Assembly: GCF_900112755.1 (NCBI RefSeq)
Contig: NZ_FOMW01000005.1
Coordinates: forward strand, 1-64,000
Direction of reading: 5' to 3'
Length of the DNA stretch: 64,000 nucleotides
Source of the DNA: Sulfitobacter brevis
Lineage (GTDB): Bacteria; Pseudomonadota; Alphaproteobacteria; Rhodobacterales; Rhodobacteraceae
The notes beneath the pieces were generated by a model. The model was not told the DNA's origin. It made no database searches and saw nothing but the letters and a program-made list of their open reading frames with translations. This document shows positions 1 through 64,000 of this stretch, in pieces (the stretch's first letter is position 1; each line of letters opens with the position of its first letter). A program made the position numbers and the translations under genes.

Positions 1-32
1 AGTCAAACGTGACCCGCCAATAGATTTCATGT

Positions 33-752
33 TTACGCCGCATTACTCTCTGGTGGTAGGGTTGCTGCGGTCCAGCATCTGCTGTCGCAGTTTCCACATA
101 TGTCCGGCGTCCGGCCTCGCGGTTCGATCACCGCGCCGCAGTCGCGGCAAGCCAATGGCCCCTCGTGAACGACCTCTCGGGGACCATAGGTCTCGGGTGG
201 ATAAACGTCCCAAGCAGGTTCAATCGGCAAGCCGGGCTGCGGCGATTTCGCTTGAAAAAAGCTGAAACTGCCTGAGGATTCTAAATAGCCCTGCCGCACC
301 TCACCCAAGTTGACAAAACCATCATTCCTCAAGGCTTCAAACAACTCGCTTGTGCCAATATTTCTGTGGCGCAGGGTCTGCATATTGGCCACGCCGTTGC
401 GAATGACCTCTGCTGTTTTGCCATCAATGAGCTTCTCAACCGATTTGTAACGAAAAATAAGGATGTCGAGCGCCTTGTTAATTACAACAACAACGGTGAT
501 GACCAGCATCGCGTGAAACAGCGGCACCTCGGGGTAGAACATTGCGTCTCCCACGGAGGAACCTAGCGCGATTACCAGAAGAAATTCGACAGTCGACATC
601 TGCGCAACTGTTCGCCCGCCGACCCAGCGGATCAGTGCCAGCGCATAGGCGTAGACAACCCCGGTGCGAAATATGATTTCGAGATAGAATAACGCCGGAT
701 CCGTCCCTAGGAAAATGCGCGTCAAGTCAAAGGGAACGATTGGATCTTCCAC
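33..752 (-). CDS. DUF421/YetF-family membrane protein with C-terminal zinc ribbon
   Basis: Inner-membrane protein of the YetF/DUF421 family; its biochemical role is not established. Three hydrophobic segments lie near residues 18-40, 55-70 and 80-100, followed by the typical small soluble domain (about 105-165). The C-terminus adds a proline-rich linker and a Cys4 knuckle, CRDC (202/205) and CGNC (219/222), which probably binds zinc and is not part of the core family. I chose the GTG at 752 because AGGA sits 9 bases before it; the TTG at 761 directly abuts AGGA. It lies 83 bases downstream of the DUF892 stress gene on the same strand and may share its transcript. Family call is firm; function is open. 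Confidence 0.85.
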   Translation of the reverse strand: MEDPIVPFDLTRIFLGTDPALFYLEIIFRTGVVYAYALALIRWVGGRTVAQMSTVEFLLVIALGSSVGDAMFYPEVPLFHAMLVITVVVVINKALDILIFRYKSVEKLIDGKTAEVIRNGVANMQTLRHRNIGTSELFEALRNDGFVNLGEVRQGYLESSGSFSFFQAKSPQPGLPIEPAWDVYPPETYGPREVVHEGPLACRDCGAVIEPRGRTPDICGNCDSRCWTAATLPPESNAA

Positions 753-780
753 AAACAGCAATCCTAAAGCATGGCGAAAT

Positions 781-810
781 TCGAGGGAGCGGAAAATTCA
801 GCCCCCTCGA
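781..810 (-). terminator. Possible weak hairpin after the DUF892 gene
   Basis: TCGAGGG (781-787) pairs with CCCTCGA (804-810) around a 16-base loop, in the gap between the DUF892 stop and the DUF421 start. There is no clear U tract, so it may be an attenuator rather than a full terminator. Confidence 0.3.
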
Positions 811-835
811 TCGTCTTTACTCTTACGCGTCACTC

Positions 836-1342
836 TTACGCGTCGGCGGTTGATTTCGCTGCGTCGTTGACGGTCTTGTCAGCAAGTTTGGTCAGATTCT
901 CATCGGTCTTCCATTCCTGCTGCAAGGTCTCGTCGAGCAACTTGGCGGCCTCTGTCATTCCAAGCTCCTTAGCCCAGCGGTGCAAGGTGCCATAACGGGT
1001 GATCTCATAGTGCTCCACAGCCTGCGCTGAAGAGATAAGCCCCGCGTCCAGCGCCGGGCTGCCTTTGAATTCGTCCATGATTTCTTCGGCTTCGGAGATG
1101 ATGCCTTCAATTGCATCGCAGGTTTTACCGCGCGCGGACTTTCCAAGGAGTTCGAAGACTTTTTGCAGTCGTTCAATCTGCTCCTCGGTCTCACCATGGT
1201 GTTTCTCAAATGCAGCGACCAGTTTTTCGTTCGTGGCAGCCCGTTTCATTTTCGGCAAGGCCTTCAAAATCTTGCGTTCAGCGTAGTATATATCTTTCAA
1301 GGTATCCAAAAACAGGTCGTCCAGAGTCTTCTGCTTAGCCAT
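836..1342 (-). CDS. DUF892 (YciE-type) ferritin-like stress protein
   Basis: A 168-residue ferritin-like four-helix protein of the DUF892/YciE family, widespread in bacterial stress regulons. Helices carry the family's acidic/His positions, for example YYAERK near residue 20, HHGETEEQ near 48 and AVEHYEITRYG near 108, the likely di-iron site. Size is normal for the family. A well-formed EcfG promoter lies about 60 bases upstream (1403-1427), so the gene should belong to the general stress response encoded at 59.6-63.3 kb in this window. A 13-base tandem duplication overlaps its stop codon. Exact role is unknown; iron or oxidative protection is inferred from the fold. Confidence 0.9.
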   Translation of the reverse strand: MAKQKTLDDLFLDTLKDIYYAERKILKALPKMKRAATNEKLVAAFEKHHGETEEQIERLQKVFELLGKSARGKTCDAIEGIISEAEEIMDEFKGSPALDAGLISSAQAVEHYEITRYGTLHRWAKELGMTEAAKLLDETLQQEWKTDENLTKLADKTVNDAAKSTADA

Positions 1343-1402
1343 CGTCGCGTCCTCAATACTATTAACGGAAGTTGCTCAAAACTGTGCGTGGAGCAGGTAG
1401 TG

Positions 1403-1427
1403 AACGTGTAGCGGCGCGAGTGGTTCC
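1403..1427 (-). promoter_or_regulatory. EcfG (general stress sigma factor) promoter for DUF892
   Basis: Reading the minus strand, GGAAC (1427-1423) is followed after 16 bases by CGTT (1406-1403), an exact match to the alphaproteobacterial EcfG consensus GGAAC-N16/17-CGTT. Transcription would start near 1396 and leave a leader of about 55 bases before the ATG at 1342. Confidence 0.75.
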
Positions 1428-1510
1428 GGCTGAAGTAAAAATCCTCAGGCCTCGATACGTAGAAAACAGAGGACGATCTTTTGGCTTTATGTAGAGCAGG
1501 TGTACGATCC

Positions 1511-2230
1511 TTACTGAGGCTGAGCTAACCGATACCCTTCGCCCCAGCACGTCACAATCGCACCGCCCATCTTCGCTGCCCGCTGAAATTTTGCTCGGGT
1601 TTTGCAGATGAAGACGTCGATAATCTTCACATTCGGAAATTCATCAAAATCATAGAGGTGATTCAGCAGCTGATCCCGCGTGACAATCTTCCCTTGCGCA
1701 AGCAACAGCCGCTCGACCAAAAGAAATTGCTTTCGCGGGAGCTTCACCAATTCACCCAGAATACGGAGGCTGCCGGTAGTGATGTCCATCTCAATCGGAC
1801 CCGCGTGAATTAGATTATTGCGCGCTAGTGCAAACTGCCTAACGGCGGCCACCGCAGCCATCTCCAACTCAGAAACGGTCGCGTTCTCGGCGAGACAAAT
1901 CATCGCGCCGAGTTCCCAAGCGCGGGCACGCTCTTGGCTACAGTCATTCTTAAGTATTGCAATAATGGGCCTGTGCGCTGTGGCATATTTCAAGCTGATT
2001 AAGGATGCAAACCCATCCGGAGCATTGCCGTCAATGTAGATAAAGACCACTTGAAACTCACTGAGCTGAAGAAGTTCATTTGTTTCAAATTCACAGCGCG
2101 GGGCAATTACCTCCCAACGCTTGCGCTCACCGAGCCTTAAAAGCGCACTCAGACGTGAAGCCATGTTTATCGCCAATATTTTCACTTGAAACTCCAAGCT
2201 TGATGTAGAAATTTTTTTATGATTACCCAT
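1511..2230 (-). CDS. CtrA-like winged-helix regulator with degenerate receiver
   Basis: A 239-residue OmpR/PhoB-type protein. The C-terminal winged helix (from about residue 145) resembles CtrA, with blocks such as MDITTGSLRILG, RDQLLNHLYDF and KIIDVFICKTRAKF. The N-terminal half has a receiver fold: an Asp remains at the phospho-acceptor position (YIDGNAPDG), but the acidic pair is replaced (ILAINMAS) and the conserved Lys near the end is lost. It may therefore act independently of phosphorylation. The ATG at 2230 is preferred because the domain starts just after it, and a longer reading to 2368 would overlap the upstream small gene, which ends at 2247. No partner kinase is adjacent. It is probably co-transcribed with that small gene. 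Confidence 0.75.
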   Translation of the reverse strand: MGNHKKISTSSLEFQVKILAINMASRLSALLRLGERKRWEVIAPRCEFETNELLQLSEFQVVFIYIDGNAPDGFASLISLKYATAHRPIIAILKNDCSQERARAWELGAMICLAENATVSELEMAAVAAVRQFALARNNLIHAGPIEMDITTGSLRILGELVKLPRKQFLLVERLLLAQGKIVTRDQLLNHLYDFDEFPNVKIIDVFICKTRAKFQRAAKMGGAIVTCWGEGYRLAQPQ

Positions 2231-2246
2231 CAGGGCGCTAAACTTC

Positions 2247-2567
2247 TCAGAAAATATATTTCTTCTGTGGTTGCATATTGCCCCACTGGCGCCCGCGCGA
2301 ACGAATTGGCCTCCCAATCCTAGAAACACTGTGTCCGACGCATTCGATGGCGGCTTCATATCGGTCATGAGCGATCACTTTAATCTCAAAGGCCAAATAC
2401 GATGAGTATTTATCCACTTTTGACCGAGACAAATATTGTTCCGAAAACATACCTGTAGTGAGGGCCGAATTTTCGTCGATGCCCGCCAGTATTTCAAGAA
2501 GAACCGCCCTCGGATCACGGGCAACACTACTGTCGGGGTTTAGATTAAGCGGGAGAACTTTCCCCAT
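2247..2567 (-). CDS. Small protein of unknown family, leader of the regulator unit
   Basis: 106 residues, no family recognised. The first 35 residues resemble the 51-residue protein at 4357-4512: both start M-x-K-[VI]-[LF]-P-x-N-L and carry a DP motif followed by an acidic/leucine-rich helix. The upstream sequence is also alike (AATTGAGAGGA versus AATTGAAAGGA before the start). The ribosome site GAGAGGA sits 8 bases before the ATG. It ends 16 bases before the winged-helix regulator, so the two are probably one operon. The C-terminal half is basic and has no match in the 51-residue copy. Expression is likely, from the good ribosome site and shared upstream region; function is unknown. Confidence 0.6.
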   Translation of the reverse strand: MGKVLPLNLNPDSSVARDPRAVLLEILAGIDENSALTTGMFSEQYLSRSKVDKYSSYLAFEIKVIAHDRYEAAIECVGHSVSRIGRPIRSRGRQWGNMQPQKKYIF

Positions 2568-2671
2568 GACGAAGTTCCTCTCAATTAGTTGTTAACCACT
2601 TTCGAGGAATTTCCGTTCTCAATCTAGTCGGCGGATGTATAATGGCGCAGCTCATTTGAGCAAAGTTGTCT

Positions 2672-2698
2672 AAAAGGAGTATGAGCGTATATACTTTT
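2672..2698 (-). promoter_or_regulatory. Candidate operator upstream of the 106-residue gene
   Basis: An imperfect inverted repeat pairs AAAAG (2672-2676) with CTTTT (2694-2698), and AGTAT recurs inside as ATACT. Its centre is 118 bases before the ATG at 2567. The related small gene at 4512 has an AAAGTATA/TATACTTT inverted repeat centred at the same distance. A CATTAT-like -10 element lies between site and gene in both units. Confidence 0.45.
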
Positions 2699-2834
2699 GG
2701 ACACGTTTCTAAGGTATGCGAAATATACGGCGCTACATCGATACGTTTTGCCCTTAGTATAAGATATTGGCTATCGAAGTTCAGGGTAATATACAGGCCC
2801 TAACACACCCCATCCTGATCTATCGGGATGATAG

Positions 2835-4301
2835 TCAAAAAATAAAACAGTCTGATTCCACGATTTTCGACCAAGTGGTTTCTTCTGTCACATTAACGAG
2901 AATACGCTCGTTGCTATCTCTGACCATCAAACTGAAATGAAGATCATCATCGACCATCGTGCGCCAGAGTCTCAGGTCGGATATTCCGTCCACATCCGCG
3001 ACGCTAGACAAATCAATTGTATCAACCTCCGGATTGAAGTCGGTGACGTGATCAATCTGCGCCAGCCGTTCTGCACAGGATCCAGTCAGATTGCCCCAAT
3101 CAACTAGGTCGTTACGTTGGAAAATGAAAACGTCTCGTCCGTGGCCCCCGGTGAGCATGTCGGCACCCGAGCCGCCGAGCAATTTATCATTTCCTCTTCC
3201 ACCATTCAGTGTGTCGTGCCCCGCTCCACCGATAAGACTATCAGCGCCCATATTACCGACTATGTGATCGTTGTCGCCGCCGCCATTGATGCTATCGTGC
3301 CCACCGCCACCAAAAATGCTATCGGCACCCGTGCCGCCCCACACTGTATCATTCCCGAACCCCGCATATATTTGATCATTGCCTTGATTACCGTAAAGTC
3401 GATCGTTCCCTTCGTTTCCATAAAGTGCGTCATCGCCACCCCAGCCGGATAGCTTGTCCGACCCTGCTCCGCCATAAGCCCGATCGTCACCGCGCCCACC
3501 AATGATGACCTCATCGCCTAGCCCGCCGTAGAAAACGTCATTGCCGTCCGCGCCAAACAAGGTGTCGTCACCCGTGCCGCCCCAAATGGTGTCGTCGCCG
3601 CTCTGTGCATATACGACGTCATCGTTCAGCCCAGCCGAGATGAGATCGCCCCCCATCGACCCCATTACTGGGGCTAGTACGTCAGATCTGTTTTCATCAT
3701 CGTCATGGATGATCCGCCCTCCATCGGTAGGGACAAGCCCTGCCGGGACGTAATTCTGAGGGTCAGAGAAGGCCACATCCGTTAACTGGCCGAAATCAGG
3801 GACGTCCTGTATCCTGATAAAGTGGCTCTCTTGATCGAAATCCCCGGTGAGTGGATCAAAATTTGCACCCCCATTTCCATTCATATCCACGCGAGCACCG
3901 TGCAAAGCGTAGAAGATGAATCCGCCGCCCGTGTCGATAAGCATCCACTGCTGCGGCGAGGCGTCAGGATCATTATGATCGCCATTGAATGAAACAATTC
4001 GCACATTTTCCGGTGGATTGCTCAAATCTATCGGTGTGCCACCGATCTGGATCACGTCACTTCTTGAGTCAAAATCTTCTAGCCTGCCAACGACAGTGGA
4101 CCCCACTCGATGGATGTTGGTGAAGTTGAAAGTATCATTGCCACCGCCACCCCTTGCATGATGCCCGTGCGAAAATTCAGATATCCAATCAAAATCGAGG
4201 TTTTGGACGTCGTCGCGCTGGTTATCCGCGCCCCCCGAAAAGGTATGAATTTGACTTGCGCTACCCGCGCCACCTCTTACTGTAAACGTATTCGTCGGCA
4301 T
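2835..4301 (-). CDS. RTX-type calcium-binding secreted protein
   Basis: 488 residues. About residues 220-395 are tandem glycine/aspartate nonapeptides of the GGxGxDxLx type (GGTGDDTLFG, GGAGSDKLSG, GGRGNDKLLG), which form a calcium beta-roll. The last 80 residues have the short hydrophobic/acidic tail ending in CFIF that is usual for type I secretion signals. The first 210 residues carry no catalytic domain I recognise, so this may be a surface or biofilm protein rather than an enzyme or toxin. No type I ABC exporter or membrane-fusion gene is nearby, so export would use machinery encoded elsewhere. It follows the 51-residue small gene by 55 bases and is probably in its operon. Confidence 0.85.
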   Translation of the reverse strand: MPTNTFTVRGGAGSASQIHTFSGGADNQRDDVQNLDFDWISEFSHGHHARGGGGNDTFNFTNIHRVGSTVVGRLEDFDSRSDVIQIGGTPIDLSNPPENVRIVSFNGDHNDPDASPQQWMLIDTGGGFIFYALHGARVDMNGNGGANFDPLTGDFDQESHFIRIQDVPDFGQLTDVAFSDPQNYVPAGLVPTDGGRIIHDDDENRSDVLAPVMGSMGGDLISAGLNDDVVYAQSGDDTIWGGTGDDTLFGADGNDVFYGGLGDEVIIGGRGDDRAYGGAGSDKLSGWGGDDALYGNEGNDRLYGNQGNDQIYAGFGNDTVWGGTGADSIFGGGGHDSINGGGDNDHIVGNMGADSLIGGAGHDTLNGGRGNDKLLGGSGADMLTGGHGRDVFIFQRNDLVDWGNLTGSCAERLAQIDHVTDFNPEVDTIDLSSVADVDGISDLRLWRTMVDDDLHFSLMVRDSNERILVNVTEETTWSKIVESDCFIF

Positions 4302-4356
4302 TTATTCTAGTCCCATCCAAATTGGATTTTTTGAGATTCTTGATTATTTTTGGATA

Positions 4357-4512
4357 TTATTTTCGTTGAAGACGCCCGCTTTCTTCCTTGCGTTTTTCTA
4401 AACGCCGCATTGAATCTAGAATTTCATCCAGAAAGGCAGCATAAAGATCAGCTTCCGGATCTCTGGAGCTGCGGGGCTCTCTTTTTAAATTGGGAGGGAA
4501 TATTTTTTCCAT
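4357..4512 (-). CDS. 51-residue protein of unknown family, leader of the RTX unit
   Basis: No family recognised. The ATG at 4512 is chosen because AAAGGAG lies 7-8 bases before it; the longer reading from 4545 has no such site. The protein is charged, with a helix rich in Leu/Glu/Arg (AAFLDEILDSMRRLEKRK), and its first 20 residues resemble the start of the 106-residue protein at 2567. It sits directly upstream of the RTX gene. It could be a small cytoplasmic partner or regulator of the RTX protein (inference). Being short, the coding claim rests mainly on the ribosome site and the paralogue. Confidence 0.55.
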   Translation of the reverse strand: MEKIFPPNLKREPRSSRDPEADLYAAFLDEILDSMRRLEKRKEESGRLQRK

Positions 4513-4545
4513 GGCTGCGCTCCTTTCAATTGGCTTGTTAAACAA

Positions 4546-4927
4546 GATTTATGAAAGGCGCTTCGCAGTCGAACGAGCGTAGGGATAATGTCTGGAATAA
4601 TTGATTAGAATTTTTTTTAAAGTATATCCTTAGCTATACTTTCAGGACTAAGTTCCCGTTAAAGTTGGGAATTCACGTTGCCTGGTCTGCGGCACAAGAG
4701 GTAAACCGCTGGCCAGCGGACGTCGAACCTATGCTGTGACAGTGCAACCCATCGCGGCACAATCGACCCGAAATTCCTTGGTAACGGCTACAGTGACGTC
4801 CGCCAGCAAAATGCTGCCCGGTAATAGCAAAGTAATCGCCCCCAGCCGTGCGACCTAATTACTTCATCGAAGCTACCAGCACCATTTATACACCCGTTGG
4901 TCTGTGAGGACTTTAGGAATCTACAGA
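4546..4927. other. Intergenic region upstream of the RTX unit
   Basis: About 380 bases without a convincing gene. The left part is AT-rich and holds the inverted repeat at 4619-4642 and the presumed promoter of the 51-residue gene. In the rest (4645-4927) I see no gene, RNA or clear terminator. Confidence 0.5.
4619..4642 (-). promoter_or_regulatory. Inverted repeat upstream of the RTX unit
   Basis: AAAGTATA (4619-4626) and TATACTTT (4635-4642) form a perfect 8-base inverted repeat with an 8-base spacer. It is centred 118 bases before the ATG at 4512, the same distance as the related repeat before the 106-residue gene. Candidate operator. Confidence 0.5.
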
Positions 4928-5380
4928 TTAGCCCATCGACTTGCGATCCGCATAATTTCTGACGAAGTCACCAATCTTTTCTTCCGAGAGATCGAGGCCA
5001 TTTTTCTGACCCAAGGCGATCGCCCCTTCACCAGTCAGCCCATCGTCCGCAGCCCGCGCCATTAACACCATTGCGCTCGCGCGTTTGCCCGATGCGCAAT
5101 GCAGCAAAACCGGTTTTGGCAGTGCCGCGAGCTTTTGGCGAAACTGATCAACCACGCCCGCATCTAAAATATCCGCCGAAACGGGGTGATGTAGATATAC
5201 GAGCCCCGCCTGCTCGGCCAAGCGCTGCTCGTCGTCCGGCAAGATATCCTGTTTTTCGTCACGGGTGCGGAAGTTCACCACGCTCTTAAAACCCTGCTCT
5301 GCAGCCCGCTCAAGGTCAGATGCATCTGGCGCAAAACGTGCGACGCTGTGATCGCTGTCGAAACTTATAAGGTTGTCCAT
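4928..5380 (-). CDS. DUF442 / TIGR01244-type phosphatase-like protein
   Basis: 150 residues, matching the small DUF442 family related to the phosphatase-like domain of Blh proteins and often linked with sulfide or metallo-hydrolase functions. The signature HCASGKRA (Cys plus Arg, C-x4-R as is usual in this family) gives a Cys-based catalytic loop near residue 95. The fold looks complete. I chose the second ATG at 5380, which has GGGA 6 bases upstream; the ATG at 5392 directly abuts AGG. It stands alone, without a Blh hydrolase or sulfide:quinone reductase next to it, so its substrate cannot be inferred. Confidence 0.8.
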   Translation of the reverse strand: MDNLISFDSDHSVARFAPDASDLERAAEQGFKSVVNFRTRDEKQDILPDDEQRLAEQAGLVYLHHPVSADILDAGVVDQFRQKLAALPKPVLLHCASGKRASAMVLMARAADDGLTGEGAIALGQKNGLDLSEEKIGDFVRNYADRKSMG

Positions 5381-5560
5381 GTCGATTCCCATCCTGTACG
5401 AACTTTCGAACTCTGCGATACTTAATGGAGATTACCGGCAGCGGCCCATGCCAAGAGTTGCTGGCTCTCCCTCCACCCAGAAACAACCGGAGTGAAGAAA
5501 GGGTTCCAGCACTGATTGCGTCGCTGCCCCGGACCAAGCGACAAGCGCAGTGGTTCGTGG

Positions 5561-5928
5561 TTAACGCGCCGCAGCGATCACAAGCATTTCGATGCGGTAA
5601 TGCGGCTGCGCCATGCGCGCTTCTACTCACATGCGGGTCGGCGACGTGAAGCCTCAAACCCATGCGTCCCAGACCGCTTTCTTCCCGGCGTAATCACCGA
5701 TATCAACCATCCAGATCTGCACCGATATCAGGCCTTCGTTTACGATCCTGCTTCGGCCAACAGCGCATCGACCTTGACGAAAACATCGCGGGACAGCGCG
5801 GTGATATCTCTGTCCTTTAGCTGCGACACTTGCCCCGCCAGATGCACCTGACCGTTGTGGATCGCACTGGCGGGAAAACGGGCCGTGCCGCCGAATTTCT
5901 TGAGGGGGCGTTCAGGGGTTTGCTCCAA
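5561..5928 (-). pseudogene. Broken RidA (YjgF/YER057c/UK114) family gene
   Basis: The first 62 codons read as a RidA N-terminus (FPASAIHNGQVHLAGQVSQL, then VDALLAEAGS) and stop at about 5740. After a frame change the reading resumes with LISVQIWMVDIGDYAGKK and AVWDAWV, meets a stop, then resumes again with VEARMAQPHYRIEMLVIAAA and a TAA at 5561. This is the full RidA order in three pieces, with the GHAPAR segment scrambled by small indels. RidA deaminates reactive enamine/imine intermediates of PLP enzymes; this copy cannot be functional. The next gene is a LysR regulator on the opposite strand. Confidence 0.85.
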
Positions 5929-6008
5929 GCAATGTTAAATTTTCGCTCTTATGGACAGCGCGCTATATTTCAGGCAAATTTTATCTGCTGAACGTAGCTT
6001 CAGGGTAA

Positions 6009-6896
6009 TTGAAATTGGCAATTAAGATCGAGATGCTTCGCTGCTACTGCGCCGTGGTGCAACAGGGCAGCCTGAACGAGGCCGCAGCACAGTTGAACCG
6101 GACCACCTCTGCGGTTTCGATGACGCTCAAACAGTTCGAAGAGCATGTCGGTGCAGCTCTGTTCGAGACGGCCCGCAAATCGCGGCTCACCCCGCTAGGA
6201 GCGATGATCTATAGCGAGGCGCTACGCGAAATCGAACATTTCGAACGCACTGTCGCAACGATCGAGGGGTTATCGCGGGCCGAGGAAGGGCAAGTACGTC
6301 TGGCCGTCACGCCCTCGGTGGCCGCGGCGATCCTGCCCAATGTGATCCGGCGTTTCCGGTTTGATCATCCTAAAGTCAGGATCGACATGCGCGACATGGA
6401 CAGCGAGTCGGTGCGCCGCGCTTTGGAGGGGGAACGCGCCGATATCGGTATCGGCAGCATCACCGTGGGGCCGGAATTCGAGAGCAAGCTGCTGTTTTCA
6501 GATCCGTTCGGCGTTGTCTGCGGGCCAGATGATCCCTTAGTGCGGCGCGGCAGGCCAGTAAGTTGGGAGGATCTTGCGGCGCGGGACTTCATTGCGAACG
6601 GTCTGTGCCGTTTAATCACCGATGCCAGCTTTGCGCCTATTCTGGAGGCAGCTCTTTTATCGGTGCCCAACACGGCGTCCTTGCTGGCGCTGGTCCGTGG
6701 CGGCGTTGGTCTTACCTTGTTGCCGCGCCGCGCGGTGCCGGAGGAGGACAACGGGCTCGCCTTCCTGCCCTTGGCACAGAGCGATGCGCGGCGTCGTCTG
6801 TATCTTTTTTCTCAACCACGGCGCCTGTTACAGCCTGCGGCGCGCGCTTTCTTGCAAGTCCTCGATGCTGAAGTAGCGGCCCATCAGGACACATAA
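6009..6896 (+). CDS. LysR-family transcriptional regulator
   Basis: 295 residues with an N-terminal winged helix (about 8-66: LNEAAAQLNRTTSAVSMTLK) and a LysR substrate-binding domain (about 90-290). The frame opens with TTG at 6009; another TTG (6015) and an ATG (6033) lie close downstream, so the start is uncertain by up to 8 codons. The gene reads toward the aldehyde dehydrogenase operon. A palindromic LysR-type box (TTGAAT-N3-ATTCAA, 6908-6922) lies in the 113-base gap between them. It probably controls that operon; the effector is unknown. Confidence 0.9.
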   Translation: MKLAIKIEMLRCYCAVVQQGSLNEAAAQLNRTTSAVSMTLKQFEEHVGAALFETARKSRLTPLGAMIYSEALREIEHFERTVATIEGLSRAEEGQVRLAVTPSVAAAILPNVIRRFRFDHPKVRIDMRDMDSESVRRALEGERADIGIGSITVGPEFESKLLFSDPFGVVCGPDDPLVRRGRPVSWEDLAARDFIANGLCRLITDASFAPILEAALLSVPNTASLLALVRGGVGLTLLPRRAVPEEDNGLAFLPLAQSDARRRLYLFSQPRRLLQPAARAFLQVLDAEVAAHQDT

Positions 6897-6907
6897 TTTC
6901 AGAATAG

Positions 6908-6922
6908 TTGAATTATATTCAA
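6908..6922 (+). promoter_or_regulatory. LysR-type (T-N11-A) box
   Basis: TTGAAT and ATTCAA form a perfect inverted repeat with a 3-base spacer, fitting the T-N11-A pattern of LysR regulators. It sits 87 bases before the aldehyde dehydrogenase start, where an activator would bind. Confidence 0.5.
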
Positions 6923-7009
6923 TTTCTTTGAGTTTGAGTGAAGTCACTACATCAGGTCTAGTGCCTCCAACCGCGTCCGGAATTTTCCGGTCCAGACTGG
7001 AGACACACT

Positions 7010-8479
7010 ATGAATGCCATGACGGACCTTAACTGCAACTATATCGCTGGCGCATGGGTGGCCGGTGACACAGTGATCGAGAATCGCAACCCGTCCGACC
7101 TGAGCGATCTTGTCGGACGCTACGCACAGGCAACCGCCGCGCAACTTGACGCGGCGTTGAAAGCTGCCCGCGAGGCACAGGTCATCTGGGCGGGCTACGG
7201 CCCCGAGCGGCGGCACAATGCGTTGATGGCAATCGGTACCGAGATGATGGCCCGCTCGTCCGAGTTGGGCGAATTGCTGTCCCGCGAGGAGGGCAAGCCG
7301 CACGCCGAAGGTAAGGGAGAGGTCTACCGCGCAGGCCAGTTCTTTACCTATTACGCCGCCGAATGCCTGCGACAGATCGGCGATACCGCCGATTCCGTCC
7401 GCGCCGGTGTCGAGATTGATGTGCGGCGCGAGCCTGTGGGCGTGGTCGCGGTCATCAGCCCGTGGAACTTCCCCACCGCCACAGCAAGCTGGAAAATCGC
7501 TCCCGCGCTGGCCTATGGCAACGCGGTGATCTGGAAGCCCGCAAATGCCACGCCCGCCTCTGCCGTGGCGCTGACAGAGATTATTGCGCGGCAGGATATT
7601 CCGGCGGGCCTTTTTAATCTCGTCATGGGGGCGGGCAGCGACATCGGCCAGAAATTGATTGAAAGCCCCGAACTGGATGCCATCAGCTTCACCGGCTCGG
7701 TGCCTGTCGGGCGCGGGATCGCCGCTGCTGCGGTGCAAAACTTTTCGAAGATACAGATGGAGATGGGCTCCAAGAACGCGCTGGCCGTGATGGATGACGC
7801 GGATATCGACCTTGCGGTCGGCCTTGCCCTCGGGGGCGCATTTGGCGGCAGTGGCCAGAAATGCACCGCTTCCTCGCGGCTGGTTGTTCATGCAGCGGTG
7901 CACGATGAATTTGTGGAAAAACTGGTCGCGGGGGCCAAGTCGCTCAAGGTCGGGCACGCGCTGGAGGATGGCACCCAGATCGGGCCAGTTGTCAGCCAAG
8001 CCCAGCTTGATGCCAATCTTGCCTATATCGAACTGGGCGCCTCCGAAGGCGCGACACTGGCCTGCGGCGGCGAACAGTTGAGCTTCGCGACGGAAGGCTA
8101 CTATATAGCCCCCGCCGTCTTTACCGGCACCACCAATACGATGCGGATCAACCGCGAGGAAATGTTTGCGCCCATCGCCTGTGTCATCAAAGTGGACAGC
8201 TACGCCGAAGCGCTTGAGGTGGTCAATGACACCGAATTCGGGCTGACATCGGGCATCGTCACACGGTCCATCGCGCGCGCCACGCATTTCCGGCGCAACG
8301 CCCGCACCGGCTGCGTCATGGTCAACCTGCCAACTGCGGGGACCGATTACCACGTGCCGTTTGGTGGCCGCGGAAACAGCTCGTACGGACCGCGCGAACA
8401 GGGGTCCTACGCCGCGGAATTCTACACCACGGTCAAAACCGCCTATATCGCGGCAGGGACGCCGGAGGAACTGGCATGA
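7010..8479 (+). CDS. NAD(P)-dependent aldehyde dehydrogenase
   Basis: 489 residues, full-length ALDH superfamily enzyme that oxidises an aldehyde to the acid. Visible are the cofactor-fold motif SPWNFPTATASWKIAPAL (about 150-167), the general-base Glu251 in MEMGSKN and the nucleophile Cys285 in SGQKCTASSR. The C-terminal TAGTDYHVPFGGRG block resembles alpha-ketoglutarate-semialdehyde-type enzymes, but the substrate is not certain. The stop overlaps the start of the next gene (ATGA), so the two are translationally coupled. It is first in an operon with an M19-like protein, a BCCT transporter remnant and two conserved unknowns, presumably catabolic. Confidence 0.92.
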   Translation: MNAMTDLNCNYIAGAWVAGDTVIENRNPSDLSDLVGRYAQATAAQLDAALKAAREAQVIWAGYGPERRHNALMAIGTEMMARSSELGELLSREEGKPHAEGKGEVYRAGQFFTYYAAECLRQIGDTADSVRAGVEIDVRREPVGVVAVISPWNFPTATASWKIAPALAYGNAVIWKPANATPASAVALTEIIARQDIPAGLFNLVMGAGSDIGQKLIESPELDAISFTGSVPVGRGIAAAAVQNFSKIQMEMGSKNALAVMDDADIDLAVGLALGGAFGGSGQKCTASSRLVVHAAVHDEFVEKLVAGAKSLKVGHALEDGTQIGPVVSQAQLDANLAYIELGASEGATLACGGEQLSFATEGYYIAPAVFTGTTNTMRINREEMFAPIACVIKVDSYAEALEVVNDTEFGLTSGIVTRSIARATHFRRNARTGCVMVNLPTAGTDYHVPFGGRGNSSYGPREQGSYAAEFYTTVKTAYIAAGTPEELA

Positions 8480-9483
8480 CCTATCGGATCGACTGCCTGC
8501 AATATGCCAACTGGTCGGAAAAGATCTTTCGCCAGATGCGTCAGGGCGGCGTTGATGCGGTGCATGTGACCATCGCCTATCACGAGAATTTCCGCGAAAC
8601 GGTCCTGAATATTGAACGCTGGAACCGCTGGTTCGAGCAGTTTCCAACCCTGATATTTCAGGGCCGCACCGGCGCCGATGTTCGCTTGGCCCGCGAGACC
8701 GGGCGCACCGCGATCTTCTTCGGATTCCAGAACCCTTCGCCCATTGAGGATGACATCGGTCTGGTCGAGATCGCCCACACCTTGGGCGCGCGGTTCATGC
8801 AGTTGAGCTACAACAACCAATCGCTGCTGGCGACGGGCTGCTATGAGGCCGAAGACCCCGGCCTGACCCGCATGGGCCGCGAAGTGATCACCGAGATGAA
8901 CCGCGTCGGGCTGGTTGTCGATATGAGCCATTCGGCTGATCGCTCAACACTGGAGGCGATTGCGCACTCAACCCGCCCCATCGCAATCACCCATGCCAAC
9001 CCGCACGTCTGGACCCCCGCCCTGCGCAACAAATCTGACGACATCATCAAAGCGCTGGCCGAGAGCGGCGGTATGCTGGGGTTCTCGCTTTATCCACACC
9101 ACCTGAAAGACAAGGGCGATTGCACGCTCGAAGGCTTTTGCGAAATGGTCGCGCGCACGGCGGAGCGGTTCGGGACGCAGTGTTTGGGCCTCGGGTCGGA
9201 CCTGTGCCAAGACCATCCCGACAGCGTGGTCGAGTGGATGCGCACCGGCCGTTGGACCAAGCATATGGACTTTGGCGAAGGCTCCGCCGCCGCACCGGGA
9301 TTTCCCGAAATGCCCGCGTGGTTCCGCGACAACCGCGACTTTGACACCATCGAAAGCGGGCTACGCGCCGTGGGTTTCGACGCCGAGGAGACGGCGGGGG
9401 TCATGGGCGAAAACTGGCTGCGCTTCTTCGACAACAGCTTTTCGGCGGCAAACAATGTCGTCGCGAAAAAGGCCGCGGAATAA
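8476..9483 (+). CDS. M19 (renal dipeptidase)-like protein lacking part of the metal site
   Basis: 335 residues with the TIM-barrel amidohydrolase pattern of membrane dipeptidases. Present are the ligands His152 (VDMSHS), His173 (AITHANPH) and Asp242 (GLGSDL). The N-terminal His-x-Asp pair is replaced (IDCLQY in place of IDGHND), and the bridging Glu is replaced by Gln85 (FGFQNPSPI in place of GIEGG). A normal two-zinc dipeptidase site therefore cannot form; a one-metal enzyme or a changed substrate is likely. No signal peptide or lipid-anchor motif is seen, so it should be cytoplasmic. Translationally coupled to the aldehyde dehydrogenase. Confidence 0.85.
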   Translation: MTYRIDCLQYANWSEKIFRQMRQGGVDAVHVTIAYHENFRETVLNIERWNRWFEQFPTLIFQGRTGADVRLARETGRTAIFFGFQNPSPIEDDIGLVEIAHTLGARFMQLSYNNQSLLATGCYEAEDPGLTRMGREVITEMNRVGLVVDMSHSADRSTLEAIAHSTRPIAITHANPHVWTPALRNKSDDIIKALAESGGMLGFSLYPHHLKDKGDCTLEGFCEMVARTAERFGTQCLGLGSDLCQDHPDSVVEWMRTGRWTKHMDFGEGSAAAPGFPEMPAWFRDNRDFDTIESGLRAVGFDAEETAGVMGENWLRFFDNSFSAANNVVAKKAAE

Positions 9484-9532
9484 GCAGCCGTCTTGCGCTT
9501 TCACGCATGAAAACTTCTTCTGGGAGGATGAG

Positions 9533-9877
9533 ATGACAGACCAACCCCTAACGACTGCGGCCCCAAGCCCCGGTCACATCGGGCTCACTGTGCCTAAGTT
9601 TACTGTGTTCCAACGGAGCTGGTTCATCGGCTACGGCCCGATGATGGCAATCTTTTTTGCGCGCGTCAGCCGTGGCCGCTCGTCCCTGCCGGTCAGGGCA
9701 TTCTGGGGTCTGGCGATGGGGCTGATGGCGATCAACCTGATTTCGCTGGGGTCGGGTGGTATCGGCAAACTGCAAAGTTTCATTGTTGTGACTGCGGTAC
9801 CGGTATCGCTGATGCTGCTGCCGTCGCTTTGGGATGCGCCGAGGATCAAGCTCGCAAAAGGTCGCGCGTTAAAGTGA
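9533..9877 (+). pseudogene. Internally deleted BCCT (betaine/choline/carnitine) transporter remnant
   Basis: A 114-codon open frame with a good ribosome site (GGGAGGATGAG). It joins three parts of a normally 500-residue-plus BCCT carrier. The start (IGLTVPKFTVF) looks like a BCCT N-terminus. WFIGYGPMMAIFFARVSRGR matches the family's central signature segment. FWGLAMGLMAINL through VPVSLMLLPSLWDAPR matches the final membrane helix. Most of the 12 helices, including the substrate site, are missing, yet the frame is kept. It is probably a transporter fossil; a small membrane protein derived from it cannot be excluded. Its place in the operon hints that the pathway once handled a quaternary-amine-type compound. 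Confidence 0.75.
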
Positions 9878-9947
9878 TCATGTCGTCGGGCGACCCACAT
9901 CGGGCCGCCCGACACGATACGTGGTATCATGCAGGAGGAGGCGCGTG

Positions 9948-11651
9948 ATGAAGCTCGAAAGTGTCACCCCCGAAAGCGTCGCTTTGCGGCCCGCCGAGAC
10001 CGTGATGCGCTTGGCACGTCTGGGGTCATTCCACCAGTCGCGCCTGTCCTTTATGCGTGTGCTCCTGCGCCGATTGAAAAGCGAGAGCTGGCGCTTTGAG
10101 CGGCGTGCCTTTGAAATCAACACACAAGGTGTCGGCCACGCGGTCTATACCATGCATGGCCCCGCGCGCAGCTACAGCCTTGTCGCCTTTGCCCACGATC
10201 TGCCGCCGGAGCAGCGCTCTGACAGGGTGATTGCAACGGCGTGGGACGCGACCTTTGCGCTGTTCGACGGGCTGCCAACCGAGGCCGACATCGCGCGGCT
10301 TTCCCTTAACGTGCCCTTGCAGGAGGCGGGGCGGGTCACCTCGCGCGAGCTGACAGTATCGCGCGCCAACCGCTCGGTGCGGCTGTTTGAACACGTCGTC
10401 AACTGCCTGAGCCGCGGCCTCCAGCCGATGGCGGCAGATATTGAAGCCGTCGGCTACCTGATGCGGACCACAGCGGTTTACGGCTCTGGCAAGCTGGGGG
10501 CCGCCGACCGCGAAGGCATCGCTGACCGCCCTGAATTTGCCGCGCCCTTTCAGGCCGAAATGCTTACGGTTTTCCTGATCAGGGCCTTTGCGCTGGACCT
10601 TGTCGAGCACCTTGCGCATCTGCGCGGCGGCAACAAAGCCGTACAGATTGAACCGACGCTGCGTCGCCGTTTCGGCATCGGAAATTCGACCGGTCTTGGC
10701 ATGGCGCCCTTCTTGCTCAACCACCCGATTCTTCTGAACAACTGGATCAATGCCCGAGAAATTGCCCTCGCGCGGGTCCGGTCACTGACCGCAATCTCAC
10801 CTGCGGAAGCCGAGGCATTTCGGATCATGCTGCGCAGGGGCCGCAGCAATGTCGATGACTGGCATTCCGAACATCCGCTGCAATCCGGAAAGATCGCGGT
10901 ACTTAAGACCGATCTTGATCGCCTGGCTGCGCATATCGAGACAGGCGTGCTGGAGGCGACACAGCCATGGGATACCCTGTATCTGTGGTCCGAAAAAGAG
11001 CTTAGCCTTGATGGCCAGGAGCTTTTGGTAGCTTTGATGATGGAGCCCTACGGCGCATTGATCGACGATCTGCCCGCGCAGATGAGCGCCGACGAGGGGG
11101 CCGGTTTCGGGATCGACGGGGCGATGACTGTCGCGACTCTTCGCACAGTTGTGGAGAGCAATTACGCTTGGGCTTTGAAGATTGACTGGAGCACGCCGGA
11201 AAGTCAGGCCCGCACGTGGTACGTCTCGGCTGAGAAGCTGGAGCCGCGTCTCGGCGAGCGTCACTCAGAACCGCTTGACGGATATGAGCAGCCTCTGGCC
11301 CCCGGACGCGATGCAGCATTGCTTTATGAGGACCTCGTAAACGACCCCGCCGAGGCCCGCGTTTCCGACTTTTTGCTCCGCCATCCCGAGCATCGCCACA
11401 TCCTGCGGCGTGTGCAAATCACCGCCCGGCACGCCTATGCCGAAATCCGCGACAACACAGTAAGCGCCGACGTGATGCCCATCGATCTGCTGCGCGCCAA
11501 GCTGTCGTTTTTCGGGGCTTGCCACTTTGACCCCCGCTCCGACAGGTGGGTGCGGATCAACATGTTCCGTAATGCGCCATTCCCCCACGAGCTTGCCGAG
11601 ATGGAATTCGCAGGCTGGACTTATCCGGCCCTGTCAGAGGTGCCAACATGA
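9948..11651 (+). CDS. Conserved unknown, 567 residues, paired with DUF3726
   Basis: I do not recognise a family. The ATG at 9948 is chosen for the strong upstream GGAGGAGG; a longer frame opens at 9921. The protein is soluble, with no membrane segment or signal peptide, and is rich in Arg/Leu/Ala helices. No nucleotide-binding or metal motif stands out. The stop overlaps the start of the DUF3726 gene by 4 bases, so the two products are probably made together and may form a complex. Operon context suggests a role in the same catabolic step as the aldehyde dehydrogenase and M19-like protein. Confidence 0.8.
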   Translation: MKLESVTPESVALRPAETVMRLARLGSFHQSRLSFMRVLLRRLKSESWRFERRAFEINTQGVGHAVYTMHGPARSYSLVAFAHDLPPEQRSDRVIATAWDATFALFDGLPTEADIARLSLNVPLQEAGRVTSRELTVSRANRSVRLFEHVVNCLSRGLQPMAADIEAVGYLMRTTAVYGSGKLGAADREGIADRPEFAAPFQAEMLTVFLIRAFALDLVEHLAHLRGGNKAVQIEPTLRRRFGIGNSTGLGMAPFLLNHPILLNNWINAREIALARVRSLTAISPAEAEAFRIMLRRGRSNVDDWHSEHPLQSGKIAVLKTDLDRLAAHIETGVLEATQPWDTLYLWSEKELSLDGQELLVALMMEPYGALIDDLPAQMSADEGAGFGIDGAMTVATLRTVVESNYAWALKIDWSTPESQARTWYVSAEKLEPRLGERHSEPLDGYEQPLAPGRDAALLYEDLVNDPAEARVSDFLLRHPEHRHILRRVQITARHAYAEIRDNTVSADVMPIDLLRAKLSFFGACHFDPRSDRWVRINMFRNAPFPHELAEMEFAGWTYPALSEVPT

Positions 11652-12292
11652 TCTACTCGCTCAACGAGATCGAGGCGCTGGCCCGCAAGGCCGCCCGCGG
11701 CAGCGGGTTGAGCTGGGGATTGGCCGAGGAAGCAGGCAAGGCCGTGCGCTGGCTCTGCGCCAACGGGTTTCAGGGGACAGAACTGCTAACCAAGCTGCTC
11801 AGCGCCAATGACGGAAAACCCTATTCCGATCTGGCCCCGCAGCAGATCGATGATGTCTGGCGCGCCCGAAGCGGCATGCTCTGCCCGATTATTTTGGGCG
11901 CTTTGATCTGCGACCGTGCTGATGAGTTGGGGCGCGGCGAGCCGATCAAAGTAGGCGAAGTCGCGATGCCGCTGATGCTCGCCCCCTTTGCCTCCCACGC
12001 TGCGCGATCTGCAGGTGTCACCGTGACGCTGGAATGGCAGGGAGCCAAGCTCACACTTGATGGCGGCGCGCCCGGGGTCCAAGGGGATGAGGCAGCACTG
12101 CACGCCGCTCGGACGACATCGGTCACGCTATCTCAGACGGATGCCGCCATCTTCCGGTCCGTTCCAACCGAGAGGGGCCGTCAACTCACTCCTGAAATCT
12201 TGAAGACACTAGAGGCCTTCGCGCAGCGCACCTACGCTCCCGCGACCGAAGCCAGCCGTGCCGGAGCGGGTGCAGAAACCGATGATGACTAG
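11648..12292 (+). CDS. DUF3726-domain protein
   Basis: 214 residues, matching my memory of the DUF3726 family from its start (SLNEIEALARKAARGSGLSW, then GLAEEAGKAVRWL). Function is unknown. It is a soluble protein with an acidic/alanine-rich tail. Last gene of the aldehyde dehydrogenase operon and coupled to the 567-residue unknown. Its 3' end overlaps the end of the convergent TetR gene by 4 bases. Confidence 0.8.
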   Translation: MIYSLNEIEALARKAARGSGLSWGLAEEAGKAVRWLCANGFQGTELLTKLLSANDGKPYSDLAPQQIDDVWRARSGMLCPIILGALICDRADELGRGEPIKVGEVAMPLMLAPFASHAARSAGVTVTLEWQGAKLTLDGGAPGVQGDEAALHAARTTSVTLSQTDAAIFRSVPTERGRQLTPEILKTLEAFAQRTYAPATEASRAGAGAETDDD

Positions 12293-12882
12293 GCGCGTAG
12301 GCTTTCGACCTCAACCGCCATATCCTCGGCCAATTGACCGAAATCACCGGCCTCCATCCCCTGATGCAACGCAAGCCGCAGCGCGGTAACATTAGCCTGA
12401 AACCGACGCGCCAAACGATCGGGGTCTGCCGTTGGGGGCAGTTCCCCCGCCGTGCGGGCAGCGGCAAACGCAGCGGAAAATTCGCTCTGGATCGCGGCCA
12501 GATAATCCCGTGTCACCGCCGCAATCTCGGGGTCGGTGGTGCGTGTGTCCACCATGGTCTTCGTCAACATGCAGGCCTTGCGGGCCACATCATCGGGCGC
12601 CAGCCGCGCATAGGCACGAAAGTGCTCCGCCAAAGCCGTGAGTGGCGAGGACGCACGCGCCACCTGATCGCGAAAGCCGGTACGCGAATTCTCGAAATAC
12701 CGCGCCAGCGCCAACAGATAGAGGTTCTCCTTGCTGGAAAACGCCGCATAGATGCTGCCGGGTTTCATCGCCAGCGTCGCCTCAAGATCCTTGAGGGACG
12801 TGGCATGAAACCCCTTCTCCCAGAATACCCCCATCGCAGCGTCGAGCGCTGTTTCACGGTTGTAAGAGGCAGCGCGGGCCAT
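12289..12882 (-). CDS. TetR/AcrR-family repressor
   Basis: 197 residues with an N-terminal TetR helix-turn-helix (about 10-55: ALDAAMGVFWEKGFHATSLK, then PGSIYAAFSSKENLY) and an all-helical C-terminal ligand domain. It begins 3 bases after the FrnE-like gene stop, so the two are co-transcribed. A perfect palindrome, TTGAGTGATCACTCAA, with a second near copy lies in front of the AhpD-like gene at the head of this cluster and is the likely operator. This suggests autoregulation in response to an electrophile or redox ligand (inference). Confidence 0.9.
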   Translation of the reverse strand: MARAASYNRETALDAAMGVFWEKGFHATSLKDLEATLAMKPGSIYAAFSSKENLYLLALARYFENSRTGFRDQVARASSPLTALAEHFRAYARLAPDDVARKACMLTKTMVDTRTTDPEIAAVTRDYLAAIQSEFSAAFAAARTAGELPPTADPDRLARRFQANVTALRLALHQGMEAGDFGQLAEDMAVEVESLRA

Positions 12883-12885
12883 GGT

Positions 12886-13530
12886 TTAGCCCGCCTTTTG
12901 GGTCAACTGGGTGAGGATACTTTTGTAGTTTTCGGCACCCTGCGCACCGGTGACCAGATGCTGGCGATCAAACACCACGGCAGGCACACCGCGAATGCCC
13001 TGCTGGATCCAGAAGTCCTCACTCTTGCGCACCTCAGCGGCAAAACGCTGATCATCCAGAACCGCCAAAGCTTCCTCGCGATCAAGGCCGATTTCACCGG
13101 CAACATCGGCCAGAACAGCGTTGTCGGAGAGGTCGCGGCCATCGGTGAAATGCGCGGTGAACAGCGCCATTTTCAGGTCGTGCTTGCGCCCCCCCGTTTC
13201 CGCCCAGTGCAGAAGCTGGTGGGTGTTGAAGGTGTTGTGCATCCGCATGTCTTCGGTGAAGCGGAAATCGATGCCCAAATCGGCGCCCAGTGCTGCCATC
13301 TGCGCCCTGCTCTGCGCCGATTGCTCAGGGGTCGAGCCGTATTTTTCCATGATATGCTCGCGGGTATTTTGACCCTCGGCGGGCATGTCGGGGTTCAATT
13401 CGAACGGATGCCAGTGCACCTCATGCGCGACACCGGTGGCATCCAGCGCCTGCGCCAACTGGCGGTATCCGATAATGCACCAAGGGCACATCACGTCCGA
13501 GACAATGTCGATACGGAGGGGTTCGGTCAT
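12886..13530 (-). CDS. FrnE-like DsbA-family oxidoreductase
   Basis: 214 residues, thioredoxin fold with the CPWC active site at residues 15-18 (SDVMCPWCIIG). It matches the cytoplasmic FrnE/polyketide-type DsbA family, with no signal peptide. The start at 13530 has AAGGAT upstream; a longer frame to 13605 lacks support. It probably performs thiol-disulfide exchange or glutathione-type chemistry on a small molecule or protein. Between an AhpD-like gene and a TetR repressor, it fits a redox or detoxification operon. Confidence 0.9.
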   Translation of the reverse strand: MTEPLRIDIVSDVMCPWCIIGYRQLAQALDATGVAHEVHWHPFELNPDMPAEGQNTREHIMEKYGSTPEQSAQSRAQMAALGADLGIDFRFTEDMRMHNTFNTHQLLHWAETGGRKHDLKMALFTAHFTDGRDLSDNAVLADVAGEIGLDREEALAVLDDQRFAAEVRKSEDFWIQQGIRGVPAVVFDRQHLVTGAQGAENYKSILTQLTQKAG

Positions 13531-13676
13531 GAGATCATCCTTTTTTCCGGCAGGCGCGGTCATTGCGCAAATATAGGTGCAAACGTCGGCGTGGAAAACC
13601 GGCACATTGTGCTATCGGGAAATTTGCCCTCCGAAGAGGGGTTCGGGGCAGAGCCTTCCCTGCCCCGAGGCGTCGA

Positions 13677-14243
13677 TTATTCAGCAGCTTTTGCTGTGCG
13701 CTCCCAAGCGAACTTTTCAAACACGCTATCCACTGGCGTCTTGGCGAAATGATTAGTGTAGTTTGACATCAGCTTCTGCGCGGCACCCAAGATCACTTCG
13801 AGGATGTTGGCATTGGTGAAGCCCGCCTCGAGGAACGCCTGCGTGTTGGCTTCGCTCACGAAACCACGGTCGCGGATCACCAGCAATGTGAAATCGCGCA
13901 GCGCTTCGAGCTTGGCTGTCGGCAGCGCCGTTTCATTGCGCAGCGCTTCGGTGATCGCGTCGTCAACTTTCATCATTTTGGCGATGCCAGTGTGGGCCGG
14001 AACACAGTAGTGGCAATTCTGCTCAACATTCACGGTTTGCCAGACAACGGTTTTTTCTTCGTCTGTCAGGCTGGTGGCCATGAACTGCTGGTGGGCAAAG
14101 TTATAGGCCGCGAGCAACGCGGGAGCATCGGCCATTACGGCGTGCAATCCGGGGATACGGCCATTGTTTTTCAGCGATGTTTCCAGATGCGGCTTGGACG
14201 CTTCGGGTGCGGATTCGATCGTGTGTTTGGTAAAAGTGGTCAT
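13677..14243 (-). CDS. Carboxymuconolactone decarboxylase / AhpD-like protein
   Basis: 188 residues, AhpD-type helical fold. The CxxC-x3-H motif CHYCVPAH (Cys77, Cys80, His84) is the redox site of alkylhydroperoxidase-like members, so a peroxidase or disulfide reductase role is more likely than a decarboxylase one. AGAG lies 8 bases before the ATG. The operator-like palindromes at 14294-14333 are directly upstream. A GC hairpin (13644-13667) lies between this gene and the FrnE-like gene, so the downstream genes may be partly attenuated. Confidence 0.85.
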   Translation of the reverse strand: MTTFTKHTIESAPEASKPHLETSLKNNGRIPGLHAVMADAPALLAAYNFAHQQFMATSLTDEEKTVVWQTVNVEQNCHYCVPAHTGIAKMMKVDDAITEALRNETALPTAKLEALRDFTLLVIRDRGFVSEANTQAFLEAGFTNANILEVILGAAQKLMSNYTNHFAKTPVDSVFEKFAWERTAKAAE

Positions 14244-14293
14244 ATCGGCTCTCTTGGGTTGGGGTGTACGTTCGAGAACCTACTTAGGCTTAT

Positions 14294-14333
14294 TTGAGTG
14301 ATCACTCAATGCCGATATTGAGCAATCACTCAA
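14294..14333 (-). promoter_or_regulatory. Paired TetR-type operators
   Basis: A perfect 16-base palindrome, TTGAGTGATCACTCAA (14294-14309), and an imperfect copy, TTGAGCAATCACTCAA (14318-14333), are offset by 24 bases. They lie 51-90 bases before the AhpD-like gene. Length and symmetry suit a TetR dimer, and the only nearby TetR gene is the one at 12289-12882. Confidence 0.6.
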
Positions 14334-14475
14334 ATGTGAGTAATTCTCGCGCAAGCGCGACCTCTGTGCCTATAAGTTAAGAGAATACTGGCAGTAAATG
14401 ATTGCTGGCCTTTGGTGCAGCATTGCACAGGCAATGGCGATGCAGCAGATCCTCCGAAGTTTCGAAGCCGGCATT

Positions 14476-16668
14476 TCAGCCTGTTTTCTGCAAAACCATT
14501 GCCGGATCCAACCGCGGCAGGCTCAACCGGAAAGTACTGCCTTTGCCCTGAATGCTCTCGACCGACAATTTGCCGTTATGCAAGGACGTAAGCTGATCTG
14601 CGATCGCAAGCCCCAATCCCAAACCACCATTCTGGCGCGACATGGATCCGTCTACCTGTTGGAACCGCTGGAAAATCCGCTCAAGATCGCATTTGGGAAT
14701 ACCACACCCTGTGTCTGTGATGCTGAAACTGATCTGCTCGTGCTCCTGCGCCATCGATAGGTGGATGCTGCCTTTGTCGGTGAATTTAACTGCGTTGCTG
14801 ATCAGATTATACAGGATCTGTTTCAACCGGATCGCATCCACCAGTGCCTCGGCTTCGCCATCGGCTGAATACGTAAGGGTTAAACCCTTGGCGTCAGCGT
14901 CAGGGCGTAGATCTTCGGCCACGGATGCCGCGATCCCCCCGACTTCGGCGACCGCCATATCAAGCTCCAGCTGGCCGCGCGCCACCTTGGTCCAATCCAG
15001 CAAATCTTCGACCAACCGCAACATATGCTTGGCGGATTCGGCGATCTTCGCGCCCTGCTCAGAGACGAAGCTCTGATGGGTGTTGACCGCCAAAACCAGT
15101 TCTTCCTTCGTGGTGTCTTCACTCTCCAACGCCATTTTAACCCGCCGCGACTGGAGCATCTTCTCGCTGTTTCGCAGAAATGCGGCGCGCCCCGATATGA
15201 CAGTCAGCGGCGTGCGCAGTTCATGCGAAACATTGTTGAGAAATTCGGTCTTTTCGCGGTCGGTCGCCTCGGCAGCTTCCTGTGCACGCTTCTCGGCGGT
15301 TACATCTGTGCGGATACCAACGGTATAGCCGTGCGGCGTACGCGCCTCGGTCACCTTCAGCCAGCGTTGCTCGTCTATCACCTGCAAAAACGGCTCTTGC
15401 GGATGGCGGAACTGTGCAAGCCGCTTGGCGATCCAATCCGCCTCCTGCCCCGCCGCTTCGGGATAGCGGCCATGGGCGACTTCCAGCTTCAGCAGCTCGC
15501 TCATCGCCATGCCGGGCACCACACGGTCGGCAAGCGCGGGGTGATAATCGAGGTATTTCTGGTTCACGATGACCAAACGCTCCCGCTCGTCGAAGGCGAT
15601 GAAACCCTCGTTGATACAGTCAATCGATTCAGCGAGCAGCGCGTGGGCGTTTCTTTGCTTCACGGCGAGTGAGCGATACATTAAAAGCACACCGACAAGA
15701 AGCAGCGCCGCAACAAGCGCAAAACCGAGCAAATAAGGACTTTGCGGAGAATAGGACGGCCACCCGCCAGCAGGAAGGGCCGTCGCCTGCCACTTGCTGC
15801 CAAACATGGCAAACTGCGTTGTGACCGGTTGGTTTTTGTGAAGCTCGACCGCACCATGCAGATCGGGCGGCACGGCTTCGTTGACTTTTATTTCGCGCAA
15901 ATTGAAGATATAGTTCGCGGCGTCTCCAATGTCGTGCTGATGGGCTTTCAGCAGCCCCTCCGCATCAACCACGATCGAGATAACGCCCCAGAAACTTTCG
16001 CTATTCCGTTCGTCGACCTGCAAAAATACCGGATAGCGCAGAATGTACCCCGAACCGCCTTGGATAAGCGGAACTGGTCCGTCTACAACAGGCGTCCGTG
16101 TCCGGTAGGCCCGCGCAACACTGGCCAATTGCTGGGGAACTTCCCAATATTTTAGCCCAATAGCTGAACTGTTATCGCTCTGGGGAAAACTGTGGGTTAC
16201 CTGAAGATTTGGTGCGAGTGCTAATGCCAGCACACCCGGGATATGGGCTTGCAGGTCCTCAACAATGCGACCGATCTTTTTCTCGGGAATGCCATCCGAA
16301 ACACTCAGCGCGCTCTCAATCTTGTTTCCGACCAGTTCGGCCTCAAAGAAGCGCAGCCTGATCTGATCTGTCGCAGTATAAAGCGCCTGTTCCACGTCCA
16401 GCCGTACAGCAGACATATGATTGTCGCGGTCGAGTTTGATCAGCGCATAGCCGATGCCGACAACACTTGCGAAACCGATAATTGAAAATAGAACGTAGGC
16501 CTTTGGGGCCAAAAACGCCCTGAACTTTTGAAACACTGCAACTCTCTCCCCGCGAAACCTGTATCGGTGCTCAACCCTTTTGATGGGCTTGGTATCTTTC
16601 GAGCACTCTTTGGCCGCAGCCTCGTTAACATTGTTGTCATAAAACGGGCGGGGTCGGCATATTTTCAT
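14476..16668 (-). CDS. Membrane sensor histidine kinase (CHASE-like, PAS, HisKA, HATPase)
   Basis: 730 residues. The N-terminus has a membrane helix near 55-75 and a second near 310-330 flanking a periplasmic CHASE-like sensor region (about 80-300). A PAS domain follows (about 345-455), then HisKA with the phospho-acceptor His in NVSHELRTPLT and an ATP-binding domain with TDTGCGIP and GGLGLGLAI. No response regulator is adjacent, so it is an orphan. No internal ATG is obvious before the first membrane segment, so the start could be an upstream ATG or an alternative codon. Ligand and regulon are unknown; it is divergent from the molybdenum hydroxylase operon. Confidence 0.9.
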   Translation of the reverse strand: MKICRPRPFYDNNVNEAAAKECSKDTKPIKRVEHRYRFRGERVAVFQKFRAFLAPKAYVLFSIIGFASVVGIGYALIKLDRDNHMSAVRLDVEQALYTATDQIRLRFFEAELVGNKIESALSVSDGIPEKKIGRIVEDLQAHIPGVLALALAPNLQVTHSFPQSDNSSAIGLKYWEVPQQLASVARAYRTRTPVVDGPVPLIQGGSGYILRYPVFLQVDERNSESFWGVISIVVDAEGLLKAHQHDIGDAANYIFNLREIKVNEAVPPDLHGAVELHKNQPVTTQFAMFGSKWQATALPAGGWPSYSPQSPYLLGFALVAALLLVGVLLMYRSLAVKQRNAHALLAESIDCINEGFIAFDERERLVIVNQKYLDYHPALADRVVPGMAMSELLKLEVAHGRYPEAAGQEADWIAKRLAQFRHPQEPFLQVIDEQRWLKVTEARTPHGYTVGIRTDVTAEKRAQEAAEATDREKTEFLNNVSHELRTPLTVISGRAAFLRNSEKMLQSRRVKMALESEDTTKEELVLAVNTHQSFVSEQGAKIAESAKHMLRLVEDLLDWTKVARGQLELDMAVAEVGGIAASVAEDLRPDADAKGLTLTYSADGEAEALVDAIRLKQILYNLISNAVKFTDKGSIHLSMAQEHEQISFSITDTGCGIPKCDLERIFQRFQQVDGSMSRQNGGLGLGLAIADQLTSLHNGKLSVESIQGKGSTFRLSLPRLDPAMVLQKTG

Positions 16669-17071
16669 GGCTTGACCCTAGGGAACGCCCAATAAAGCGG
16701 CATATTTGGCACATTTTGGTACGCCAGCGGTGCAGGATGACCTTCCGGAAGCGCTAAGTGGCTGCGTTTATCGCACAACTTGGCCAACCTGTGACGCTTG
16801 GCGTACCCCTTTTAGCCGATGTATTATGTATATTCCGTTACCCTCGTACCCTCGGGCTTTGCACAGGGCATTCGAGTTCGGTGACAAGCAGGGGCGGCTG
16901 TCCCTCGCCCATTCCCGCCTTCTAGGCGCACGCCCCAAATCTTAGGAGCCCAAAACTTAGGAACAATGCCGCAGGTGTCGGGTTAAAACCCTATCACCCA
17001 CCCGAGCGAGCCGACATGCAAACTTCTCTGGGCAGACTTCTCTGGCGCGCGCGAAAAAGCAGGACGGCATT
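16669..17071. other. Intergenic region between sensor kinase and molybdenum hydroxylase operon
   Basis: About 400 bases between divergent genes; it must hold both promoters. A 10-base direct repeat ACTTCTCTGG occurs at 17022-17031 and 17036-17045, 27 bases before the small-subunit start. No open frame here looks real. Confidence 0.5.
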
Positions 17072-17578
17072 ATGAAAACCGCATTAACAATCAACGGCAC
17101 CACGTATCAGTTGGAGGCCGACACCCGCACCACGCTTTTAGATGCGCTGCGCAATCATTTAGGGCTAACCGGCTCGAAAAAGGGCTGCGACCACGGCCAA
17201 TGCGGTGCCTGCACAGTGATCGTGAACGGGCGGCGCATCAACAGTTGCCTTACCCTCGCCTGCATGCACGATGGCGATGAGATCACTACCATCGAAGGTC
17301 TCGGTCAACCCGATGCGATGTCAGCGCTCCAAGAGGCATTCGTGCGCCATGACGGGTACCAATGTGGCTATTGCACGCCCGGGCAAATCTGTTCGGCCAC
17401 CGCGATGCTGGAGGAGATCAAGGCAGGCTGGCCGAGCAATGTCTCGGACGATCTGGGCACTGACATTCGCCTGACAGCAGCAGAGATTTCGGAGCGGATG
17501 AGCGGCAATCTTTGCCGTTGCGCCGCCTACCCCAATATCGTCGCCGCGATTGCCGAAGTCGGGGGAGATAAATCATGA
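17072..17578 (+). CDS. Molybdenum hydroxylase small subunit, 2x[2Fe-2S]
   Basis: 168 residues, CoxS/PaoA/YagT-type electron-transfer subunit. Plant-ferredoxin-type cluster ligands are Cys39, 44, 47 and 59 ([12 protein letters not shown]). The second cluster uses Cys98, 101, 148 and 150 ([18 protein letters not shown]). It lacks the Tat leader found on E. coli PaoA, so the enzyme should be cytoplasmic. First gene of a three-gene operon; its stop overlaps the FAD-subunit start. Confidence 0.95.
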
Positions 17579-18564
17579 AGCCGTTTGATTATGACCGTGC
17601 GAAAGACGCGACTTCGGCCAGTGCTGCCGCTGCGAAAGGTGCCACAATCATCGCGGGCGGCACCAACCTGCTTGACCTGATGAAGCTTGAGGTTATGGCA
17701 CCTGACAGGCTGATCGACATCACTCGCCTCCCGCTCAAAGAGATCACGCGCACCTCTGACGGCGGCGTACGCATCGGGGCTTTGGTCAGCAACAGCGACC
17801 TTGCTGCCGACCCTACGATCAGGACGAATTATGCGGTGTTGTCACGTGCGCTTCTGGCGGGGGCATCCGGTCAATTGCGCAACAAGGCGACAACAGGCGG
17901 CAATCTGTGCCAGCGCACGCGGTGCTATTACTTCTATGACACCGACATGCCTTGCAATAAACGCGCACCCGGATCGGGCTGTCACGCGCTGGAGGGGTTC
18001 AACCGTATCCACGCGATCCTTGGCACCAGCGAAGCCTGCATCGCCACCCACCCCAGCGATATGGCGGTCGCCCTGCGGGCATTGGATGCCAAGATCGAGA
18101 TTGAGGGTTCAGGCGGCAGCCGCACGATAGGAATGGAGGGCTTTTACCGTCTTCCTGGAGACCGTCCAGAATTAGACAATACGCTGCAATCCGGCGATGT
18201 AATCACCGCCGTGATGCTGCCTGCGCCTGTGACCGACGCACGCCACGTTTACCGGAAGGTCCGTGACCGCGCCTCCTACGCCTTTGCACTGGTATCGGTC
18301 GCGGCGGTCGCCCAGATGGACGGCGACAAGATCAAGGAGATCGCGCTGGCCTTTGGCGGGCTTGCGCATATGCCATGGCGCGACGGTGCTGTGGAAGATC
18401 TTCTGCGCGGCGAGCGACTGACACCAGCGGTGCTGGATGCCGCGGCCGACAAGTTGCTTGCAGATGCCAAATCCTTTGGCGGCAACGATTTCAAAATTCC
18501 ACTCGCCCGCCGAACGCTCAAAGCCGTTCTGCGCGAGGCCTGCACCACAGGAGAGCGGACATGA
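17575..18564 (+). CDS. Molybdenum hydroxylase FAD subunit with extra [4Fe-4S] site
   Basis: 329 residues, CoxM/PaoB-type. The FAD-binding motif [11 protein letters not shown] is near 27-37 and [10 protein letters not shown] near 107-116. A Cys-rich insertion (Cys112, 117, 127, 136) matches the additional [4Fe-4S] cluster seen in PaoB and in the 4-hydroxybenzoyl-CoA reductase beta subunit. This places the enzyme in that subgroup rather than with CO dehydrogenase. Overlaps both neighbours by 4 bases. Confidence 0.93.
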
Positions 18565-20765
18565 ACAAGGTATTTACCATGGACGCGCCGGCGACCAGCC
18601 GGCGCTTGGATGACATGCGCCAAGGCCTTGTGGGCAAACCGCTCGACCGGCCGGACGGGCCGTTCAAGGTCACCGGAACCGCGACCTACGCTCATGAATG
18701 GAACCTAGATGGCATGGCTTACGGCGTGCTTGTAAGGGCCCCTTTCGCCCGTGGCACCATCACTCATATCGGGCGAGAAGACATTGAAGCGATGGCAGGT
18801 GTTCTGCGTGTCATCACCGATGCCCGCTTTCTCAGAAACCCCGCCCAAGGCACGGCAGACGAAGCACCGATACAAGGTCCGACCGAGGTCTTCTACCTGG
18901 GCCAGCCCGTCGCACTGGTGGTGGCCGAAACGTTTGAGGCCGCCCGCCATGGCGCACAGCAGCTGACCATGAAGTGGGACTGCAAAACGGCTGTGATCGA
19001 CCCCGAGACCGCCGAAACCGAAGAAGGCGAGAACCTTGAACAAGGCGATCTCGACGCGGCGATGAAGGCCGCCCACGCGACCGTTGACGCAACCTACCAT
19101 ACCCCCTGCCACACAAGTGCGGCAATGGAGCCGCATTGTTCCACTGCCGTTTGGGAGGGCGACGAGCTGACCCTCTACGGCAGCTACCAGATGCTGAATT
19201 ATAATATCAACGAGCTGGCCGATTCACTGGGGATCGACGCGGCAAATATCCACATGCGTGCGCCCTATGTCGGTGGTGGCTTCGGCTCTAAACTTGGCAT
19301 CGCGCCTGAGGCGGTGGCCGCCGCGATTGCCGCGAAAGAGCTGGACCGCCCCGTCGTGGTCGCCCTGTCACGCCCGCAGGTTTTCGAGACCACGATGCGC
19401 CGGTCAGAAACCACACAGCGTTTGCGGCTGGCTGCCGATGCGAACGGGAAGCTGACAGGTCTGGGCCACGAGGCTTTGGTGTCGAACCTTGAGGGGGAAA
19501 CCTTCTCCGAACCAGTGACCCAATCAACGCATTTCCTCTATGCCGCCGAGAACCGCAAAATGGCGATCAATATCGCGCGCCTCAATAAAACATGCGCTGG
19601 TTCGGTCCGCGCACCGGGCGAAGCGGTGGGCATGCCGACCTTGGAGAACGCGATGGACGAGCTGGCGGAAAAGCTGGGTCTGGATCCCATCGATCTGCGC
19701 AAACGCAACTTGCCAGAGCGTCATCCTGAAGAGGATATTCCGTACTCCTCGCGTAAATACGCCGAAGCGATGGATACCGGTGCCGCGCATTTCGGCTGGG
19801 ACAAACGCAATCGAACTCCCGGTGGCTTGCGCGAAGGCGAATGGCTGATCGGCCACGGTATGGCGGGTGCAAGCCGCGTGAATTCCATCGGCGAGGCATC
19901 GGCTCGGGTCACCCTGTCACGCGCTGAGGATGGCAGTGCCCTTGCCACCGTAGAGACTGATATGACCGACATCGGCACCGGCACCTACGCCGTTCTGTCA
20001 CAGGTTGCAGGCGAAATGCTCGGCTTGCCGATGGCGCAGGTCATCACCAAACTAGGCGATTCCCGCTTGCCGAAAGGGGCGGGGTCCGGAGGTTCGTGGG
20101 GCGCGTCTTCCTCAGGCTCTGCGGTGTTTCTGGCCTGCGAGGCAATCCGCTCCCAGATCAGCGAAAAACTGGGCTTGCGCGAAGAAGAGCTTGAGATGAA
20201 AGACAGCGAGGTCACATCCGGCAACACCCGTCGCACATTGGCAGAGGTGCTGGAAGACGGCCCGATCTCGGCAGAAGGCACGATCAAGCCCGGTGATACC
20301 GCCGACGATGTGAACCAGGCCTCCTATGGCGCGTATTTCTGCGAAGTTGCGGTCAATGCCGTGACGGGCGAAACTCGCCTGCGTCGGATGACAGGGGTGT
20401 TTGGTGCGGGGCGGATTTTGAACGAGAAAACCGCGACGTCTCAGTGCTATGGTGGCATGGTCTGGGGCATCGGCATGGCGCTGACCGAGGAGATGGTGCA
20501 CGACCCACGCGACGGCCATATCGTTAACCATGACCTCGCTGAATATCACCTGCCGGTGAACCTTGATATGCCACAGCTTGACGTCATCTTGCTCGACGAA
20601 CGGGACGACTGGGCCTGCCCTATCCAGACCAAGGGCATCGGTGAGCTCGGCTTTTGCGGCGCTGCGGGGGCTATCGTGAATGCAATCTATAACGCCACAG
20701 GCGTGCGCATCCGCGACTACCCCGTGACCCTTGACAAGCTGCTCGATGGATTACCGGAGGACTAA
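18561..20765 (+). CDS. Molybdenum hydroxylase large catalytic subunit
   Basis: 734 residues, xanthine-dehydrogenase family molybdopterin subunit (CoxL/PaoC/YagR-like). The ATG at 18561 overlaps the FAD-subunit stop; a longer frame from 18375 only runs inside that gene. The catalytic Glu is Glu695 in [10 protein letters not shown], and the glycine-rich cofactor loops ([22 protein letters not shown]) are present. The AYRxxR-type CO-dehydrogenase loop is absent, so this is an aldehyde or N-heterocycle oxidoreductase. The substrate is unknown; no cofactor-maturation (XdhC/MocA-type) gene is in the operon. Confidence 0.93.
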
Positions 20766-20910
20766 GATATTTTCGACCTCGGCAGTCGTGCCGTCTCCGC
20801 TTCGGGGGCGGCGCTTTTGCTTGGGCGGGACTGTGGGGCGGAAATGATGATCTTGGCCAAGCCCACTGGTGCGGTTACCATCCCGGCTGCCACCAACCGG
20901 AGCATACCGC

Positions 20911-21579
20911 GTGAAAGCTACTGCCAAACCACGACAGAAGCCTGTGCAAAACCTATCGCGCCAGCCACAGCGCAAGCGCGGCATCAGACGGTTCGAACAT
21001 CTACTGGATGCTACGGAGCAGCTACTTTGCGATCAGCCTGACAGCGATATCAGCCTGTCGCTGGTGGCACAGATTGCCCAAGTACCGCTGCCATCGATCT
21101 ACCACTTCTTTCCGAACAAAGACGCGATTCTGGTGGCGCTGGCCCAGCGCTATCACCAGATGCTGGGCGAAATGGCCCGCCTGCCGCTGGACCCGCCTCC
21201 CGACAGCTGGCAAGAGATCATCCGCCGCAGGCAAAGCGCGGGGGTGGATTTTCTCAACGCGCACCCCTCGGCCCTGCGCCTGTTCATGGGTGCCGGCGTG
21301 AGTGCCGAGGTCCGCACCCTCGACCTGCAAGGCAACACGGCTCTGGCAGCGCTGCGCGCCGCTGAATTCCGACAGTGGTTCGATTGCCGTGCATTGGTTG
21401 ATCTGGAGAAGCATCTGGCGATTTCGATCGGCGTGACCGATGGCGTCTGGGCAATCTCGTGGTCACAACACCGCCAGATCAGCGCCGATTACCTCGCTGA
21501 GAGCAGCCGTGCTGCCATCGCCTACCTGCGTTGCTTCCTGCCCGAGTCTCTGCAACCACAGGTTACAACACATAGTTAA
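20911..21579 (+). CDS. TetR-family regulator
   Basis: 222 residues from the GTG at 20911, which has CGGAG 7-8 bases upstream; the frame could open earlier at a GTG at 20869. The helix-turn-helix is near residues 30-70 (SLVAQIAQVPLPSIYHFFPN, then KDAILVAL), followed by a helical ligand domain. A basic N-terminal tail (about 20 residues) precedes the DNA-binding domain. It lies between the molybdenum hydroxylase operon and the ABC-transporter operon, on the same strand as both, and could control either. Confidence 0.85.
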   Translation: MKATAKPRQKPVQNLSRQPQRKRGIRRFEHLLDATEQLLCDQPDSDISLSLVAQIAQVPLPSIYHFFPNKDAILVALAQRYHQMLGEMARLPLDPPPDSWQEIIRRRQSAGVDFLNAHPSALRLFMGAGVSAEVRTLDLQGNTALAALRAAEFRQWFDCRALVDLEKHLAISIGVTDGVWAISWSQHRQISADYLAESSRAAIAYLRCFLPESLQPQVTTHS

Positions 21580-21939
21580 CAAAATTTTCTATCGTTATAT
21601 GCAGCTCGAAATCTGGCGGAACCCTATACGCCTCTCTGTGATTTCTCTCGGAAAACCTTGCCAATACCGCCTATAAACACCGTTAGACTGTCACATCAAC
21701 ACCCGCAACTACCGCACAGCCACTACCCACAAAAACCCCCTATGCAGCCGAATTTTCTGTCGCTAGCGTTGATGTAGGCGACTTGGTGCACGGGGCGCAA
21801 ACGCGAGGTTCGGAATACCAAGGGCAATCAGCCGCAGGTATTCCTACAATGCGACACTAACCCCTGCCGCCCTGATTGCCTGCCGTCGCCCATGCGACCT
21901 CGCGATGGAACATGCTGTCTTATAAAAGGGGACTTACTC
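21580..21939 (+). promoter_or_regulatory. Upstream region of the peptide-type ABC operon
   Basis: About 360 bases without a gene. The only clear structure is a perfect inverted repeat GGAATACC (21812-21819) / GGTATTCC (21837-21844) with a 17-base spacer, ending about 95 bases before the first gene. It is a candidate operator for the operon, possibly for the TetR protein just upstream. Confidence 0.45.
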
Positions 21940-23547
21940 ATGAGAAATATTTCTTTGTCCAAGAACCGCAGACGCGCGCGGCGCACGGGATTGCTGCTTG
22001 GCACAGTGGGCACTTTGGCCTTCGGCTCGGCCCTCGCCGCGCAAGAAACGCTGGTTGTCGGACGCTCGATGGATGTCAATTCGCTCGATCCGTCGCGTGC
22101 ATTTTGTGACACCTGTCAGGTCTATCTAACGGCCGTTTATGAGCCTCTGCTGACTTTGGGAGAGGACAATAAAACCCTTGTGCCCAAGCTGGCCACCACA
22201 TGGGAAAACAACGACACTTTCACCGAGTTCACCTTCAACCTGAACCCTGATGCCGTGTTCTCCGACGGCAGCCCAGTTGAGGCATCCGACGTTGTCTGGA
22301 CCTTCGAGCGGCTGCGCAACCTCAAAGGATCGCCTTCGTTCCTGATGGATGGCACCCAGTCGATCGAGGCAGTCGATACACACACGGTCAAGATCATCGT
22401 CGAAGCGCCGAACTCGGAGTTTCTCAACAAAGTCTCCGCGCCCTATACCGGCATCATGAACGCCGAAGCGGCGATGGCGGGCGGTGCGCTTGCCGATGAA
22501 AGCGCTGCCACCGCAGATGGCGCCGAAGGCTGGTTCCTCGAAAATTCAGTTGGCAGCGGCCCCTTTGTGCTGACCAATTACGCCCCCGAAGACGAACTGC
22601 GCCTCACCGCCAACAGTGCCTATTACGGCACGGCGCCCGGCTTTGGCGAAGTAGTGATTACGCAAATTCAGGACTCGGTCAGCCAAGCCCAAGCGCTGGA
22701 AACCGGATCGATCGACATCGCGATGCAGATTGACGCCGATACCGCCAAAAACATGAACAACCCCGATGTCGTGACCGAGATCGTGCCGTCATTCAACTTC
22801 GTCTATTTCGCCTTCATGCCCGGCTCGGAAGCGATGAAGGGTAAGTTGACCCCGCCTGTCCGTGAGGCGCTGACCTATGCTGTGGACTACGACGGAATGA
22901 TCGAATTCACCGTCGGCGGCAACGGCAACAAGATCGCCGCGCCCATCCCCAACGGCTTTCCGGGCACAGCAAACCTGATGCCACGCTCACAGGATGTGGA
23001 AAAGGCCAAGTCGATGCTGGCCGACGCAGGCTTGGGTGATGGCTTCACAATGGAAGCGGTCTATCCGAATGATAACGTCTACGGTGTTGATCTGAACATC
23101 ATGATGCAAAAACTGCAGCAGGACTTTGCGCAGGTTGGCGTAGATGTAACCCTCAAGCCGGTGACCTACCCTGTCTGGCGGGAGGACATGGCCAATGGCC
23201 GTGCCGATCTGACAGCAGTCTACTACGCGCCAGACTATTATGGCTCGGGCCAATATGCCGCCTATTTCGGGATGACCGAAGGGTCCACATGGGTCAGCCG
23301 CGCTGGATATAAATCACCAGAAACTGTCGTGAATGCCAAAGAGGGCGAGATTTATGCCGCTGCTCTGGCCGCATCGGGCGATGCTGCTGATGCCAAATAT
23401 GAAGAGCTGGCAAAAGAGCTGATGGCCGATAACGTCATCATTCCGCTGGTCAGCCCTAACCTCGTACTGGCCCATCGCAGCGACATCCAAGGCGTGCGCT
23501 ACAGCGCCTGTTGCAACCTGCCACTGGCAGAAATCTCGCGTAAATAA
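21940..23547 (+). CDS. ABC transporter periplasmic substrate-binding protein (SBP_bac_5)
   Basis: 535 residues, DppA/OppA-type extracytoplasmic binding protein. A twin-arginine-like and hydrophobic N-terminus (KNRRRARRTGLLLGTVG, cut after ALA near residue 34) indicates export. The family core is clear (VGRSMDVNSLDPSRAF, YEPLLTLG). I start at the ATG at 21940, with AAGGGG upstream, rather than 21892. First gene of an eight-gene operon. Such proteins bind peptides but also opines, sugars and amines, so the ligand is open. Confidence 0.93.
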   Translation: MRNISLSKNRRRARRTGLLLGTVGTLAFGSALAAQETLVVGRSMDVNSLDPSRAFCDTCQVYLTAVYEPLLTLGEDNKTLVPKLATTWENNDTFTEFTFNLNPDAVFSDGSPVEASDVVWTFERLRNLKGSPSFLMDGTQSIEAVDTHTVKIIVEAPNSEFLNKVSAPYTGIMNAEAAMAGGALADESAATADGAEGWFLENSVGSGPFVLTNYAPEDELRLTANSAYYGTAPGFGEVVITQIQDSVSQAQALETGSIDIAMQIDADTAKNMNNPDVVTEIVPSFNFVYFAFMPGSEAMKGKLTPPVREALTYAVDYDGMIEFTVGGNGNKIAAPIPNGFPGTANLMPRSQDVEKAKSMLADAGLGDGFTMEAVYPNDNVYGVDLNIMMQKLQQDFAQVGVDVTLKPVTYPVWREDMANGRADLTAVYYAPDYYGSGQYAAYFGMTEGSTWVSRAGYKSPETVVNAKEGEIYAAALAASGDAADAKYEELAKELMADNVIIPLVSPNLVLAHRSDIQGVRYSACCNLPLAEISRK

Positions 23548-23558
23548 GGGGATAGGCC

Positions 23559-24575
23559 ATGCTGCGATACATCATACGCCGCATCTTGGGGGTGCCGTTC
23601 CTCCTGTTCGGTGTTGCCAGCGTGGCCTTCCTTCTCTCGCAAAGCACCAAGGGCGATCCTCTCTCCGCCCTTGTGCCTGAACGGATGATGAACAACCCCG
23701 AGATTGTCAGCGCGGTTAAGGCGCAGTGGGGTCTCGATCAACCGCTACCGGTTCGCTACGTAATCTACATGAAGAACCTGGTGCAGGGCGATATGGGCAC
23801 CTCGTTCAACACCCGCCGCCCCGTAGCCCGCGACATCGCCGACCGCCTGCCTGCCACGTTGGAACTTGTGACTGCCGCAATGATCATTGGCACCACCTTC
23901 GGGATGGGCATTGGTCTGTTGTCGGCGCGGTTCCGCTATTCGCTGTTTGACAACGCCGCGCGGGGTTTTGCCCTGCTGGGATCGTCACTGCCGATCTTCT
24001 GGTCTGGTCTGATTATGCTCTATATTTTCTCGGTCCAGCTTAAATGGACCCCCGGCACAGGTCGGCTCGACGCGCGCAGCACGCCGCCTGAACATATCAC
24101 CGGCTTTTATTCTATCGACTCGCTGCTGGCAGGCGACTGGGCGCTGCTCGGCCAGACCTTGAGCCACCTCGCCCTGCCCGCCTTTGTATTGGGTTGGTCG
24201 GTGGTCGGGATTGTGGCGCGGCTGGTGCGGTCGTCTCTGCTGGAGGCGTTGAGCCAGGATTATGTGCGCACCGCGCGGGCCAAAGGCGCGCCCGAGCGGG
24301 TCGTGCTGATCAACCACGCTTTGCGCAATGCGCTGATCCCTGTACTCACCGTCTTGGGCTTTACCTTCGCCTATCTGATCACCGGTGCGGTTTTGACCGA
24401 GGCAATTTTTAGCTGGCCCGGCATCGGCTCCTATGCGGTCGCGGCGGCACGCTCTCTGGATTATCCGGCAATTGGCGGCGTGACGATTGTCGGGGCCACG
24501 GCATTCCTGCTTGCCAATCTCGCGACCGACATCGCTTACGCTTGGGCCAATCCACGCATCAAGGTGTCAGGATGA
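23559..24575 (+). CDS. Peptide-type ABC transporter permease (DppB-like)
   Basis: 338 residues, six predicted membrane helices with the binding-protein-dependent permease signature near EALSQDYVRTARAKGAPERV. The N-terminal MLRYIIRRILGVPFLLFGV is the usual DppB/OppB start. It forms the channel with the next gene. Overlaps that gene by 4 bases. Confidence 0.93.
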   Translation: MLRYIIRRILGVPFLLFGVASVAFLLSQSTKGDPLSALVPERMMNNPEIVSAVKAQWGLDQPLPVRYVIYMKNLVQGDMGTSFNTRRPVARDIADRLPATLELVTAAMIIGTTFGMGIGLLSARFRYSLFDNAARGFALLGSSLPIFWSGLIMLYIFSVQLKWTPGTGRLDARSTPPEHITGFYSIDSLLAGDWALLGQTLSHLALPAFVLGWSVVGIVARLVRSSLLEALSQDYVRTARAKGAPERVVLINHALRNALIPVLTVLGFTFAYLITGAVLTEAIFSWPGIGSYAVAAARSLDYPAIGGVTIVGATAFLLANLATDIAYAWANPRIKVSG

Positions 24576-25441
24576 GCATGGCGAGCACCTCACCGCGCGC
24601 CCGTATGCGGGCTCTCTCATCTGGCCGCGCTCTCTTTGGCAGGCTGCCATTAACAGGTAAAATCGGGGTGCTGATCCTGCTGTTCTGGGCCATTACCGTG
24701 GTAAGCGTTCAGTTCTGGCCCTTGGTTGATCCATTGATGATGGCGGGCCGCAGATTGCAGCCCCCCAGTGGCGCTCACTGGCTTGGCACTGATGCCTTGG
24801 GGCGTGATGTCTTTTCCCGCACACTGCACGGGGCGGCCTATACCATCCCCGTTGCGGTGATGGTGGTGGTCTTTGCTGTCGTCATCGGCTCTGCGCTTGG
24901 CGCGATTGCGGGTTATTTCGGCGGCTGGTTCGACGCGGTCATCATGCGCACCGCCGATGTGACGCTGTCGTTCCCGCCGATCCTGCTGGCGATGACCGTC
25001 GCCGCCGCACTGGGTCCGGGTTTGCCCAATGCGGGGCTGGCGATGATCATCGTCTGGTGGCCGATCTATGCCCGGTTGATGCGCGCCCAGGTGCTTGAAG
25101 TGCGCACCCGCGAGCATGTCGAGGCTGCGATTGCCGGCGGCGCAGGGCGGGGCCGGGTGTTGGTCGTGCACATCCTGCCGCTGTGCTGGACGCCGACCCT
25201 GATCAACGCAACGATGGACTTCGGTCAAGTCGCGCTGCTGGCCGCCTCGCTAAGCTTCATCGGCTTAGGTGCGGTGCCGCCGAGCCCTGAATGGGGCAGC
25301 ATGATTTCCGAAGGGGCGTCAAAATTCTATAGCTGGTGGATCGCATTCGGCCCCGGCATGGCTATCCTTTCGGTGGTGCTGGCCACCTCGTTTCTGGGCG
25401 ACGGTCTGCGCGACATCTTTGACCGCAGGGGGCCACAATGA
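24572..25441 (+). CDS. Peptide-type ABC transporter permease (DppC-like)
   Basis: 289 residues from the ATG at 24572, which overlaps the DppB stop. Motifs GTDALGRDVFSRTLHGAAY and EHVEAAIAGGAGRGRVL are those of DppC/OppC permeases. Five or six membrane helices. Confidence 0.93.
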   Translation: MSMASTSPRARMRALSSGRALFGRLPLTGKIGVLILLFWAITVVSVQFWPLVDPLMMAGRRLQPPSGAHWLGTDALGRDVFSRTLHGAAYTIPVAVMVVVFAVVIGSALGAIAGYFGGWFDAVIMRTADVTLSFPPILLAMTVAAALGPGLPNAGLAMIIVWWPIYARLMRAQVLEVRTREHVEAAIAGGAGRGRVLVVHILPLCWTPTLINATMDFGQVALLAASLSFIGLGAVPPSPEWGSMISEGASKFYSWWIAFGPGMAILSVVLATSFLGDGLRDIFDRRGPQ

Positions 25442-26460
25442 CCGCCGCGCCGCTGCTGGAGATACGCGACCTGCGCGCTGCGTTTCGGGGGCCGTCCGGC
25501 TTTGTCGAGGCGGTTCGGGGCGTCGATTTCACGCTTAACGCTGGCGAGGTGCTGGGCATTGTCGGAGAGAGCGGGTCCGGTAAATCAGTCGCGATGATGG
25601 CCTTGCTGCAACTGTTGCCCGCCCAAGCGCGGGTCAGCGGCTCGGCCAAGTTTAAAGGGCGCGAGTTGATCGGCATGCCGCAGCGACAGATACGGCATAT
25701 TCTGGGGCGCGAGATCGGCTGTATCTTCCAGGATCCGCTGAGCGCGTTTAACCCGGTGCTCACGATCGGTGCCCAAATCATCGAGGCGATCCGCCTGCAT
25801 GATCGAAAGATCAGCAAACGCGCGGCCCTGGCCCAAACCATCGACTTGCTGGCCTCGGTCTCGATACCCGAACCAGAGCGGCGGGCGCAACAATATCCCC
25901 ACGAATTCTCCGGCGGGATGCGGCAGCGGGCAATGATCGCCATGGCACTTGCCAACAACCCCAGCCTGCTTATCGCGGACGAGCCGACCACTGCACTAGA
26001 TGTCACAGTACAGGCGCAAATCCTCGACCTGCTGCGACGACTGGCCCAAGAGCGCGACATCGGCATGGTGCTTATCACCCATGACCTTGGCGTGGTCGCG
26101 AGCATGGCGCGGGATATATCGGTGATGTACAGTGGCCGCGTCGTCGAGACCGGCAGCGCTGACAGCGTGTTCTACGACACCTGCCACCCCTATACCCGCG
26201 GGTTGATCGCGGCGATGCCCTCGCTTGAAAGCGTCGGCACCCTGCTGACCCCCATAGACGGCACACCGCCGTCGATCTTTGACCGCCCGCAAGGCTGCAG
26301 CTTTGCGCCGCGCTGTGGCTATGCCCTGCCCGCCTGTCATGAAACCGACCCCGAACTGCGCCAGATCGGCACCACCCGTGCGGCCTGTCTGCGCGCCGAA
26401 GAGATCGCCGCCGGGACCGTCCGGCCCACCGCGCCGCTTAGCGAAAGCCTGCCGGTATGA
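25438..26460 (+). CDS. Peptide-type ABC transporter ATPase (DppD-like)
   Basis: 340 residues. Walker A GESGSGKSV, signature FSGGMRQR, Walker B LLIADEPT and the H-loop LITHDLG are all present. The C-terminal oligopeptide-transporter Cys block (CSFAPRCGYALPAC) indicates the usual Fe-S or metal site of this subfamily. Overlaps both neighbours. Confidence 0.95.
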   Translation: MTAAPLLEIRDLRAAFRGPSGFVEAVRGVDFTLNAGEVLGIVGESGSGKSVAMMALLQLLPAQARVSGSAKFKGRELIGMPQRQIRHILGREIGCIFQDPLSAFNPVLTIGAQIIEAIRLHDRKISKRAALAQTIDLLASVSIPEPERRAQQYPHEFSGGMRQRAMIAMALANNPSLLIADEPTTALDVTVQAQILDLLRRLAQERDIGMVLITHDLGVVASMARDISVMYSGRVVETGSADSVFYDTCHPYTRGLIAAMPSLESVGTLLTPIDGTPPSIFDRPQGCSFAPRCGYALPACHETDPELRQIGTTRAACLRAEEIAAGTVRPTAPLSESLPV

Positions 26461-27503
26461 GCTTGCATAATCTCACTCCTCCCGTGCTCGACGTGCGCAA
26501 CCTGTCAAAGGTGTTCCCCATCGGCTCTAACCTGCTGGGCACCAAACCTGCGCAGATGTTGCAGGCCGTCAGTGACGTCAGCTTTCGCGTCGCCCAAGGC
26601 GAGACCTTCGGGCTGGTCGGCGAAAGCGGCTGCGGCAAGTCGACCTTGGGGCGCTGTATCCTGCGGCTGATCGATCCCACCCAAGGCGAGGTGTTGCTCG
26701 CCGGAACCGACATTACCCATCTGAACGCCGCCGAGATGCGCCCGCTGCGGCAGGACTTGCAGATCGTCTTCCAAGACCCGATGTCCTCACTGCATCCGGG
26801 CATGACAATACGGCGCATCCTGGCTGAAGGGCTGCGTTTGCTCAAGCTTGACGCGCAGACCGAGGCCGCCCGCATCGCGGAACTGATATCTCTGGTGCAA
26901 CTGCCTGCCGACGTTGCTGATCGCTATCCGCACGAACTTTCGGGCGGGCAACGCCAGCGGATCGGTATCGCGCGGGCAATCTCGGTCAATCCCAAAGTGA
27001 TAGTTCTGGACGAGCCGGTTTCGGCGCTGGATGTCTCGATACAGGCGGGGCTGTTGAACCTGCTGCGCAGCCTGCAAGAGCGATTGAACATCGCTTACGT
27101 CTTCATCGCCCATGATCTGAGCGTCGTACGCTATGTCTCGGACCGGATCGGGGTGATGTATCTAGGCCGGATTGTTGAAACGGGCCGCGCCTCCGATCTG
27201 TTCGATAATCCGCGCCACCCCTACACCCAAGCGCTGCTGTCGGCGATCCCCTTGGCCGACCCGCGGGCCGAGCGTAAACGCGCACGCACTGTGCTGGAAG
27301 GCGATCTGCCCAGCCCGCTGAACCCGCCATCAGGGTGTAGCTTTCGCACCCGCTGCCCGCGTGCCCGGCCGCTCTGCGCCGCCGAGCGGCCGCTGCTGGA
27401 AGACACCGCCCATGCCGTAGCCTGCCACTTTCCCGACCCTGCGGGCACCGAGGCAACTGCCCGCGCCACCCCATCAACATTGCAAACCGGAGAGGGTGCA
27501 TGA
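26457..27503 (+). CDS. Peptide-type ABC transporter ATPase (DppF-like)
   Basis: 348 residues. Walker A GESGCGKST, signature LSGGQRQR, Walker B VIVLDEPVSALD and H-loop IAHDLS are intact, and the C-terminal Cys block (CSFRTRCPRARPLC) is present. Second ATPase of the importer; overlaps the aminotransferase start by 4 bases. Confidence 0.95.
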   Translation: MSLHNLTPPVLDVRNLSKVFPIGSNLLGTKPAQMLQAVSDVSFRVAQGETFGLVGESGCGKSTLGRCILRLIDPTQGEVLLAGTDITHLNAAEMRPLRQDLQIVFQDPMSSLHPGMTIRRILAEGLRLLKLDAQTEAARIAELISLVQLPADVADRYPHELSGGQRQRIGIARAISVNPKVIVLDEPVSALDVSIQAGLLNLLRSLQERLNIAYVFIAHDLSVVRYVSDRIGVMYLGRIVETGRASDLFDNPRHPYTQALLSAIPLADPRAERKRARTVLEGDLPSPLNPPSGCSFRTRCPRARPLCAAERPLLEDTAHAVACHFPDPAGTEATARATPSTLQTGEGA

Positions 27504-28768
27504 CCTTGCAACACGCCCAGACCAATTCGCCCCGTGACCGCATCCTGCGCGAAAGAGCCGCCTACGTTATTCCGGGCGGCATGTGGGGCCATCAACGCGC
27601 CGCCGCCTTGCCCAGCGGCTATCCGCAGTACTTCTCCAGCGGCAAAGGCGCGCGGGTGACCGATGTGGACGGGCGCGAGTATATTGATTTCATGTGCGCT
27701 TGGGGGCCTGTCATTCTGGGCCACCTGCACCCCACTGTGGAGGCCGCTGTCGCGCAGCAATCAGCGCAAGGCGTGTGCCTTAATGGCCCGACCGAACACG
27801 CGGTAACGCTGGCCGAGCGGCTGGTCGCGATGGTCACACACGCCGACTGGGCGCTGTTCCAGAAGAACGGGTCGGACGCGATGACCACCTGCGTCACCGT
27901 CGCCCGCGCCGAAACCGGACGCCGCAAAGTGCTGGTCGCCCACGGTGCCTATCACGGTGCAGTGCCATGGTGCTCGCCCTCGCTGGTGGGGGTGACCAGC
28001 GAAGACCGCGCCCATCTTCTCCACTTCACCTTCAACGATACGGCGAGCCTCGCGCAGGCCGTGGAAGCTGCCGGAGAGGATTTGGCTGCCATCGTCGTCT
28101 CAGCCTTTCGGCATGACCTCGGCGTGCCGCAAGAAATGCCCAGCGCAGCCTTTGCCAAAGCGGCACGCGCTGCCTGCGATTATGCCGGTGCGGCCTTAAT
28201 TGTCGATGATGTGCGAGCGGGCTTTCGCCTCAACCTCGCCGGATCGTGGCAAACCCACGGGGTTGCCGCCGATCTCAGCGCATTTTCAAAGGCCATCGCA
28301 AACGGCCATGCTTTGGCCGCTGTGACCGGCAACGACCGGTTTCGCGAAGCCGCGTCGCGGGTCTTTGTCACCGGATCATTCTGGTATTCCGGTGCCCAGA
28401 TGGCCGCCGCTATTGCCACGCTGGACGAGTTGTCCCGCATCGACGGCCCGGCGGTGATGCAACGGGCCGGCCAGCGCTTGCGCGACGGGTTAGACGCGCA
28501 GGCGGCTCACTATGGTTTTGAGCTGCGCCAATCCGGTCCGCCCGCCATGCCCTTGGTGCAATTCAACGGCGACGACGCGACCGCCACTCTGGGCGATGCC
28601 TTCTGCACCGAGGCTCTGCGGCGGGGGGTTTATCTGCACCACCGCCACAACATGTTTCTCGGCACGGCGCATACAGATGCAGAGATTGACAGCGCGCTTG
28701 ACGCGACCGAGGGCGCCTTTGCCGCGCTCGCCAAAACCCGCCCCCTGCCATCAGGAGAAGCCGCATGA
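27500..28768 (+). CDS. Class III (glutamate-1-semialdehyde-type) aminotransferase
   Basis: 422 residues, fold-type I PLP enzyme. The PLP Lys is Lys264 (AFSKAIANG) and the ring-nitrogen Asp is Asp236 (IVDDVRAGFR). It resembles the glutamate-1-semialdehyde aminomutase subgroup but is encoded with a transporter and a transketolase, so it more likely deaminates the imported compound to an aldehyde or ketone. No dedicated dehydrogenase follows. Overlaps DppF and the transketolase N-terminal gene by 4 bases each. Confidence 0.92.
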   Translation: MTLQHAQTNSPRDRILRERAAYVIPGGMWGHQRAAALPSGYPQYFSSGKGARVTDVDGREYIDFMCAWGPVILGHLHPTVEAAVAQQSAQGVCLNGPTEHAVTLAERLVAMVTHADWALFQKNGSDAMTTCVTVARAETGRRKVLVAHGAYHGAVPWCSPSLVGVTSEDRAHLLHFTFNDTASLAQAVEAAGEDLAAIVVSAFRHDLGVPQEMPSAAFAKAARAACDYAGAALIVDDVRAGFRLNLAGSWQTHGVAADLSAFSKAIANGHALAAVTGNDRFREAASRVFVTGSFWYSGAQMAAAIATLDELSRIDGPAVMQRAGQRLRDGLDAQAAHYGFELRQSGPPAMPLVQFNGDDATATLGDAFCTEALRRGVYLHHRHNMFLGTAHTDAEIDSALDATEGAFAALAKTRPLPSGEAA

Positions 28769-29634
28769 CTACCGCGCCTCGCAACGTTACCCTCGCTGTC
28801 CTCAAAGACCGGGCCAAATTCATCCGCAAGGAAACGGTGCGCCTGTCGCGCATCGCAGGGGCTGGGCATTATTCCTCCACCTTCTCCTGCGCGGAGCTGC
28901 TCTCGGTTCTCTACTACGATCAGATGTCGATCGAGCCCGCGCAGCCCGACTGGCCCGAACGGGACCGCTTTGTTATGTCCAAAGGTCATGCCGCCATCGG
29001 GCTTTATCCGGTGCTGGCGGATCTGGGCTACTTCGACCCTTCGGAGCTTGATACCTACACGCGGCTCGGTTCCAACTATGGCGATCATCCCGACATGAAG
29101 AAGGTCAGAGGGCTGGATTTCTCTTCCGGATCGCTTGGTCACGGGCTGTCGGTTGGTGTCGGCATGGCGCTGGCGGCACGGATGACCAAACGTGCGTACC
29201 GCACCTATGTGATGCTGGGAGACGGCGAGCTCAGCGAGGGCCAGATTTGGGAGGCCGCGAATTGCGCAGGTCACTACAAACTGGACAATCTTGTGGCCAT
29301 CGTTGACCGCAACGGGCTGTCAATTGACGGCCATACCGAGGACATTATGAGTGTCGAGCCGCTGGACAAACGCTTCGAAGCCTTCGGCTGGGACGTTCAG
29401 CGCATCGATGGCCATGACCTCGGCGCCATTCAGACTGCATTTGCGGCCCTTGCGACCACCACAAGCGGCAAGCCCCAACTGATCATTGCCGATACCGTAA
29501 AGGGGCGCGGCGTAGCGCGGATGGAAATGTCGCTCGACTGGCATGTCGGCAATCTGGTGGGCGAAGATTATGATGATGTGATGGCCGAGCTCGACGCCGG
29601 ACTGAAACCCTTTGAACCGGAGGCGGCGCTATGA
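28765..29634 (+). CDS. Transketolase, N-terminal (thiamine-diphosphate) subunit
   Basis: 289 residues, equal to the first half of a transketolase. Conserved HGLSVGVGMALAARM and the thiamine-diphosphate motif GDGELSEGQIWEAANCAGHY are present. With the next gene it makes a split transketolase, as known for several sugar and sulfosugar pathways. It transfers a two-carbon ketol unit. Being in an aminotransferase/ABC operon, it probably cleaves the product of that step. Confidence 0.94.
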   Translation: MTTAPRNVTLAVLKDRAKFIRKETVRLSRIAGAGHYSSTFSCAELLSVLYYDQMSIEPAQPDWPERDRFVMSKGHAAIGLYPVLADLGYFDPSELDTYTRLGSNYGDHPDMKKVRGLDFSSGSLGHGLSVGVGMALAARMTKRAYRTYVMLGDGELSEGQIWEAANCAGHYKLDNLVAIVDRNGLSIDGHTEDIMSVEPLDKRFEAFGWDVQRIDGHDLGAIQTAFAALATTTSGKPQLIIADTVKGRGVARMEMSLDWHVGNLVGEDYDDVMAELDAGLKPFEPEAAL

Positions 29635-30656
29635 CCACCGATATGCAAGACGAAAGCGAAATCTTCCGCGGCACCACCACAGGCAGCACCCGTCTGCGCG
29701 ACGCCCGTTCGGTCCGTGGCACCCCCAAGGCAGGTATGCCCGCCTTTGTGCTCGGCGAGGAACTGGCCGATATCGCCGATACCGACCCGCGCATCGTGGT
29801 GGCCACGGCTGATCTGGCCTCGGCCAACCGCACCAACGATTTTCGCGATCGCCATCCCGACCGTTTTGTGAACTTCTCCATCGCTGAAAAGAACATGATC
29901 ACCGCGGCGGCGGGCATGGCGTCGACAGGGCTTATCCCTTACGTCGCGACCTTTGCCAGTTTTGCCGCCATTCTGGGTGCCGAGGCGATCCGCACCGATT
30001 GCGCTTACCCAAAGATGAAGGTCCGCGTGCTGGGCAGCCATTCGGGCATGTCGATGGGCTTCTACGGCAGCTCGCACCATGCCTTGGAAGATCTGGCAAT
30101 GTTGCGGTGCATGGCCGACCTGACGGTGGTCTGTGCGACCGACGCCAACCATCTGCGAGCGATCCTGCGCGCCTCGGTCGAACATCCGCGTGCGATGTAT
30201 ATCCGGCTGGGTCGGGGCCGCGATCCGGTCGTGTATGACACCGTGCCCGAAATTGAATTTGGCCGCGCCCTTCGCCTGCGGGAAGGCACCGATCTGACGC
30301 TCATCACCTGCGGCTCGCAGGTACGGGCCTCGCTTGACGCGGCAGAGGCTCTGCAACAGCAGGGCATATCAGTGCGGGTGGTGGATATGTTCACCATCGA
30401 CGAGATGGACCGCGAGGAAATACGCGCGGCGGCGGATGACACTGGCGCGATCCTCACGGTTGAGGAGCATAACGTGACAGGTGGTTTGGGTTCAGCCGTC
30501 GCGGATGTGCTGGTTGATCTGCCCCGCATCCGGTTTCGCAAACATGGGGTGCCCGATAAATATGTCGAGGTCGGCCCGCCTGCTGCACTTTATGCCCATT
30601 ACAAGCTGGATGCAGCGGGCATTACCGAGGTCGCAAAGTCCTTTTTAGAAAAGTAG
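29631..30656 (+). CDS. Transketolase, C-terminal subunit
   Basis: 341 residues, pyrimidine-binding and C-terminal domains. The activating Glu lies in FVNFSIAEKNM, and SMGFYGSSHHALEDLA matches the family. A 40-residue N-terminal tail precedes the domain. Ends 5 bases before the convergent prepilin-peptidase gene. Completes the split enzyme with the preceding gene. Confidence 0.94.
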   Translation: MTTDMQDESEIFRGTTTGSTRLRDARSVRGTPKAGMPAFVLGEELADIADTDPRIVVATADLASANRTNDFRDRHPDRFVNFSIAEKNMITAAAGMASTGLIPYVATFASFAAILGAEAIRTDCAYPKMKVRVLGSHSGMSMGFYGSSHHALEDLAMLRCMADLTVVCATDANHLRAILRASVEHPRAMYIRLGRGRDPVVYDTVPEIEFGRALRLREGTDLTLITCGSQVRASLDAAEALQQQGISVRVVDMFTIDEMDREEIRAAADDTGAILTVEEHNVTGGLGSAVADVLVDLPRIRFRKHGVPDKYVEVGPPAALYAHYKLDAAGITEVAKSFLEK

Positions 30657-30661
30657 TCGCG

Positions 30662-31150
30662 CTATGTCAGGCTTGGCGCCAAGGCCAGAAATGCCAAGCC
30701 TGACAGCCCAATGCTCAACCCCAGCGGAAAGCGGCTGTGATCCTCTATGCCGCGCCAACCGGTTTCGCGATTCTTCAGCGCAGCGCGCAACACCATCAGC
30801 AGCACCACACCCGCGACGATTCCCACCGACAGCACCAGCGCGAAGACCGCCAGCGCGTCTGTGGGGATCAGCAAGGTCAGCACAGCGAGAAGCTTCACAT
30901 CGCCTCCGCCCATGAGCCGCAGCGCAAAAAGCGTCAATCCAAAAACAAAAACAACTGCCGCAGCAGCCGCACGCCAGACAATCTGTTCCAGCGACACGGA
31001 GAATGCCAGACTGCCAACGGCGACGACCAGAATGACCAGCACCAGCCGGTTGGGAATGCGCATAAAGCGCATGTCATAGAGGATGACGCAAACCAACAGG
31101 GGCGCGATGATCCAACTTACCGGGAGTTGCAAATCCACAGGTCCGTTCAT
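30662..31150 (-). CDS. cpaA: Prepilin peptidase CpaA/TadV (A24 family)
   Basis: 162 residues, polytopic aspartic protease that cleaves Flp-type prepilins. The two catalytic Asp are in LYDMRFMRIPN (Asp26) and GGGDVKLL. No N-terminal methylase domain, as expected for CpaA/TadV. Overlaps the LuxR regulator by 4 bases. It serves the pilin gene at 32340 on the other strand. Confidence 0.9.
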   Translation of the reverse strand: MNGPVDLQLPVSWIIAPLLVCVILYDMRFMRIPNRLVLVILVVAVGSLAFSVSLEQIVWRAAAAAVVFVFGLTLFALRLMGGGDVKLLAVLTLLIPTDALAVFALVLSVGIVAGVVLLMVLRAALKNRETGWRGIEDHSRFPLGLSIGLSGLAFLALAPSLT

Positions 31151-31998
31151 TCACTTGCCTGACGCGAGTCGTTGATCACGGTGATCAGCTCCAATTGGCC
31201 GCTGGTTGATGTCTTGGCGTAGATATTGCGCAGATGCGTGCGGATTGTAGGCACAGATAACTCCAGAGTCGCGGCGATGTCTTTGGCCTTTGTGCCAATC
31301 GCCAGAAGCTCGCAGACTCGCAACTCGGCACGGCTGAGGCCACACGGATTGGCGGCGGTCAGGATATCCCCGCCAAGATAGCGCTCCGGCATGGCCTGCG
31401 AGCGTCCGTTCGAGCGGATGATCCGCCCCGCCAGCCCCTTAACCCGCAGCGCCCAGGCCTCGGCCAGGGCCGTGGTAACCAGTGAGGGGTGCAACTGCGG
31501 GTGCAGTTTGGGCGGCTGATCAAAGATCATCTCGATGGCATCAATCTGCTCGGTGTTCGCATGCAATATGACCAGGCTGACTTCATTGACCTCAGGGCGC
31601 TTGCTCCACTCTGCCGCTGCCGAGGAGCGCGCGAAGCTCGTTTCTTTTCTAAGCCGCGAAAGCCGCCAGATTGACCCCGGCACAAGCGCATCCAGCCGGG
31701 TATCGCGCAAATAGCTCGCCAACTTGCCACTGCTCACCTCGGGCTTGGAGGTCAGCAACGCATGGGTTGCGCCCGCAATCGGATGCGCCCGCCCGCCGCT
31801 CAGCCGGTACATCGCGATATTTAGCGCATCGGTCTGGCGCGAGAGTACCGCAAGCACATCCCCGAGCGCTGAGCGGCCCGAAACTGCCGCGTGAAAATCA
31901 TTGAGCAGCGCAAAGCTGCGGGAAATCCGCAATTGCAGGTCATTCGCCTCTGGAAAAGGGATGACCTGCGAACGATCTCTAACGATGTGTTGTGCCAT
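31147..31998 (-). CDS. LuxR-family regulator next to the Tad locus
   Basis: 283 residues from the ATG at 31998; the longer frame from 32046 opens with TTG. The C-terminal helix-turn-helix is typical (LSRAELRVCELLAIGTKAKD, then TIRTHLRNIYAKTST). The N-terminal 210 residues form no sensor I can name. Coupled to cpaA and divergent from flp, it is the likely regulator of pilus genes. It lacks a receiver, so it may respond to a ligand. Confidence 0.88.
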   Translation of the reverse strand: MAQHIVRDRSQVIPFPEANDLQLRISRSFALLNDFHAAVSGRSALGDVLAVLSRQTDALNIAMYRLSGGRAHPIAGATHALLTSKPEVSSGKLASYLRDTRLDALVPGSIWRLSRLRKETSFARSSAAAEWSKRPEVNEVSLVILHANTEQIDAIEMIFDQPPKLHPQLHPSLVTTALAEAWALRVKGLAGRIIRSNGRSQAMPERYLGGDILTAANPCGLSRAELRVCELLAIGTKAKDIAATLELSVPTIRTHLRNIYAKTSTSGQLELITVINDSRQASE

Positions 31999-32339
31999 AT
32001 TGATGCTCTGTCTTATTGCGCCATCCCCTAATTGCAGGGTGAACAAAGGTACAGCACGTCCACAAAACGGCAGAAAGATGGCAGAACCACCAAAACGCCA
32101 CTTTCGTTAATGAAAATACGTAAGGTTTATGGTGTTTGGTGCGAATTTCCCGCGCTAGGGGAGTTTTTCACGCCCTACGAGCAGTACCAAAGCCGCACAC
32201 ATGCCGCGATATGGCCCCACTCACTCATCCACATGAATGATGTGAGCCCTACGCAATTCTAGTAAATTTTTATTCATCGGCGGCCCAGTGAGGGCCAAAA
32301 TCACTGGGCCAATCCGCCCCCATTAATAGGAACACAACG
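31999..32339 (+). promoter_or_regulatory. Divergent regulatory region and flp leader hairpin
   Basis: About 340 bases between the LuxR gene and flp. A perfect 10-base inverted repeat GGCCCAGTGA (32282-32291) / TCACTGGGCC (32301-32310) lies 30 bases before the flp start. It would form a stable hairpin in the leader or act as an operator. No coding signal otherwise. Confidence 0.55.
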
Positions 32340-32549
32340 ATGAACAAATTTACAAACCTCTGGACCCGTTTCCGCACCTGTGAAGAAGGCGCGACACTGG
32401 TTGAATACGGCATCGCATTGAGCCTTGCTGTGACCCTTGGCGCCGGTGCGCTTATTGCTTTGGGCGACGATGTCGGCGCCACCATGAATGCGGCCGGCGA
32501 CGCGATGCCAGCCCAAGCTGCAGAGGCTGATAGCGGTGGCTCCATTTAA
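32340..32549 (+). CDS. flp: Flp/Fap-type prepilin
   Basis: 69 residues. The processing site lies at the Gly in CEEGATLVEYGIAL, with the required Glu five residues on and a hydrophobic helix after it; the tail is short and acidic. This is the major subunit of a Tad/Flp pilus, cut by CpaA. A hairpin lies in the leader and a terminator follows, so it can be expressed far above the assembly genes. Confidence 0.93.
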   Translation: MNKFTNLWTRFRTCEEGATLVEYGIALSLAVTLGAGALIALGDDVGATMNAAGDAMPAQAAEADSGGSI

Positions 32550-32561
32550 GGCTATGCCTAC

Positions 32562-32597
32562 CCCGCTCCGGTCTTTCAGGCCGGAGCGGGCCCTTTT
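32562..32597 (+). terminator. Rho-independent terminator after flp
   Basis: CCCGCTCCGG (32562-32571) pairs perfectly with CCGGAGCGGG (32581-32590) around a 9-base loop and is followed by CCCTTTTT. Separates flp from the downstream assembly genes. Confidence 0.85.
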
Positions 32598-32623
32598 TAT
32601 CGGTTCTGTTGAAAGCGATATCC

Positions 32624-34087
32624 ATGCCCCCCCGCTCCTCCCTCAAAGCAATCAAAGAAAGCGAAGACGGCGGCGTCCTTGTGATCTGGGCTTTGGCGTT
32701 GGTGATTTTTCTGGGGCTCATCGGTATCATTTTCGACATTGGCCGCCTCGCCACGACGCAGGCCGAACTACAGTCCTTTGCTGATTCAGTCAGCCTCTCT
32801 GCCGCAGCAGAACTTGACGGTCGCGCCGACGCCATCTCGCGGGCACAGACAGCGGCGACGACATTGATCCGTGACACCCAGACGTATGGTGATGGCGGTG
32901 CCGCTCTGGGTGCCGAGGATTTCACCTTAACATTTTACTCCCCCGGATCAGACGGTCAGTTCTCAAGCGATGCTGCCCGCGTCACCACCAACCCGCACAA
33001 CGCGCGTTTTGTGACCACGCGTGTTAACCCACGCCGCGTGGCCCCCGGCCTCGGTGCCGCTTTCGCCGCGTTGAGCGGGACCCGTGAAAACTCTGGCGAG
33101 ACCTCTGCACAAGCCACCGCAGGCTTTTCTCTTGAGGCCTGCAACGTTGCTCCAGTGGCCGTGTGCCTGCCGACCATCGACTTTGATGCCGCTACCAGCA
33201 TTGGCCAAACTCTCGAACTTCAAGCCACCGTCGGCATCGGTCAGTTGTTGCCCGGCCAGCTGAGCGCCGTGAACTCGCTTACCAATGCACTGGACGGGCT
33301 CAGCATTTGTGCGGGCTTGTTGGGCGGCAGCCTCGAAGCCTGCCTGATCGCATCGCGCGAACCGGAAACCGCCTGCACAGGGCGCGGTGGGCTTGAGCTT
33401 TCTGCTGATATATCAGGCTCAGGCGTGCTGGATGCTATTAACACCCGCTTTGACCAATTTGGCGGAGTCGCGGCCGGACTTCAAAACAACCCGGCCTTTT
33501 CCGGTGCGCCCAACGTGTTGACTGGTATCACGAACAGATTGGGCCAGTGCAATTTTCTGCCCGGCCTTCTTAACGGGCTTTTGGGCGGCGGGTCCGGCGC
33601 TGGCGGCGATCTCGGCTTGCCTGCTGATGATTGTGTAAGCTCAGGCGCTTGCGGCATACAAGGCGATGGCACGTGGGAGGCCGGACGTACCGCCTATATC
33701 AATGCCCACTATAAGGGCACTGATCCGCACCCCTCCGCGCGGACGCGTTTCGCATTCTACCAAGCCGAGATTGCAGCATCTGCGCAGGTCACGGGCATAC
33801 CCGTCATTGGTAACCTGCTGGGCGGGTTCACCGGACAGATGTGCGCGCCCCAGCCCAATAAGGATCCGACCCGCCGGCTGATGGTTGTAGCTGGCATCGA
33901 TTGCCTGTCTGCCAACGTTGATGCAGCTGTCTCCGTCCCCCCTGTTCAACAGTTTTTCGAAGTCTTCGCGCTTGGTCCTGTCTCCGGCGGCAAGCTCTCC
34001 GTCGAGATCACCGCCTGCCTGGGTGGCGGTTGTGGCGGCGGCAATCTGGATACCGAAGTGAAAGATATCGTGAGGCTGGTGGAATGA
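32624..34087 (+). CDS. TadG-like pilus-associated protein
   Basis: 487 residues with the TadG-type N-terminus (EDGGVLVIWALALVIFLGLI, one membrane anchor near 20-45) and a large exported domain with Cys-rich, Gly-rich stretches (GGGSGAGGDL, CLGGGCGGGN). Start taken at the ATG at 32624; the frame could open at a TTG at 32609. It probably sits in the envelope as a minor pilin-like or anchoring protein. Overlaps the next gene by 4 bases. Confidence 0.85.
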   Translation: MPPRSSLKAIKESEDGGVLVIWALALVIFLGLIGIIFDIGRLATTQAELQSFADSVSLSAAAELDGRADAISRAQTAATTLIRDTQTYGDGGAALGAEDFTLTFYSPGSDGQFSSDAARVTTNPHNARFVTTRVNPRRVAPGLGAAFAALSGTRENSGETSAQATAGFSLEACNVAPVAVCLPTIDFDAATSIGQTLELQATVGIGQLLPGQLSAVNSLTNALDGLSICAGLLGGSLEACLIASREPETACTGRGGLELSADISGSGVLDAINTRFDQFGGVAAGLQNNPAFSGAPNVLTGITNRLGQCNFLPGLLNGLLGGGSGAGGDLGLPADDCVSSGACGIQGDGTWEAGRTAYINAHYKGTDPHPSARTRFAFYQAEIAASAQVTGIPVIGNLLGGFTGQMCAPQPNKDPTRRLMVVAGIDCLSANVDAAVSVPPVQQFFEVFALGPVSGGKLSVEITACLGGGCGGGNLDTEVKDIVRLVE

Positions 34088-34575
34088 AATTGCCCCGTAT
34101 CCTTACGCCGATCTGGCAAGACGAAAGCGGTGCCGCACTGGTGGAATTCGCACTGCTGCTGCCTATGGCACTGCTGTTTCTTGGTCTGTGCTTTGAAGGC
34201 GGTCGGACGTTCTGGTCTTATCAGACCACCATATCCGGTGTGCGGGACGCAACGCGTTACCTGAGCCGCGTCGTCGATGCCGATATCTGCGTCAACGGCG
34301 GCTCGACCACTGAATGGAACGACAAGTTGCTCGAGATCGTGCGGACCACGCAATCAGGCGCAACCCTGTTTCCGACTGCGGTTTCGATCTCTGCTGTGAC
34401 TTCCGAACTGGCGTGCATTGCAGGCAGCTATCGGGGCGGTGCAGCCCCCGTAGCGACCGTAACAGCCAACCTAAATATCGGCGTGCCGTTTGCGGGGCTG
34501 TTCTCCATCGCTGGCGTCAACGTCCAAACCATACGCACCAGCGTCACAGACAGCACAAGGGTGCTGGGGCTATGA
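34084..34575 (+). CDS. TadE-like pseudopilin
   Basis: 163 residues. The N-terminus DESGAALVEFALLLPMALLF is the TadE/TadF signature with a prepilin-like helix. A minor pseudopilin of the Tad system, probably processed by CpaA. Overlaps both neighbours. Confidence 0.88.
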   Translation: MKLPRILTPIWQDESGAALVEFALLLPMALLFLGLCFEGGRTFWSYQTTISGVRDATRYLSRVVDADICVNGGSTTEWNDKLLEIVRTTQSGATLFPTAVSISAVTSELACIAGSYRGGAAPVATVTANLNIGVPFAGLFSIAGVNVQTIRTSVTDSTRVLGL

Positions 34576-35192
34576 GCGACACAGGTCTCCTCCGGCGGTT
34601 CTCAACTGATGAAACGGGTTCGGTCTTGATCGAGTTCGCGGTGGTGCTGTGCATTTTCTTCCTGCTGGTCTTTGGCATCATCGATTTCGCCCGCCTCGGG
34701 TTTTCAAACGTCATGGCCGAGAAAGCGATGGAAACGGCTGTACGCATGGCAACCGTGCGCCCCGTCGCCTGCGAGGACGTACCTACCGTCAACCAGCGCG
34801 GACTGCTCGGCACCCTGTCGGTCGATCTGCCTAACGGTACGGCGTGCACCGCGCGCGCTGGCCTGTGTGTCGAGGCCGAGACCGTGTCTTGCACCGGCGC
34901 CTCCGGCAACGCGACCTCCGCAACGATCTGGGCGCAGATCGAGCCGCTGCTGCCCGTCAACGCCGTGCCAGACAACCTGCAATTCAGCTACAGCTTCGAC
35001 CCCGAACTTAACCGCGTCGGCGCGCCCTATGCCCCGATCGTGACGGTGACGATCGTCGATCTGCAGTTCGATTTCATCTCCCCACTCGGGGCGCTTGCCG
35101 CCTTGGCCGGAGCCAACGACACGAACGAGCTTGGTGCGAGTTTCGTGTTCCCGTCGCTCAGCGCCTCCCTCCCTTCTGAAGACCTAAAATAG
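34572..35192 (+). CDS. TadE/TadF-like pseudopilin
   Basis: 206 residues. DETGSVLIEFAVVLCIFFLL marks a second TadE-type minor pilin. It overlaps the first by 4 bases. The two are homologous at the N-terminus only and probably form a pair in the pilus base. Confidence 0.88.
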   Translation: MSDTGLLRRFSTDETGSVLIEFAVVLCIFFLLVFGIIDFARLGFSNVMAEKAMETAVRMATVRPVACEDVPTVNQRGLLGTLSVDLPNGTACTARAGLCVEAETVSCTGASGNATSATIWAQIEPLLPVNAVPDNLQFSYSFDPELNRVGAPYAPIVTVTIVDLQFDFISPLGALAALAGANDTNELGASFVFPSLSASLPSEDLK

Positions 35193-35201
35193 GACTTTGA
35201 C

Positions 35202-36737
35202 ATGACACTTGCGCATCACGATATCGAAAAGCAGGTCGCGTCGGCGATCACCCCCGCGACACAGGCACCTGCGCCTGCGCGCACCAAGGTCCTGATCGTG
35301 ACGCAGGATCCGGCGATGGCACAAATGCTGCAAAGCGAGATGGCCAGCGACGCAAGCGTCACAGGGCGTATCCACTCAGGCGCCCTCGCTAGTGTGGTGG
35401 ATGTCCTTGCCAGCGCAAATCATGTCCCCAATGTTTTGGTATTTCAGCTTAGCGAAGATGACAACGCCGCGCTGTCTGCCATTCGCGCCCGCCATCCCGG
35501 AATGCAGATTGTTGCGATCACGCCGACCGACTTGCCTGACGCAGACCAAGCCGCCTTGCGGGCCGCTGGGGTGCAAGAAGTGTTGGTGATGAAAGTGGCC
35601 AGCGAAGCTCCTGTCGCCGAGGACCTTGAGGAAGCTCCGATTGCTGCTGCCGAGATTGAGAAGATTGTCGAGCCCGACGAGCCTAATATCGACACTGATC
35701 TAGATCTCGACCCCGAAGCGAACTTCGAAGACGACCTCAACGCCGGCGGTGAGGAGGAAAACGAAGCGCTAGCGACTGTTGAACCCGAACTGGCCGAAAC
35801 GTCTGAAGCGGTTGAGGCAGAGGCCCCCGCCCTCTCCAAACCAGCCAAGTTGCCGATGCCGAAACCCACCCCGCCGCTCGCGCCCGCTGCCATGGGCATC
35901 CCCGCCCCGGCCGCGACGCCGCGCACGCCGCGCCCTCATCATGAACAGGGGCCTGCCCCCCTGTCTGCCGCCACCCGCCCTGCCTCCGCCGGAGGGGACA
36001 TCACCGTCTTGCTTCGTGCGCGGGGCGGGGCCGGAGCCACGACCCTTGCGGTCAATCTGGCTGTGGCGCAGGCAAAGCGCAGCGGCGAGGGCAAAACCGC
36101 GCTCGTCGATCTGGATATCCAGAACGGCGCCGTCGCGCTGTTGCTGGACCTCCCCGATTCTGCCGAAGCCACCCGCTTTTTGCGCGGCGAAACCGCGACC
36201 GACGGTACTTTTCTCGACACAGCAATGGTGCGCCACAGCAGCGGCGTTGACGTGCTGACCGCGCCTGATGTCTTTGGCCCGCTCACCTCGATCCGCCCTG
36301 AAATGGTGGCCAGCCTGATCGATGCACTCAAGGCCCGCTACGATCATGTGATCCTCGACATGCCGCAGGCGGTCGTCGACTGGATGGAGCCGGTGCTGTC
36401 AAAAGCTTCGCGGCTTTTGGTGGTCAGCGACATGTCCCTGCTCGCGATCCGCCGCACCCGTAGGCTGATCGATTTGATCGCCGAAGAGCATATGACCCTG
36501 CCGCTGCATGTGGTGATGAATTTCCAGAAAAAGCCTGTGCTCAGCAGTGCCGCGCAGAAAGAAGCCACCCAGTTGATCGGTCGTCCGCTCAGCTATTGGA
36601 TCCCCGCTGATCCCAAAGCCGCCCGTCGCGCCAGCGATACCGGCGCGCCAATGGTGCTGCAGTCCAAACGTGCGGCTGCATCCAAGGCCATTTCCGCGCT
36701 CGGCAAAGTGATTTTCGCAAACAAGACAAAGGGGTAA
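35202..36737 (+). CDS. cpaE: CpaE/TadZ-like pilus localisation ATPase
   Basis: 511 residues. The N-terminal 130 residues are receiver-like (KVLIVTQDPAMAQML) without a phospho-acceptor Asp. A long acidic and proline-rich linker (about 130-260) follows, then a MinD/ParA-like ATPase domain whose P-loop is deviant (RGGAGATTLAVN, Ala in place of the usual Lys), as is common in CpaE proteins. Directs the Tad machine to its cell site. Confidence 0.9.
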   Translation: MTLAHHDIEKQVASAITPATQAPAPARTKVLIVTQDPAMAQMLQSEMASDASVTGRIHSGALASVVDVLASANHVPNVLVFQLSEDDNAALSAIRARHPGMQIVAITPTDLPDADQAALRAAGVQEVLVMKVASEAPVAEDLEEAPIAAAEIEKIVEPDEPNIDTDLDLDPEANFEDDLNAGGEEENEALATVEPELAETSEAVEAEAPALSKPAKLPMPKPTPPLAPAAMGIPAPAATPRTPRPHHEQGPAPLSAATRPASAGGDITVLLRARGGAGATTLAVNLAVAQAKRSGEGKTALVDLDIQNGAVALLLDLPDSAEATRFLRGETATDGTFLDTAMVRHSSGVDVLTAPDVFGPLTSIRPEMVASLIDALKARYDHVILDMPQAVVDWMEPVLSKASRLLVVSDMSLLAIRRTRRLIDLIAEEHMTLPLHVVMNFQKKPVLSSAAQKEATQLIGRPLSYWIPADPKAARRASDTGAPMVLQSKRAAASKAISALGKVIFANKTKG

Positions 36738-36740
36738 TTT

Positions 36741-38183
36741 ATGTTCCGCTCGTTCCATTCCGCACCCGCTGCCCCTGCCGCAAGCCAAGCCACGCCCCCC
36801 GTGGTCCCCAATGAAACAGCCCCCGTAATGACGGCACCCGCACCTGTGGCCGAACCCGCGAAGTCGCCCACACCTGCCACCCCTACCAGCGCAGCCCAGT
36901 CTGAAGGCACGGCTGCCTATAGCGGCCTGAAAAGCGAACTGCATGTCTTGTTGCTGGAGCAGCTAAACCTCGCGCAGCTTGATAAGGTCAGCAAAGCCGA
37001 ATTGCGCCGCGAGATTGCCAATCTGACCGCGACCTATATGCAAGAGCATGGCCGCCACATGTCCTCGGCTGATTTTCAGTCGCTGTTGGACGAGTTGCTG
37101 GACGAGGTGCTGGGCCTTGGCCCGCTGGAGCCGCTGCTGGCCGACCCCACGATCAGCGACATATTGGTTAACGGCGTCAACAATGTCTTTATCGAACGCA
37201 ACGGTTTGCTGGAGCGGACATACGTGCAGTTCCGTGACGAGCGGCATCTGCTGCGGATCATTGACAAGATCGTGTCGAGCATCGGTCGCCGGATTGATGA
37301 AAGCCAGCCTTGGGTCGACGCGCGGCTCGAAGACGGCAGCCGCGTCAACGCGATCATCCGCCCCTGCGCCATCGACGGGCCAAGCCTGTCGATCCGTAAG
37401 TTCTCCAAGACGCCGCTGCGGATGGACAAGTTGCTGGAGCACGGCGCGCTATCAAAACCTGCGGCGCAGTTTCTTGAAGCGGCTGTGAAAGGCCGGATGA
37501 ACATCCTGATCTCTGGCGGCACCGGATCGGGCAAAACCACCATGCTGAACGCTCTGTCAGCCTATATCGACCCACGTCACCGCATGGTCACCATCGAAGA
37601 CGCCGCCGAATTGCAGCTGCAGCAAGAGCACGTCGTACGCCTTGAGACCCGCCCGTCGAATGCCGAGGGCAATGGCCGCATTACCCAGCGCGATCTGCTG
37701 ATCAACGCCCTGCGGATGCGCCCTGACCGGATCATGGTTGGCGAGGTGCGCGGCCCCGAGGCGTTTGACATGTTGCAGGCGATGAATACCGGCCACGACG
37801 GCTCCATGACCACGATCCACGCCAACACCGCGCGCGATGCCATCAGCCGGCTTGAGCAGATGGTGACAATGATCGGTGGTGATTTCCCGATGCAGGCGGT
37901 GCGTTCGCAGGTCGCGGCGGGTTTGCAGATTGTGCTGCAGCTCAACCGTTTGTCCGATGGCAAGCGCAAGGTCACCAGCATTTCCGAGATTGTCGGTCTG
38001 GAAGGCGATGTTGTGATGATGCAGGACATCTTTGTTTTCAAGAAGATGGGTGTCGATGCCGATGGCAATGTGCAGGGCCGGATGATGGCTACTGGCGTGC
38101 GCCCGCATTGCTTTGAATCGTTGATGGCGTCGGGCGTGCCTTTGGCCACCGATGCCTTCAGCACCTTCGGTCAGGTGGCATAA
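36741..38183 (+). CDS. cpaF: CpaF/TadA pilus assembly ATPase
   Basis: 480 residues, secretion ATPase of the GspE/VirB11 superfamily. Walker [12 protein letters not shown], Walker B-type [15 protein letters not shown] and the His box [13 protein letters not shown] are all present. A Pro/Ala-rich N-terminal tail of about 55 residues precedes the core. Drives pilin extrusion with TadB and TadC. Its stop shares a base with the TadB start. Confidence 0.95.
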
Positions 38184-39142
38184 TGGACCTTTTCGGCACT
38201 GATATTATCTCGATCCTGATCGGCTTGGCCGTTCTGCTTGTTGGCGGGCTGGCCCTGCGCCTGGTGTTCGCGCCAGAAGCTTCGCAGGAGAAAGCAGCCG
38301 CCAAGCGGATCAAGAACCTGCGCGGCACCAGCGATCAGAAAACCGCCGAAGCGATGGTGCTGAAAAAGCGCCAGCCAATAACCGGGCGCGACCTGCCTTT
38401 CGTGGGGAACTTGCCACTTATCGTGCAACGTGCAGGGCTGGAGGGGAAAGAACCGCTTCTGATCCTGATCACTGCCTCGATTGCCATGGTTCTGACGGTT
38501 GTCCTGTCGCTGAAGCTCGGATTTTACTTCGCTTTGCCCACCGGTATTGTTCTGGCCTGCCTTGGCGTGCGCCAAGTGCTGATGGCACGGCACAACAAAC
38601 GCGTCGATGCCCTGACACAACAATTGCCGGACGCGCTTGATTTGATGATGCGCGGCTTGCGGGTTGGACATCCGGTCAATGCCACCATCGCGAATGTCGG
38701 ACGCACTATGGCCGATCCAATCGGGGCCGAGTTTCGCATTCTGGCGCAACAGGTTAGCCACGGCGACTACCTGACAGACGCCTTCACCGACTTTGCCGAG
38801 CGCGTCGGGCGAGAGGACGTTGAATACCTTGCTGTTTCGATCAATATCCAGCACGGCACTGGCGGCAATCTGGCCGAGATGCTGAGCACACTGTCCACGG
38901 TGGTGCGCGACCGGATCCTTATGCGGCGCCGGGTGCGGGCGATCTCCTCCGAAGGGCGAATCTCGGCATACCTTTTGTCGTCCTTGCCTGTCGTGATCTA
39001 CCTCGCGACCACCATAACCGCACCGTCCTATTATGCCGACGTCAGCGACGACCCGCTGTTCAAACCCATCGCCTTCGCCATCGTTGCACTGGTGGTCGGG
39101 AACTTCCTCGCCCTGCGTAAACTCGTTTCATTCCAGTATTGA
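38183..39142 (+). CDS. tadB: TadB-like inner-membrane platform protein
   Basis: 319 residues of the GspF/TadB family, with membrane helices near 10-30, 95-130 and 265-315 and the cytoplasmic LPDALDLMMRGLRVGHPV motif. Forms the platform with TadC. Confidence 0.93.
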   Translation: MDLFGTDIISILIGLAVLLVGGLALRLVFAPEASQEKAAAKRIKNLRGTSDQKTAEAMVLKKRQPITGRDLPFVGNLPLIVQRAGLEGKEPLLILITASIAMVLTVVLSLKLGFYFALPTGIVLACLGVRQVLMARHNKRVDALTQQLPDALDLMMRGLRVGHPVNATIANVGRTMADPIGAEFRILAQQVSHGDYLTDAFTDFAERVGREDVEYLAVSINIQHGTGGNLAEMLSTLSTVVRDRILMRRRVRAISSEGRISAYLLSSLPVVIYLATTITAPSYYADVSDDPLFKPIAFAIVALVVGNFLALRKLVSFQY

Positions 39143-39150
39143 GGTCTATC

Positions 39151-40134
39151 ATGTTGTCATTTCCAGACCTTGCCGCAGCGCTTTCGTTCTCCGAGCCGCA
39201 AACCTTGATCCTGCTCTGCGCGGGCTTTGCGCTGATGCTGCTCTTGGGCGGATCGGCTGGGGTCTATACAACGCGGGACCGCTCGGTCTACCGGCTGCGC
39301 AAGATGAACGCATCGATGAACCCCGGCATCTCGTCGCTGACCAAAAAGTCAGAGGCAGACCCGCGCGGCTGGAAGAAAGCGTTGATACCCGAAGATCCGT
39401 CCGAGCGGGCGCAGATCCGGTTCCAGCTGACCAAAGTGGGCTTTGACCGCGCCGACTCGGTCGAGCTGTTCTTCCTCGGGCGGCTGATCCTTGCGCTGCT
39501 TCCGCCGGTCATCGTCTTTGCGCTGATCTTTATGCTAAAGGCCAATCTTCTGCCGCTCACGGTGCAGGAGGCGGTCATGTCGGTCTCGCGTCTGCGCTTG
39601 TTGCAGATCGCTGCCGTGGGCGCCGCGGCAGGGTTTTACGGGCCAGGCTATTGGCTTAATACCCGCATCAAAAAGCGCAAAGCCAAGATTTCGGCAGCAT
39701 TTCCCAACGCGCTGGACTTGATCCAGATTTCTGTCGAGGCAGGATTGGGCTTTGATGCCGCGATCAACCGCGTCGGGCATGAATTGGGCCGGGTGGCACC
39801 AGAGGTCGCTTATGAGTTGATCCTGCTCCAGCTTGAGATTCAGGCGGGACAAGACCGCGAAGCCGCGCTTTTCGCGATGGCCGAACGGATGGGTATCGAC
39901 GAGGCGAAGTCCTTTGCGCTGGTGATTTCGCAATCGCTGCAGTTCGGCACCAGCCTGACAAAAGCGCTCAAGACCTATGCGACCGAAATGCGCCAGATGC
40001 GCGAATTGGCCGCGCAGGAAAAGGCCAACAAGCTGCCGGTACAGATGTCAGCAGTGATGTCATTGCTGATGTTGCCCGCGTTGTTCATGATCACGCTGAC
40101 GCCCATCGTGATCCGCTATATGGCGATTTATTAA
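39151..40134 (+). CDS. tadC: TadC-like inner-membrane platform protein
   Basis: 327 residues from the ATG at 39151, with GAGG 8 bases upstream. Same fold as TadB, with FPNALDLIQISVEAGLGFDA and several membrane helices. Last gene of the assembly operon. I find no CpaB, CpaC secretin or TadD here, so the outer-membrane part must be encoded elsewhere. Confidence 0.93.
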   Translation: MLSFPDLAAALSFSEPQTLILLCAGFALMLLLGGSAGVYTTRDRSVYRLRKMNASMNPGISSLTKKSEADPRGWKKALIPEDPSERAQIRFQLTKVGFDRADSVELFFLGRLILALLPPVIVFALIFMLKANLLPLTVQEAVMSVSRLRLLQIAAVGAAAGFYGPGYWLNTRIKKRKAKISAAFPNALDLIQISVEAGLGFDAAINRVGHELGRVAPEVAYELILLQLEIQAGQDREAALFAMAERMGIDEAKSFALVISQSLQFGTSLTKALKTYATEMRQMRELAAQEKANKLPVQMSAVMSLLMLPALFMITLTPIVIRYMAIY

Positions 40135-40149
40135 AACCGCCGCGACGGC

Positions 40150-40713
40150 TTACTTTAGGCCGTTGCGCGCAATGTAGGTGGCGAGGTTGAGGATCAATTG
40201 GCCCCGCGCCGTGGCGATGGCCCCCGGCCCCCCCGCAGGATCGAACGGCACAGCGAGGTCAAACAACCCCGACCGCTCGCGCCCGCCGCTGGGCACCCCG
40301 ACAAAGTATTGACCCGAGGCGCGAAACTGGCCCGCAGCACTTGCGACAAGCTCGGAGAAACGCACTTCAAGGCGGGCATCTGGATAAGCCTCGAATGGCC
40401 AAGGTTCGGAGGCCACGGCGCGACCCGACATTTTCGCGAGGTTCTGGCTGAGTTCAAGCGCGATGGCGCGTTCCGGCGCATCGGCCCAAAGCACTTTAGT
40501 CGAGCTGATCAATGTGCCGTTTGCATCCTGAACATGGATCGCATCCGCCGCGGCATAAGTCGGCAAGGATACATCGCGCACCTCGACATTGGCAAACCCG
40601 ATACGGACCTGCTCAGAAACAACAGGCGGCTTGACGGCAAAGCTTTCAGGCGTGCCACAGGCGGCCAGAGTAAGGGCCAGTCCGAGGATCAACGTGCGTG
40701 ATGCATATGTCAT
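40150..40713 (-). CDS. pqiC: PqiC-like outer-membrane lipoprotein
   Basis: 187 residues. The signal peptide ends in a lipobox (LTLAACGTP, Cys19), and the rest matches the ABC-transport auxiliary/PqiC domain. It should sit at the inner face of the outer membrane and dock the PqiB tube. Starts 3 bases after PqiB. Confidence 0.88.
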   Translation of the reverse strand: MTYASRTLILGLALTLAACGTPESFAVKPPVVSEQVRIGFANVEVRDVSLPTYAAADAIHVQDANGTLISSTKVLWADAPERAIALELSQNLAKMSGRAVASEPWPFEAYPDARLEVRFSELVASAAGQFRASGQYFVGVPSGGRERSGLFDLAVPFDPAGGPGAIATARGQLILNLATYIARNGLK

Positions 40714-40716
40714 GAT

Positions 40717-43164
40717 TTAGCGTCCCAGCAAAAGTGAATTGGGGTTACGTTCTATAGCGCGGGCCAAAGACGCAAGAGCGTCGGCGGCCTTCTGGATATC
40801 GCGCAGGGTCTCTTTGGTGGCACGGCTCAGCTCTTCGCCACGATCATAACCTGCGATCGTTGTGCTGGCCTGTGAGAACAGTGCGGTCAGGCGTGTCACA
40901 ATCTGCGGCAGGTCTTTGGCGGAAACCGCGATGCTATCAGCAGCATTGCGGGCCGAAGCGAGGGCTCTGTTGACGTTCTCGACCGCCCCGCCTTCACGCA
41001 ATTCCTGCAAAGTATAGTTCACCTCGTCCAACGCCCGTTTTAGCGCGCCCGGTAGGGCAATCGCGTCTTCGGTGCCAACGACCGCATCCACCGATTTCGT
41101 CAGGGCGGTCAGTTCAGTCAACAGCTCTTCGACCTCAAGCGATTCCGCCTTGGCGGCAACCGCTTTGATCTGCTCAACCAGCTCTGGCACCCCTTCGACC
41201 GATGAGGTGACCGAGTCTGCTGCGGCTGCCGCATTGTCGAGCACACCATAGAGGCGTTGGGTGATTTCAGGCAATGTTTTGGTGGTATTGGCAATATCGT
41301 TCGCGGCAGAGCGTGCCGAGGCCAAGGTCGCGTTGATGTCACCCAATGCGCCACCCTCACGCAATTCACGCAGTGCGGTCGAGACTTCGGTCACTGCATC
41401 TTTCAACGCGCCCGGCAATGCGGCGGCATCGTCTGAACCCAGTACCTTTTCGGCGGTCGCCACCAGCGTTGTCACTTCGGCGACGAGATCTTCGATCTTG
41501 AGCGCTTCGGCCTTGACCGCCACAGCCCGCACATCGGCAATCAGCCCCGGCACGCCTTCGATAGAGGTCGAGACATTGCTCGCCGTGGCGACGACGGTAT
41601 CCACTGCATCGACCAGCTTTTGCGCGAGACGCTGTTCCTCAAGCTGGGTCACGAGGCTTTCAACCCGCGTCAGCGTCGCGTTCAGCGAGACCGGAATGTT
41701 CTGCACGTCATCCGAAGTTACCAACTCGCTTAGGTCAGTAAGCAGCACGCGCAGGTCTTGCGGGGTGCCACGGATATCGGGGTCAGAAACCAGCGCATCT
41801 GCCGAGTTCATGAACGAAATGGCGCTGTTAAGCAGCTCTTCGATAGGCAGGTTGTTAATGCGGTTAAACACCCCCTCAACAGTCGCGGCTGCGTCGGAAG
41901 TTTCGCTTTTTGTGGTCGGCATTACCGCCACACTGTTTTCCGTCGTGGTCATTCTGGCCTGCGGTGCATCGGGCACATTCACAAGCTCGACCTTGAGGCC
42001 GCCTGTCAGCAAGCTCGCCGATGTAAGACGCGCCCGCAGACCGCCCTCAACGCTCTCGGACAGGAACTTCAGCGCATTTTCAGCCGTCACATCGCCGGGC
42101 AAGCCCAAACGTGCGGGCTGGATCGACAGGTTCACGTTCAACCGCACGCGGCTGTCGCCAAACTGGTTGTAATCCACCACGCCGTTCAGCGTATCGACCT
42201 TACCGATTTTCAACCCGCTCAATTCAACCGGAGCGCCGACAGTGAGGCCGGAAATATTGTCATCAAAGATTACACTGACTTGGAGAGGCTCAACTTCGGA
42301 GGAGTTGAACACCGAATTGCGTGCGGTCTCTTTGTCGGGGAAAATCTCGAAAACCGTGCCGTCCTGCACAGTGCCACCCCCTGACACAAACGTGTCAAAG
42401 GTCACGCCGCCGCCGATCAGCGTGGCGAGCGAAGAAAAGTCGATCTCTGCCCCGCCGGGGCCAATGTTAACGCTGAAGCCGGAGACATCCCAGAACCGCG
42501 TGGAGGCATTGATCAGCGAGCGGTGCTCGTCATAGATCAGCGCTTCGACAATCGCGAAGTTGCCCTTCGGCGCGATCTTGGCACGCCCGACCCGCCCGAC
42601 TTCGATGCCTTTGAACAGGATCGGGGCATTGTCGGTCAACTGACCGTTGGCAGAGGTACGAAACGCGATCTCGAGCCCGCTTTGGCCCGAACGGATCAGG
42701 GGCGCCTCGGTCGCGCCGACAAAGCGGTAGGCGGGGGTGCCGATCTGGTCGTTCCATGAGCCTTCGATATGCACGCCGCTCAACACTGTGCTCAGCCCTG
42801 TGATGCCTTGCGCGGTTACTTCAGGCTGCACGACCCAGAAGACCGAGTCGCTGTCGACAAAAGGCGCCACGTCCTTGTCGATACGGATCGAGGCCAGAAC
42901 GCGTTCCAAACCTTGGGTGAAGCCAACTTTTTCGACAACCCCGACCGTAATGTCGCGATACTTCAATTCGGTCGCACCGGCGGCGATGCCTGCGCCATTC
43001 ACAAACTCGACTTCGATGATCGGGCCACGGTCATTATAGCTGCGCCATGCCACAGCAAGGGCGACAAAAAGCGCAAGGATCGGAAGGATCCAGATGATAG
43101 AAGCGCCACTGAGGAAAACTTTGCGGGCCGGAGAAACCGATACGTCCGGTGGTGTATCACTCAT
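40717..43164 (-). CDS. pqiB: PqiB-like MCE protein with duplicated C-terminal repeat
   Basis: 815 residues: one N-terminal membrane helix (about 15-45), three MCE/MlaD domains (near 50, 155 and 285) and a long helical tail. PqiB forms a periplasm-spanning tube for lipid transfer between membranes. Here the tail contains two consecutive 121-residue repeats (534-654 and 655-774) sharing EGVP, LPGALK and LRELREGGA-type blocks, and a shorter related unit before them. That makes it longer than the roughly 550-residue E. coli protein. Its start overlaps the PqiA C-terminal gene by 1 base. Confidence 0.92.
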   Translation of the reverse strand: MSDTPPDVSVSPARKVFLSGASIIWILPILALFVALAVAWRSYNDRGPIIEVEFVNGAGIAAGATELKYRDITVGVVEKVGFTQGLERVLASIRIDKDVAPFVDSDSVFWVVQPEVTAQGITGLSTVLSGVHIEGSWNDQIGTPAYRFVGATEAPLIRSGQSGLEIAFRTSANGQLTDNAPILFKGIEVGRVGRAKIAPKGNFAIVEALIYDEHRSLINASTRFWDVSGFSVNIGPGGAEIDFSSLATLIGGGVTFDTFVSGGGTVQDGTVFEIFPDKETARNSVFNSSEVEPLQVSVIFDDNISGLTVGAPVELSGLKIGKVDTLNGVVDYNQFGDSRVRLNVNLSIQPARLGLPGDVTAENALKFLSESVEGGLRARLTSASLLTGGLKVELVNVPDAPQARMTTTENSVAVMPTTKSETSDAAATVEGVFNRINNLPIEELLNSAISFMNSADALVSDPDIRGTPQDLRVLLTDLSELVTSDDVQNIPVSLNATLTRVESLVTQLEEQRLAQKLVDAVDTVVATASNVSTSIEGVPGLIADVRAVAVKAEALKIEDLVAEVTTLVATAEKVLGSDDAAALPGALKDAVTEVSTALRELREGGALGDINATLASARSAANDIANTTKTLPEITQRLYGVLDNAAAAADSVTSSVEGVPELVEQIKAVAAKAESLEVEELLTELTALTKSVDAVVGTEDAIALPGALKRALDEVNYTLQELREGGAVENVNRALASARNAADSIAVSAKDLPQIVTRLTALFSQASTTIAGYDRGEELSRATKETLRDIQKAADALASLARAIERNPNSLLLGR

Positions 43165-43823
43165 TACGTCTCAGAACCCCTATCGCCAGTCGGCTTGGTC
43201 TTGGCCTGGACATCCCAGATCATGCGGGAGTCAAAGGCCTGCGCAGCCAGCATCGTGAAAATCACAGACAGTGCAAAGAACATCGCCGCAGTGCCCGGAT
43301 GGATGGATGCAAGTGTATTGAGTTGCACCAATGATGATAAAATCGCAACAACAAAGATGTCGATCATCGACCAGCGGCCAATATACTCAACGATTTCGTA
43401 CAAAACCTGCCTCTGGTGGCGCCCGCGCCCTGTCGGCTGTTGCACAGATAGCGCCAGAAATGCCACGGCCCAGAATTTGCCCAAGGGGATCACAACCGAG
43501 GCAAAAAGGATGATCGCCGCAATCCCGAGGTTGCCATGGGTGGCCAGCTCGACCGCCCCGCCAATGATTGTGCTTTCATCGACCTGAAACAGCGTTTGGG
43601 TCTTGAGCATCGGATAGATATTGGCTGGAACATAGCAAATGACGCCCAGCACCCAAAAGGCCCAGACCCGCTGTAGGCTCATTCTGTCGCGCGAGACCAG
43701 CGCATGGCCACAGCGCCCGCAGACCTGTGTGCCCAAAGGCCAAGCCTTGGTGCAGCGCGTGCAGGCAACGATGCCCATCTCCCGCGCGCTCAGGATCTTC
43801 GGGGCCGTTCCAGAGCGTTCCAT
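43164..43823 (-). CDS. PqiA-like integral membrane protein, second half
   Basis: 219 residues. A zinc-ribbon-like Cys4 start (CTRC, CGRC) and four membrane helices correspond to one repeat of E. coli PqiA, which is a single gene with two such repeats. A GTG at 43832 is an alternative start. It overlaps the upstream half-gene by about 34 bases, and both are intact, so the split looks natural. Inner-membrane partner of PqiB. Confidence 0.88.
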   Translation of the reverse strand: MERSGTAPKILSAREMGIVACTRCTKAWPLGTQVCGRCGHALVSRDRMSLQRVWAFWVLGVICYVPANIYPMLKTQTLFQVDESTIIGGAVELATHGNLGIAAIILFASVVIPLGKFWAVAFLALSVQQPTGRGRHQRQVLYEIVEYIGRWSMIDIFVVAILSSLVQLNTLASIHPGTAAMFFALSVIFTMLAAQAFDSRMIWDVQAKTKPTGDRGSET

Positions 43824-44434
43824 ACTGACCACTTACACATAAAGTTGTCCTGCGCGATTACGAGGACAACAAGAATTCCAAACATCCAGAATGCCGGACC
43901 GAAACCGACTGTGGCCAGATCGGCCACTTTCACAAGCGCGATCGCACAGCCGATCACGAATATCTCTGCCATAGACCATGGTCGCAGCGCCTCCGATAAG
44001 CGAAACGCTTTGACCGCATGGCGCGCGGGCGGGCGGTCCAGCACCAGCGGCACCAAAACATAGATCGTCAGCAGCATCCGCGCCAATGGCACCACGATGA
44101 TCAGCGCCGCCGTCGTCAGCGACAGCAAGATCATCGGCCCGCCGACAAAAGCGAGTGCGGCATCAATCACCGATACCGCGTTTTTGTTGCCCGCGGCATC
44201 AATTGTCAGAAACGGAAACACCGCCGCACCGGTGATCAAAAACACCACTGCCAGCGACACCGCGATGATCCGCAGCCCCGCATTGCGGCGCGGCGCGATC
44301 AGCACCTTGCCGCAGCGCTGGCAAATCGCCCGTTCCCCATGGGCCGGAACCTTGAGGTGATAGGCCGCATCGCACTGTGGACAGACAATCAGCTCTGCCA
44401 AGGGGAGGCTCGTATCAGGGGCGAGATCATTCAT
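43790..44434 (-). CDS. PqiA-like integral membrane protein, first half
   Basis: 214 residues. The Cys4 ribbon CPQC/CQRC is followed by four membrane helices, the first PqiA repeat. First gene of the pqi operon (two pqiA halves, pqiB, pqiC). Confidence 0.88.
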   Translation of the reverse strand: MNDLAPDTSLPLAELIVCPQCDAAYHLKVPAHGERAICQRCGKVLIAPRRNAGLRIIAVSLAVVFLITGAAVFPFLTIDAAGNKNAVSVIDAALAFVGGPMILLSLTTAALIIVVPLARMLLTIYVLVPLVLDRPPARHAVKAFRLSEALRPWSMAEIFVIGCAIALVKVADLATVGFGPAFWMFGILVVLVIAQDNFMCKWSVWNALERPRRS

Positions 44435-44499
44435 GGAACGAGTGTTATAGGAACCTTGGTCTGTGTGTAATCACTTTATGTATAGCACATTTTTCGTGA

Positions 44500-44519
44500 C
44501 GCGGCGTGATTTCGCCGCG
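44500..44519 (-). terminator. GC hairpin between the C45 gene and pqi
   Basis: CGCGGCG (44500-44506) pairs with CGCCGCG (44513-44519), just past the C45 gene stop. There is no clear U tract, so read-through into pqi is possible. Confidence 0.35.
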
Positions 44520-44558
44520 CGGGCTGCCTTGCCTTAGCGGCAGCAATTCAAGTGCGCC

Positions 44559-45530
44559 TTACGCTGCAGCCGGCATCAGCACCGAACGGCCGCCTTCGAC
44601 GAAGTCTTTAAGTGACAAGGCCCATGTCGTCCCCGGCCAGCGCAACTCCATCTCGCGTTTGCGCGGGCGGTAAACGGCTGTGTAGAGCGTGCCAAACCCT
44701 GCGTTGAACGCGGTCGAGTAAAGTGGCGGCTTGAGAAAGGCGTTGATGAATTTCTCTTCGGGATCGCGGTGCAAGCGGAGACGTTGCAGCAAGAACCGCT
44801 CGCGCTCGACCGTGGCAGTGAACCGCGCGTGGCTGATCCACTCGACATTCTCTTGATGGTTGGTCGCCACTGCCGCGCGGGTAATCAGGGTTTCGCGGTC
44901 CGGCCCCATCATCGCAGTGATATAGTTGCGCTTGGCGTCCAGCACGGTGACGTTATAGCTCATATGGGTCGGCACTCGCGATAACACCGCCGCCGCCTCA
45001 TCGGTGGTTTTGCAGGTTTGCAGCACATAGCGCAGGATCAAAGGCACGCCAAAGCCTTCACCGACGATGCGCCGCCCGCCAAAGGTCAGCGAGATCGACA
45101 AGCCCGCGTCATTGACCCCATCCACCAACCCCCACAGTCCATCCGAGGTGCCCATGACCTGCCGGCCCTGCCAGCCGGTTTTCAGCACCAGCCCGTCAAA
45201 GGCATTCGGATTATAGTCATAATTACGCACCATGACCGGCTCTTTGCCCGCCCAGATCGCCTGACTACAGGCCGAGAGGTAGGGCGGAGGACAATAGAAA
45301 CTGAGGAACCGCGCCGCTTGATCTCCGCCCCCTGCCAGCCCGCAAAGTTGATCGTAAAGCGGCACCATTTCGGGCATGTGTTCGGTCAGCGCACGGCGGC
45401 TGGTGGCATAGGTCGGACGCGCGGCGTCACCTTCCTTGAGCCACCACTTGCGGTAGTCGGGCCAGTATTCGGCGAAAAGCCCGGACCATTTCGGTCCGGG
45501 CATTTCTTCTGACAGGGCGCGCCAAAACAT
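44559..45530 (-). CDS. Peptidase C45 family (isopenicillin-N-acyltransferase-like)
   Basis: 323 residues, Ntn-hydrolase of the C45 / acyl-CoA:6-APA acyltransferase family. The expected N-terminal nucleophile after self-cleavage is the Cys in YLSACSQAIW (residue 88). Family members hydrolyse or transfer amide-linked acyl groups, and ones from bacteria act on varied small amides. The ATG at 45530 has AAAGG 8 bases upstream; a GTG at 45554 would overlap the ligase stop and is an alternative. Last gene of the nitrilase, decarboxylase and ligase operon, so its substrate is probably the ligase product. Confidence 0.82.
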   Translation of the reverse strand: MFWRALSEEMPGPKWSGLFAEYWPDYRKWWLKEGDAARPTYATSRRALTEHMPEMVPLYDQLCGLAGGGDQAARFLSFYCPPPYLSACSQAIWAGKEPVMVRNYDYNPNAFDGLVLKTGWQGRQVMGTSDGLWGLVDGVNDAGLSISLTFGGRRIVGEGFGVPLILRYVLQTCKTTDEAAAVLSRVPTHMSYNVTVLDAKRNYITAMMGPDRETLITRAAVATNHQENVEWISHARFTATVERERFLLQRLRLHRDPEEKFINAFLKPPLYSTAFNAGFGTLYTAVYRPRKREMELRWPGTTWALSLKDFVEGGRSVLMPAAA

Positions 45531-45550
45531 GGGCTGGCCTTTCTGGGGGC

Positions 45551-47008
45551 TCACAAGATCTTGAAGGCCGGATCAGACAGAAACGGATCAGCCTGAGCAG
45601 TGGCCAAAGGTTTGCCGTCTACGGCTTGCTTGATGCCGTGAATCCACTTTTTCGCCCGCTCATTCAACTGGAAAGACTTGGTCATCGACCGGCCCCGCGT
45701 CACGAGTATGCCGATATCGGCGCCTTCATAGCGGTAATCGCCCGGTTGCAGGATGCGCAGGAAGAACGCTTCGTTCTCGGATTCGACCGCGCGGCGGTGA
45801 TAATCGAAACGGTCAAACACCACGCTGCCGTCTTCCTTCATCTTATAAATGCCGGTTTCGGGGCAGGACGCACAGATATCAACGCTGTCATCGGTGTGCT
45901 TGATCACCATCTGCGACCAGCCGTCGATATTGTCCGGATCGGCCCAGCGGGAGTTCAGTTCATCCACATCAAGGTTGAACTTCTTCTTGGAGAACTCAAG
46001 CAGGTGGAACAGGAACAACGGCGCATCGGCGTGGGCGAAGGCCGCGTGGTTGGTCATCGACGAAGCACCGGTGATGCGCGGGTTCAACTCGCCCAACCAA
46101 AGGTCGCCGGTTTTCCGGTCGATCAGAAAATCGAGCTCGAAATAGCCGCGATAACCTTCCTTGCGGAGCTGCTCACCGAACTTGAAGGTCAGCTCACGCG
46201 CCCGCTCGCGCACCTTAGGCGGGAATGCCGTGGCGAGGATTTCGTTGCCACACCAGCCGCCACGATAGGGGGTCAGCTCCTTAAAGCCGACCAGTTCGGT
46301 CATCAGCGGGCCGACGATGGTGCCTTCTTTGGTGGCACAGCCCTCGATCGCCGCACCGCGGCAGTCGATCCGTTTCATGATCTTGATCTCGCCCTCGCCG
46401 ATAATCTCGGACTCGTGGCGACGGAAATCGGCTTCGGACTTGATAAAGAAGGTGGTGTGGCCGCTATCGCCGTAAGCCGATTGCAGCACCAGATCATGGC
46501 CGATACCGGCCTTCTCACAGGTCTTCTTCAGGTCGTCATAGGACTTAACCTCGGCCAGCACGTTCGGCACCGAAGGCACCCCCGCCTTATTGCCGATCCG
46601 CACAGTTTCGATCTTGTTGTCCATCGACTGGCGCAGCTTGGCCTTGGGGAACCAGACTTCGGCGCCGAGTTCTTTCGACAGACGCTCGGTCTCTTCGTCG
46701 AACATCAGGAAGACAAACTTGGGCTTGCCACCGCGCCGCTTGATAAAGTCGATGACCTCTTTGTGCTGCAGCAAGTAATTGTTGATGTCCTCGATGGACT
46801 GGAATTCCGCATGCGGCTGCTCGGACGGGCAGAACACGTTGGGGTGCTTGCCGCCGTAGCAGTCGATGTAGCAGATATATTTGAAGTTCTTTACCCATTC
46901 GTCCAAGCCCAACAGATTAAAGTTGGTCGCCGAGATGAAGTAAACAGGGTCTTCGTTCCGGTGAAAGAACCGGCGGATTTCAGAGATATTTTTCAGAACT
47001 GTAGCCAT
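45551..47008 (-). CDS. ATP-grasp carboxylate-amine ligase
   Basis: 485 residues. The C-terminal catalytic block with GYFELDFL and GELNPRITGASS marks an ATP-grasp enzyme, and the N-terminal 120 residues form its pre-domain. It lacks a biotin carboxyl-carrier partner, so an annotation as biotin carboxylase would be misleading; amide or peptide bond formation between a carboxylate and an amine is more likely. AAGGA precedes the ATG. It follows the decarboxylase by 17 bases and overlaps or abuts the C45 gene. Substrates are unknown. Confidence 0.85.
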   Translation of the reverse strand: MATVLKNISEIRRFFHRNEDPVYFISATNFNLLGLDEWVKNFKYICYIDCYGGKHPNVFCPSEQPHAEFQSIEDINNYLLQHKEVIDFIKRRGGKPKFVFLMFDEETERLSKELGAEVWFPKAKLRQSMDNKIETVRIGNKAGVPSVPNVLAEVKSYDDLKKTCEKAGIGHDLVLQSAYGDSGHTTFFIKSEADFRRHESEIIGEGEIKIMKRIDCRGAAIEGCATKEGTIVGPLMTELVGFKELTPYRGGWCGNEILATAFPPKVRERARELTFKFGEQLRKEGYRGYFELDFLIDRKTGDLWLGELNPRITGASSMTNHAAFAHADAPLFLFHLLEFSKKKFNLDVDELNSRWADPDNIDGWSQMVIKHTDDSVDICASCPETGIYKMKEDGSVVFDRFDYHRRAVESENEAFFLRILQPGDYRYEGADIGILVTRGRSMTKSFQLNERAKKWIHGIKQAVDGKPLATAQADPFLSDPAFKIL

Positions 47009-47025
47009 TTTAGAAGGTCCTTTTC

Positions 47026-49764
47026 TTAAGCAGGAGAAGACGAGAGGTTTTTCTTGCGCACGCTTTTCAGCGCCGCATCGGTGAAGACGCGGAGCCCCAG
47101 ATCGGGGCGGTAGCCGTGGATTTCGCTGACATCCAAGGCCCGCATGAACGACAGGATTTCCTGACTGACCACCTGCCCCGGCACGAGGATCGGAAAGCCC
47201 GGCGGATAGGGGATGATGAAACTGGCCGAGACCACTGTTTGCCCTGCATCCATCGCCTCTTTCAGCGATCCGTTAAGCTCCAGATAGTCGCAATTCTTTT
47301 CGTCATAGGCGAGAAAGAAGGGCGTGCGGATATCGCCTTCGGGGGTCACATCATCGGCGCGAAACGCCTCGTGGAAGCGGCTAAAATCCGGCAGCGGCGG
47401 GTAGTTTTCCATCAAGTTGGCAACGCGGCGATCAAACGACAAACGCTCCATCCGGCTGGCATCGTCCAACAGCTCGTCGAGCGAATTGGCGATTTCGACC
47501 AATACTTCGATCAGGTAGGCCACCGAAGACCGCGTGGTGCCGATGTTGGTCATGAACAACACGGTATTGCGCGAGGTCTTATTGATCTGAATGCCGTATT
47601 TATCCATCAGAATCTGGGTCTTGAAAGTATCGCCATCCCAGCCGGTGCCGCCAACTGCCAGCGTGACCCGGGTGGCATCGAGCACAAACTCGTCCTTCTC
47701 CCAGCAATCCCACATATCCGTCCAGCCTTGTTGCTGGTCGGAATAGCTGGTGACGCCGCTTTCACGGTGCTCCTCGGGGATCATGTCGCCCGCTGTCAGC
47801 ACCTTGAAGTACTTGTTCAGCAACGGATGGTCGGTGATCGCGCGGCGCATCGACATCGCGGCCTCGATCTGGCGCTGGACGAACTCGAAACCCTCGAGCT
47901 CCACCTGCCTGCGCCCGACATCAAGCGAGGCGATGATCTGATAGTTCGGTGAGGTCGAGGTATGGGTCATATAGGCTTCGTGGAAGCTCTGCTCGACCTC
48001 GCCCTTAAAGTCCTGATCGTTGACGTGGATCATTGACCCCTGCCGCAGCGAGGTCAGGGTTTTGTGGGTCGATTGCGTGGCATAGACCCGCACCCGCGCC
48101 GTGGGTGGCGGGATGAGCCGCGTGTTCATCAAGGTCTCGTCGTCGGCGTTCTTCAGTGTTTCCTGCTGCGCTTCATAAGCACGGGCGTGGGCCTCGGACT
48201 TGAACTTGACCCGCAGGGTGTTCGCGGCGTTCATGCCCGTCCGCTGGCGGTAGGTCGGGTTGAAACGGGCAAAGGCAAACCACGCCTCGTCCCAGAGGAA
48301 AATCAGGTCGGGCTTGATCGCCAGACATTCCTCCATCATCCGCTCGACGTTATAAACCAGCCCGTCAAAGGTGCAGTTTGTCAGCAACAGCATCCGCACA
48401 CGGTCAAGCTTGCCTGCCGCCTTCAGCGCCAGCAGTTGATGCTTGATTTCGCGCAGCGGCACCGCGCCATACATCGAATATTTGTTCAGCGGATAGCTGT
48501 CGAGATAGCAGACCTGCGCGCCTGCCAGCACCATGCCGTAGTGGTGCGACTTGTGGCAGTCCCGGTCAACCAGCACGATATCCCCGGGCCTGACCAGCGC
48601 CTGTACCACGATCTTGTTACAAGTCGAGGTGCCGTTGGTGGCAAAGAAGGTCTGTTTGGAGCCAAAGGCGCGGCTCGCCAGTTCTTGCGCTTCCTTGATC
48701 GGCCCATGCGGCTCCAGAAGGCTGTCGAGGCCGCCGGAGGTGGCAGAGGTTTCCGCGAGGAAGATATTGGGCCCGTAGAACGCGCCCATATCCTGAATCC
48801 AGTGCGAGCGGGTGATCGACTTGCCGCGGCTGATCGGCATCGCGTGAAACACACCCGTCGGTTGCTTGGAGTATTCGACCAACGCCGTGAAGAAGGGCGA
48901 TTTGTTGCGCGACTGCACCCCGCGCAGGATGTTCAGGTGCAGTTCCATGAAGTCTTCTTGGTTATAGAAAACCCGACGGCAAATCCCCAGATCAAGGCCG
49001 GCAATATCCTCGACCGAGCGTTCGGTCACCAGATAGGCGTCAAGCTCGGGACGGACCTTGGCAATCATCCGGCAGAGTTCGGGGCCATAGTTTTCAGGTT
49101 CAAGCGCGCTGATCTCTTCGCGGCCACCCGCGCGGGCAAGATAGCGGGTCAGGATGGATTCGACCATTTTGGATTGCAGCGTCAGACCCGGGCGGACAAC
49201 GATGGCTTGAATGTTGTGGTTGAACATCACCGCGATTAGCGCATCCTCGATGGACGGCACTACCACCGCCTCATAGATAAACGGATCTTCGGGGCGGCGC
49301 ATACGGGTGACGTTGGACTTGAGCCAGCGTTCTTGCTGCTCGTTCACGTTGTCAACGATGAGCACTTCGAAATAGGGTTTGCTAAGCGCGCGTGCTTCGG
49401 GGCTGAGCAACTCCTCGTCGTTATGTTCCTCTGAATCCATGCTGTCGCGTTCCAGCGGGATCGTGCGACGGCGGTAAGCACCCGTGGTCAGGGCGCGGGT
49501 GACGCGGCTTACGGCAAAGGCCATATCGTCATAATTGCCATGGGCCAACTGGCGGCGCATATAATCGAAGGCAGGCATCCCCGGAAACGCCCAATAGGGT
49601 TCGATCAGCTCCAGAGATTTGAGCAACTCTTCGGCACGTTTGACCAATACGGTTATTTCGCGGGCATTGGGCCCACGGGTCAGTGCAGCACTGGCTTCGC
49701 GCAGCGCGCTCCACCGGTCGGATCGCAACTGGATGGCAGAAGAATAGTCGTTCATTGAGTGCAT
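47026..49764 (-). CDS. Long Orn/Lys/Arg-type PLP decarboxylase
   Basis: 912 residues, fold-type I. The PLP Lys is Lys568 in QSTHKTLTSL and the ring-nitrogen Asp lies in FLWDEAWFAFAR. A receiver-like wing domain (about 130-230) precedes the catalytic core, as in inducible decarboxylases. Unlike E. coli LdcI/SpeF (about 715-730 residues), there is an extra N-terminal helical domain of about 120 residues and a roughly 40-residue charged insert between DEAW and STHK. The ATG at 49764 is chosen for GGAG 8 bases upstream. It should make a diamine or related amine; which amino acid cannot be read from sequence. Confidence 0.88.
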   Translation of the reverse strand: MHSMNDYSSAIQLRSDRWSALREASAALTRGPNAREITVLVKRAEELLKSLELIEPYWAFPGMPAFDYMRRQLAHGNYDDMAFAVSRVTRALTTGAYRRRTIPLERDSMDSEEHNDEELLSPEARALSKPYFEVLIVDNVNEQQERWLKSNVTRMRRPEDPFIYEAVVVPSIEDALIAVMFNHNIQAIVVRPGLTLQSKMVESILTRYLARAGGREEISALEPENYGPELCRMIAKVRPELDAYLVTERSVEDIAGLDLGICRRVFYNQEDFMELHLNILRGVQSRNKSPFFTALVEYSKQPTGVFHAMPISRGKSITRSHWIQDMGAFYGPNIFLAETSATSGGLDSLLEPHGPIKEAQELASRAFGSKQTFFATNGTSTCNKIVVQALVRPGDIVLVDRDCHKSHHYGMVLAGAQVCYLDSYPLNKYSMYGAVPLREIKHQLLALKAAGKLDRVRMLLLTNCTFDGLVYNVERMMEECLAIKPDLIFLWDEAWFAFARFNPTYRQRTGMNAANTLRVKFKSEAHARAYEAQQETLKNADDETLMNTRLIPPPTARVRVYATQSTHKTLTSLRQGSMIHVNDQDFKGEVEQSFHEAYMTHTSTSPNYQIIASLDVGRRQVELEGFEFVQRQIEAAMSMRRAITDHPLLNKYFKVLTAGDMIPEEHRESGVTSYSDQQQGWTDMWDCWEKDEFVLDATRVTLAVGGTGWDGDTFKTQILMDKYGIQINKTSRNTVLFMTNIGTTRSSVAYLIEVLVEIANSLDELLDDASRMERLSFDRRVANLMENYPPLPDFSRFHEAFRADDVTPEGDIRTPFFLAYDEKNCDYLELNGSLKEAMDAGQTVVSASFIIPYPPGFPILVPGQVVSQEILSFMRALDVSEIHGYRPDLGLRVFTDAALKSVRKKNLSSSPA

Positions 49765-49839
49765 CAATCGTTCTCCGTTGTACGGGTTCGAACGATGCAC
49801 TCAGGGTCCGGCGGTAGTGCCGGACGTGAACGCTTCGCT

Positions 49840-50943
49840 CTACCCGCTGGATGTATCGCCCGATCCGGTGAGAACACCGGGTTTCACGGGAGGATTAGGG
49901 ATCGCCGCAGGTGCGACAGGTGCAGCGACAGGAATATTGGCCGTGCCCGCAGACGGGTTCGGCATTGGCTCTATCGGGAATTCGCTGGCCGTAAGGCCGT
50001 GCGCCGCCACGGAATCGTGACCTTTGAAAACTGGCAGTTCCGGCACCACTTGCGCAGGCACATCAACGTGCAAGCCTGCGCGGCTGCCCTGATGTGGGAT
50101 TTCGAGTGGCCCGAGTGTGTGCAGATAGGCATCGGTGCCGCTGTCACGGTCATAGACAGAGAAGTCGGTCGACCGGTCGCGGAAGGATTTCAGAACCTGC
50201 CCCAAACCTTTCATGCCCGCCTCGCGCTGGCGGCGCACCATGCTCAGATCGACCTCGATCGGGAACATGTCTTCCTGGCCTGCCGACTGGTGCAGCACCA
50301 TGGAGGTCGGATCCACAACGCAGGACTTGCCCACACCGCCAGCGCCAAGGCCATTCACGTCAATGATATAGCACTGGAATTGTGCCGCCGTGGCGCGCGC
50401 GATCGCCAGTTCGGCATCGCGGTCGGTGGTGCCGGTCAGCACGGGGTGCAACAGCACCTCGACGCCTTGGCTGGTCAATTGGCGCGTGGTTTCGGGGAAC
50501 CACATGTCATAGCAGATCGATAGGCCGAAACGGCCCACATCCGGCACGTCAAAGACGCAAAATTCGGTGCCTGCTGCGATGCCAGCCTCATAGGGCCGGA
50601 ACGGAAACATCTTGGCATAACGGCGGATGATCTCGCCTTCGGGGTTAATCACCACCGAGGTGTTATAGATGCGGCCATCTTCAGGGTGCTTGAGGAACAT
50701 GGACCCCGGAATGAGCCAGACACGGTGCTTGGCGGCGGCCGCCTGAAACTGCTCCAGCGCTTCGTTCTGCTGTGGCAGGGCAAAGCGGTCCAACGGGCCA
50801 AAGGGGGCAAGTTCGGAGAACAGCACCATCTGGGTCCACGGGAAGCGGGCCATCAGGATATCAAGCCGCTGGATCATCCCTTCGACATTCGACTGAAGGG
50901 CGTTGACGTACATCTGGACGCCGGCAATCGCGAATGGTGTCAT
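49840..50943 (-). CDS. Nitrilase-superfamily amidohydrolase
   Basis: 367 residues with the full catalytic triad Glu44 (FSELAPFG), Lys111 (YAKMFPF) and Cys144 (SICYDMWFP). Members hydrolyse amides such as carbamoylputrescine or omega-amides, or form amides. The last 90 residues are a Pro/Ala-rich tail not part of the fold. First gene of the cluster with the decarboxylase, ATP-grasp ligase and C45 enzyme, all on the minus strand with short gaps. That suggests one amine pathway. Confidence 0.88.
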   Translation of the reverse strand: MTPFAIAGVQMYVNALQSNVEGMIQRLDILMARFPWTQMVLFSELAPFGPLDRFALPQQNEALEQFQAAAAKHRVWLIPGSMFLKHPEDGRIYNTSVVINPEGEIIRRYAKMFPFRPYEAGIAAGTEFCVFDVPDVGRFGLSICYDMWFPETTRQLTSQGVEVLLHPVLTGTTDRDAELAIARATAAQFQCYIIDVNGLGAGGVGKSCVVDPTSMVLHQSAGQEDMFPIEVDLSMVRRQREAGMKGLGQVLKSFRDRSTDFSVYDRDSGTDAYLHTLGPLEIPHQGSRAGLHVDVPAQVVPELPVFKGHDSVAAHGLTASEFPIEPMPNPSAGTANIPVAAPVAPAAIPNPPVKPGVLTGSGDTSSG

Positions 50944-51109
50944 AACTGTTCACTCCGTACAGGGCAGACCGGCACGGGGGAGATCCCCCCACGCCTCGGC
51001 CCGCGTTGCACGTTCCTTACGCCGATGCGCACAGATGTGGAACAGGTGACTTGCGAACACCGTAAACGGCCTGTGTAAGGCCCATATGCAGCGAAATCCC
51101 CGATGACCT

Positions 51110-53860
51110 TCAGGCCGCTGCCGTCTGACGCAGACCGCGCGTATTGCGCCCGCGCTGCAGGAACACGATGAGGCCCAGCAACAGCAGCGCCGGAATGAAC
51201 ATCAGATACTTGCTGGGCTGCGGCACAGGCTTGAGCACGCGCAGCACCTCTTGGTCCCAATCAAGCCCGGCAGACTGTGCCGCACTGTTATAGGTGACGT
51301 CATCCACGATCATCTTGTCGCCGTCCTCGCGGAAGAGAAGACCAGCGTTTTCAAGCTTCTCCTCGCCTGTTGCACCATCGCCAATTGGCAGCAGCGCCAC
51401 AAAAGTGATCGGATCGCCCAGATCGTTCATCCCCGCGACCCGCAGGCGCAAACGATCCCCTGCTGGCGTATCCGCCGCCGCCTGAACGATCTCGGACGGT
51501 GCTTCTTCGACGTAGGGCGGAGAGACCATATCCATCCAGAAACCGGGGCGGAACAGCGTGAAGGCGATGAGCAACAATGCGATGGATTCGTAGAAGCGGT
51601 TTTTCGCCAAGAACCACCCTTGGGTTGCAGCCGCAAAGAGCAGCATCGCGATGGTCGCGACGAAAAACACGAACAAGCCCTGTGCCCATGTCACATTTAT
51701 CAGCAGTAATTCGGTGTTGAAGATGAACAGGAACGGCAGCGCCGCCGTCCGCAAGCTGTAGAAAAATGCGATCACACCGGTTTTGATCGGGTCACCGCCC
51801 GACACGGCGGCGGCGGCAAAGCTCGCCAGACCGACGGGCGGGGTCACGTCCGCCATAATACCGAAGTAGAACACAAAAAGGTGCACCGCGATCAGTGGTA
51901 CGATCAGGCCGTTTTGCTGACCCAGCGTAACGATAACCGGTGCAAGCAAGGCTGACACCACGATATAGTTCGCCGTTGTCGGCAGCCCCATCCCGAGGAT
52001 CAGCGACAAGACCGCCGTGAGCAACAAGATCGCAAGGATATTGCCGCCAGACAGCACCTCGACCACATCGGCCAGCGCCGAGCCAACACCGGTCTGGCTG
52101 ACTGCGCCGACGATAATACCGGCCGTCGCCGTGGCGATACCGATGCCGATCATATTGCGCGCACCGGTCACCAATCCGTCGATCAGATCAAAAACACCGG
52201 CCTTAATGTCCGCCACCAACCGGCTTTCACCGCGGAAAATTGCCATCAGCGGACGCTGGGTGACGAGGATGAAAATCATAAATGCCGAGGCCCAGAAAGC
52301 CGACAAGCCCGGCGACAGACGGTCCACCATCAAGGCCCAGACCAGCACGACAACTGGCAGGATGAAATGCAGACCCGAGCGCACCGTCGGACCCGGCAAA
52401 GGCAGCGAAGTCACTGGCGCGTCAGGGTCTTCCATCTTGAGCGGCTTTTCACGCGAGGCGACATAGAGAAGCCCGGCGTAGACCAGCGAGATGAAGGCAA
52501 AGACGATATAACCCGCCGTCTCGGGGAAGGCCGGACGGATCCAGCCCATGCCGTAATAAACCGCAAAGGACACAACGCAGATCACCGCAATCGTAAAGGC
52601 GATACCGATCAGACGCTGGACGATCGGTTTGGGCGTATAGGCGCGCGGCAGACCTTCCATGCCCGCCTTCAGCGCCTCAAGATGCACGATATAGACCAGC
52701 GCGATATACGAGATCACCGCAGGCAGAAACGCATGTTTGACCACGTCGAAATAGGGAATGCCGACATATTCGACCATCAAGAATGCCGCAGCGCCCATGA
52801 CCGGCGGCATGATCTGACCATTGACCGAGGACGCAACCTCGACCGCGCCTGCCTTTTCAGAGCTGAAGCCGACCTTCTTCATCAGCGGAATGGTAAAGGT
52901 GCCTGTGGTCACGACGTTGGCGATAGAAGAACCCGAGATCAGCCCCGTCATCGCAGAGGACACGACCGCAGCCTTGGCAGGTCCGCCCTTCATATGGCCC
53001 ATCAGGCTGAAGGCGACCTGAATGAAATAGTTGCCCGCGCCCGCACGGTCGAGCAGCGAGCCGAAAAGCACAAAGAGGAACACGAAAGAGGTCGAAACCC
53101 CCAGCGCGATGCCGAAAACGCCTTCGGTGGTGATCCACTGGTGGTTGACGATCTCGGACAGGCTGTTGCCCTTGTGGGCAATGATGCTGGGCATATTCGG
53201 GCCCATAACTGTGTAGAGCAGGAATACCGAAGCCACGATCATCAAAGCTGGCCCCAGTGCGCGGCGCGTCGCCTCCAGCAAAATCAGGATGCCCGTGACG
53301 GCAACCACATAGTCTTGCATGATCGGGGCACCGACACGGTCAGCGATGTCGCGGTAGAACATAAACAGGTACAGCGCACAAAGTGCACCAACGATGGCCA
53401 GCGCCCATTCCCAAACCGGCACGCGGTCTTTGGGAGAACCGAGCACGACCGTCGCAATAACAAAAAGCGCGGGGATCGGCACCCACCAGACGGCTGTGCC
53501 GTCCTTCGCGCTGAGCATGAAGAGCGCGGCAAGTGCCAAGGGTATGATTACCCCGAGGGCGAGTTGGAATTTCGTCCGGGCTGCGGGAAACATCATGATG
53601 CCCAAGAACACCGCAAAGCCGAGGTGGATCGAACGGGCCAGCGTGTCGTTAAACAGACCGAAAGGAGATGCGATATAAAGCTGGAACAGCGACCACGCCA
53701 GCGCAACCAACAAAAGCAAGGTGCCTACCATGCCGGAAACAGACCGCCCGCCCGTATCGGAAGAGGCAACCAGCTCGTCGAGCTCCATCTGGCTCAGCCC
53801 GCCATGGCCCGCGCCGTAGGCTTCTACAGCCGCGGCCTTCTGTTGGTCTTTCTGAGACAT
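51110..53860 (-). CDS. TRAP transporter fused 4TM/12TM permease, TAXI type
   Basis: 916 residues, DctQ and DctM membrane parts in one chain, followed by a C-terminal region of about 150 residues that resembles DUF3394. Many hydrophobic helices and the DctM blocks (GLISGSSIANVVTTGTFTIP, LGMGLPTTANYIV) are visible. It uses the TAXI binding protein encoded just upstream and ion gradients for high-affinity uptake of an organic acid or similar compound. AGGGA lies before the ATG. Confidence 0.93.
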   Translation of the reverse strand: MSQKDQQKAAAVEAYGAGHGGLSQMELDELVASSDTGGRSVSGMVGTLLLLVALAWSLFQLYIASPFGLFNDTLARSIHLGFAVFLGIMMFPAARTKFQLALGVIIPLALAALFMLSAKDGTAVWWVPIPALFVIATVVLGSPKDRVPVWEWALAIVGALCALYLFMFYRDIADRVGAPIMQDYVVAVTGILILLEATRRALGPALMIVASVFLLYTVMGPNMPSIIAHKGNSLSEIVNHQWITTEGVFGIALGVSTSFVFLFVLFGSLLDRAGAGNYFIQVAFSLMGHMKGGPAKAAVVSSAMTGLISGSSIANVVTTGTFTIPLMKKVGFSSEKAGAVEVASSVNGQIMPPVMGAAAFLMVEYVGIPYFDVVKHAFLPAVISYIALVYIVHLEALKAGMEGLPRAYTPKPIVQRLIGIAFTIAVICVVSFAVYYGMGWIRPAFPETAGYIVFAFISLVYAGLLYVASREKPLKMEDPDAPVTSLPLPGPTVRSGLHFILPVVVLVWALMVDRLSPGLSAFWASAFMIFILVTQRPLMAIFRGESRLVADIKAGVFDLIDGLVTGARNMIGIGIATATAGIIVGAVSQTGVGSALADVVEVLSGGNILAILLLTAVLSLILGMGLPTTANYIVVSALLAPVIVTLGQQNGLIVPLIAVHLFVFYFGIMADVTPPVGLASFAAAAVSGGDPIKTGVIAFFYSLRTAALPFLFIFNTELLLINVTWAQGLFVFFVATIAMLLFAAATQGWFLAKNRFYESIALLLIAFTLFRPGFWMDMVSPPYVEEAPSEIVQAAADTPAGDRLRLRVAGMNDLGDPITFVALLPIGDGATGEEKLENAGLLFREDGDKMIVDDVTYNSAAQSAGLDWDQEVLRVLKPVPQPSKYLMFIPALLLLGLIVFLQRGRNTRGLRQTAAA

Positions 53861-53878
53861 CGCATTTTCCCTGATAAC

Positions 53879-53940
53879 CCGACCTTAAGGTCGGTGTTTT
53901 TATTTTTAGGTGCGCACGGCGGCGCAAAACGCCGCCGTGC
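53879..53940 (-). promoter_or_regulatory. Two hairpins between the TAXI binding protein and TRAP permease
   Basis: A perfect 16-base palindrome CCGACCTTAAGGTCGG (53879-53894) and a GC-rich hairpin, GCACGGCGGCG (53914-53924) with CGCCGCCGTGC (53930-53940), lie in the 101-base gap. Neither has a U tract on the minus strand, so they more likely protect or attenuate the message, giving more binding protein than permease. Confidence 0.5.
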
Positions 53941-53961
53941 AAAAGCAATCTTAGGCGATGA

Positions 53962-54918
53962 TTACATCAGGCCTGCTTCTTTGTAGTACTTCTCGGCACC
54001 AGGGTGCAAAGGTGCAGACAGCCCGTCAGAGATCATCTCTTCTTTGGTGAGATTTTCAAAGGCAGGGTGCAACTTTTTAAAGCGGTCGAAGTTCTCGAAC
54101 ACGGCTTTCACCACCTCGTAGACCACCTCGTCATCTACATCCGCCGAAGTGACAAATGTCGCCTTCACGCCAAAGGTTTCGACGTCTGCGTCGGTGCCTT
54201 TATACATGCCGCCCGGCACGGTGGCCTTGGCATAGAACGGATTGTCGGCGACCAGCTTGTCGATCTCAGGACCAGTGACGGGCACGATATGCGCATCGAT
54301 GGTCGAAACCGCCTCCTGGATGGAGCCGTTGGGATGGCCGACGGTATAGATGATCGCGTCAACCTTGTTATCGCCCAATGCGGCGGCCTGTTCGGCTGGC
54401 TTCAGCTCCGACGCCAGCGCGAAATCGTCCAGCGTCCAGCCTTTGGCCGCCATCACGACTTCCATCGTTGCCCGCTGACCTGAGCCAGGGTTGCCGATGT
54501 TGACGCGCTTGCCTTTAAGGTCATCGAAGCTTTCGATGCCGCTATCGTTACGCGCGATCACGTTGAAAGGCTCACCGTGTACCGAAAAGACAGCGCGTTC
54601 TTTGTCGAACTTGTTGCCTTCGAATTCGGACGTGCCGTTATACGCATGGTACTGCCAGTCGGACTGGGCGACGCCCATATCCATGTCACCCGCTTTGATT
54701 GCGTTGATGTTGGCAATCGAACCACCGGTGGAGGGCGCCGTACATTTCAGGCCGGTTTTATCGCTGTCACGGTTAACCAGACGGCAAATCGACTGACCCA
54801 CAACAAAGTACACACCCGTCTGACCGCCGGTCCCGATGGTGATGAACTTTTCCTGAGCTGTCGCCGCGGTTCCGGCCACAAGAGCCCCCGCGATTGCTAG
54901 TGTTTTGAACATTTTCAT
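53962..54918 (-). CDS. TAXI-family TRAP solute-binding protein
   Basis: 318 residues with a signal peptide (MKMFKTLAIAGALVAGTAA, cut after AQA-type site) and the TAXI core (ITIGTGGQTGVYFVVGQSIC, later QSDWQYHAYNG). Delivers the ligand to the fused permease. Related TAXI proteins bind glutamate or other organic acids, which suits the neighbouring glutamate/GABA genes, but the ligand is unproven. Confidence 0.92.
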   Translation of the reverse strand: MKMFKTLAIAGALVAGTAATAQEKFITIGTGGQTGVYFVVGQSICRLVNRDSDKTGLKCTAPSTGGSIANINAIKAGDMDMGVAQSDWQYHAYNGTSEFEGNKFDKERAVFSVHGEPFNVIARNDSGIESFDDLKGKRVNIGNPGSGQRATMEVVMAAKGWTLDDFALASELKPAEQAAALGDNKVDAIIYTVGHPNGSIQEAVSTIDAHIVPVTGPEIDKLVADNPFYAKATVPGGMYKGTDADVETFGVKATFVTSADVDDEVVYEVVKAVFENFDRFKKLHPAFENLTKEEMISDGLSAPLHPGAEKYYKEAGLM

Positions 54919-55329
54919 AAATGTCTCCCCTTTTTTAATTTTTGATCACCAAGCCCCGTAAGCTGGCCATCACTGGCCTAAGGCTAGTCTTTTAAAAAGT
55001 GGCTTCAAGTCAAACCCGAACAGTACCGGATCCTCCCCTACTCTCGTTTAAAAGCCGCACCGTCACACAACGGGCAAGATTCTTGCGTTCAGGTTAGGCA
55101 TGTTTGATATTATGATCAAGCCAGCATCGCATAAAGCCTTTTTCGGGCCATAAGCGCATGAATTCGCATGCTTTAGCTAGGTCACTGATCAGATAATTAC
55201 GGAAAAATCACCCAATGTGTTTAATATAATAACCAAATACCGGCTTTACGCCACGCGCTCCCTTGCGCATTTCGGTGAACTCAGCAAACTGCGCCCTCCG
55301 GCCCTTTTTCGCGATTTTCTGGAGCAAAC
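54919..55329. promoter_or_regulatory. Divergent region with two PuuR-box-like sites
   Basis: About 410 bases between the TRAP operon and the glutamate-synthase-like gene. TGTTTGATATTAT (55101-55113) and TGTTTAATATAAT (55218-55230) share 11 of 13 bases with each other, and the second is identical to a site before gabT. They are candidate operators for the PuuR-like protein. No gene is seen. Confidence 0.55.
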
Positions 55330-56946
55330 ATGCCCGACTTGCAACGCTATAACCGGTTTATTCCTCTCATCGGGATCGCCCTGCTCGCGGCAGTCTCCCT
55401 TGTACTGAGTTTCACTTGGTCGATCTGGTTTCTCATCCCGCTCGCGGTGCTGGCCATCCTGTCGGCGTTGGGCATTTACGACTTGTTCCAGACCAAACAC
55501 TCGATTTTGCGAAACTATCCTGTGCTCGGGCATATGCGGTTTTTCTTTGAAGGCATCAGGCCAGAAATCCGCCAATATCTGATCGAATCCGATCAAGACG
55601 AAGAGCCGTTTAGCCGCGATGATCGCAGTCTGGTGTACCAACGCGCCAAGGGCGAGGAAGACGCCCGCCCCTTCGGCACGCGCATGCGGGTCTATGATGC
55701 AGGGTATTCATGGGTCACCCATTCGGTGCAGCCTAAACACATCGAGAACACCGATTTTCGCGTGCGCATTGGCAATAAGGACTGCAAGCAGCCCTATGAC
55801 GCGTCGATCTATAACATCTCCGCAATGAGCTTTGGCTCGCTGTCGGGCAATGCGATCCAGGCATTGAACACCGGTGCACAGCTTGGCGGATTTGCCCATG
55901 ACACTGGCGAAGGCTCGGTCAGCCGATACCACAAGGCGGGTGGCGGAGATCTGATTTATCAGGTCGCGTCGGGCTACTTTGGTGCGCGGGCGGCAGATGG
56001 CAGCTTTGACCCTGATAAATTTGCCGCAACCGCCTCGCTGGATCAGGTCAAGATGATCGAACTCAAGCTGAGCCAAGGCGCCAAACCCGGCCATGGGGGC
56101 ATGTTACCCGCCCGCAAAATCAGCCCCGAAATCGCCGAGGCGCGCGGCGTACCGATGGGAGTAGATTGCATTTCGCCCGCCCACCACTCTGCGTTTTCGA
56201 CCCCGATCGAGATGATGCATTTTCTGGCAAGACTGCGCGAGCTTTCGGGCGGCAAGCCTGTGGGTTTCAAACTCTGCATCGGCCACCAGCGTGAATTTAT
56301 GTGCATGGTCAAGGCGATGCTGGAAACCGGCATAGCACCTGATTTTATTGTGGTTGACGGGGCCGAAGGCGGCACGGGTGCGGCCCCGCTCGAATTTGCC
56401 AATCACGTCGGCATGCCAATGATCGAAGGGCTGACCTTTGTGCACAACACACTGCGCGGCGCTGGCATCCGGGATCAGGTCAAGCTCGGTGCGGCAGGTA
56501 AGGTCGTCTCGGCTTTTGACATCGCCCGCGCATTGGCGCTGGGGGCCGATTGGTGCAATTCGGCACGGGGTTTCATGTTTGCCATCGGCTGTATTCAGGC
56601 GCAGGCCTGCCATACAAACCATTGCCCCGTCGGTGTCGCCACCCAGGATAAAACCCGCGAGCGGGCTTTGGATGTGGGCGATAAAAGCGTGCGCGTCGCA
56701 CGGTTTCATCGCAACACGATGCGAGCCTTGGGCGAGATGGCTGGGGCGGCGGGTCTGGGCCATCCAAACGAGTTTCTACCGCGCCACCTGATGCAGCGCC
56801 AAAGCGACCGCAGCATGGTGCAGGGTGATCAGGTCTATGCCTATCTGCCCGAGGGGTATTTGCTGGACGACAGCGCGGCCGACTATAAGGGCAACAAAAC
56901 CCGCTGGGCACGCGCCCGCGCCGATAGCTTCGCGCCGTTTGACTAG
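55330..56946 (+). CDS. FMN-binding glutamate-synthase-like protein
   Basis: 538 residues. The N-terminus has two membrane helices (about 10-50), then the FMN/TIM-barrel domain of glutamate synthase. GAEGGTGAAPLEF and the Cys cluster IGCIQAQACHTNHCPVG, the [3Fe-4S] ligands in GltB, are present. It lacks the glutaminase domain, so it is a stand-alone barrel. Family members are poorly characterised; a link to glutamate or GABA redox is inferred from gabT and the PuuR-like gene nearby. Confidence 0.88.
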   Translation: MPDLQRYNRFIPLIGIALLAAVSLVLSFTWSIWFLIPLAVLAILSALGIYDLFQTKHSILRNYPVLGHMRFFFEGIRPEIRQYLIESDQDEEPFSRDDRSLVYQRAKGEEDARPFGTRMRVYDAGYSWVTHSVQPKHIENTDFRVRIGNKDCKQPYDASIYNISAMSFGSLSGNAIQALNTGAQLGGFAHDTGEGSVSRYHKAGGGDLIYQVASGYFGARAADGSFDPDKFAATASLDQVKMIELKLSQGAKPGHGGMLPARKISPEIAEARGVPMGVDCISPAHHSAFSTPIEMMHFLARLRELSGGKPVGFKLCIGHQREFMCMVKAMLETGIAPDFIVVDGAEGGTGAAPLEFANHVGMPMIEGLTFVHNTLRGAGIRDQVKLGAAGKVVSAFDIARALALGADWCNSARGFMFAIGCIQAQACHTNHCPVGVATQDKTRERALDVGDKSVRVARFHRNTMRALGEMAGAAGLGHPNEFLPRHLMQRQSDRSMVQGDQVYAYLPEGYLLDDSAADYKGNKTRWARARADSFAPFD

Positions 56947-56963
56947 GCGCGGCCGTCAGGGAC

Positions 56964-57323
56964 TTAGGAAATAAACGCCCGCGCTTCGCCGCGATGCTCT
57001 GGCGCAAACCGTTTGAACGCACCGGGCGGCATGATCGCATCGCAGACCTTGAGCGCCGCGCCAAATCCCTTGCCGCCCGTTACGATGGCGAGCCTGCCAA
57101 CCTTATCAAGCTGCGCGAGGATGCGCGCGTCGAGCGAACGTTGGTCCGTTGTGCTGGGTGCAGAAAGACCGGTCATGTCGATCATCGCGTTCACCGCGCC
57201 TTCGTCTTCGAGATAGGGGCCGAGGATTTTTTCGATTGCTTCAACATCGCGCGCGTCGATCTGACCGGTCAGCGTCATCGCGAGTTTTCGAGGGGCAAAT
57301 TCCTGAATTTCAATCACGTGCAA
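56964..57323 (-). CDS. STAS/SpoIIAA-like protein
   Basis: 119 residues, SpoIIAA-like STAS fold as in the STAS/SEC14-domain family (blocks KLAMTLTGQIDARDVE and RLAIVTGGKGFG). It is a small soluble protein, convergent with the FMN glutamate-synthase-like gene. Function unknown; such proteins often bind small molecules or partner proteins. Confidence 0.75.
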   Translation of the reverse strand: MHVIEIQEFAPRKLAMTLTGQIDARDVEAIEKILGPYLEDEGAVNAMIDMTGLSAPSTTDQRSLDARILAQLDKVGRLAIVTGGKGFGAALKVCDAIMPPGAFKRFAPEHRGEARAFIS

Positions 57324-57376
57324 GCTCCTTCATTGAAGCCGATAAACGCATGCCGAAGCTATGTTGTTCACAATAA

Positions 57377-57407
57377 AAAAGCCGCCGAAAGATTTCCGGC
57401 GGCTTTT
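57377..57407 (-). terminator. Bidirectional rho-independent terminator after gabT
   Basis: AAAAGCCGCCG (57377-57387) and CGGCGGCTTTT (57397-57407) form a perfect stem with a 9-base loop. A U tract forms on either strand. It ends gabT transcription. Confidence 0.85.
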
Positions 57408-57434
57408 CGCTTGAGTTTCGGTGTGTGGAAAAGC

Positions 57435-58835
57435 TTACTTTGCTTCTTCTGCAATCGCAGCTGCGATCGATGCTTCAAAGATTTCAAGGCCTTCTTCTAC
57501 AATCGCGTCGGAGGCGGTCAACGGCACCATCACACGGATCGCGTTGCCGTGCATGCCACAGCTCAGCAACAGCAGGCCGCGCTTGAGGGCGTGCGCGATA
57601 ACGCGTTTGGTGAAATCGGCGTCCGGCTTGATGGTGTCAAAGTCAGTGACAAACTCCACCGCGACCATCGCACCCAGCCCGCGAATATCCCAGAACCGAT
57701 AAGGCGCGGCGCGCGCACCGATTTCTGCGAAACGGACCTTGAGGGTTTCACCCATCGCCGTTGAACGTGCCAGCAGACCTTCGTCTTCGATCGCTTCGAT
57801 TGCTGCCAAAGCCGCAGCACAGGCAACAGGGTTGCCGCCATAAGTGCCGCCCAGACCGCCGGGGGCCATGGCATCCATGATGTCGGCACGGCCAATTACG
57901 CCGGCCAGAGGATAGCCGCCCGCCATTGATTTAGCGACGGTGATCAGGTCTGGCACCACGCCGGAATGTTCAATCGCGAACCATGTGCCAGTCCGGCCAA
58001 AGCCCGCCTGAACTTCATCAGCGATCAACAAGATACCATGCTGGTCACAGATGTCGCGCAGGGCTGTCATCATTTCGAAGGGCACTGGCGTATAGCCACC
58101 TTCGCCCAAAACCGGCTCGATGATGATCGCGGCCACACGTTCGGGCTGTGCATCCGTCAGGAAGAGGTTCTTCAAACCAGTCAGCGCGTCCTGGACAGTG
58201 ATGCCATCGCGGACCGACGGGAAAGGCGCGCGGAAGATATCGGACGGGAACGGGCCCACGTCTTTCTTGTAGGGAGAGACCTTACCGGTCATGCCCAGCG
58301 TCAGCAGAGTGCGGCCATGGTAGCCGCCGGTAAAGGCGATCACACCGGGGCGGCCTGTTGCTGCACGCGCAATCTTCACGGCATTTTCGACAGCTTCAGC
58401 GCCAGTTGTGACCAGAAGTGTCTTCTTGGGAGCATCACCGGGGGCTAGGCTGTTCAGCTTTTCCGCAAGTTCGATATAGGGGCCGTAAGGCACAACCTGA
58501 AACGAGGTATGCGTGTAGTGGTCTTCTTGCGCCTTGGCAGCTTCGATCACTTTAGGGTGGCGGTGGCCGGTGTTCAGCACACCAATGCCGCCGACGAAAT
58601 CGATGAAACGGTTGCCTTCAACATCCCAAAGCTCGGCGTTTTCCGCGTACTTGGCATAGATTGGCGCGGCAGAGGCAACACCGCGTGGCACGGCGGCTTC
58701 GCGGCGGGCAATCATCTCGGCGTTGGTCAGGTCGGCCGACTGCACCAGCTTTGGCGAGATGGACTGCACAACTGCCATTGCCGGCTTTTTCTTTGTGCTA
58801 TTTTTGCTGGACTGCTTTTTGACGGTGCTGGACAT
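57435..58835 (-). CDS. gabT: 4-aminobutyrate aminotransferase
   Basis: 466 residues, class III aminotransferase of the GABA transaminase subgroup, converting GABA plus 2-oxoglutarate to succinate semialdehyde plus glutamate. The PLP Lys is Lys302 ([15 protein letters not shown]) and the ring Asp is Asp273 ([13 protein letters not shown]). The first 19 residues are a Lys/Ser-rich extension; AAAGGAA before the first ATG supports including it. It is divergent from the PuuR-like regulator, with a TGTTTAATATAAT site 55 bases before its start. No gabD is adjacent. Confidence 0.92.
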
Positions 58836-58889
58836 TTCAGATTTCCTTTGCTGCCAACGCGCTCTTGCGTTTAAAAAAACGTCTTAGAA

Positions 58890-58902
58890 TGTTTAATATA
58901 AT
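58890..58902 (-). promoter_or_regulatory. PuuR-box-like site before gabT
   Basis: TGTTTAATATAAT, 55 bases before the gabT ATG and identical to 55218-55230. On the complementary strand it resembles the E. coli PuuR core as I recall it (AAAATATAATGAACA); 11 of 15 positions agree when the site is extended. Confidence 0.55.
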
Positions 58903-59017
58903 TGTCAATCACCTTGTCTGTCCTTAGGTAAACAGCCGCAGACTGCGGAACTTTGGCTGTGACATCGGGGCCAACTGCCGTTAGGTAAATTCGGGCAGGA
59001 ATTCAGGGATATAGCTG

Positions 59018-59569
59018 TTGGACATCGGACAGAAACTCAGAACCATCCGTAAGCAACGCGGCTTGTCACAGCGAGAGCTGGCAACGCGGGCGGGGCTAAC
59101 CAACGGGACGATTTCGCTGATTGAAAAGAATCGCACCAGCCCTTCAGTTGCGTCTCTCAAAAGTCTGCTGGACGCGATCCCGATCAGCATGGCCGAATTT
59201 TTCTCGACACTGGAGCAATCGGACACGCCGAAGGTGTTTTACACCGCCGATGAGTTTACCGAAGTTTCCCCCTCGCGGCCTGGGCAGGTCAGTCTGCGGC
59301 AGTTAGGCGATGCGGAGCATCACTCGTTGCAAGTGCTGCACGAAACCTATCCCGCAGGAGCCGACACCGGACCTGAATGGCTGTCGCATGATGGCGAGGA
59401 AGCAGGGGTAGTGGTGCGAGGCTCGATTGAAGTGACTGTTGACGGAAACATTTCGGTGTTGAACACAGGCGATGGTTATTTGTTCGACAGCACTTTGCCG
59501 CACCGTTTTCGCAACACCAGTGACGAGATCTGCGAAGTGATCAGCGCCTGCACGCCACCGAGTTTTTAA
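59018..59569 (+). CDS. PuuR-like XRE/cupin regulator
   Basis: 183 residues. An N-terminal XRE helix-turn-helix (about 8-60: LRTIRKQRGLSQRELATRAG) is joined to a cupin domain (about 105-175: EWLSHDGEEAGVVVRGSIEV). This domain order is that of E. coli PuuR, the putrescine-responsive repressor. The start is TTG (59018) with AGGGA upstream; no ATG fits. It reads away from gabT and probably represses it. Confidence 0.88.
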   Translation: MDIGQKLRTIRKQRGLSQRELATRAGLTNGTISLIEKNRTSPSVASLKSLLDAIPISMAEFFSTLEQSDTPKVFYTADEFTEVSPSRPGQVSLRQLGDAEHHSLQVLHETYPAGADTGPEWLSHDGEEAGVVVRGSIEVTVDGNISVLNTGDGYLFDSTLPHRFRNTSDEICEVISACTPPSF

Positions 59570-59572
59570 AAC

Positions 59573-59608
59573 GACCTGACCCCGCAGGGGGTGCTGCGGG
59601 GTCAGGTC
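59573..59608 (+). terminator. Strong hairpin after the PuuR-like gene
   Basis: GACCTGACCCCGCA (59573-59586) pairs perfectly with TGCGGGGTCAGGTC (59595-59608) around an 8-base loop, 3 bases after the stop. No U tract follows on either strand, so it may terminate only partly. Confidence 0.6.
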
Positions 59609-59629
59609 ATGTCAAATATAGTGCTCCAG

Positions 59630-59785
59630 TCAGTCCGACCTTGGCATGCGTGACGCAGTTTTGCGATTGTCTGCCGACTTGTCGCGATAGGAGTATTTCT
59701 CCCGGCTTGAGGTCGTCAACGTCACTATAATTACAGCCGCCAAGGTAAGAAGAGTAAAGCAACCAAGAAGTAGTTCGGTGGTCAT
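59630..59785 (-). CDS. 51-residue membrane protein in the stress locus
   Basis: A short frame with a strong ribosome site, GGAG 6-7 bases before the ATG. It has one hydrophobic helix (residues 5-25: LLLGCFTLLTLAAVIIVTL) followed by a basic tail. A sequence GGAAC-N16-GGTT (59844-59820) lies about 35 bases upstream and matches the EcfG promoter in all but one base of the -10 element. It is downstream of the stress kinase on the same strand. An unrelated frame across the same DNA (59607-59819) has no such site. Function unknown; possible stress-induced membrane peptide. Confidence 0.6.
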   Translation of the reverse strand: MTTELLLGCFTLLTLAAVIIVTLTTSSREKYSYRDKSADNRKTASRMPRSD

Positions 59786-59909
59786 CTCGTCTCCTTTCCA
59801 AGTCAGGTTTCACAAGCACAACCTACCTGCGACACGAGGGTTCCAGCGGGAGGAAAGGAATCTTTTTACGTGGGCGACATGTTGCGCAGTTGCACAGCGC
59901 TTTCTGATG

Positions 59910-61598
59910 CTAGTAGTCGCGGATTTCCTTGCCCCGCTGGGGCACGGGGAATTTGACGGTCAGGGTGTAATCGGTCTCGGTCTCCTCGACCTCGATCTGT
60001 CCGTTAAGCTGCCTTGTGAAGGCAAGGATCAAGCGTGATCCAAGGCCAGTGCCAGGCTCGGTGTGGTCCTTACCGACGGCATTTTTCACTATTAAAATAG
60101 CGTTTTCGGGGCTGTCATAACCAAGGTTCACAGTGATGTCGCTTTCGCGCTCTGGGTCGCGCGACACGTATTTTAGCGCATTGGTCAAAGCTTCGGAAAC
60201 CAACAGAGTTAGGGGCGCGGCATCATCGGCGTCGACCGATATCTTGTCATAATGTTGGTGCACTTTCACATCAGATCCAGGCGCGAGACCGACGCTGAGC
60301 AGTTGGTTCACAACTTCGTGCAACAGCACGCTGGCGTCGACGCGTACCAAATCGTCGTTCTGGTAGAGGTTCTTGTGCACTGTCGCGAGGCCGAGAATCC
60401 GCTCTTGCAAACGGCGCAAGACGAAACGGGCATCCGCCGTGGATGCCTGCCTGATCTGCATATTCATGATCGAGGAAATCAGTTGCAGGTTGTTCTTGAC
60501 CCGATGGTGCACCTCTTTGAGCAGGATGTTCTTTTCGCGCAGGCTGTCCTCTAGGGTCGCTTCGTCGCGCAGAATGGATTCAGCCATTCCGATAAAAGCG
60601 CTCTCCATCTCCATCAGTTCGGTCGGAACACTGGGGTTCAGCGTATCGCGCGGCAAGGTGCGGTTGATTGCAAAGCGCCGCATCTGACGCCCGAGTTTGC
60701 GGATATGCGTGATCGCCAAACGGTTCAACGCCCAGAAGGCCACGATCAAGCTTGCCAGCCACATCAACACAGGCAGCAAAAGCCCGATGCGGGACGACAG
60801 CGGCGTCTGCAAAAACGGCGTGTCCGATGGCCAAACGCTCAGCGCGAAAACCGTGTTAGGCACGATTGGTAGCACCGCGTAGGCCCGCTCCTGCCCACCC
60901 TTGCTAGCCGCGCGAAACACCTTGGTCTCATCGCCGGTGAACACCGAAAGCGCCACATCCTTCGGGAGTTCCTTCTCAACCACGGCATAGCCCCGCTCGG
61001 TGGTGAGGATATCGCCGTTTTGGTTAAAGGTCATCATCGCCAGCGGCGTCAAACTAAGGGCCGGTTCGGAGACCTTTTTGAAGGTTTCAAATGGGATCGA
61101 GATCGACATAACCCCAATCAATTCGCCTTGATCGAAGACCGGCGTGTTCACCACGGTCACGGGCCGCTGACTGACAGTGCCGCTGCGGAAAGTGGTCGCG
61201 CGTCTTTGTTGGCTTTCGACGGACAAATGAAAACTGTCGTTCTCAGTGAAATCGAATTCCTTCTCTTCCGACGAACACTCCATAATCCCGTCGGCTCGAA
61301 TGAATCCGACCAAAGTATAAACGTTAGACGCGTCTCGATAGTCGCGCAGGAAAGCCGAACAATCTGGCGAGTCCCGGCGGATACGAATGATTGATCCCAA
61401 GGCCTCGGCGGCGCCAAATGCTTCCTGCAGCACCTGACGTTCGGCTCCCGACGCCTGTTCGGTCACCGCAAGCAACGAAAGCTCGGCGTTCAACTTGCTT
61501 TGCTCGGTGATCTGCTGGGTTTGCACAACAGCGATCAAACCGATTGGCAACAGCGCGAGCGACAGAAAGAATAGCACTCTGAGTTCCAGCCCTCTCAT
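59910..61598 (-). CDS. PhyK-type sensor histidine kinase (HisKA_2) of the general stress response
   Basis: 562 residues from the ATG at 61598, which has GGGAG upstream; an ATG at 61628 is an alternative. A membrane helix lies near residues 8-28 and another near 272-292, with a Cache-like periplasmic sensor between them. The HisKA_2 block [20 protein letters not shown] carries the phospho-acceptor His. An ATP-binding domain follows ([26 protein letters not shown]). It should phosphorylate PhyR. It directly follows ecfG in the nepR-ecfG operon. Confidence 0.92.
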
Positions 61599-61630
61599 GA
61601 CACTCCCGCTGAAAAACCCTGACGTCATCG

Positions 61631-62188
61631 CTAGAACGAAGACACTTTGGAGGCTGAAAGCACCGACATTGTCGCATCGTCCGTCATCTCAAGTGAGTCG
61701 TTTTCGCCGTGACCCATCAGTTCTGCCAGCCGGATTCGGGCGCGATTGGTCCGGCTTTTGATGGTTCCGACGGCCACGCCACACATTTCTGCGGCTTCTT
61801 CGTAAGAAAATCCAGAGGCGCCGACGAGCAACAAAGCCTCGCGCTGTTCGTCTTTCAGCTTGGCCAATGCGCGGCGGAAATCCGTCATCTGCATGTGACC
61901 GTCGTGGGCAGGTTTCTCGGCGAGATTCTCGGTGAACACCCCGTCCACATCCGACACTTCGCGCTTGGCTTTGCGGCGAGATGAATAATAGGTGTTGCGC
62001 AAAATCGTGAAGAGCCAAGCCCGCATATTTGTGCCGACTTCAAATTTCTCTATATTTGTCCACGCCTTAACAAGCGTGTCCTGAACCATGTCATCCGCGA
62101 TTGCCCCGTTGCGGGTCAAGCTGATGGCAAAAGCCCGCATGGCCGGTAGATGCTCTACCAGCTCCTCACGTGGGTCGCGTTGGGTCAT
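61631..62188 (-). CDS. ecfG: EcfG-type general stress sigma factor
   Basis: 185 residues, ECF sigma factor with region 2 ([19 protein letters not shown]) and region 4 ([20 protein letters not shown]). Directs transcription from GGAAC-N16/17-CGTT promoters. It is co-transcribed with its anti-sigma factor NepR, whose stop is one base from its start. Promoter sites for it are seen at 1403, 62392 and 63335. Confidence 0.95.
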
Positions 62189-62189
62189 G

Positions 62190-62339
62190 TTATTGAACCT
62201 TGCCGGTGTCTTGCTGTTGCAACTGCTTCAACAAATCTTTGAACCGGTCAGGAATCCCTTCTTCGAGCGTTTCGTCAAAAACGCGTTTCAGATTCTCGTC
62301 AATGACGCGTTCACGATCTGCGCTGGTGTTAGATTTCAC
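62190..62339 (-). CDS. nepR: NepR anti-sigma factor
   Basis: A 49-residue frame from the GTG at 62339; an ATG six bases earlier (62345) is also possible. AGAGG is 7 bases before the GTG but only 1 base before the ATG, so GTG is preferred. The core ENLKRVFDETLEEGIPDRFK followed by DLLKQLQ is the NepR signature. NepR holds EcfG until phosphorylated PhyR sequesters it. It lies one base before ecfG. Confidence 0.93.
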   Translation of the reverse strand: MKSNTSADRERVIDENLKRVFDETLEEGIPDRFKDLLKQLQQQDTGKVQ

Positions 62340-62391
62340 AAACATACCTCTGGATTCGCCCGCTAGTAGTCAAATATTATACACATGCATC

Positions 62392-62417
62392 GGAACCAAA
62401 CACCGCTGATCCACGTT
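62392..62417 (+). promoter_or_regulatory. EcfG promoter for phyR
   Basis: GGAAC (62392-62396), 17 bases, CGTT (62414-62417), an exact consensus. It is about 38 bases before the phyR start, so the leader is short. Confidence 0.8.
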
Positions 62418-62424
62418 TGGTTCC
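62399..62424 (-). promoter_or_regulatory. EcfG-type promoter for nepR-ecfG
   Basis: On the minus strand, GGAAC (62424-62420) is followed after 17 bases by TGTT (62402-62399), one base off the consensus CGTT. It overlaps the phyR promoter in an inverted repeat. Confidence 0.65.
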
Positions 62425-62454
62425 GAGAATAGTAAAAAAAAAGGACTGGTCCAG

Positions 62455-63264
62455 ATGAATGACGCACCTAACACGCCAAGTATCAGCGACGAACTCGGGG
62501 CGACGATCCCATTTCTGCGCCGGTTCTCGCGGGCAATGACGGGCAGCCAGCAAAGCGGCGACTCCTTCGCCGCTGCCGCTCTGGAAGCGATCCTTGCGGA
62601 TCGGTCTGTCTTGCAAGGTAGCTCGACCAAGACGGCATTGTTCAAAGTTCTTTACAGCATTTGGGCCAGCGTCGGCGCCCCTGTCGAGCACGGTGAACAT
62701 GGCGCGCGCGCCAAAGCGCAGAAGCGTTTGGAAAGCCTGACCAACAACAGCCGCGAAGCGTTGTTGCTGCACACCATCGAAGGTTTCTCCTTTGACGAGA
62801 TCGCCGAAATCATCGGCGTTGAGCAAAGCGAAGCAGAAGAACTGGTGACAATTGCCCGCCGTGAAATGGCCGATAGCGCCACAGGTTCAGTGATGATCAT
62901 CGAAGACGAAGCGATCATCGCGATGGATATCGAAAGCATCGTGGCCGAGATGGGCCACCGTGTGACCGGCGTTGCCCGCACCCGCGATGAAGCGGTGAAG
63001 CTGGGTAAGGCCGATGTGCCTGACCTGATTTTGGCGGACATCCAACTGGCCGACAACTCGTCGGGCATTGATGCGGTCAATGACCTTCTTGAAGCTCTGG
63101 GCCATCGTCCGGTGATCTTTATCACAGCCTTCCCCGAGCGTCTGTTGACCGGTGACAAGCCAGAGCCAGCCTTCCTGATCTCCAAGCCATATTCGGTCGA
63201 TCAGGTCATGTCGGCTGTGTCTCAGGCGATGTTCTTTTCGTCGACCGAAACCATCACTGCTTAA
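62455..63264 (+). CDS. phyR: PhyR anti-anti-sigma response regulator
   Basis: 269 residues: an N-terminal sigma-like domain (about 10-140: EALLLHTIEGFSFDEIAEII) and a C-terminal receiver with phospho-acceptor Asp195 (PDLILADIQLAD), Thr and Lys positions conserved (FITAFPER, ISKPYSVDQ). When phosphorylated, it binds NepR and frees EcfG. It reads divergently from nepR-ecfG, from overlapping EcfG promoters, which gives positive feedback. Confidence 0.95.
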   Translation: MNDAPNTPSISDELGATIPFLRRFSRAMTGSQQSGDSFAAAALEAILADRSVLQGSSTKTALFKVLYSIWASVGAPVEHGEHGARAKAQKRLESLTNNSREALLLHTIEGFSFDEIAEIIGVEQSEAEELVTIARREMADSATGSVMIIEDEAIIAMDIESIVAEMGHRVTGVARTRDEAVKLGKADVPDLILADIQLADNSSGIDAVNDLLEALGHRPVIFITAFPERLLTGDKPEPAFLISKPYSVDQVMSAVSQAMFFSSTETITA

Positions 63265-63291
63265 ACTTTAATAGGCAGTAAACCACTTCAT

Positions 63292-63325
63292 GAACGCCGG
63301 GCTTGCGAAAAGTCCGGCGTTCTTT
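63292..63325 (+). terminator. Terminator after phyR
   Basis: GAACGCCGG (63292-63300) and CCGGCGTTC (63314-63322) make a 9-base stem followed by TTT. It is directly upstream of the EcfG site for the next gene. Confidence 0.7.
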
Positions 63326-63334
63326 ACACTTCCG

Positions 63335-63360
63335 GGAACAATTCTCGCGTCCGCTGCGTT
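63335..63360 (+). promoter_or_regulatory. EcfG promoter for the DUF883 gene
   Basis: GGAAC (63335-63339), 17 bases, CGTT (63357-63360), an exact consensus. About 45 bases before the ATG at 63406. Confidence 0.8.
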
Positions 63361-63405
63361 TGTCGTTTGACACATACATCTCGACCTCTTGGAAGGAGCC
63401 ATCAC

Positions 63406-63720
63406 ATGGCGACCACAACCACCAACGGCAAAAAGTCCGACTCCATCGTCACGATCGACGATCTGGCGGGCCAGCTTACCACTCTGAAAAACGAAATCGC
63501 TTCGCTGACCTCGGCGATGGGCGATTATGGCAAGGCAAAAACTGCCGAAGTAAGTGACACGGCAAAATCGACAGTGAACGATTTGTCGAATGCAGGTCGC
63601 GAACGGGCGCTGGACGCCCAGAAACAGGCCGAAGAGTTTGTCCGCACTCAGCCCTCGACCGCTTTGGGCATTGCGGCTGGCGTAGGTTTTCTTGTTGGCA
63701 TGATCACGGCCCGCCGCTGA
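63406..63720 (+). CDS. DUF883/ElaB-YqjD-type membrane-anchored stress protein
   Basis: 104 residues: a long helix (about 15-80) and a C-terminal membrane anchor ending in arginines (ALGIAAGVGFLVGMITARR), the ElaB/YqjD/DUF883 arrangement. E. coli relatives tether ribosomes or stabilise the membrane in stationary phase. GGAAGGAG lies 8 bases before the ATG at 63406, and an EcfG site lies 45 bases upstream. Confidence 0.88.
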   Translation: MATTTTNGKKSDSIVTIDDLAGQLTTLKNEIASLTSAMGDYGKAKTAEVSDTAKSTVNDLSNAGRERALDAQKQAEEFVRTQPSTALGIAAGVGFLVGMITARR

Positions 63721-63721
63721 G

Positions 63722-64000
63722 ATGATCTCACTGATAGGCCAGCACGTTCAGGATGCTGCATCACGGACCGCACAAACTGCTGTGATCGGTCTGGGTGCAG
63801 CAATTGCCATGTTTATCGGACTAGGCTTTCTGACGCTTGCCGCATGGCTTTTTCTGATCGCTGTTGCCACACCCATCACGGCCGCCTTGATATTGGGCGG
63901 CCTTTATTTTGGCATAGGGTTGGTCGCGCTTTCCATTCTATCGGCGCGTCAAAGGGCACGGGCGCGCGCCAAAGCAGTCGCCGCGCAGCAGTCCGCCAGC
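63722..64000 (+). CDS. Holin-X/phage-holin-like membrane protein (cut by window end)
   Basis: The first 93 codons of an open frame that runs past the window. Two hydrophobic helices (about 20-48 and 50-75) and a basic tail resemble the small membrane proteins that follow DUF883 genes. Starts 1 base after the previous stop, so it is co-transcribed. The name is a family label; lysis is unlikely in this setting. Confidence 0.65.
   Translation, partial: MISLIGQHVQDAASRTAQTAVIGLGAAIAMFIGLGFLTLAAWLFLIAVATPITAALILGGLYFGIGLVALSILSARQRARARAKAVAAQQSAS

What the first reader, a model, noticed from the sequence alone, without database searches (positions are those of the whole stretch)
44559..50943. Undescribed four-enzyme amine pathway: nitrilase, decarboxylase, ATP-grasp ligase, C45 acyltransferase
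The four genes lie on one strand with short gaps. The decarboxylase would supply an amine, the ATP-grasp enzyme could join it to a carboxylate, and the C45 and nitrilase enzymes could cut or transfer amide bonds. This looks like a route to a polyamine or amino-acid amide; I know of no characterised operon with this set. PuuR/GabT genes a few kb away support an amine theme.
Basis: inference. Interest (0 to 1): 0.75.

Follow-up and report, generated by a model that had tools for sequence, protein, structure and literature searches.

The report
Conserved glutamate–GABA amide enzyme module
Four enzyme genes that travel together through many marine and plant-associated bacteria look like an unstudied pathway built around glutamate and GABA (one enzyme joins molecules, two cut amide bonds, one removes carbon dioxide) rather than the polyamine route first suggested.

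Summary
At 44559-50943 (- strand) lie a nitrilase-superfamily amidase (NIT), a PLP decarboxylase (DC), an ATP-grasp enzyme (GRASP, PRK06524, named biotin carboxylase) and a C45 Ntn-hydrolase, gaps 39, 17 and -4 bases. 77 of the 80 closest loci keep this order. Across 48 genomes (25 with GRASP, 23 without) DC is in 23/25 vs 0/23, C45 in 24/25 vs 1/23, NIT in 20/25 vs 0/23. Elsewhere gene order changes while the set mostly stays together: a real module, with no function that I found in print.

The polyamine reading is probably wrong. DC has Asn (109/109 scored) where Lys/Arg decarboxylases have a proposed substrate-binding Glu. A sister decarboxylase clade sits beside AspT-type antiporters in 7 of 7 loci examined. 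The TRAP binding protein upstream is 63% identical to a proven L-glutamate binder, with 5 of 6 mutated ligand residues. GABA genes recur nearby; two relatives join NIT-GRASP-C45 to an apparent arginine-to-GABA operon without DC in the stretch.

Best model (substrates inferred): glutamate to GABA by DC; GRASP joins GABA or glutamate to an unknown amine; C45 and NIT cleave amides.

The parts
49840..50943 (-). NIT: carbon-nitrogen hydrolase (amidase of the nitrilase superfamily), Glu44, Lys111, Glu119, Cys144; C-terminal extension of variable length
   Evidence: PF00795 104 bits; residues 107/107; no NCBIfam subfamily reaches its cut-off
47026..49800 (-). DC: PLP-dependent decarboxylase of the Orn/Lys/Arg (OKR) fold, 924 aa, related to Rv2531c; Asn740 at the position of LdcI Glu526
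   Evidence: PF01276 253 bits; chain 9n0n 826 bits; Lys580 107/107 and Asn740 109/109 scored
45551..47008 (-). GRASP: ATP-grasp enzyme (PRK06524, annotated biotin carboxylase), predicted amide-forming ligase
   Evidence: NF005096 759 bits vs 684; AlphaFold2 model pLDDT 79.3; best fold matches PurK and biotin carboxylases, E about 1e-15
44559..45554 (-). C45: Ntn-hydrolase / acyltransferase, nucleophile Cys96
   Evidence: PF03417 112 bits; NF040521 185 bits vs 85; model pLDDT 92.5, best match isopenicillin N acyltransferase 2x1c; Cys96 118/118
51110..53860 (-). fused TRAP permease with DUF3394, directly upstream on the same strand
   Evidence: PF11874 and TIGR02123; present with TAXI in 42 of 73 of the closest loci that hold at least 4.5 kb upstream of NIT
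53962..54918 (-). TAXI solute-binding protein, predicted L-glutamate binder
   Evidence: 63% identical to VcGluP (8s4j); Tyr37, Ser67, Gln85, Glu116, Tyr191 match five of the six ligand residues mutated there; the five are kept in 42/42 neighbours
57435..58835 (-). GabT, 4-aminobutyrate transaminase (neighbour; GABA breakdown)
   Evidence: TIGR00700 548 bits vs 506.65; a copy at least 60% identical lies in 30 of 73 loci
59018..59569 (+). PuuR-like HTH-cupin regulator (neighbour)
   Evidence: NF007408 153.5 bits, below the cut-off of 211; relative in 22 of 73 loci

Best explanation
The four genes are one functional module of glutamate/GABA amide metabolism, in the window placed behind an L-glutamate TRAP-TAXI importer. 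Proposed flow: (1) glutamate enters through TAXI-TRAP; (2) DC, an OKR-fold PLP enzyme whose side-chain site no longer looks suited to a basic side chain, removes the alpha-carboxyl of glutamate (or of glutamate held as a gamma-amide) to give a GABA unit; (3) GRASP spends ATP to join a carboxylate (GABA or glutamate) to an unidentified amine X; (4) C45, and in most lineages also NIT, cleave amide bonds of the conjugate, C45 possibly also transferring the acyl group; (5) free GABA goes to GabT and succinate-semialdehyde dehydrogenase. Shown: gene content, order, co-occurrence, catalytic residues, the changed side-chain position, the antiporter neighbours of the sister clade, the glutamate-site residues of TAXI. 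Inferred: every substrate, the direction of flow, and X.
For: Module: 77/80 closest loci in one order; co-occurrence 23/25, 24/25 and 20/25 vs 0/23, 1/23 and 0/23; set kept with other gene orders in other classes. DC: Asn740 in 109/109 scored, while the genome's own ordinary OKR decarboxylase has VEKTG with Glu. The sister clade (47-50% identical to DC; NKTSRN stretch in the three aligned) has AspT beside it in 7/7 loci, with an aspartate 4-decarboxylase gene in two and an aspartate aminotransferase family gene plus SSADH in one. No classical glutamate decarboxylase reaches its cut-off in this genome; one SSADH does. TAXI: 63% to VcGluP with 5/6 mutated ligand residues; [quoted passage not shown] GABA node: GabT and/or GabD relatives beside the module in L118, L160, L165, L169, L170; operons L166 and L191 join NIT-GRASP-C45 to relatives of racemase, D-amino acid dehydrogenase, ketoarginine decarboxylase, aldehyde dehydrogenase and SpeB, a route that would yield GABA, and genome G1033 (L166) has no DC of this family. 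C45 precedent: AzsT removes an N-succinyl group in vitro (PMC10445470, passages).
Against: No enzyme of this module has an activity known to me, and X is unknown. TAXI-TRAP is absent from 31 of 73 close loci with room upstream, and 11 of 73 have neither TRAP nor a GabT at 60%. In L114 and L115 the module sits among genes of ectoine breakdown, whose end product is aspartate (recalled), so Asp to beta-alanine is also possible. SpeB (annotated agmatinase) is in 9 of 123 module loci, so arginine or agmatine could matter directly. Two further DC plasmid loci without the module (L201, L206; 56% and 51% identical to DC) have no AspT, and AspT was found in none of the 123 module loci. GRASP's best fold neighbours, PurK and biotin carboxylase, carboxylate with bicarbonate. 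G702 carries a GRASP relative without DC or C45, and five of 25 GRASP+ genomes have no NIT.
Confidence: 0.42

Rival explanations
1. First-reader model: DC makes putrescine, cadaverine or agmatine, GRASP couples this polyamine to a carboxylate, and C45 or NIT process the amide (a new polyamine conjugation route, like the gamma-glutamylated Puu pathway).
For: OKR fold; SpeB in 9 of 123 loci; PuuR-like regulator in 22 of 73 and GabT in 30 of 73 close loci.
Against: Asn for Glu at the proposed substrate position in 109/109 DCs scored; DC far below the Orn/Lys/Arg decarboxylase cut-offs listed; AspT antiporters with the sister clade; glutamate-type importer; an ordinary OKR decarboxylase already exists in the genome.
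Confidence: 0.15
2. Tandem protected route: GRASP first makes gamma-glutamyl-X, DC decarboxylates the glutamyl part of the conjugate to GABA-X, then C45 or NIT release GABA and X (or transfer GABA). It would resemble butirosin side-chain chemistry without a carrier protein.
For: Conserved Asn740 could hydrogen-bond an amide; GRASP, C45 and DC nearly always together; L119, L120 and the Rhizobium plasmid loci have DC-GRASP-C45 without NIT in the locus.
Against: The sister DC clade stands beside antiporters, which suggests a free amino acid substrate; NIT-GRASP-C45 also exists where DC is missing from the genome (G1033).
Confidence: 0.2
3. GRASP is a biotin-independent N-carboxylase (as PurK is) acting on urea or a guanidino compound from arginine breakdown, and NIT and C45 are the hydrolases of the carboxylated product.
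For: Fold closest to PurK and biotin carboxylase; loci with SpeB, a urea-releasing enzyme type, 9 of 123.
Against: The carboxylase sequence EMNPRLQVEH (recalled) reads ELNPRITGA here; no SpeB found in 114 of 123 loci; DC, glutamate importer and GabT would be unexplained.
Confidence: 0.1
4. DC makes beta-alanine from aspartate, and GRASP, C45 and NIT handle beta-alanyl amides.
For: AspT and aspartate 4-decarboxylase genes next to the sister clade; module within an ectoine breakdown cluster in L114 and L115.
Against: GabT/GabD neighbours and the glutamate-type TAXI favour glutamate.
Confidence: 0.13

Closest known systems
Rv2531c, probable amino acid decarboxylase of M. tuberculosis (9n0o in the review; 9n0n, 9n0p the same molecule name)
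   Same: Best PDB match of DC by sequence, aligned over residues 24-914; Asn at the Glu526 position and PGQ in the aligned stretch
   Different: Its activity was not clarified according to a 2026 review (PMC12910592, passages); whether it has GRASP or C45 partners was not examined
AzsT / DobA, C45 enzymes of diazo natural-product pathways
   Same: AzsT removes a small N-acyl (succinyl) group in vitro; DobA is assigned the same step (PMC10445470, PMC12154687, passages); the azaserine cluster also holds an ATP-grasp gene, azsJ
   Different: Substrate bound to a carrier protein; the azaserine authors think azsJ is not involved; the words decarboxylase and nitrilase do not occur in that main text
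Ebony/Tan cycle of insects
   Same: Tan is a peptidase C45 family member with self-cleavage at Gly-Cys (PMC10194958, passages); a ligase joins and a C45 enzyme cuts beta-alanyl amines (recalled)
   Different: The ligase is NRPS-like (recalled), not ATP-grasp; eukaryotic pigment and neurotransmitter role
Butirosin BtrJ/BtrK/BtrG (recalled)
   Same: ATP-grasp gamma-glutamyl ligase, PLP glutamyl decarboxylase and a hydrolase that frees a GABA unit
   Different: Uses an acyl carrier protein and other decarboxylase and hydrolase families; the six-gene run here has no room for an ACP gene
Puu gamma-glutamyl-putrescine pathway (recalled)
   Same: Ligation, processing, amide hydrolysis, GABA, GabT-type transaminase; PuuR-type regulator
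   Different: PuuA is a glutamine-synthetase-type ligase and PuuD a class-I amidotransferase-type hydrolase; starts from putrescine
VcGluP, glutamate-specific TAXI TRAP binding protein (PMC11574862, passages)
   Same: 63% identity to the window's TAXI; 5 of 6 mutated ligand residues identical
   Different: Met201 is Thr, Asp157 is Gln, Tyr46 is Phe, Ser40 is Gly in the window protein

Membership tests
Biotin carboxylase (the database name of GRASP) | score above the NF005096/PRK06524 cut-off | tested here: met
   759 bits vs 684
Biotin carboxylase (the database name of GRASP) | bicarbonate/biotin site EMNPRLQVEH (motif recalled) | tested here: not met
   ELNPRITGA in the window; E307, N309, R311 invariant in 18 sequences, no LQVEH
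Biotin carboxylase (the database name of GRASP) | partner biotin carrier protein | tested here: inconclusive
   the operon gaps leave no room for one; the rest of the genome was not searched for a partner
Orn/Lys/Arg decarboxylase family (fold) | PF01276 domain and PLP lysine | tested here: met
   253 bits vs 27; Lys580 107/107 scored
Orn/Lys/Arg decarboxylase (activity) | Glu at the LdcI Glu526 position, proposed to bind the substrate | tested here: not met
   Asn740 in 109/109 scored; role of Glu526 from docking and an earlier proposal (PMC5607190, passages)
Orn/Lys/Arg decarboxylase (activity) | NCBIfam cut-offs of Orn, Lys, Arg decarboxylases | tested here: not met
   best 220.9 bits vs 968
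Glutamate decarboxylase (activity of DC) | converts L-glutamate to GABA | not testable with these tools
   inferred from the side-chain position, the AspT neighbours of the sister clade and neighbouring genes
C45 acyltransferase/hydrolase | AAT domain, Ntn fold, nucleophilic Cys | tested here: met
   PF03417 and NF040521 above cut-offs; best fold match 2x1c; Cys96 118/118
C45 acyltransferase/hydrolase | Gly before the catalytic Cys (self-cleavage site) | tested here: inconclusive
   Gly in 108 of 118 loci, Ala in 5, Ser in 4, Asn in 1; the window protein has Ala95
Nitrilase-superfamily amidase | CN_hydrolase domain and Glu-Lys-Glu-Cys residues | tested here: met
   104 bits vs 23.2; 107/107
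N-carbamoylputrescine amidase (AguB) | TIGR03381 cut-off | tested here: not met
   57.7 bits vs 410.25
L-glutamate TAXI binding protein | the six ligand residues mutated in VcGluP | tested here: met
   5 of 6 identical; the sixth, Met201, bonds the ligand by its main chain and is Thr here; binding itself not testable
Butirosin BtrI/J/K type system | acyl carrier protein in the cluster (recalled) | tested here: not met
   gaps of 101, 166, 39, 17 and -4 bases in the run TAXI to C45 leave no room; ORFs under 100 aa in the flanks were not listed
Puu pathway | PuuA, PuuB, PuuD homologues | not tested
   not searched in the whole genome

The most novel reading that the evidence does not exclude
An undescribed pathway in which imported glutamate becomes GABA-containing amides: an OKR-fold decarboxylase re-tooled for glutamate or its gamma-amides, a new ATP-grasp GABA/glutamyl amide ligase, and two unrelated cysteine amidases that release or transfer the GABA unit. 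It would be carried by marine Rhodobacterales and by plasmids of rhizobia, in some next to nif and nod genes.
Probability: 0.35. Interest if true: 0.75.

Novelty: new variant of a known kind. Interest (0 to 1): 0.6.

Why it matters
The ligase is catalogued as a biotin carboxylase and the decarboxylase as an ornithine decarboxylase, aminotransferase or beta-eliminating lyase relative; these labels look wrong, and neither enzyme's product is known. A pathway that makes or breaks GABA or glutamyl amides would bear on glutamate use by marine Rhodobacterales and, through the copies near nif/nod genes in Rhizobium, possibly on metabolite exchange in nodules. It also offers a testable guess, acidic or amide-bearing amino acids, for a decarboxylase clade whose solved member has no assigned activity.

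Tried and rejected
Polyamine route: considered and lowered because of Asn740, the score cut-offs and the AspT neighbours. S. meliloti SMa0680/SMa0682 (four papers, passages only) looked like a literature lead; the 45-kb stretch of pSymA that I took to hold them (placed from memory; the record has no gene table) has two OKR decarboxylase regions only 29-31% identical to DC and no GRASP or C45 match, so I set these papers aside. Early idea that DC is always lost where the arginine operon is present: partly wrong, since the XES5 plasmid has a DC of this family about 550 kb along the record (about 340 kb the shorter way) from its arginine/GRASP locus; it stands for genome G1033. Arginine oxygenase/4-guanidinobutyramide idea (DC plus NIT): dropped because NIT occurs without DC and DC without NIT. 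Citrulline to N-carbamoylputrescine idea: dropped, NIT far below the AguB cut-off. RNA families (no match), tRNA (none) and promoter/terminator scans (no excess over shuffles) did not help. The GRASP fold search does not separate amide ligase from carboxylase. C45 profile against PDB sequences: no hit. DC Q876 (PGQ for PGE) is a second conserved change whose role I could not place. GRASP and NIT subfamilies were not resolved by a tree. Rows dropped: the C45 alignment A2 leaves out L116 and L124 (my ORF helper gave short pieces) and L129, L133; A5 leaves out L124, L129, L130, L133.
Full report
What is there. Four genes lie head to tail on the - strand at 44559-50943: NIT (49840-50943), DC (47026-49800), GRASP (45551-47008) and C45 (44559-45554). 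Gaps are 39, 17 and -4 bases, and third-codon GC is 0.72-0.76. Two further co-directional genes stand directly upstream: a fused TRAP permease (51110-53860, gap 166) and a TAXI solute-binding protein (53962-54918, gap 101). The DC start codon used here is the first in the ORF; a later in-frame ATG is possible.

Families. NIT has the CN_hydrolase domain (104 bits) but reaches no subfamily cut-off. DC has the OKR_DC_1 domain (253 bits). C45 has the AAT domain (112 bits) and passes NF040521 (185 vs 85). GRASP has no Pfam hit at E 0.001 and at laxer levels a weak CPSase_L_D2 match, but it passes NF005096/PRK06524 (759 vs 684), named biotin carboxylase. An AlphaFold2 model of GRASP (mean pLDDT 79.3, 18 sequences) matches PurK and biotin carboxylases best (E about 1e-15), so it is an ATP-grasp enzyme; the fold does not fix the reaction. 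Biotin carboxylases have EMNPRLQVEH (recalled), whereas GRASP reads ELNPRITGA. The C45 model (pLDDT 92.5) matches isopenicillin N acyltransferase best (2x1c, E 1e-11).

Conservation. GRASP is 88-96% identical over the 80 best of 550 relatives found by a capped scan of GTDB genomes. By their titles these are Rhodobacterales genera or Rhodobacteraceae (one is named only Alphaproteobacteria); the order is my reading of the genus names. In 77 of the 80 all four genes stand in one order on one strand (in L090 C45 is cut); the other three (L042, L052, L085) lack one gene at a contig end. The spread is patchy: true relatives in 11 of 398 genomes of the phylum (510 bits or more; the next score is 51; 8 pass the cut-off), 11 of 385 of the class, 10 of 369 of the class of G070, 6 of 63 and 4 of 17 in two orders. 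I then tested 48 genomes: 25 of the 28 GRASP-positive genomes known at that point (G570, G656 and G964 left out because their matches were fragments) and 23 listed genomes of the window's family without it. DC of this family (400 bits or more) occurs in 23/25 vs 0/23 (three of the 23 carry an ordinary OKR decarboxylase at 151-155 bits), C45 in 24/25 vs 1/23 (a partial 169-bit hit), NIT in 20/25 vs 0/23. Exceptions: G702 lacks DC and C45; G1033 lacks DC; G453 (68% complete), G045, G073, G981 and G995 lack NIT. Gene order differs elsewhere: NIT-GRASP-C45-DC in L114, L115 and L117, a divergent arrangement in L118, DC-GRASP-C45 in L119, L120 and L171. A set kept together through rearrangement is most simply a functional unit. 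Catalytic residues are invariant where scored among 123 module loci: C45 Cys96 118/118; NIT Glu44/Lys111/Glu119/Cys144 107/107; DC Lys580 107/107.

What DC acts on. Its best PDB matches by sequence are 9n0n/9n0o (826 bits); a 2026 review lists 9N0O as Rv2531c and says the structure study did not clarify the activity (PMC12910592, passages). In lysine decarboxylase LdcI, Glu526 is a proposed substrate-binding residue (PMC5607190, passages; docking and an older proposal, not proof). In the alignments this position is Glu in an arginine and a lysine decarboxylase and Asn in 9n0n. It is Asn740 in 109/109 module-type DCs scored (one of 110 hits does not cover it), while the ordinary OKR decarboxylase of this same genome keeps Glu. 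A sister clade 47-50% identical to DC, with the NKTSRN stretch in the three proteins aligned, lies on Ensifer, Rhizobium, Phyllobacterium and Rhodobacter plasmids. In all seven such loci examined it stands next to one or two AspT (aspartate-alanine antiporter) genes (four of these AspT proteins were scanned and all pass TIGR03802), twice with an aspartate 4-decarboxylase gene, and once with an aspartate aminotransferase family gene and SSADH. Decarboxylase-antiporter pairs exchange an amino acid for its decarboxylation product (established knowledge, recalled), so an acidic amino acid is the likely substrate. Two more DC loci without the module (L201, L206; 56% and 51% identical to DC) have no AspT. 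Of the 37 plasmid records with a DC relative I did not examine all, and none of the 123 module loci holds an AspT.

Link to glutamate and GABA. The TAXI protein next to the module is 63% identical to VcGluP, which prefers L-glutamate and also binds glutamine (PMC11574862, passages). Of the six residues mutated there, five are identical (Tyr, Ser, Gln, Glu, Tyr), and the sixth, which bonds through its main chain, is Thr. TAXI plus TRAP permease are present in 42 of 73 close loci with at least 4.5 kb upstream of NIT, and all 42 keep the five residues. [quoted passage not shown] GabT at least 60% identical to the window's is in 30 of these 73 loci; 11 of 73 have neither. GabT and/or GabD relatives are beside the module in the distant L118, L160, L165, L169 and L170. 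The genome has no classical glutamate decarboxylase above cut-off and one SSADH above cut-off.

Link to arginine. In L166 and L191 NIT, GRASP and C45 share one strand with relatives of an amino acid permease, SpeB, a 5-guanidino-2-oxopentanoate decarboxylase, an aldehyde dehydrogenase, a D-amino acid dehydrogenase and a racemase; the Shinella-type plasmids have a similar cluster with NIT on the opposite strand. The Shinella ketoarginine decarboxylase and SpeB pass the PRK07524 and TIGR01230 (agmatinase) cut-offs. Such a route would run from arginine through 4-guanidinobutyrate to GABA (pathway knowledge, recalled). G1033, the genome of L166, has no DC of this family, which fits GABA as the common node. 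But the XES5 plasmid, of Shinella type, has a DC elsewhere, and SpeB is found in only 9 of 123 module loci. In L114 and L115 the module lies inside an ectoine breakdown cluster (DoeA and the PRK07482 aminotransferase above their cut-offs; the other doe names are mine, by position and likeness), so aspartate to beta-alanine stays open.

How it may work. I commit to a glutamate/GABA amide module: import of glutamate, decarboxylation by DC, ATP-driven amide formation by GRASP, cleavage or transfer by C45 and NIT, disposal of GABA by GabT and SSADH. Precedents for the C45 step are AzsT, which removes an N-succinyl group in vitro, and DobA, assigned the same step (PMC10445470, PMC12154687, passages), and Tan, a C45 enzyme (PMC10194958, passages; its beta-alanyl substrates are recalled). 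The identity of X, and whether GRASP acts before DC (on glutamate) or after it (on GABA), are open; the antiporter neighbours and the arginine operons favour after.

Novelty. My searches of the held library found no paper on this set: terms nitrilase/ATP-grasp/decarboxylase/C45/operon (none), Sulfitobacter/ATP-grasp/decarboxylase/nitrilase (four listed, judged unrelated from the listing), C45 family with biotin carboxylase (none), C45 names (eight found, seven listed, three read by passages), antiporter with glutamate decarboxylase (none), PRK06524 and GABA-ligase phrases (none). Subscription journals are mostly missing from that library, so absence there is weak evidence. Each enzyme belongs to a known family; the combination and its chemistry appear undescribed, hence new variant of a known kind.

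Noticed in passing
window 55330-56946: Gene on the + strand like the FMN-binding glutamate synthase family gene of the Roseobacter ponti record; near the module in 31 of 73 close loci with room upstream; role unknown.
   Followed up: partly
L124, L125, L130, L208 (Rhizobium leguminosarum plasmids): DC and GRASP, mostly with C45, near an oligopeptide-type ABC transporter, an amidase, a MurR/RpiR regulator and a serine hydrolase; close to nif genes in L125 and to nif/nod genes in L208; in seven Sinorhizobium medicae records only part of GRASP matches.
   Followed up: partly
L114, L115: The four genes are inserted in an ectoine-breakdown cluster (doeA-, doeB-, doeX-like, then module, then doeC- and doeD-like).
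   Followed up: partly
L164, L172, L194-L197: A second GRASP subclade (44-48% identical) that stands with NIT in five of these six loci, with or without C45, and without DC in the locus; L170, of like identity, does have DC. In L195 a dimethylargininase-like gene (below cut-off) is near.
   Followed up: partly
L202, L203, L207, L209-L212: Large OKR-fold decarboxylases flanked by AspT antiporters: a probable acidic amino acid decarboxylase-antiporter system of its own.
   Followed up: partly
L165: Two C45 paralogues in tandem downstream of GRASP.
   Followed up: no
window 35202-40134: Genes that look like a Tad/Flp pilus cluster (by eye from the translations).
   Followed up: no
window 40150-44434: PqiA/PqiB (MCE)-type membrane genes downstream of the module; the MCE gene clusters with ORFs of 20 of 90 loci.
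   Followed up: no
window 1-6000: GC is 0.50-0.53, against 0.54-0.65 in the rest of the window.
   Followed up: no
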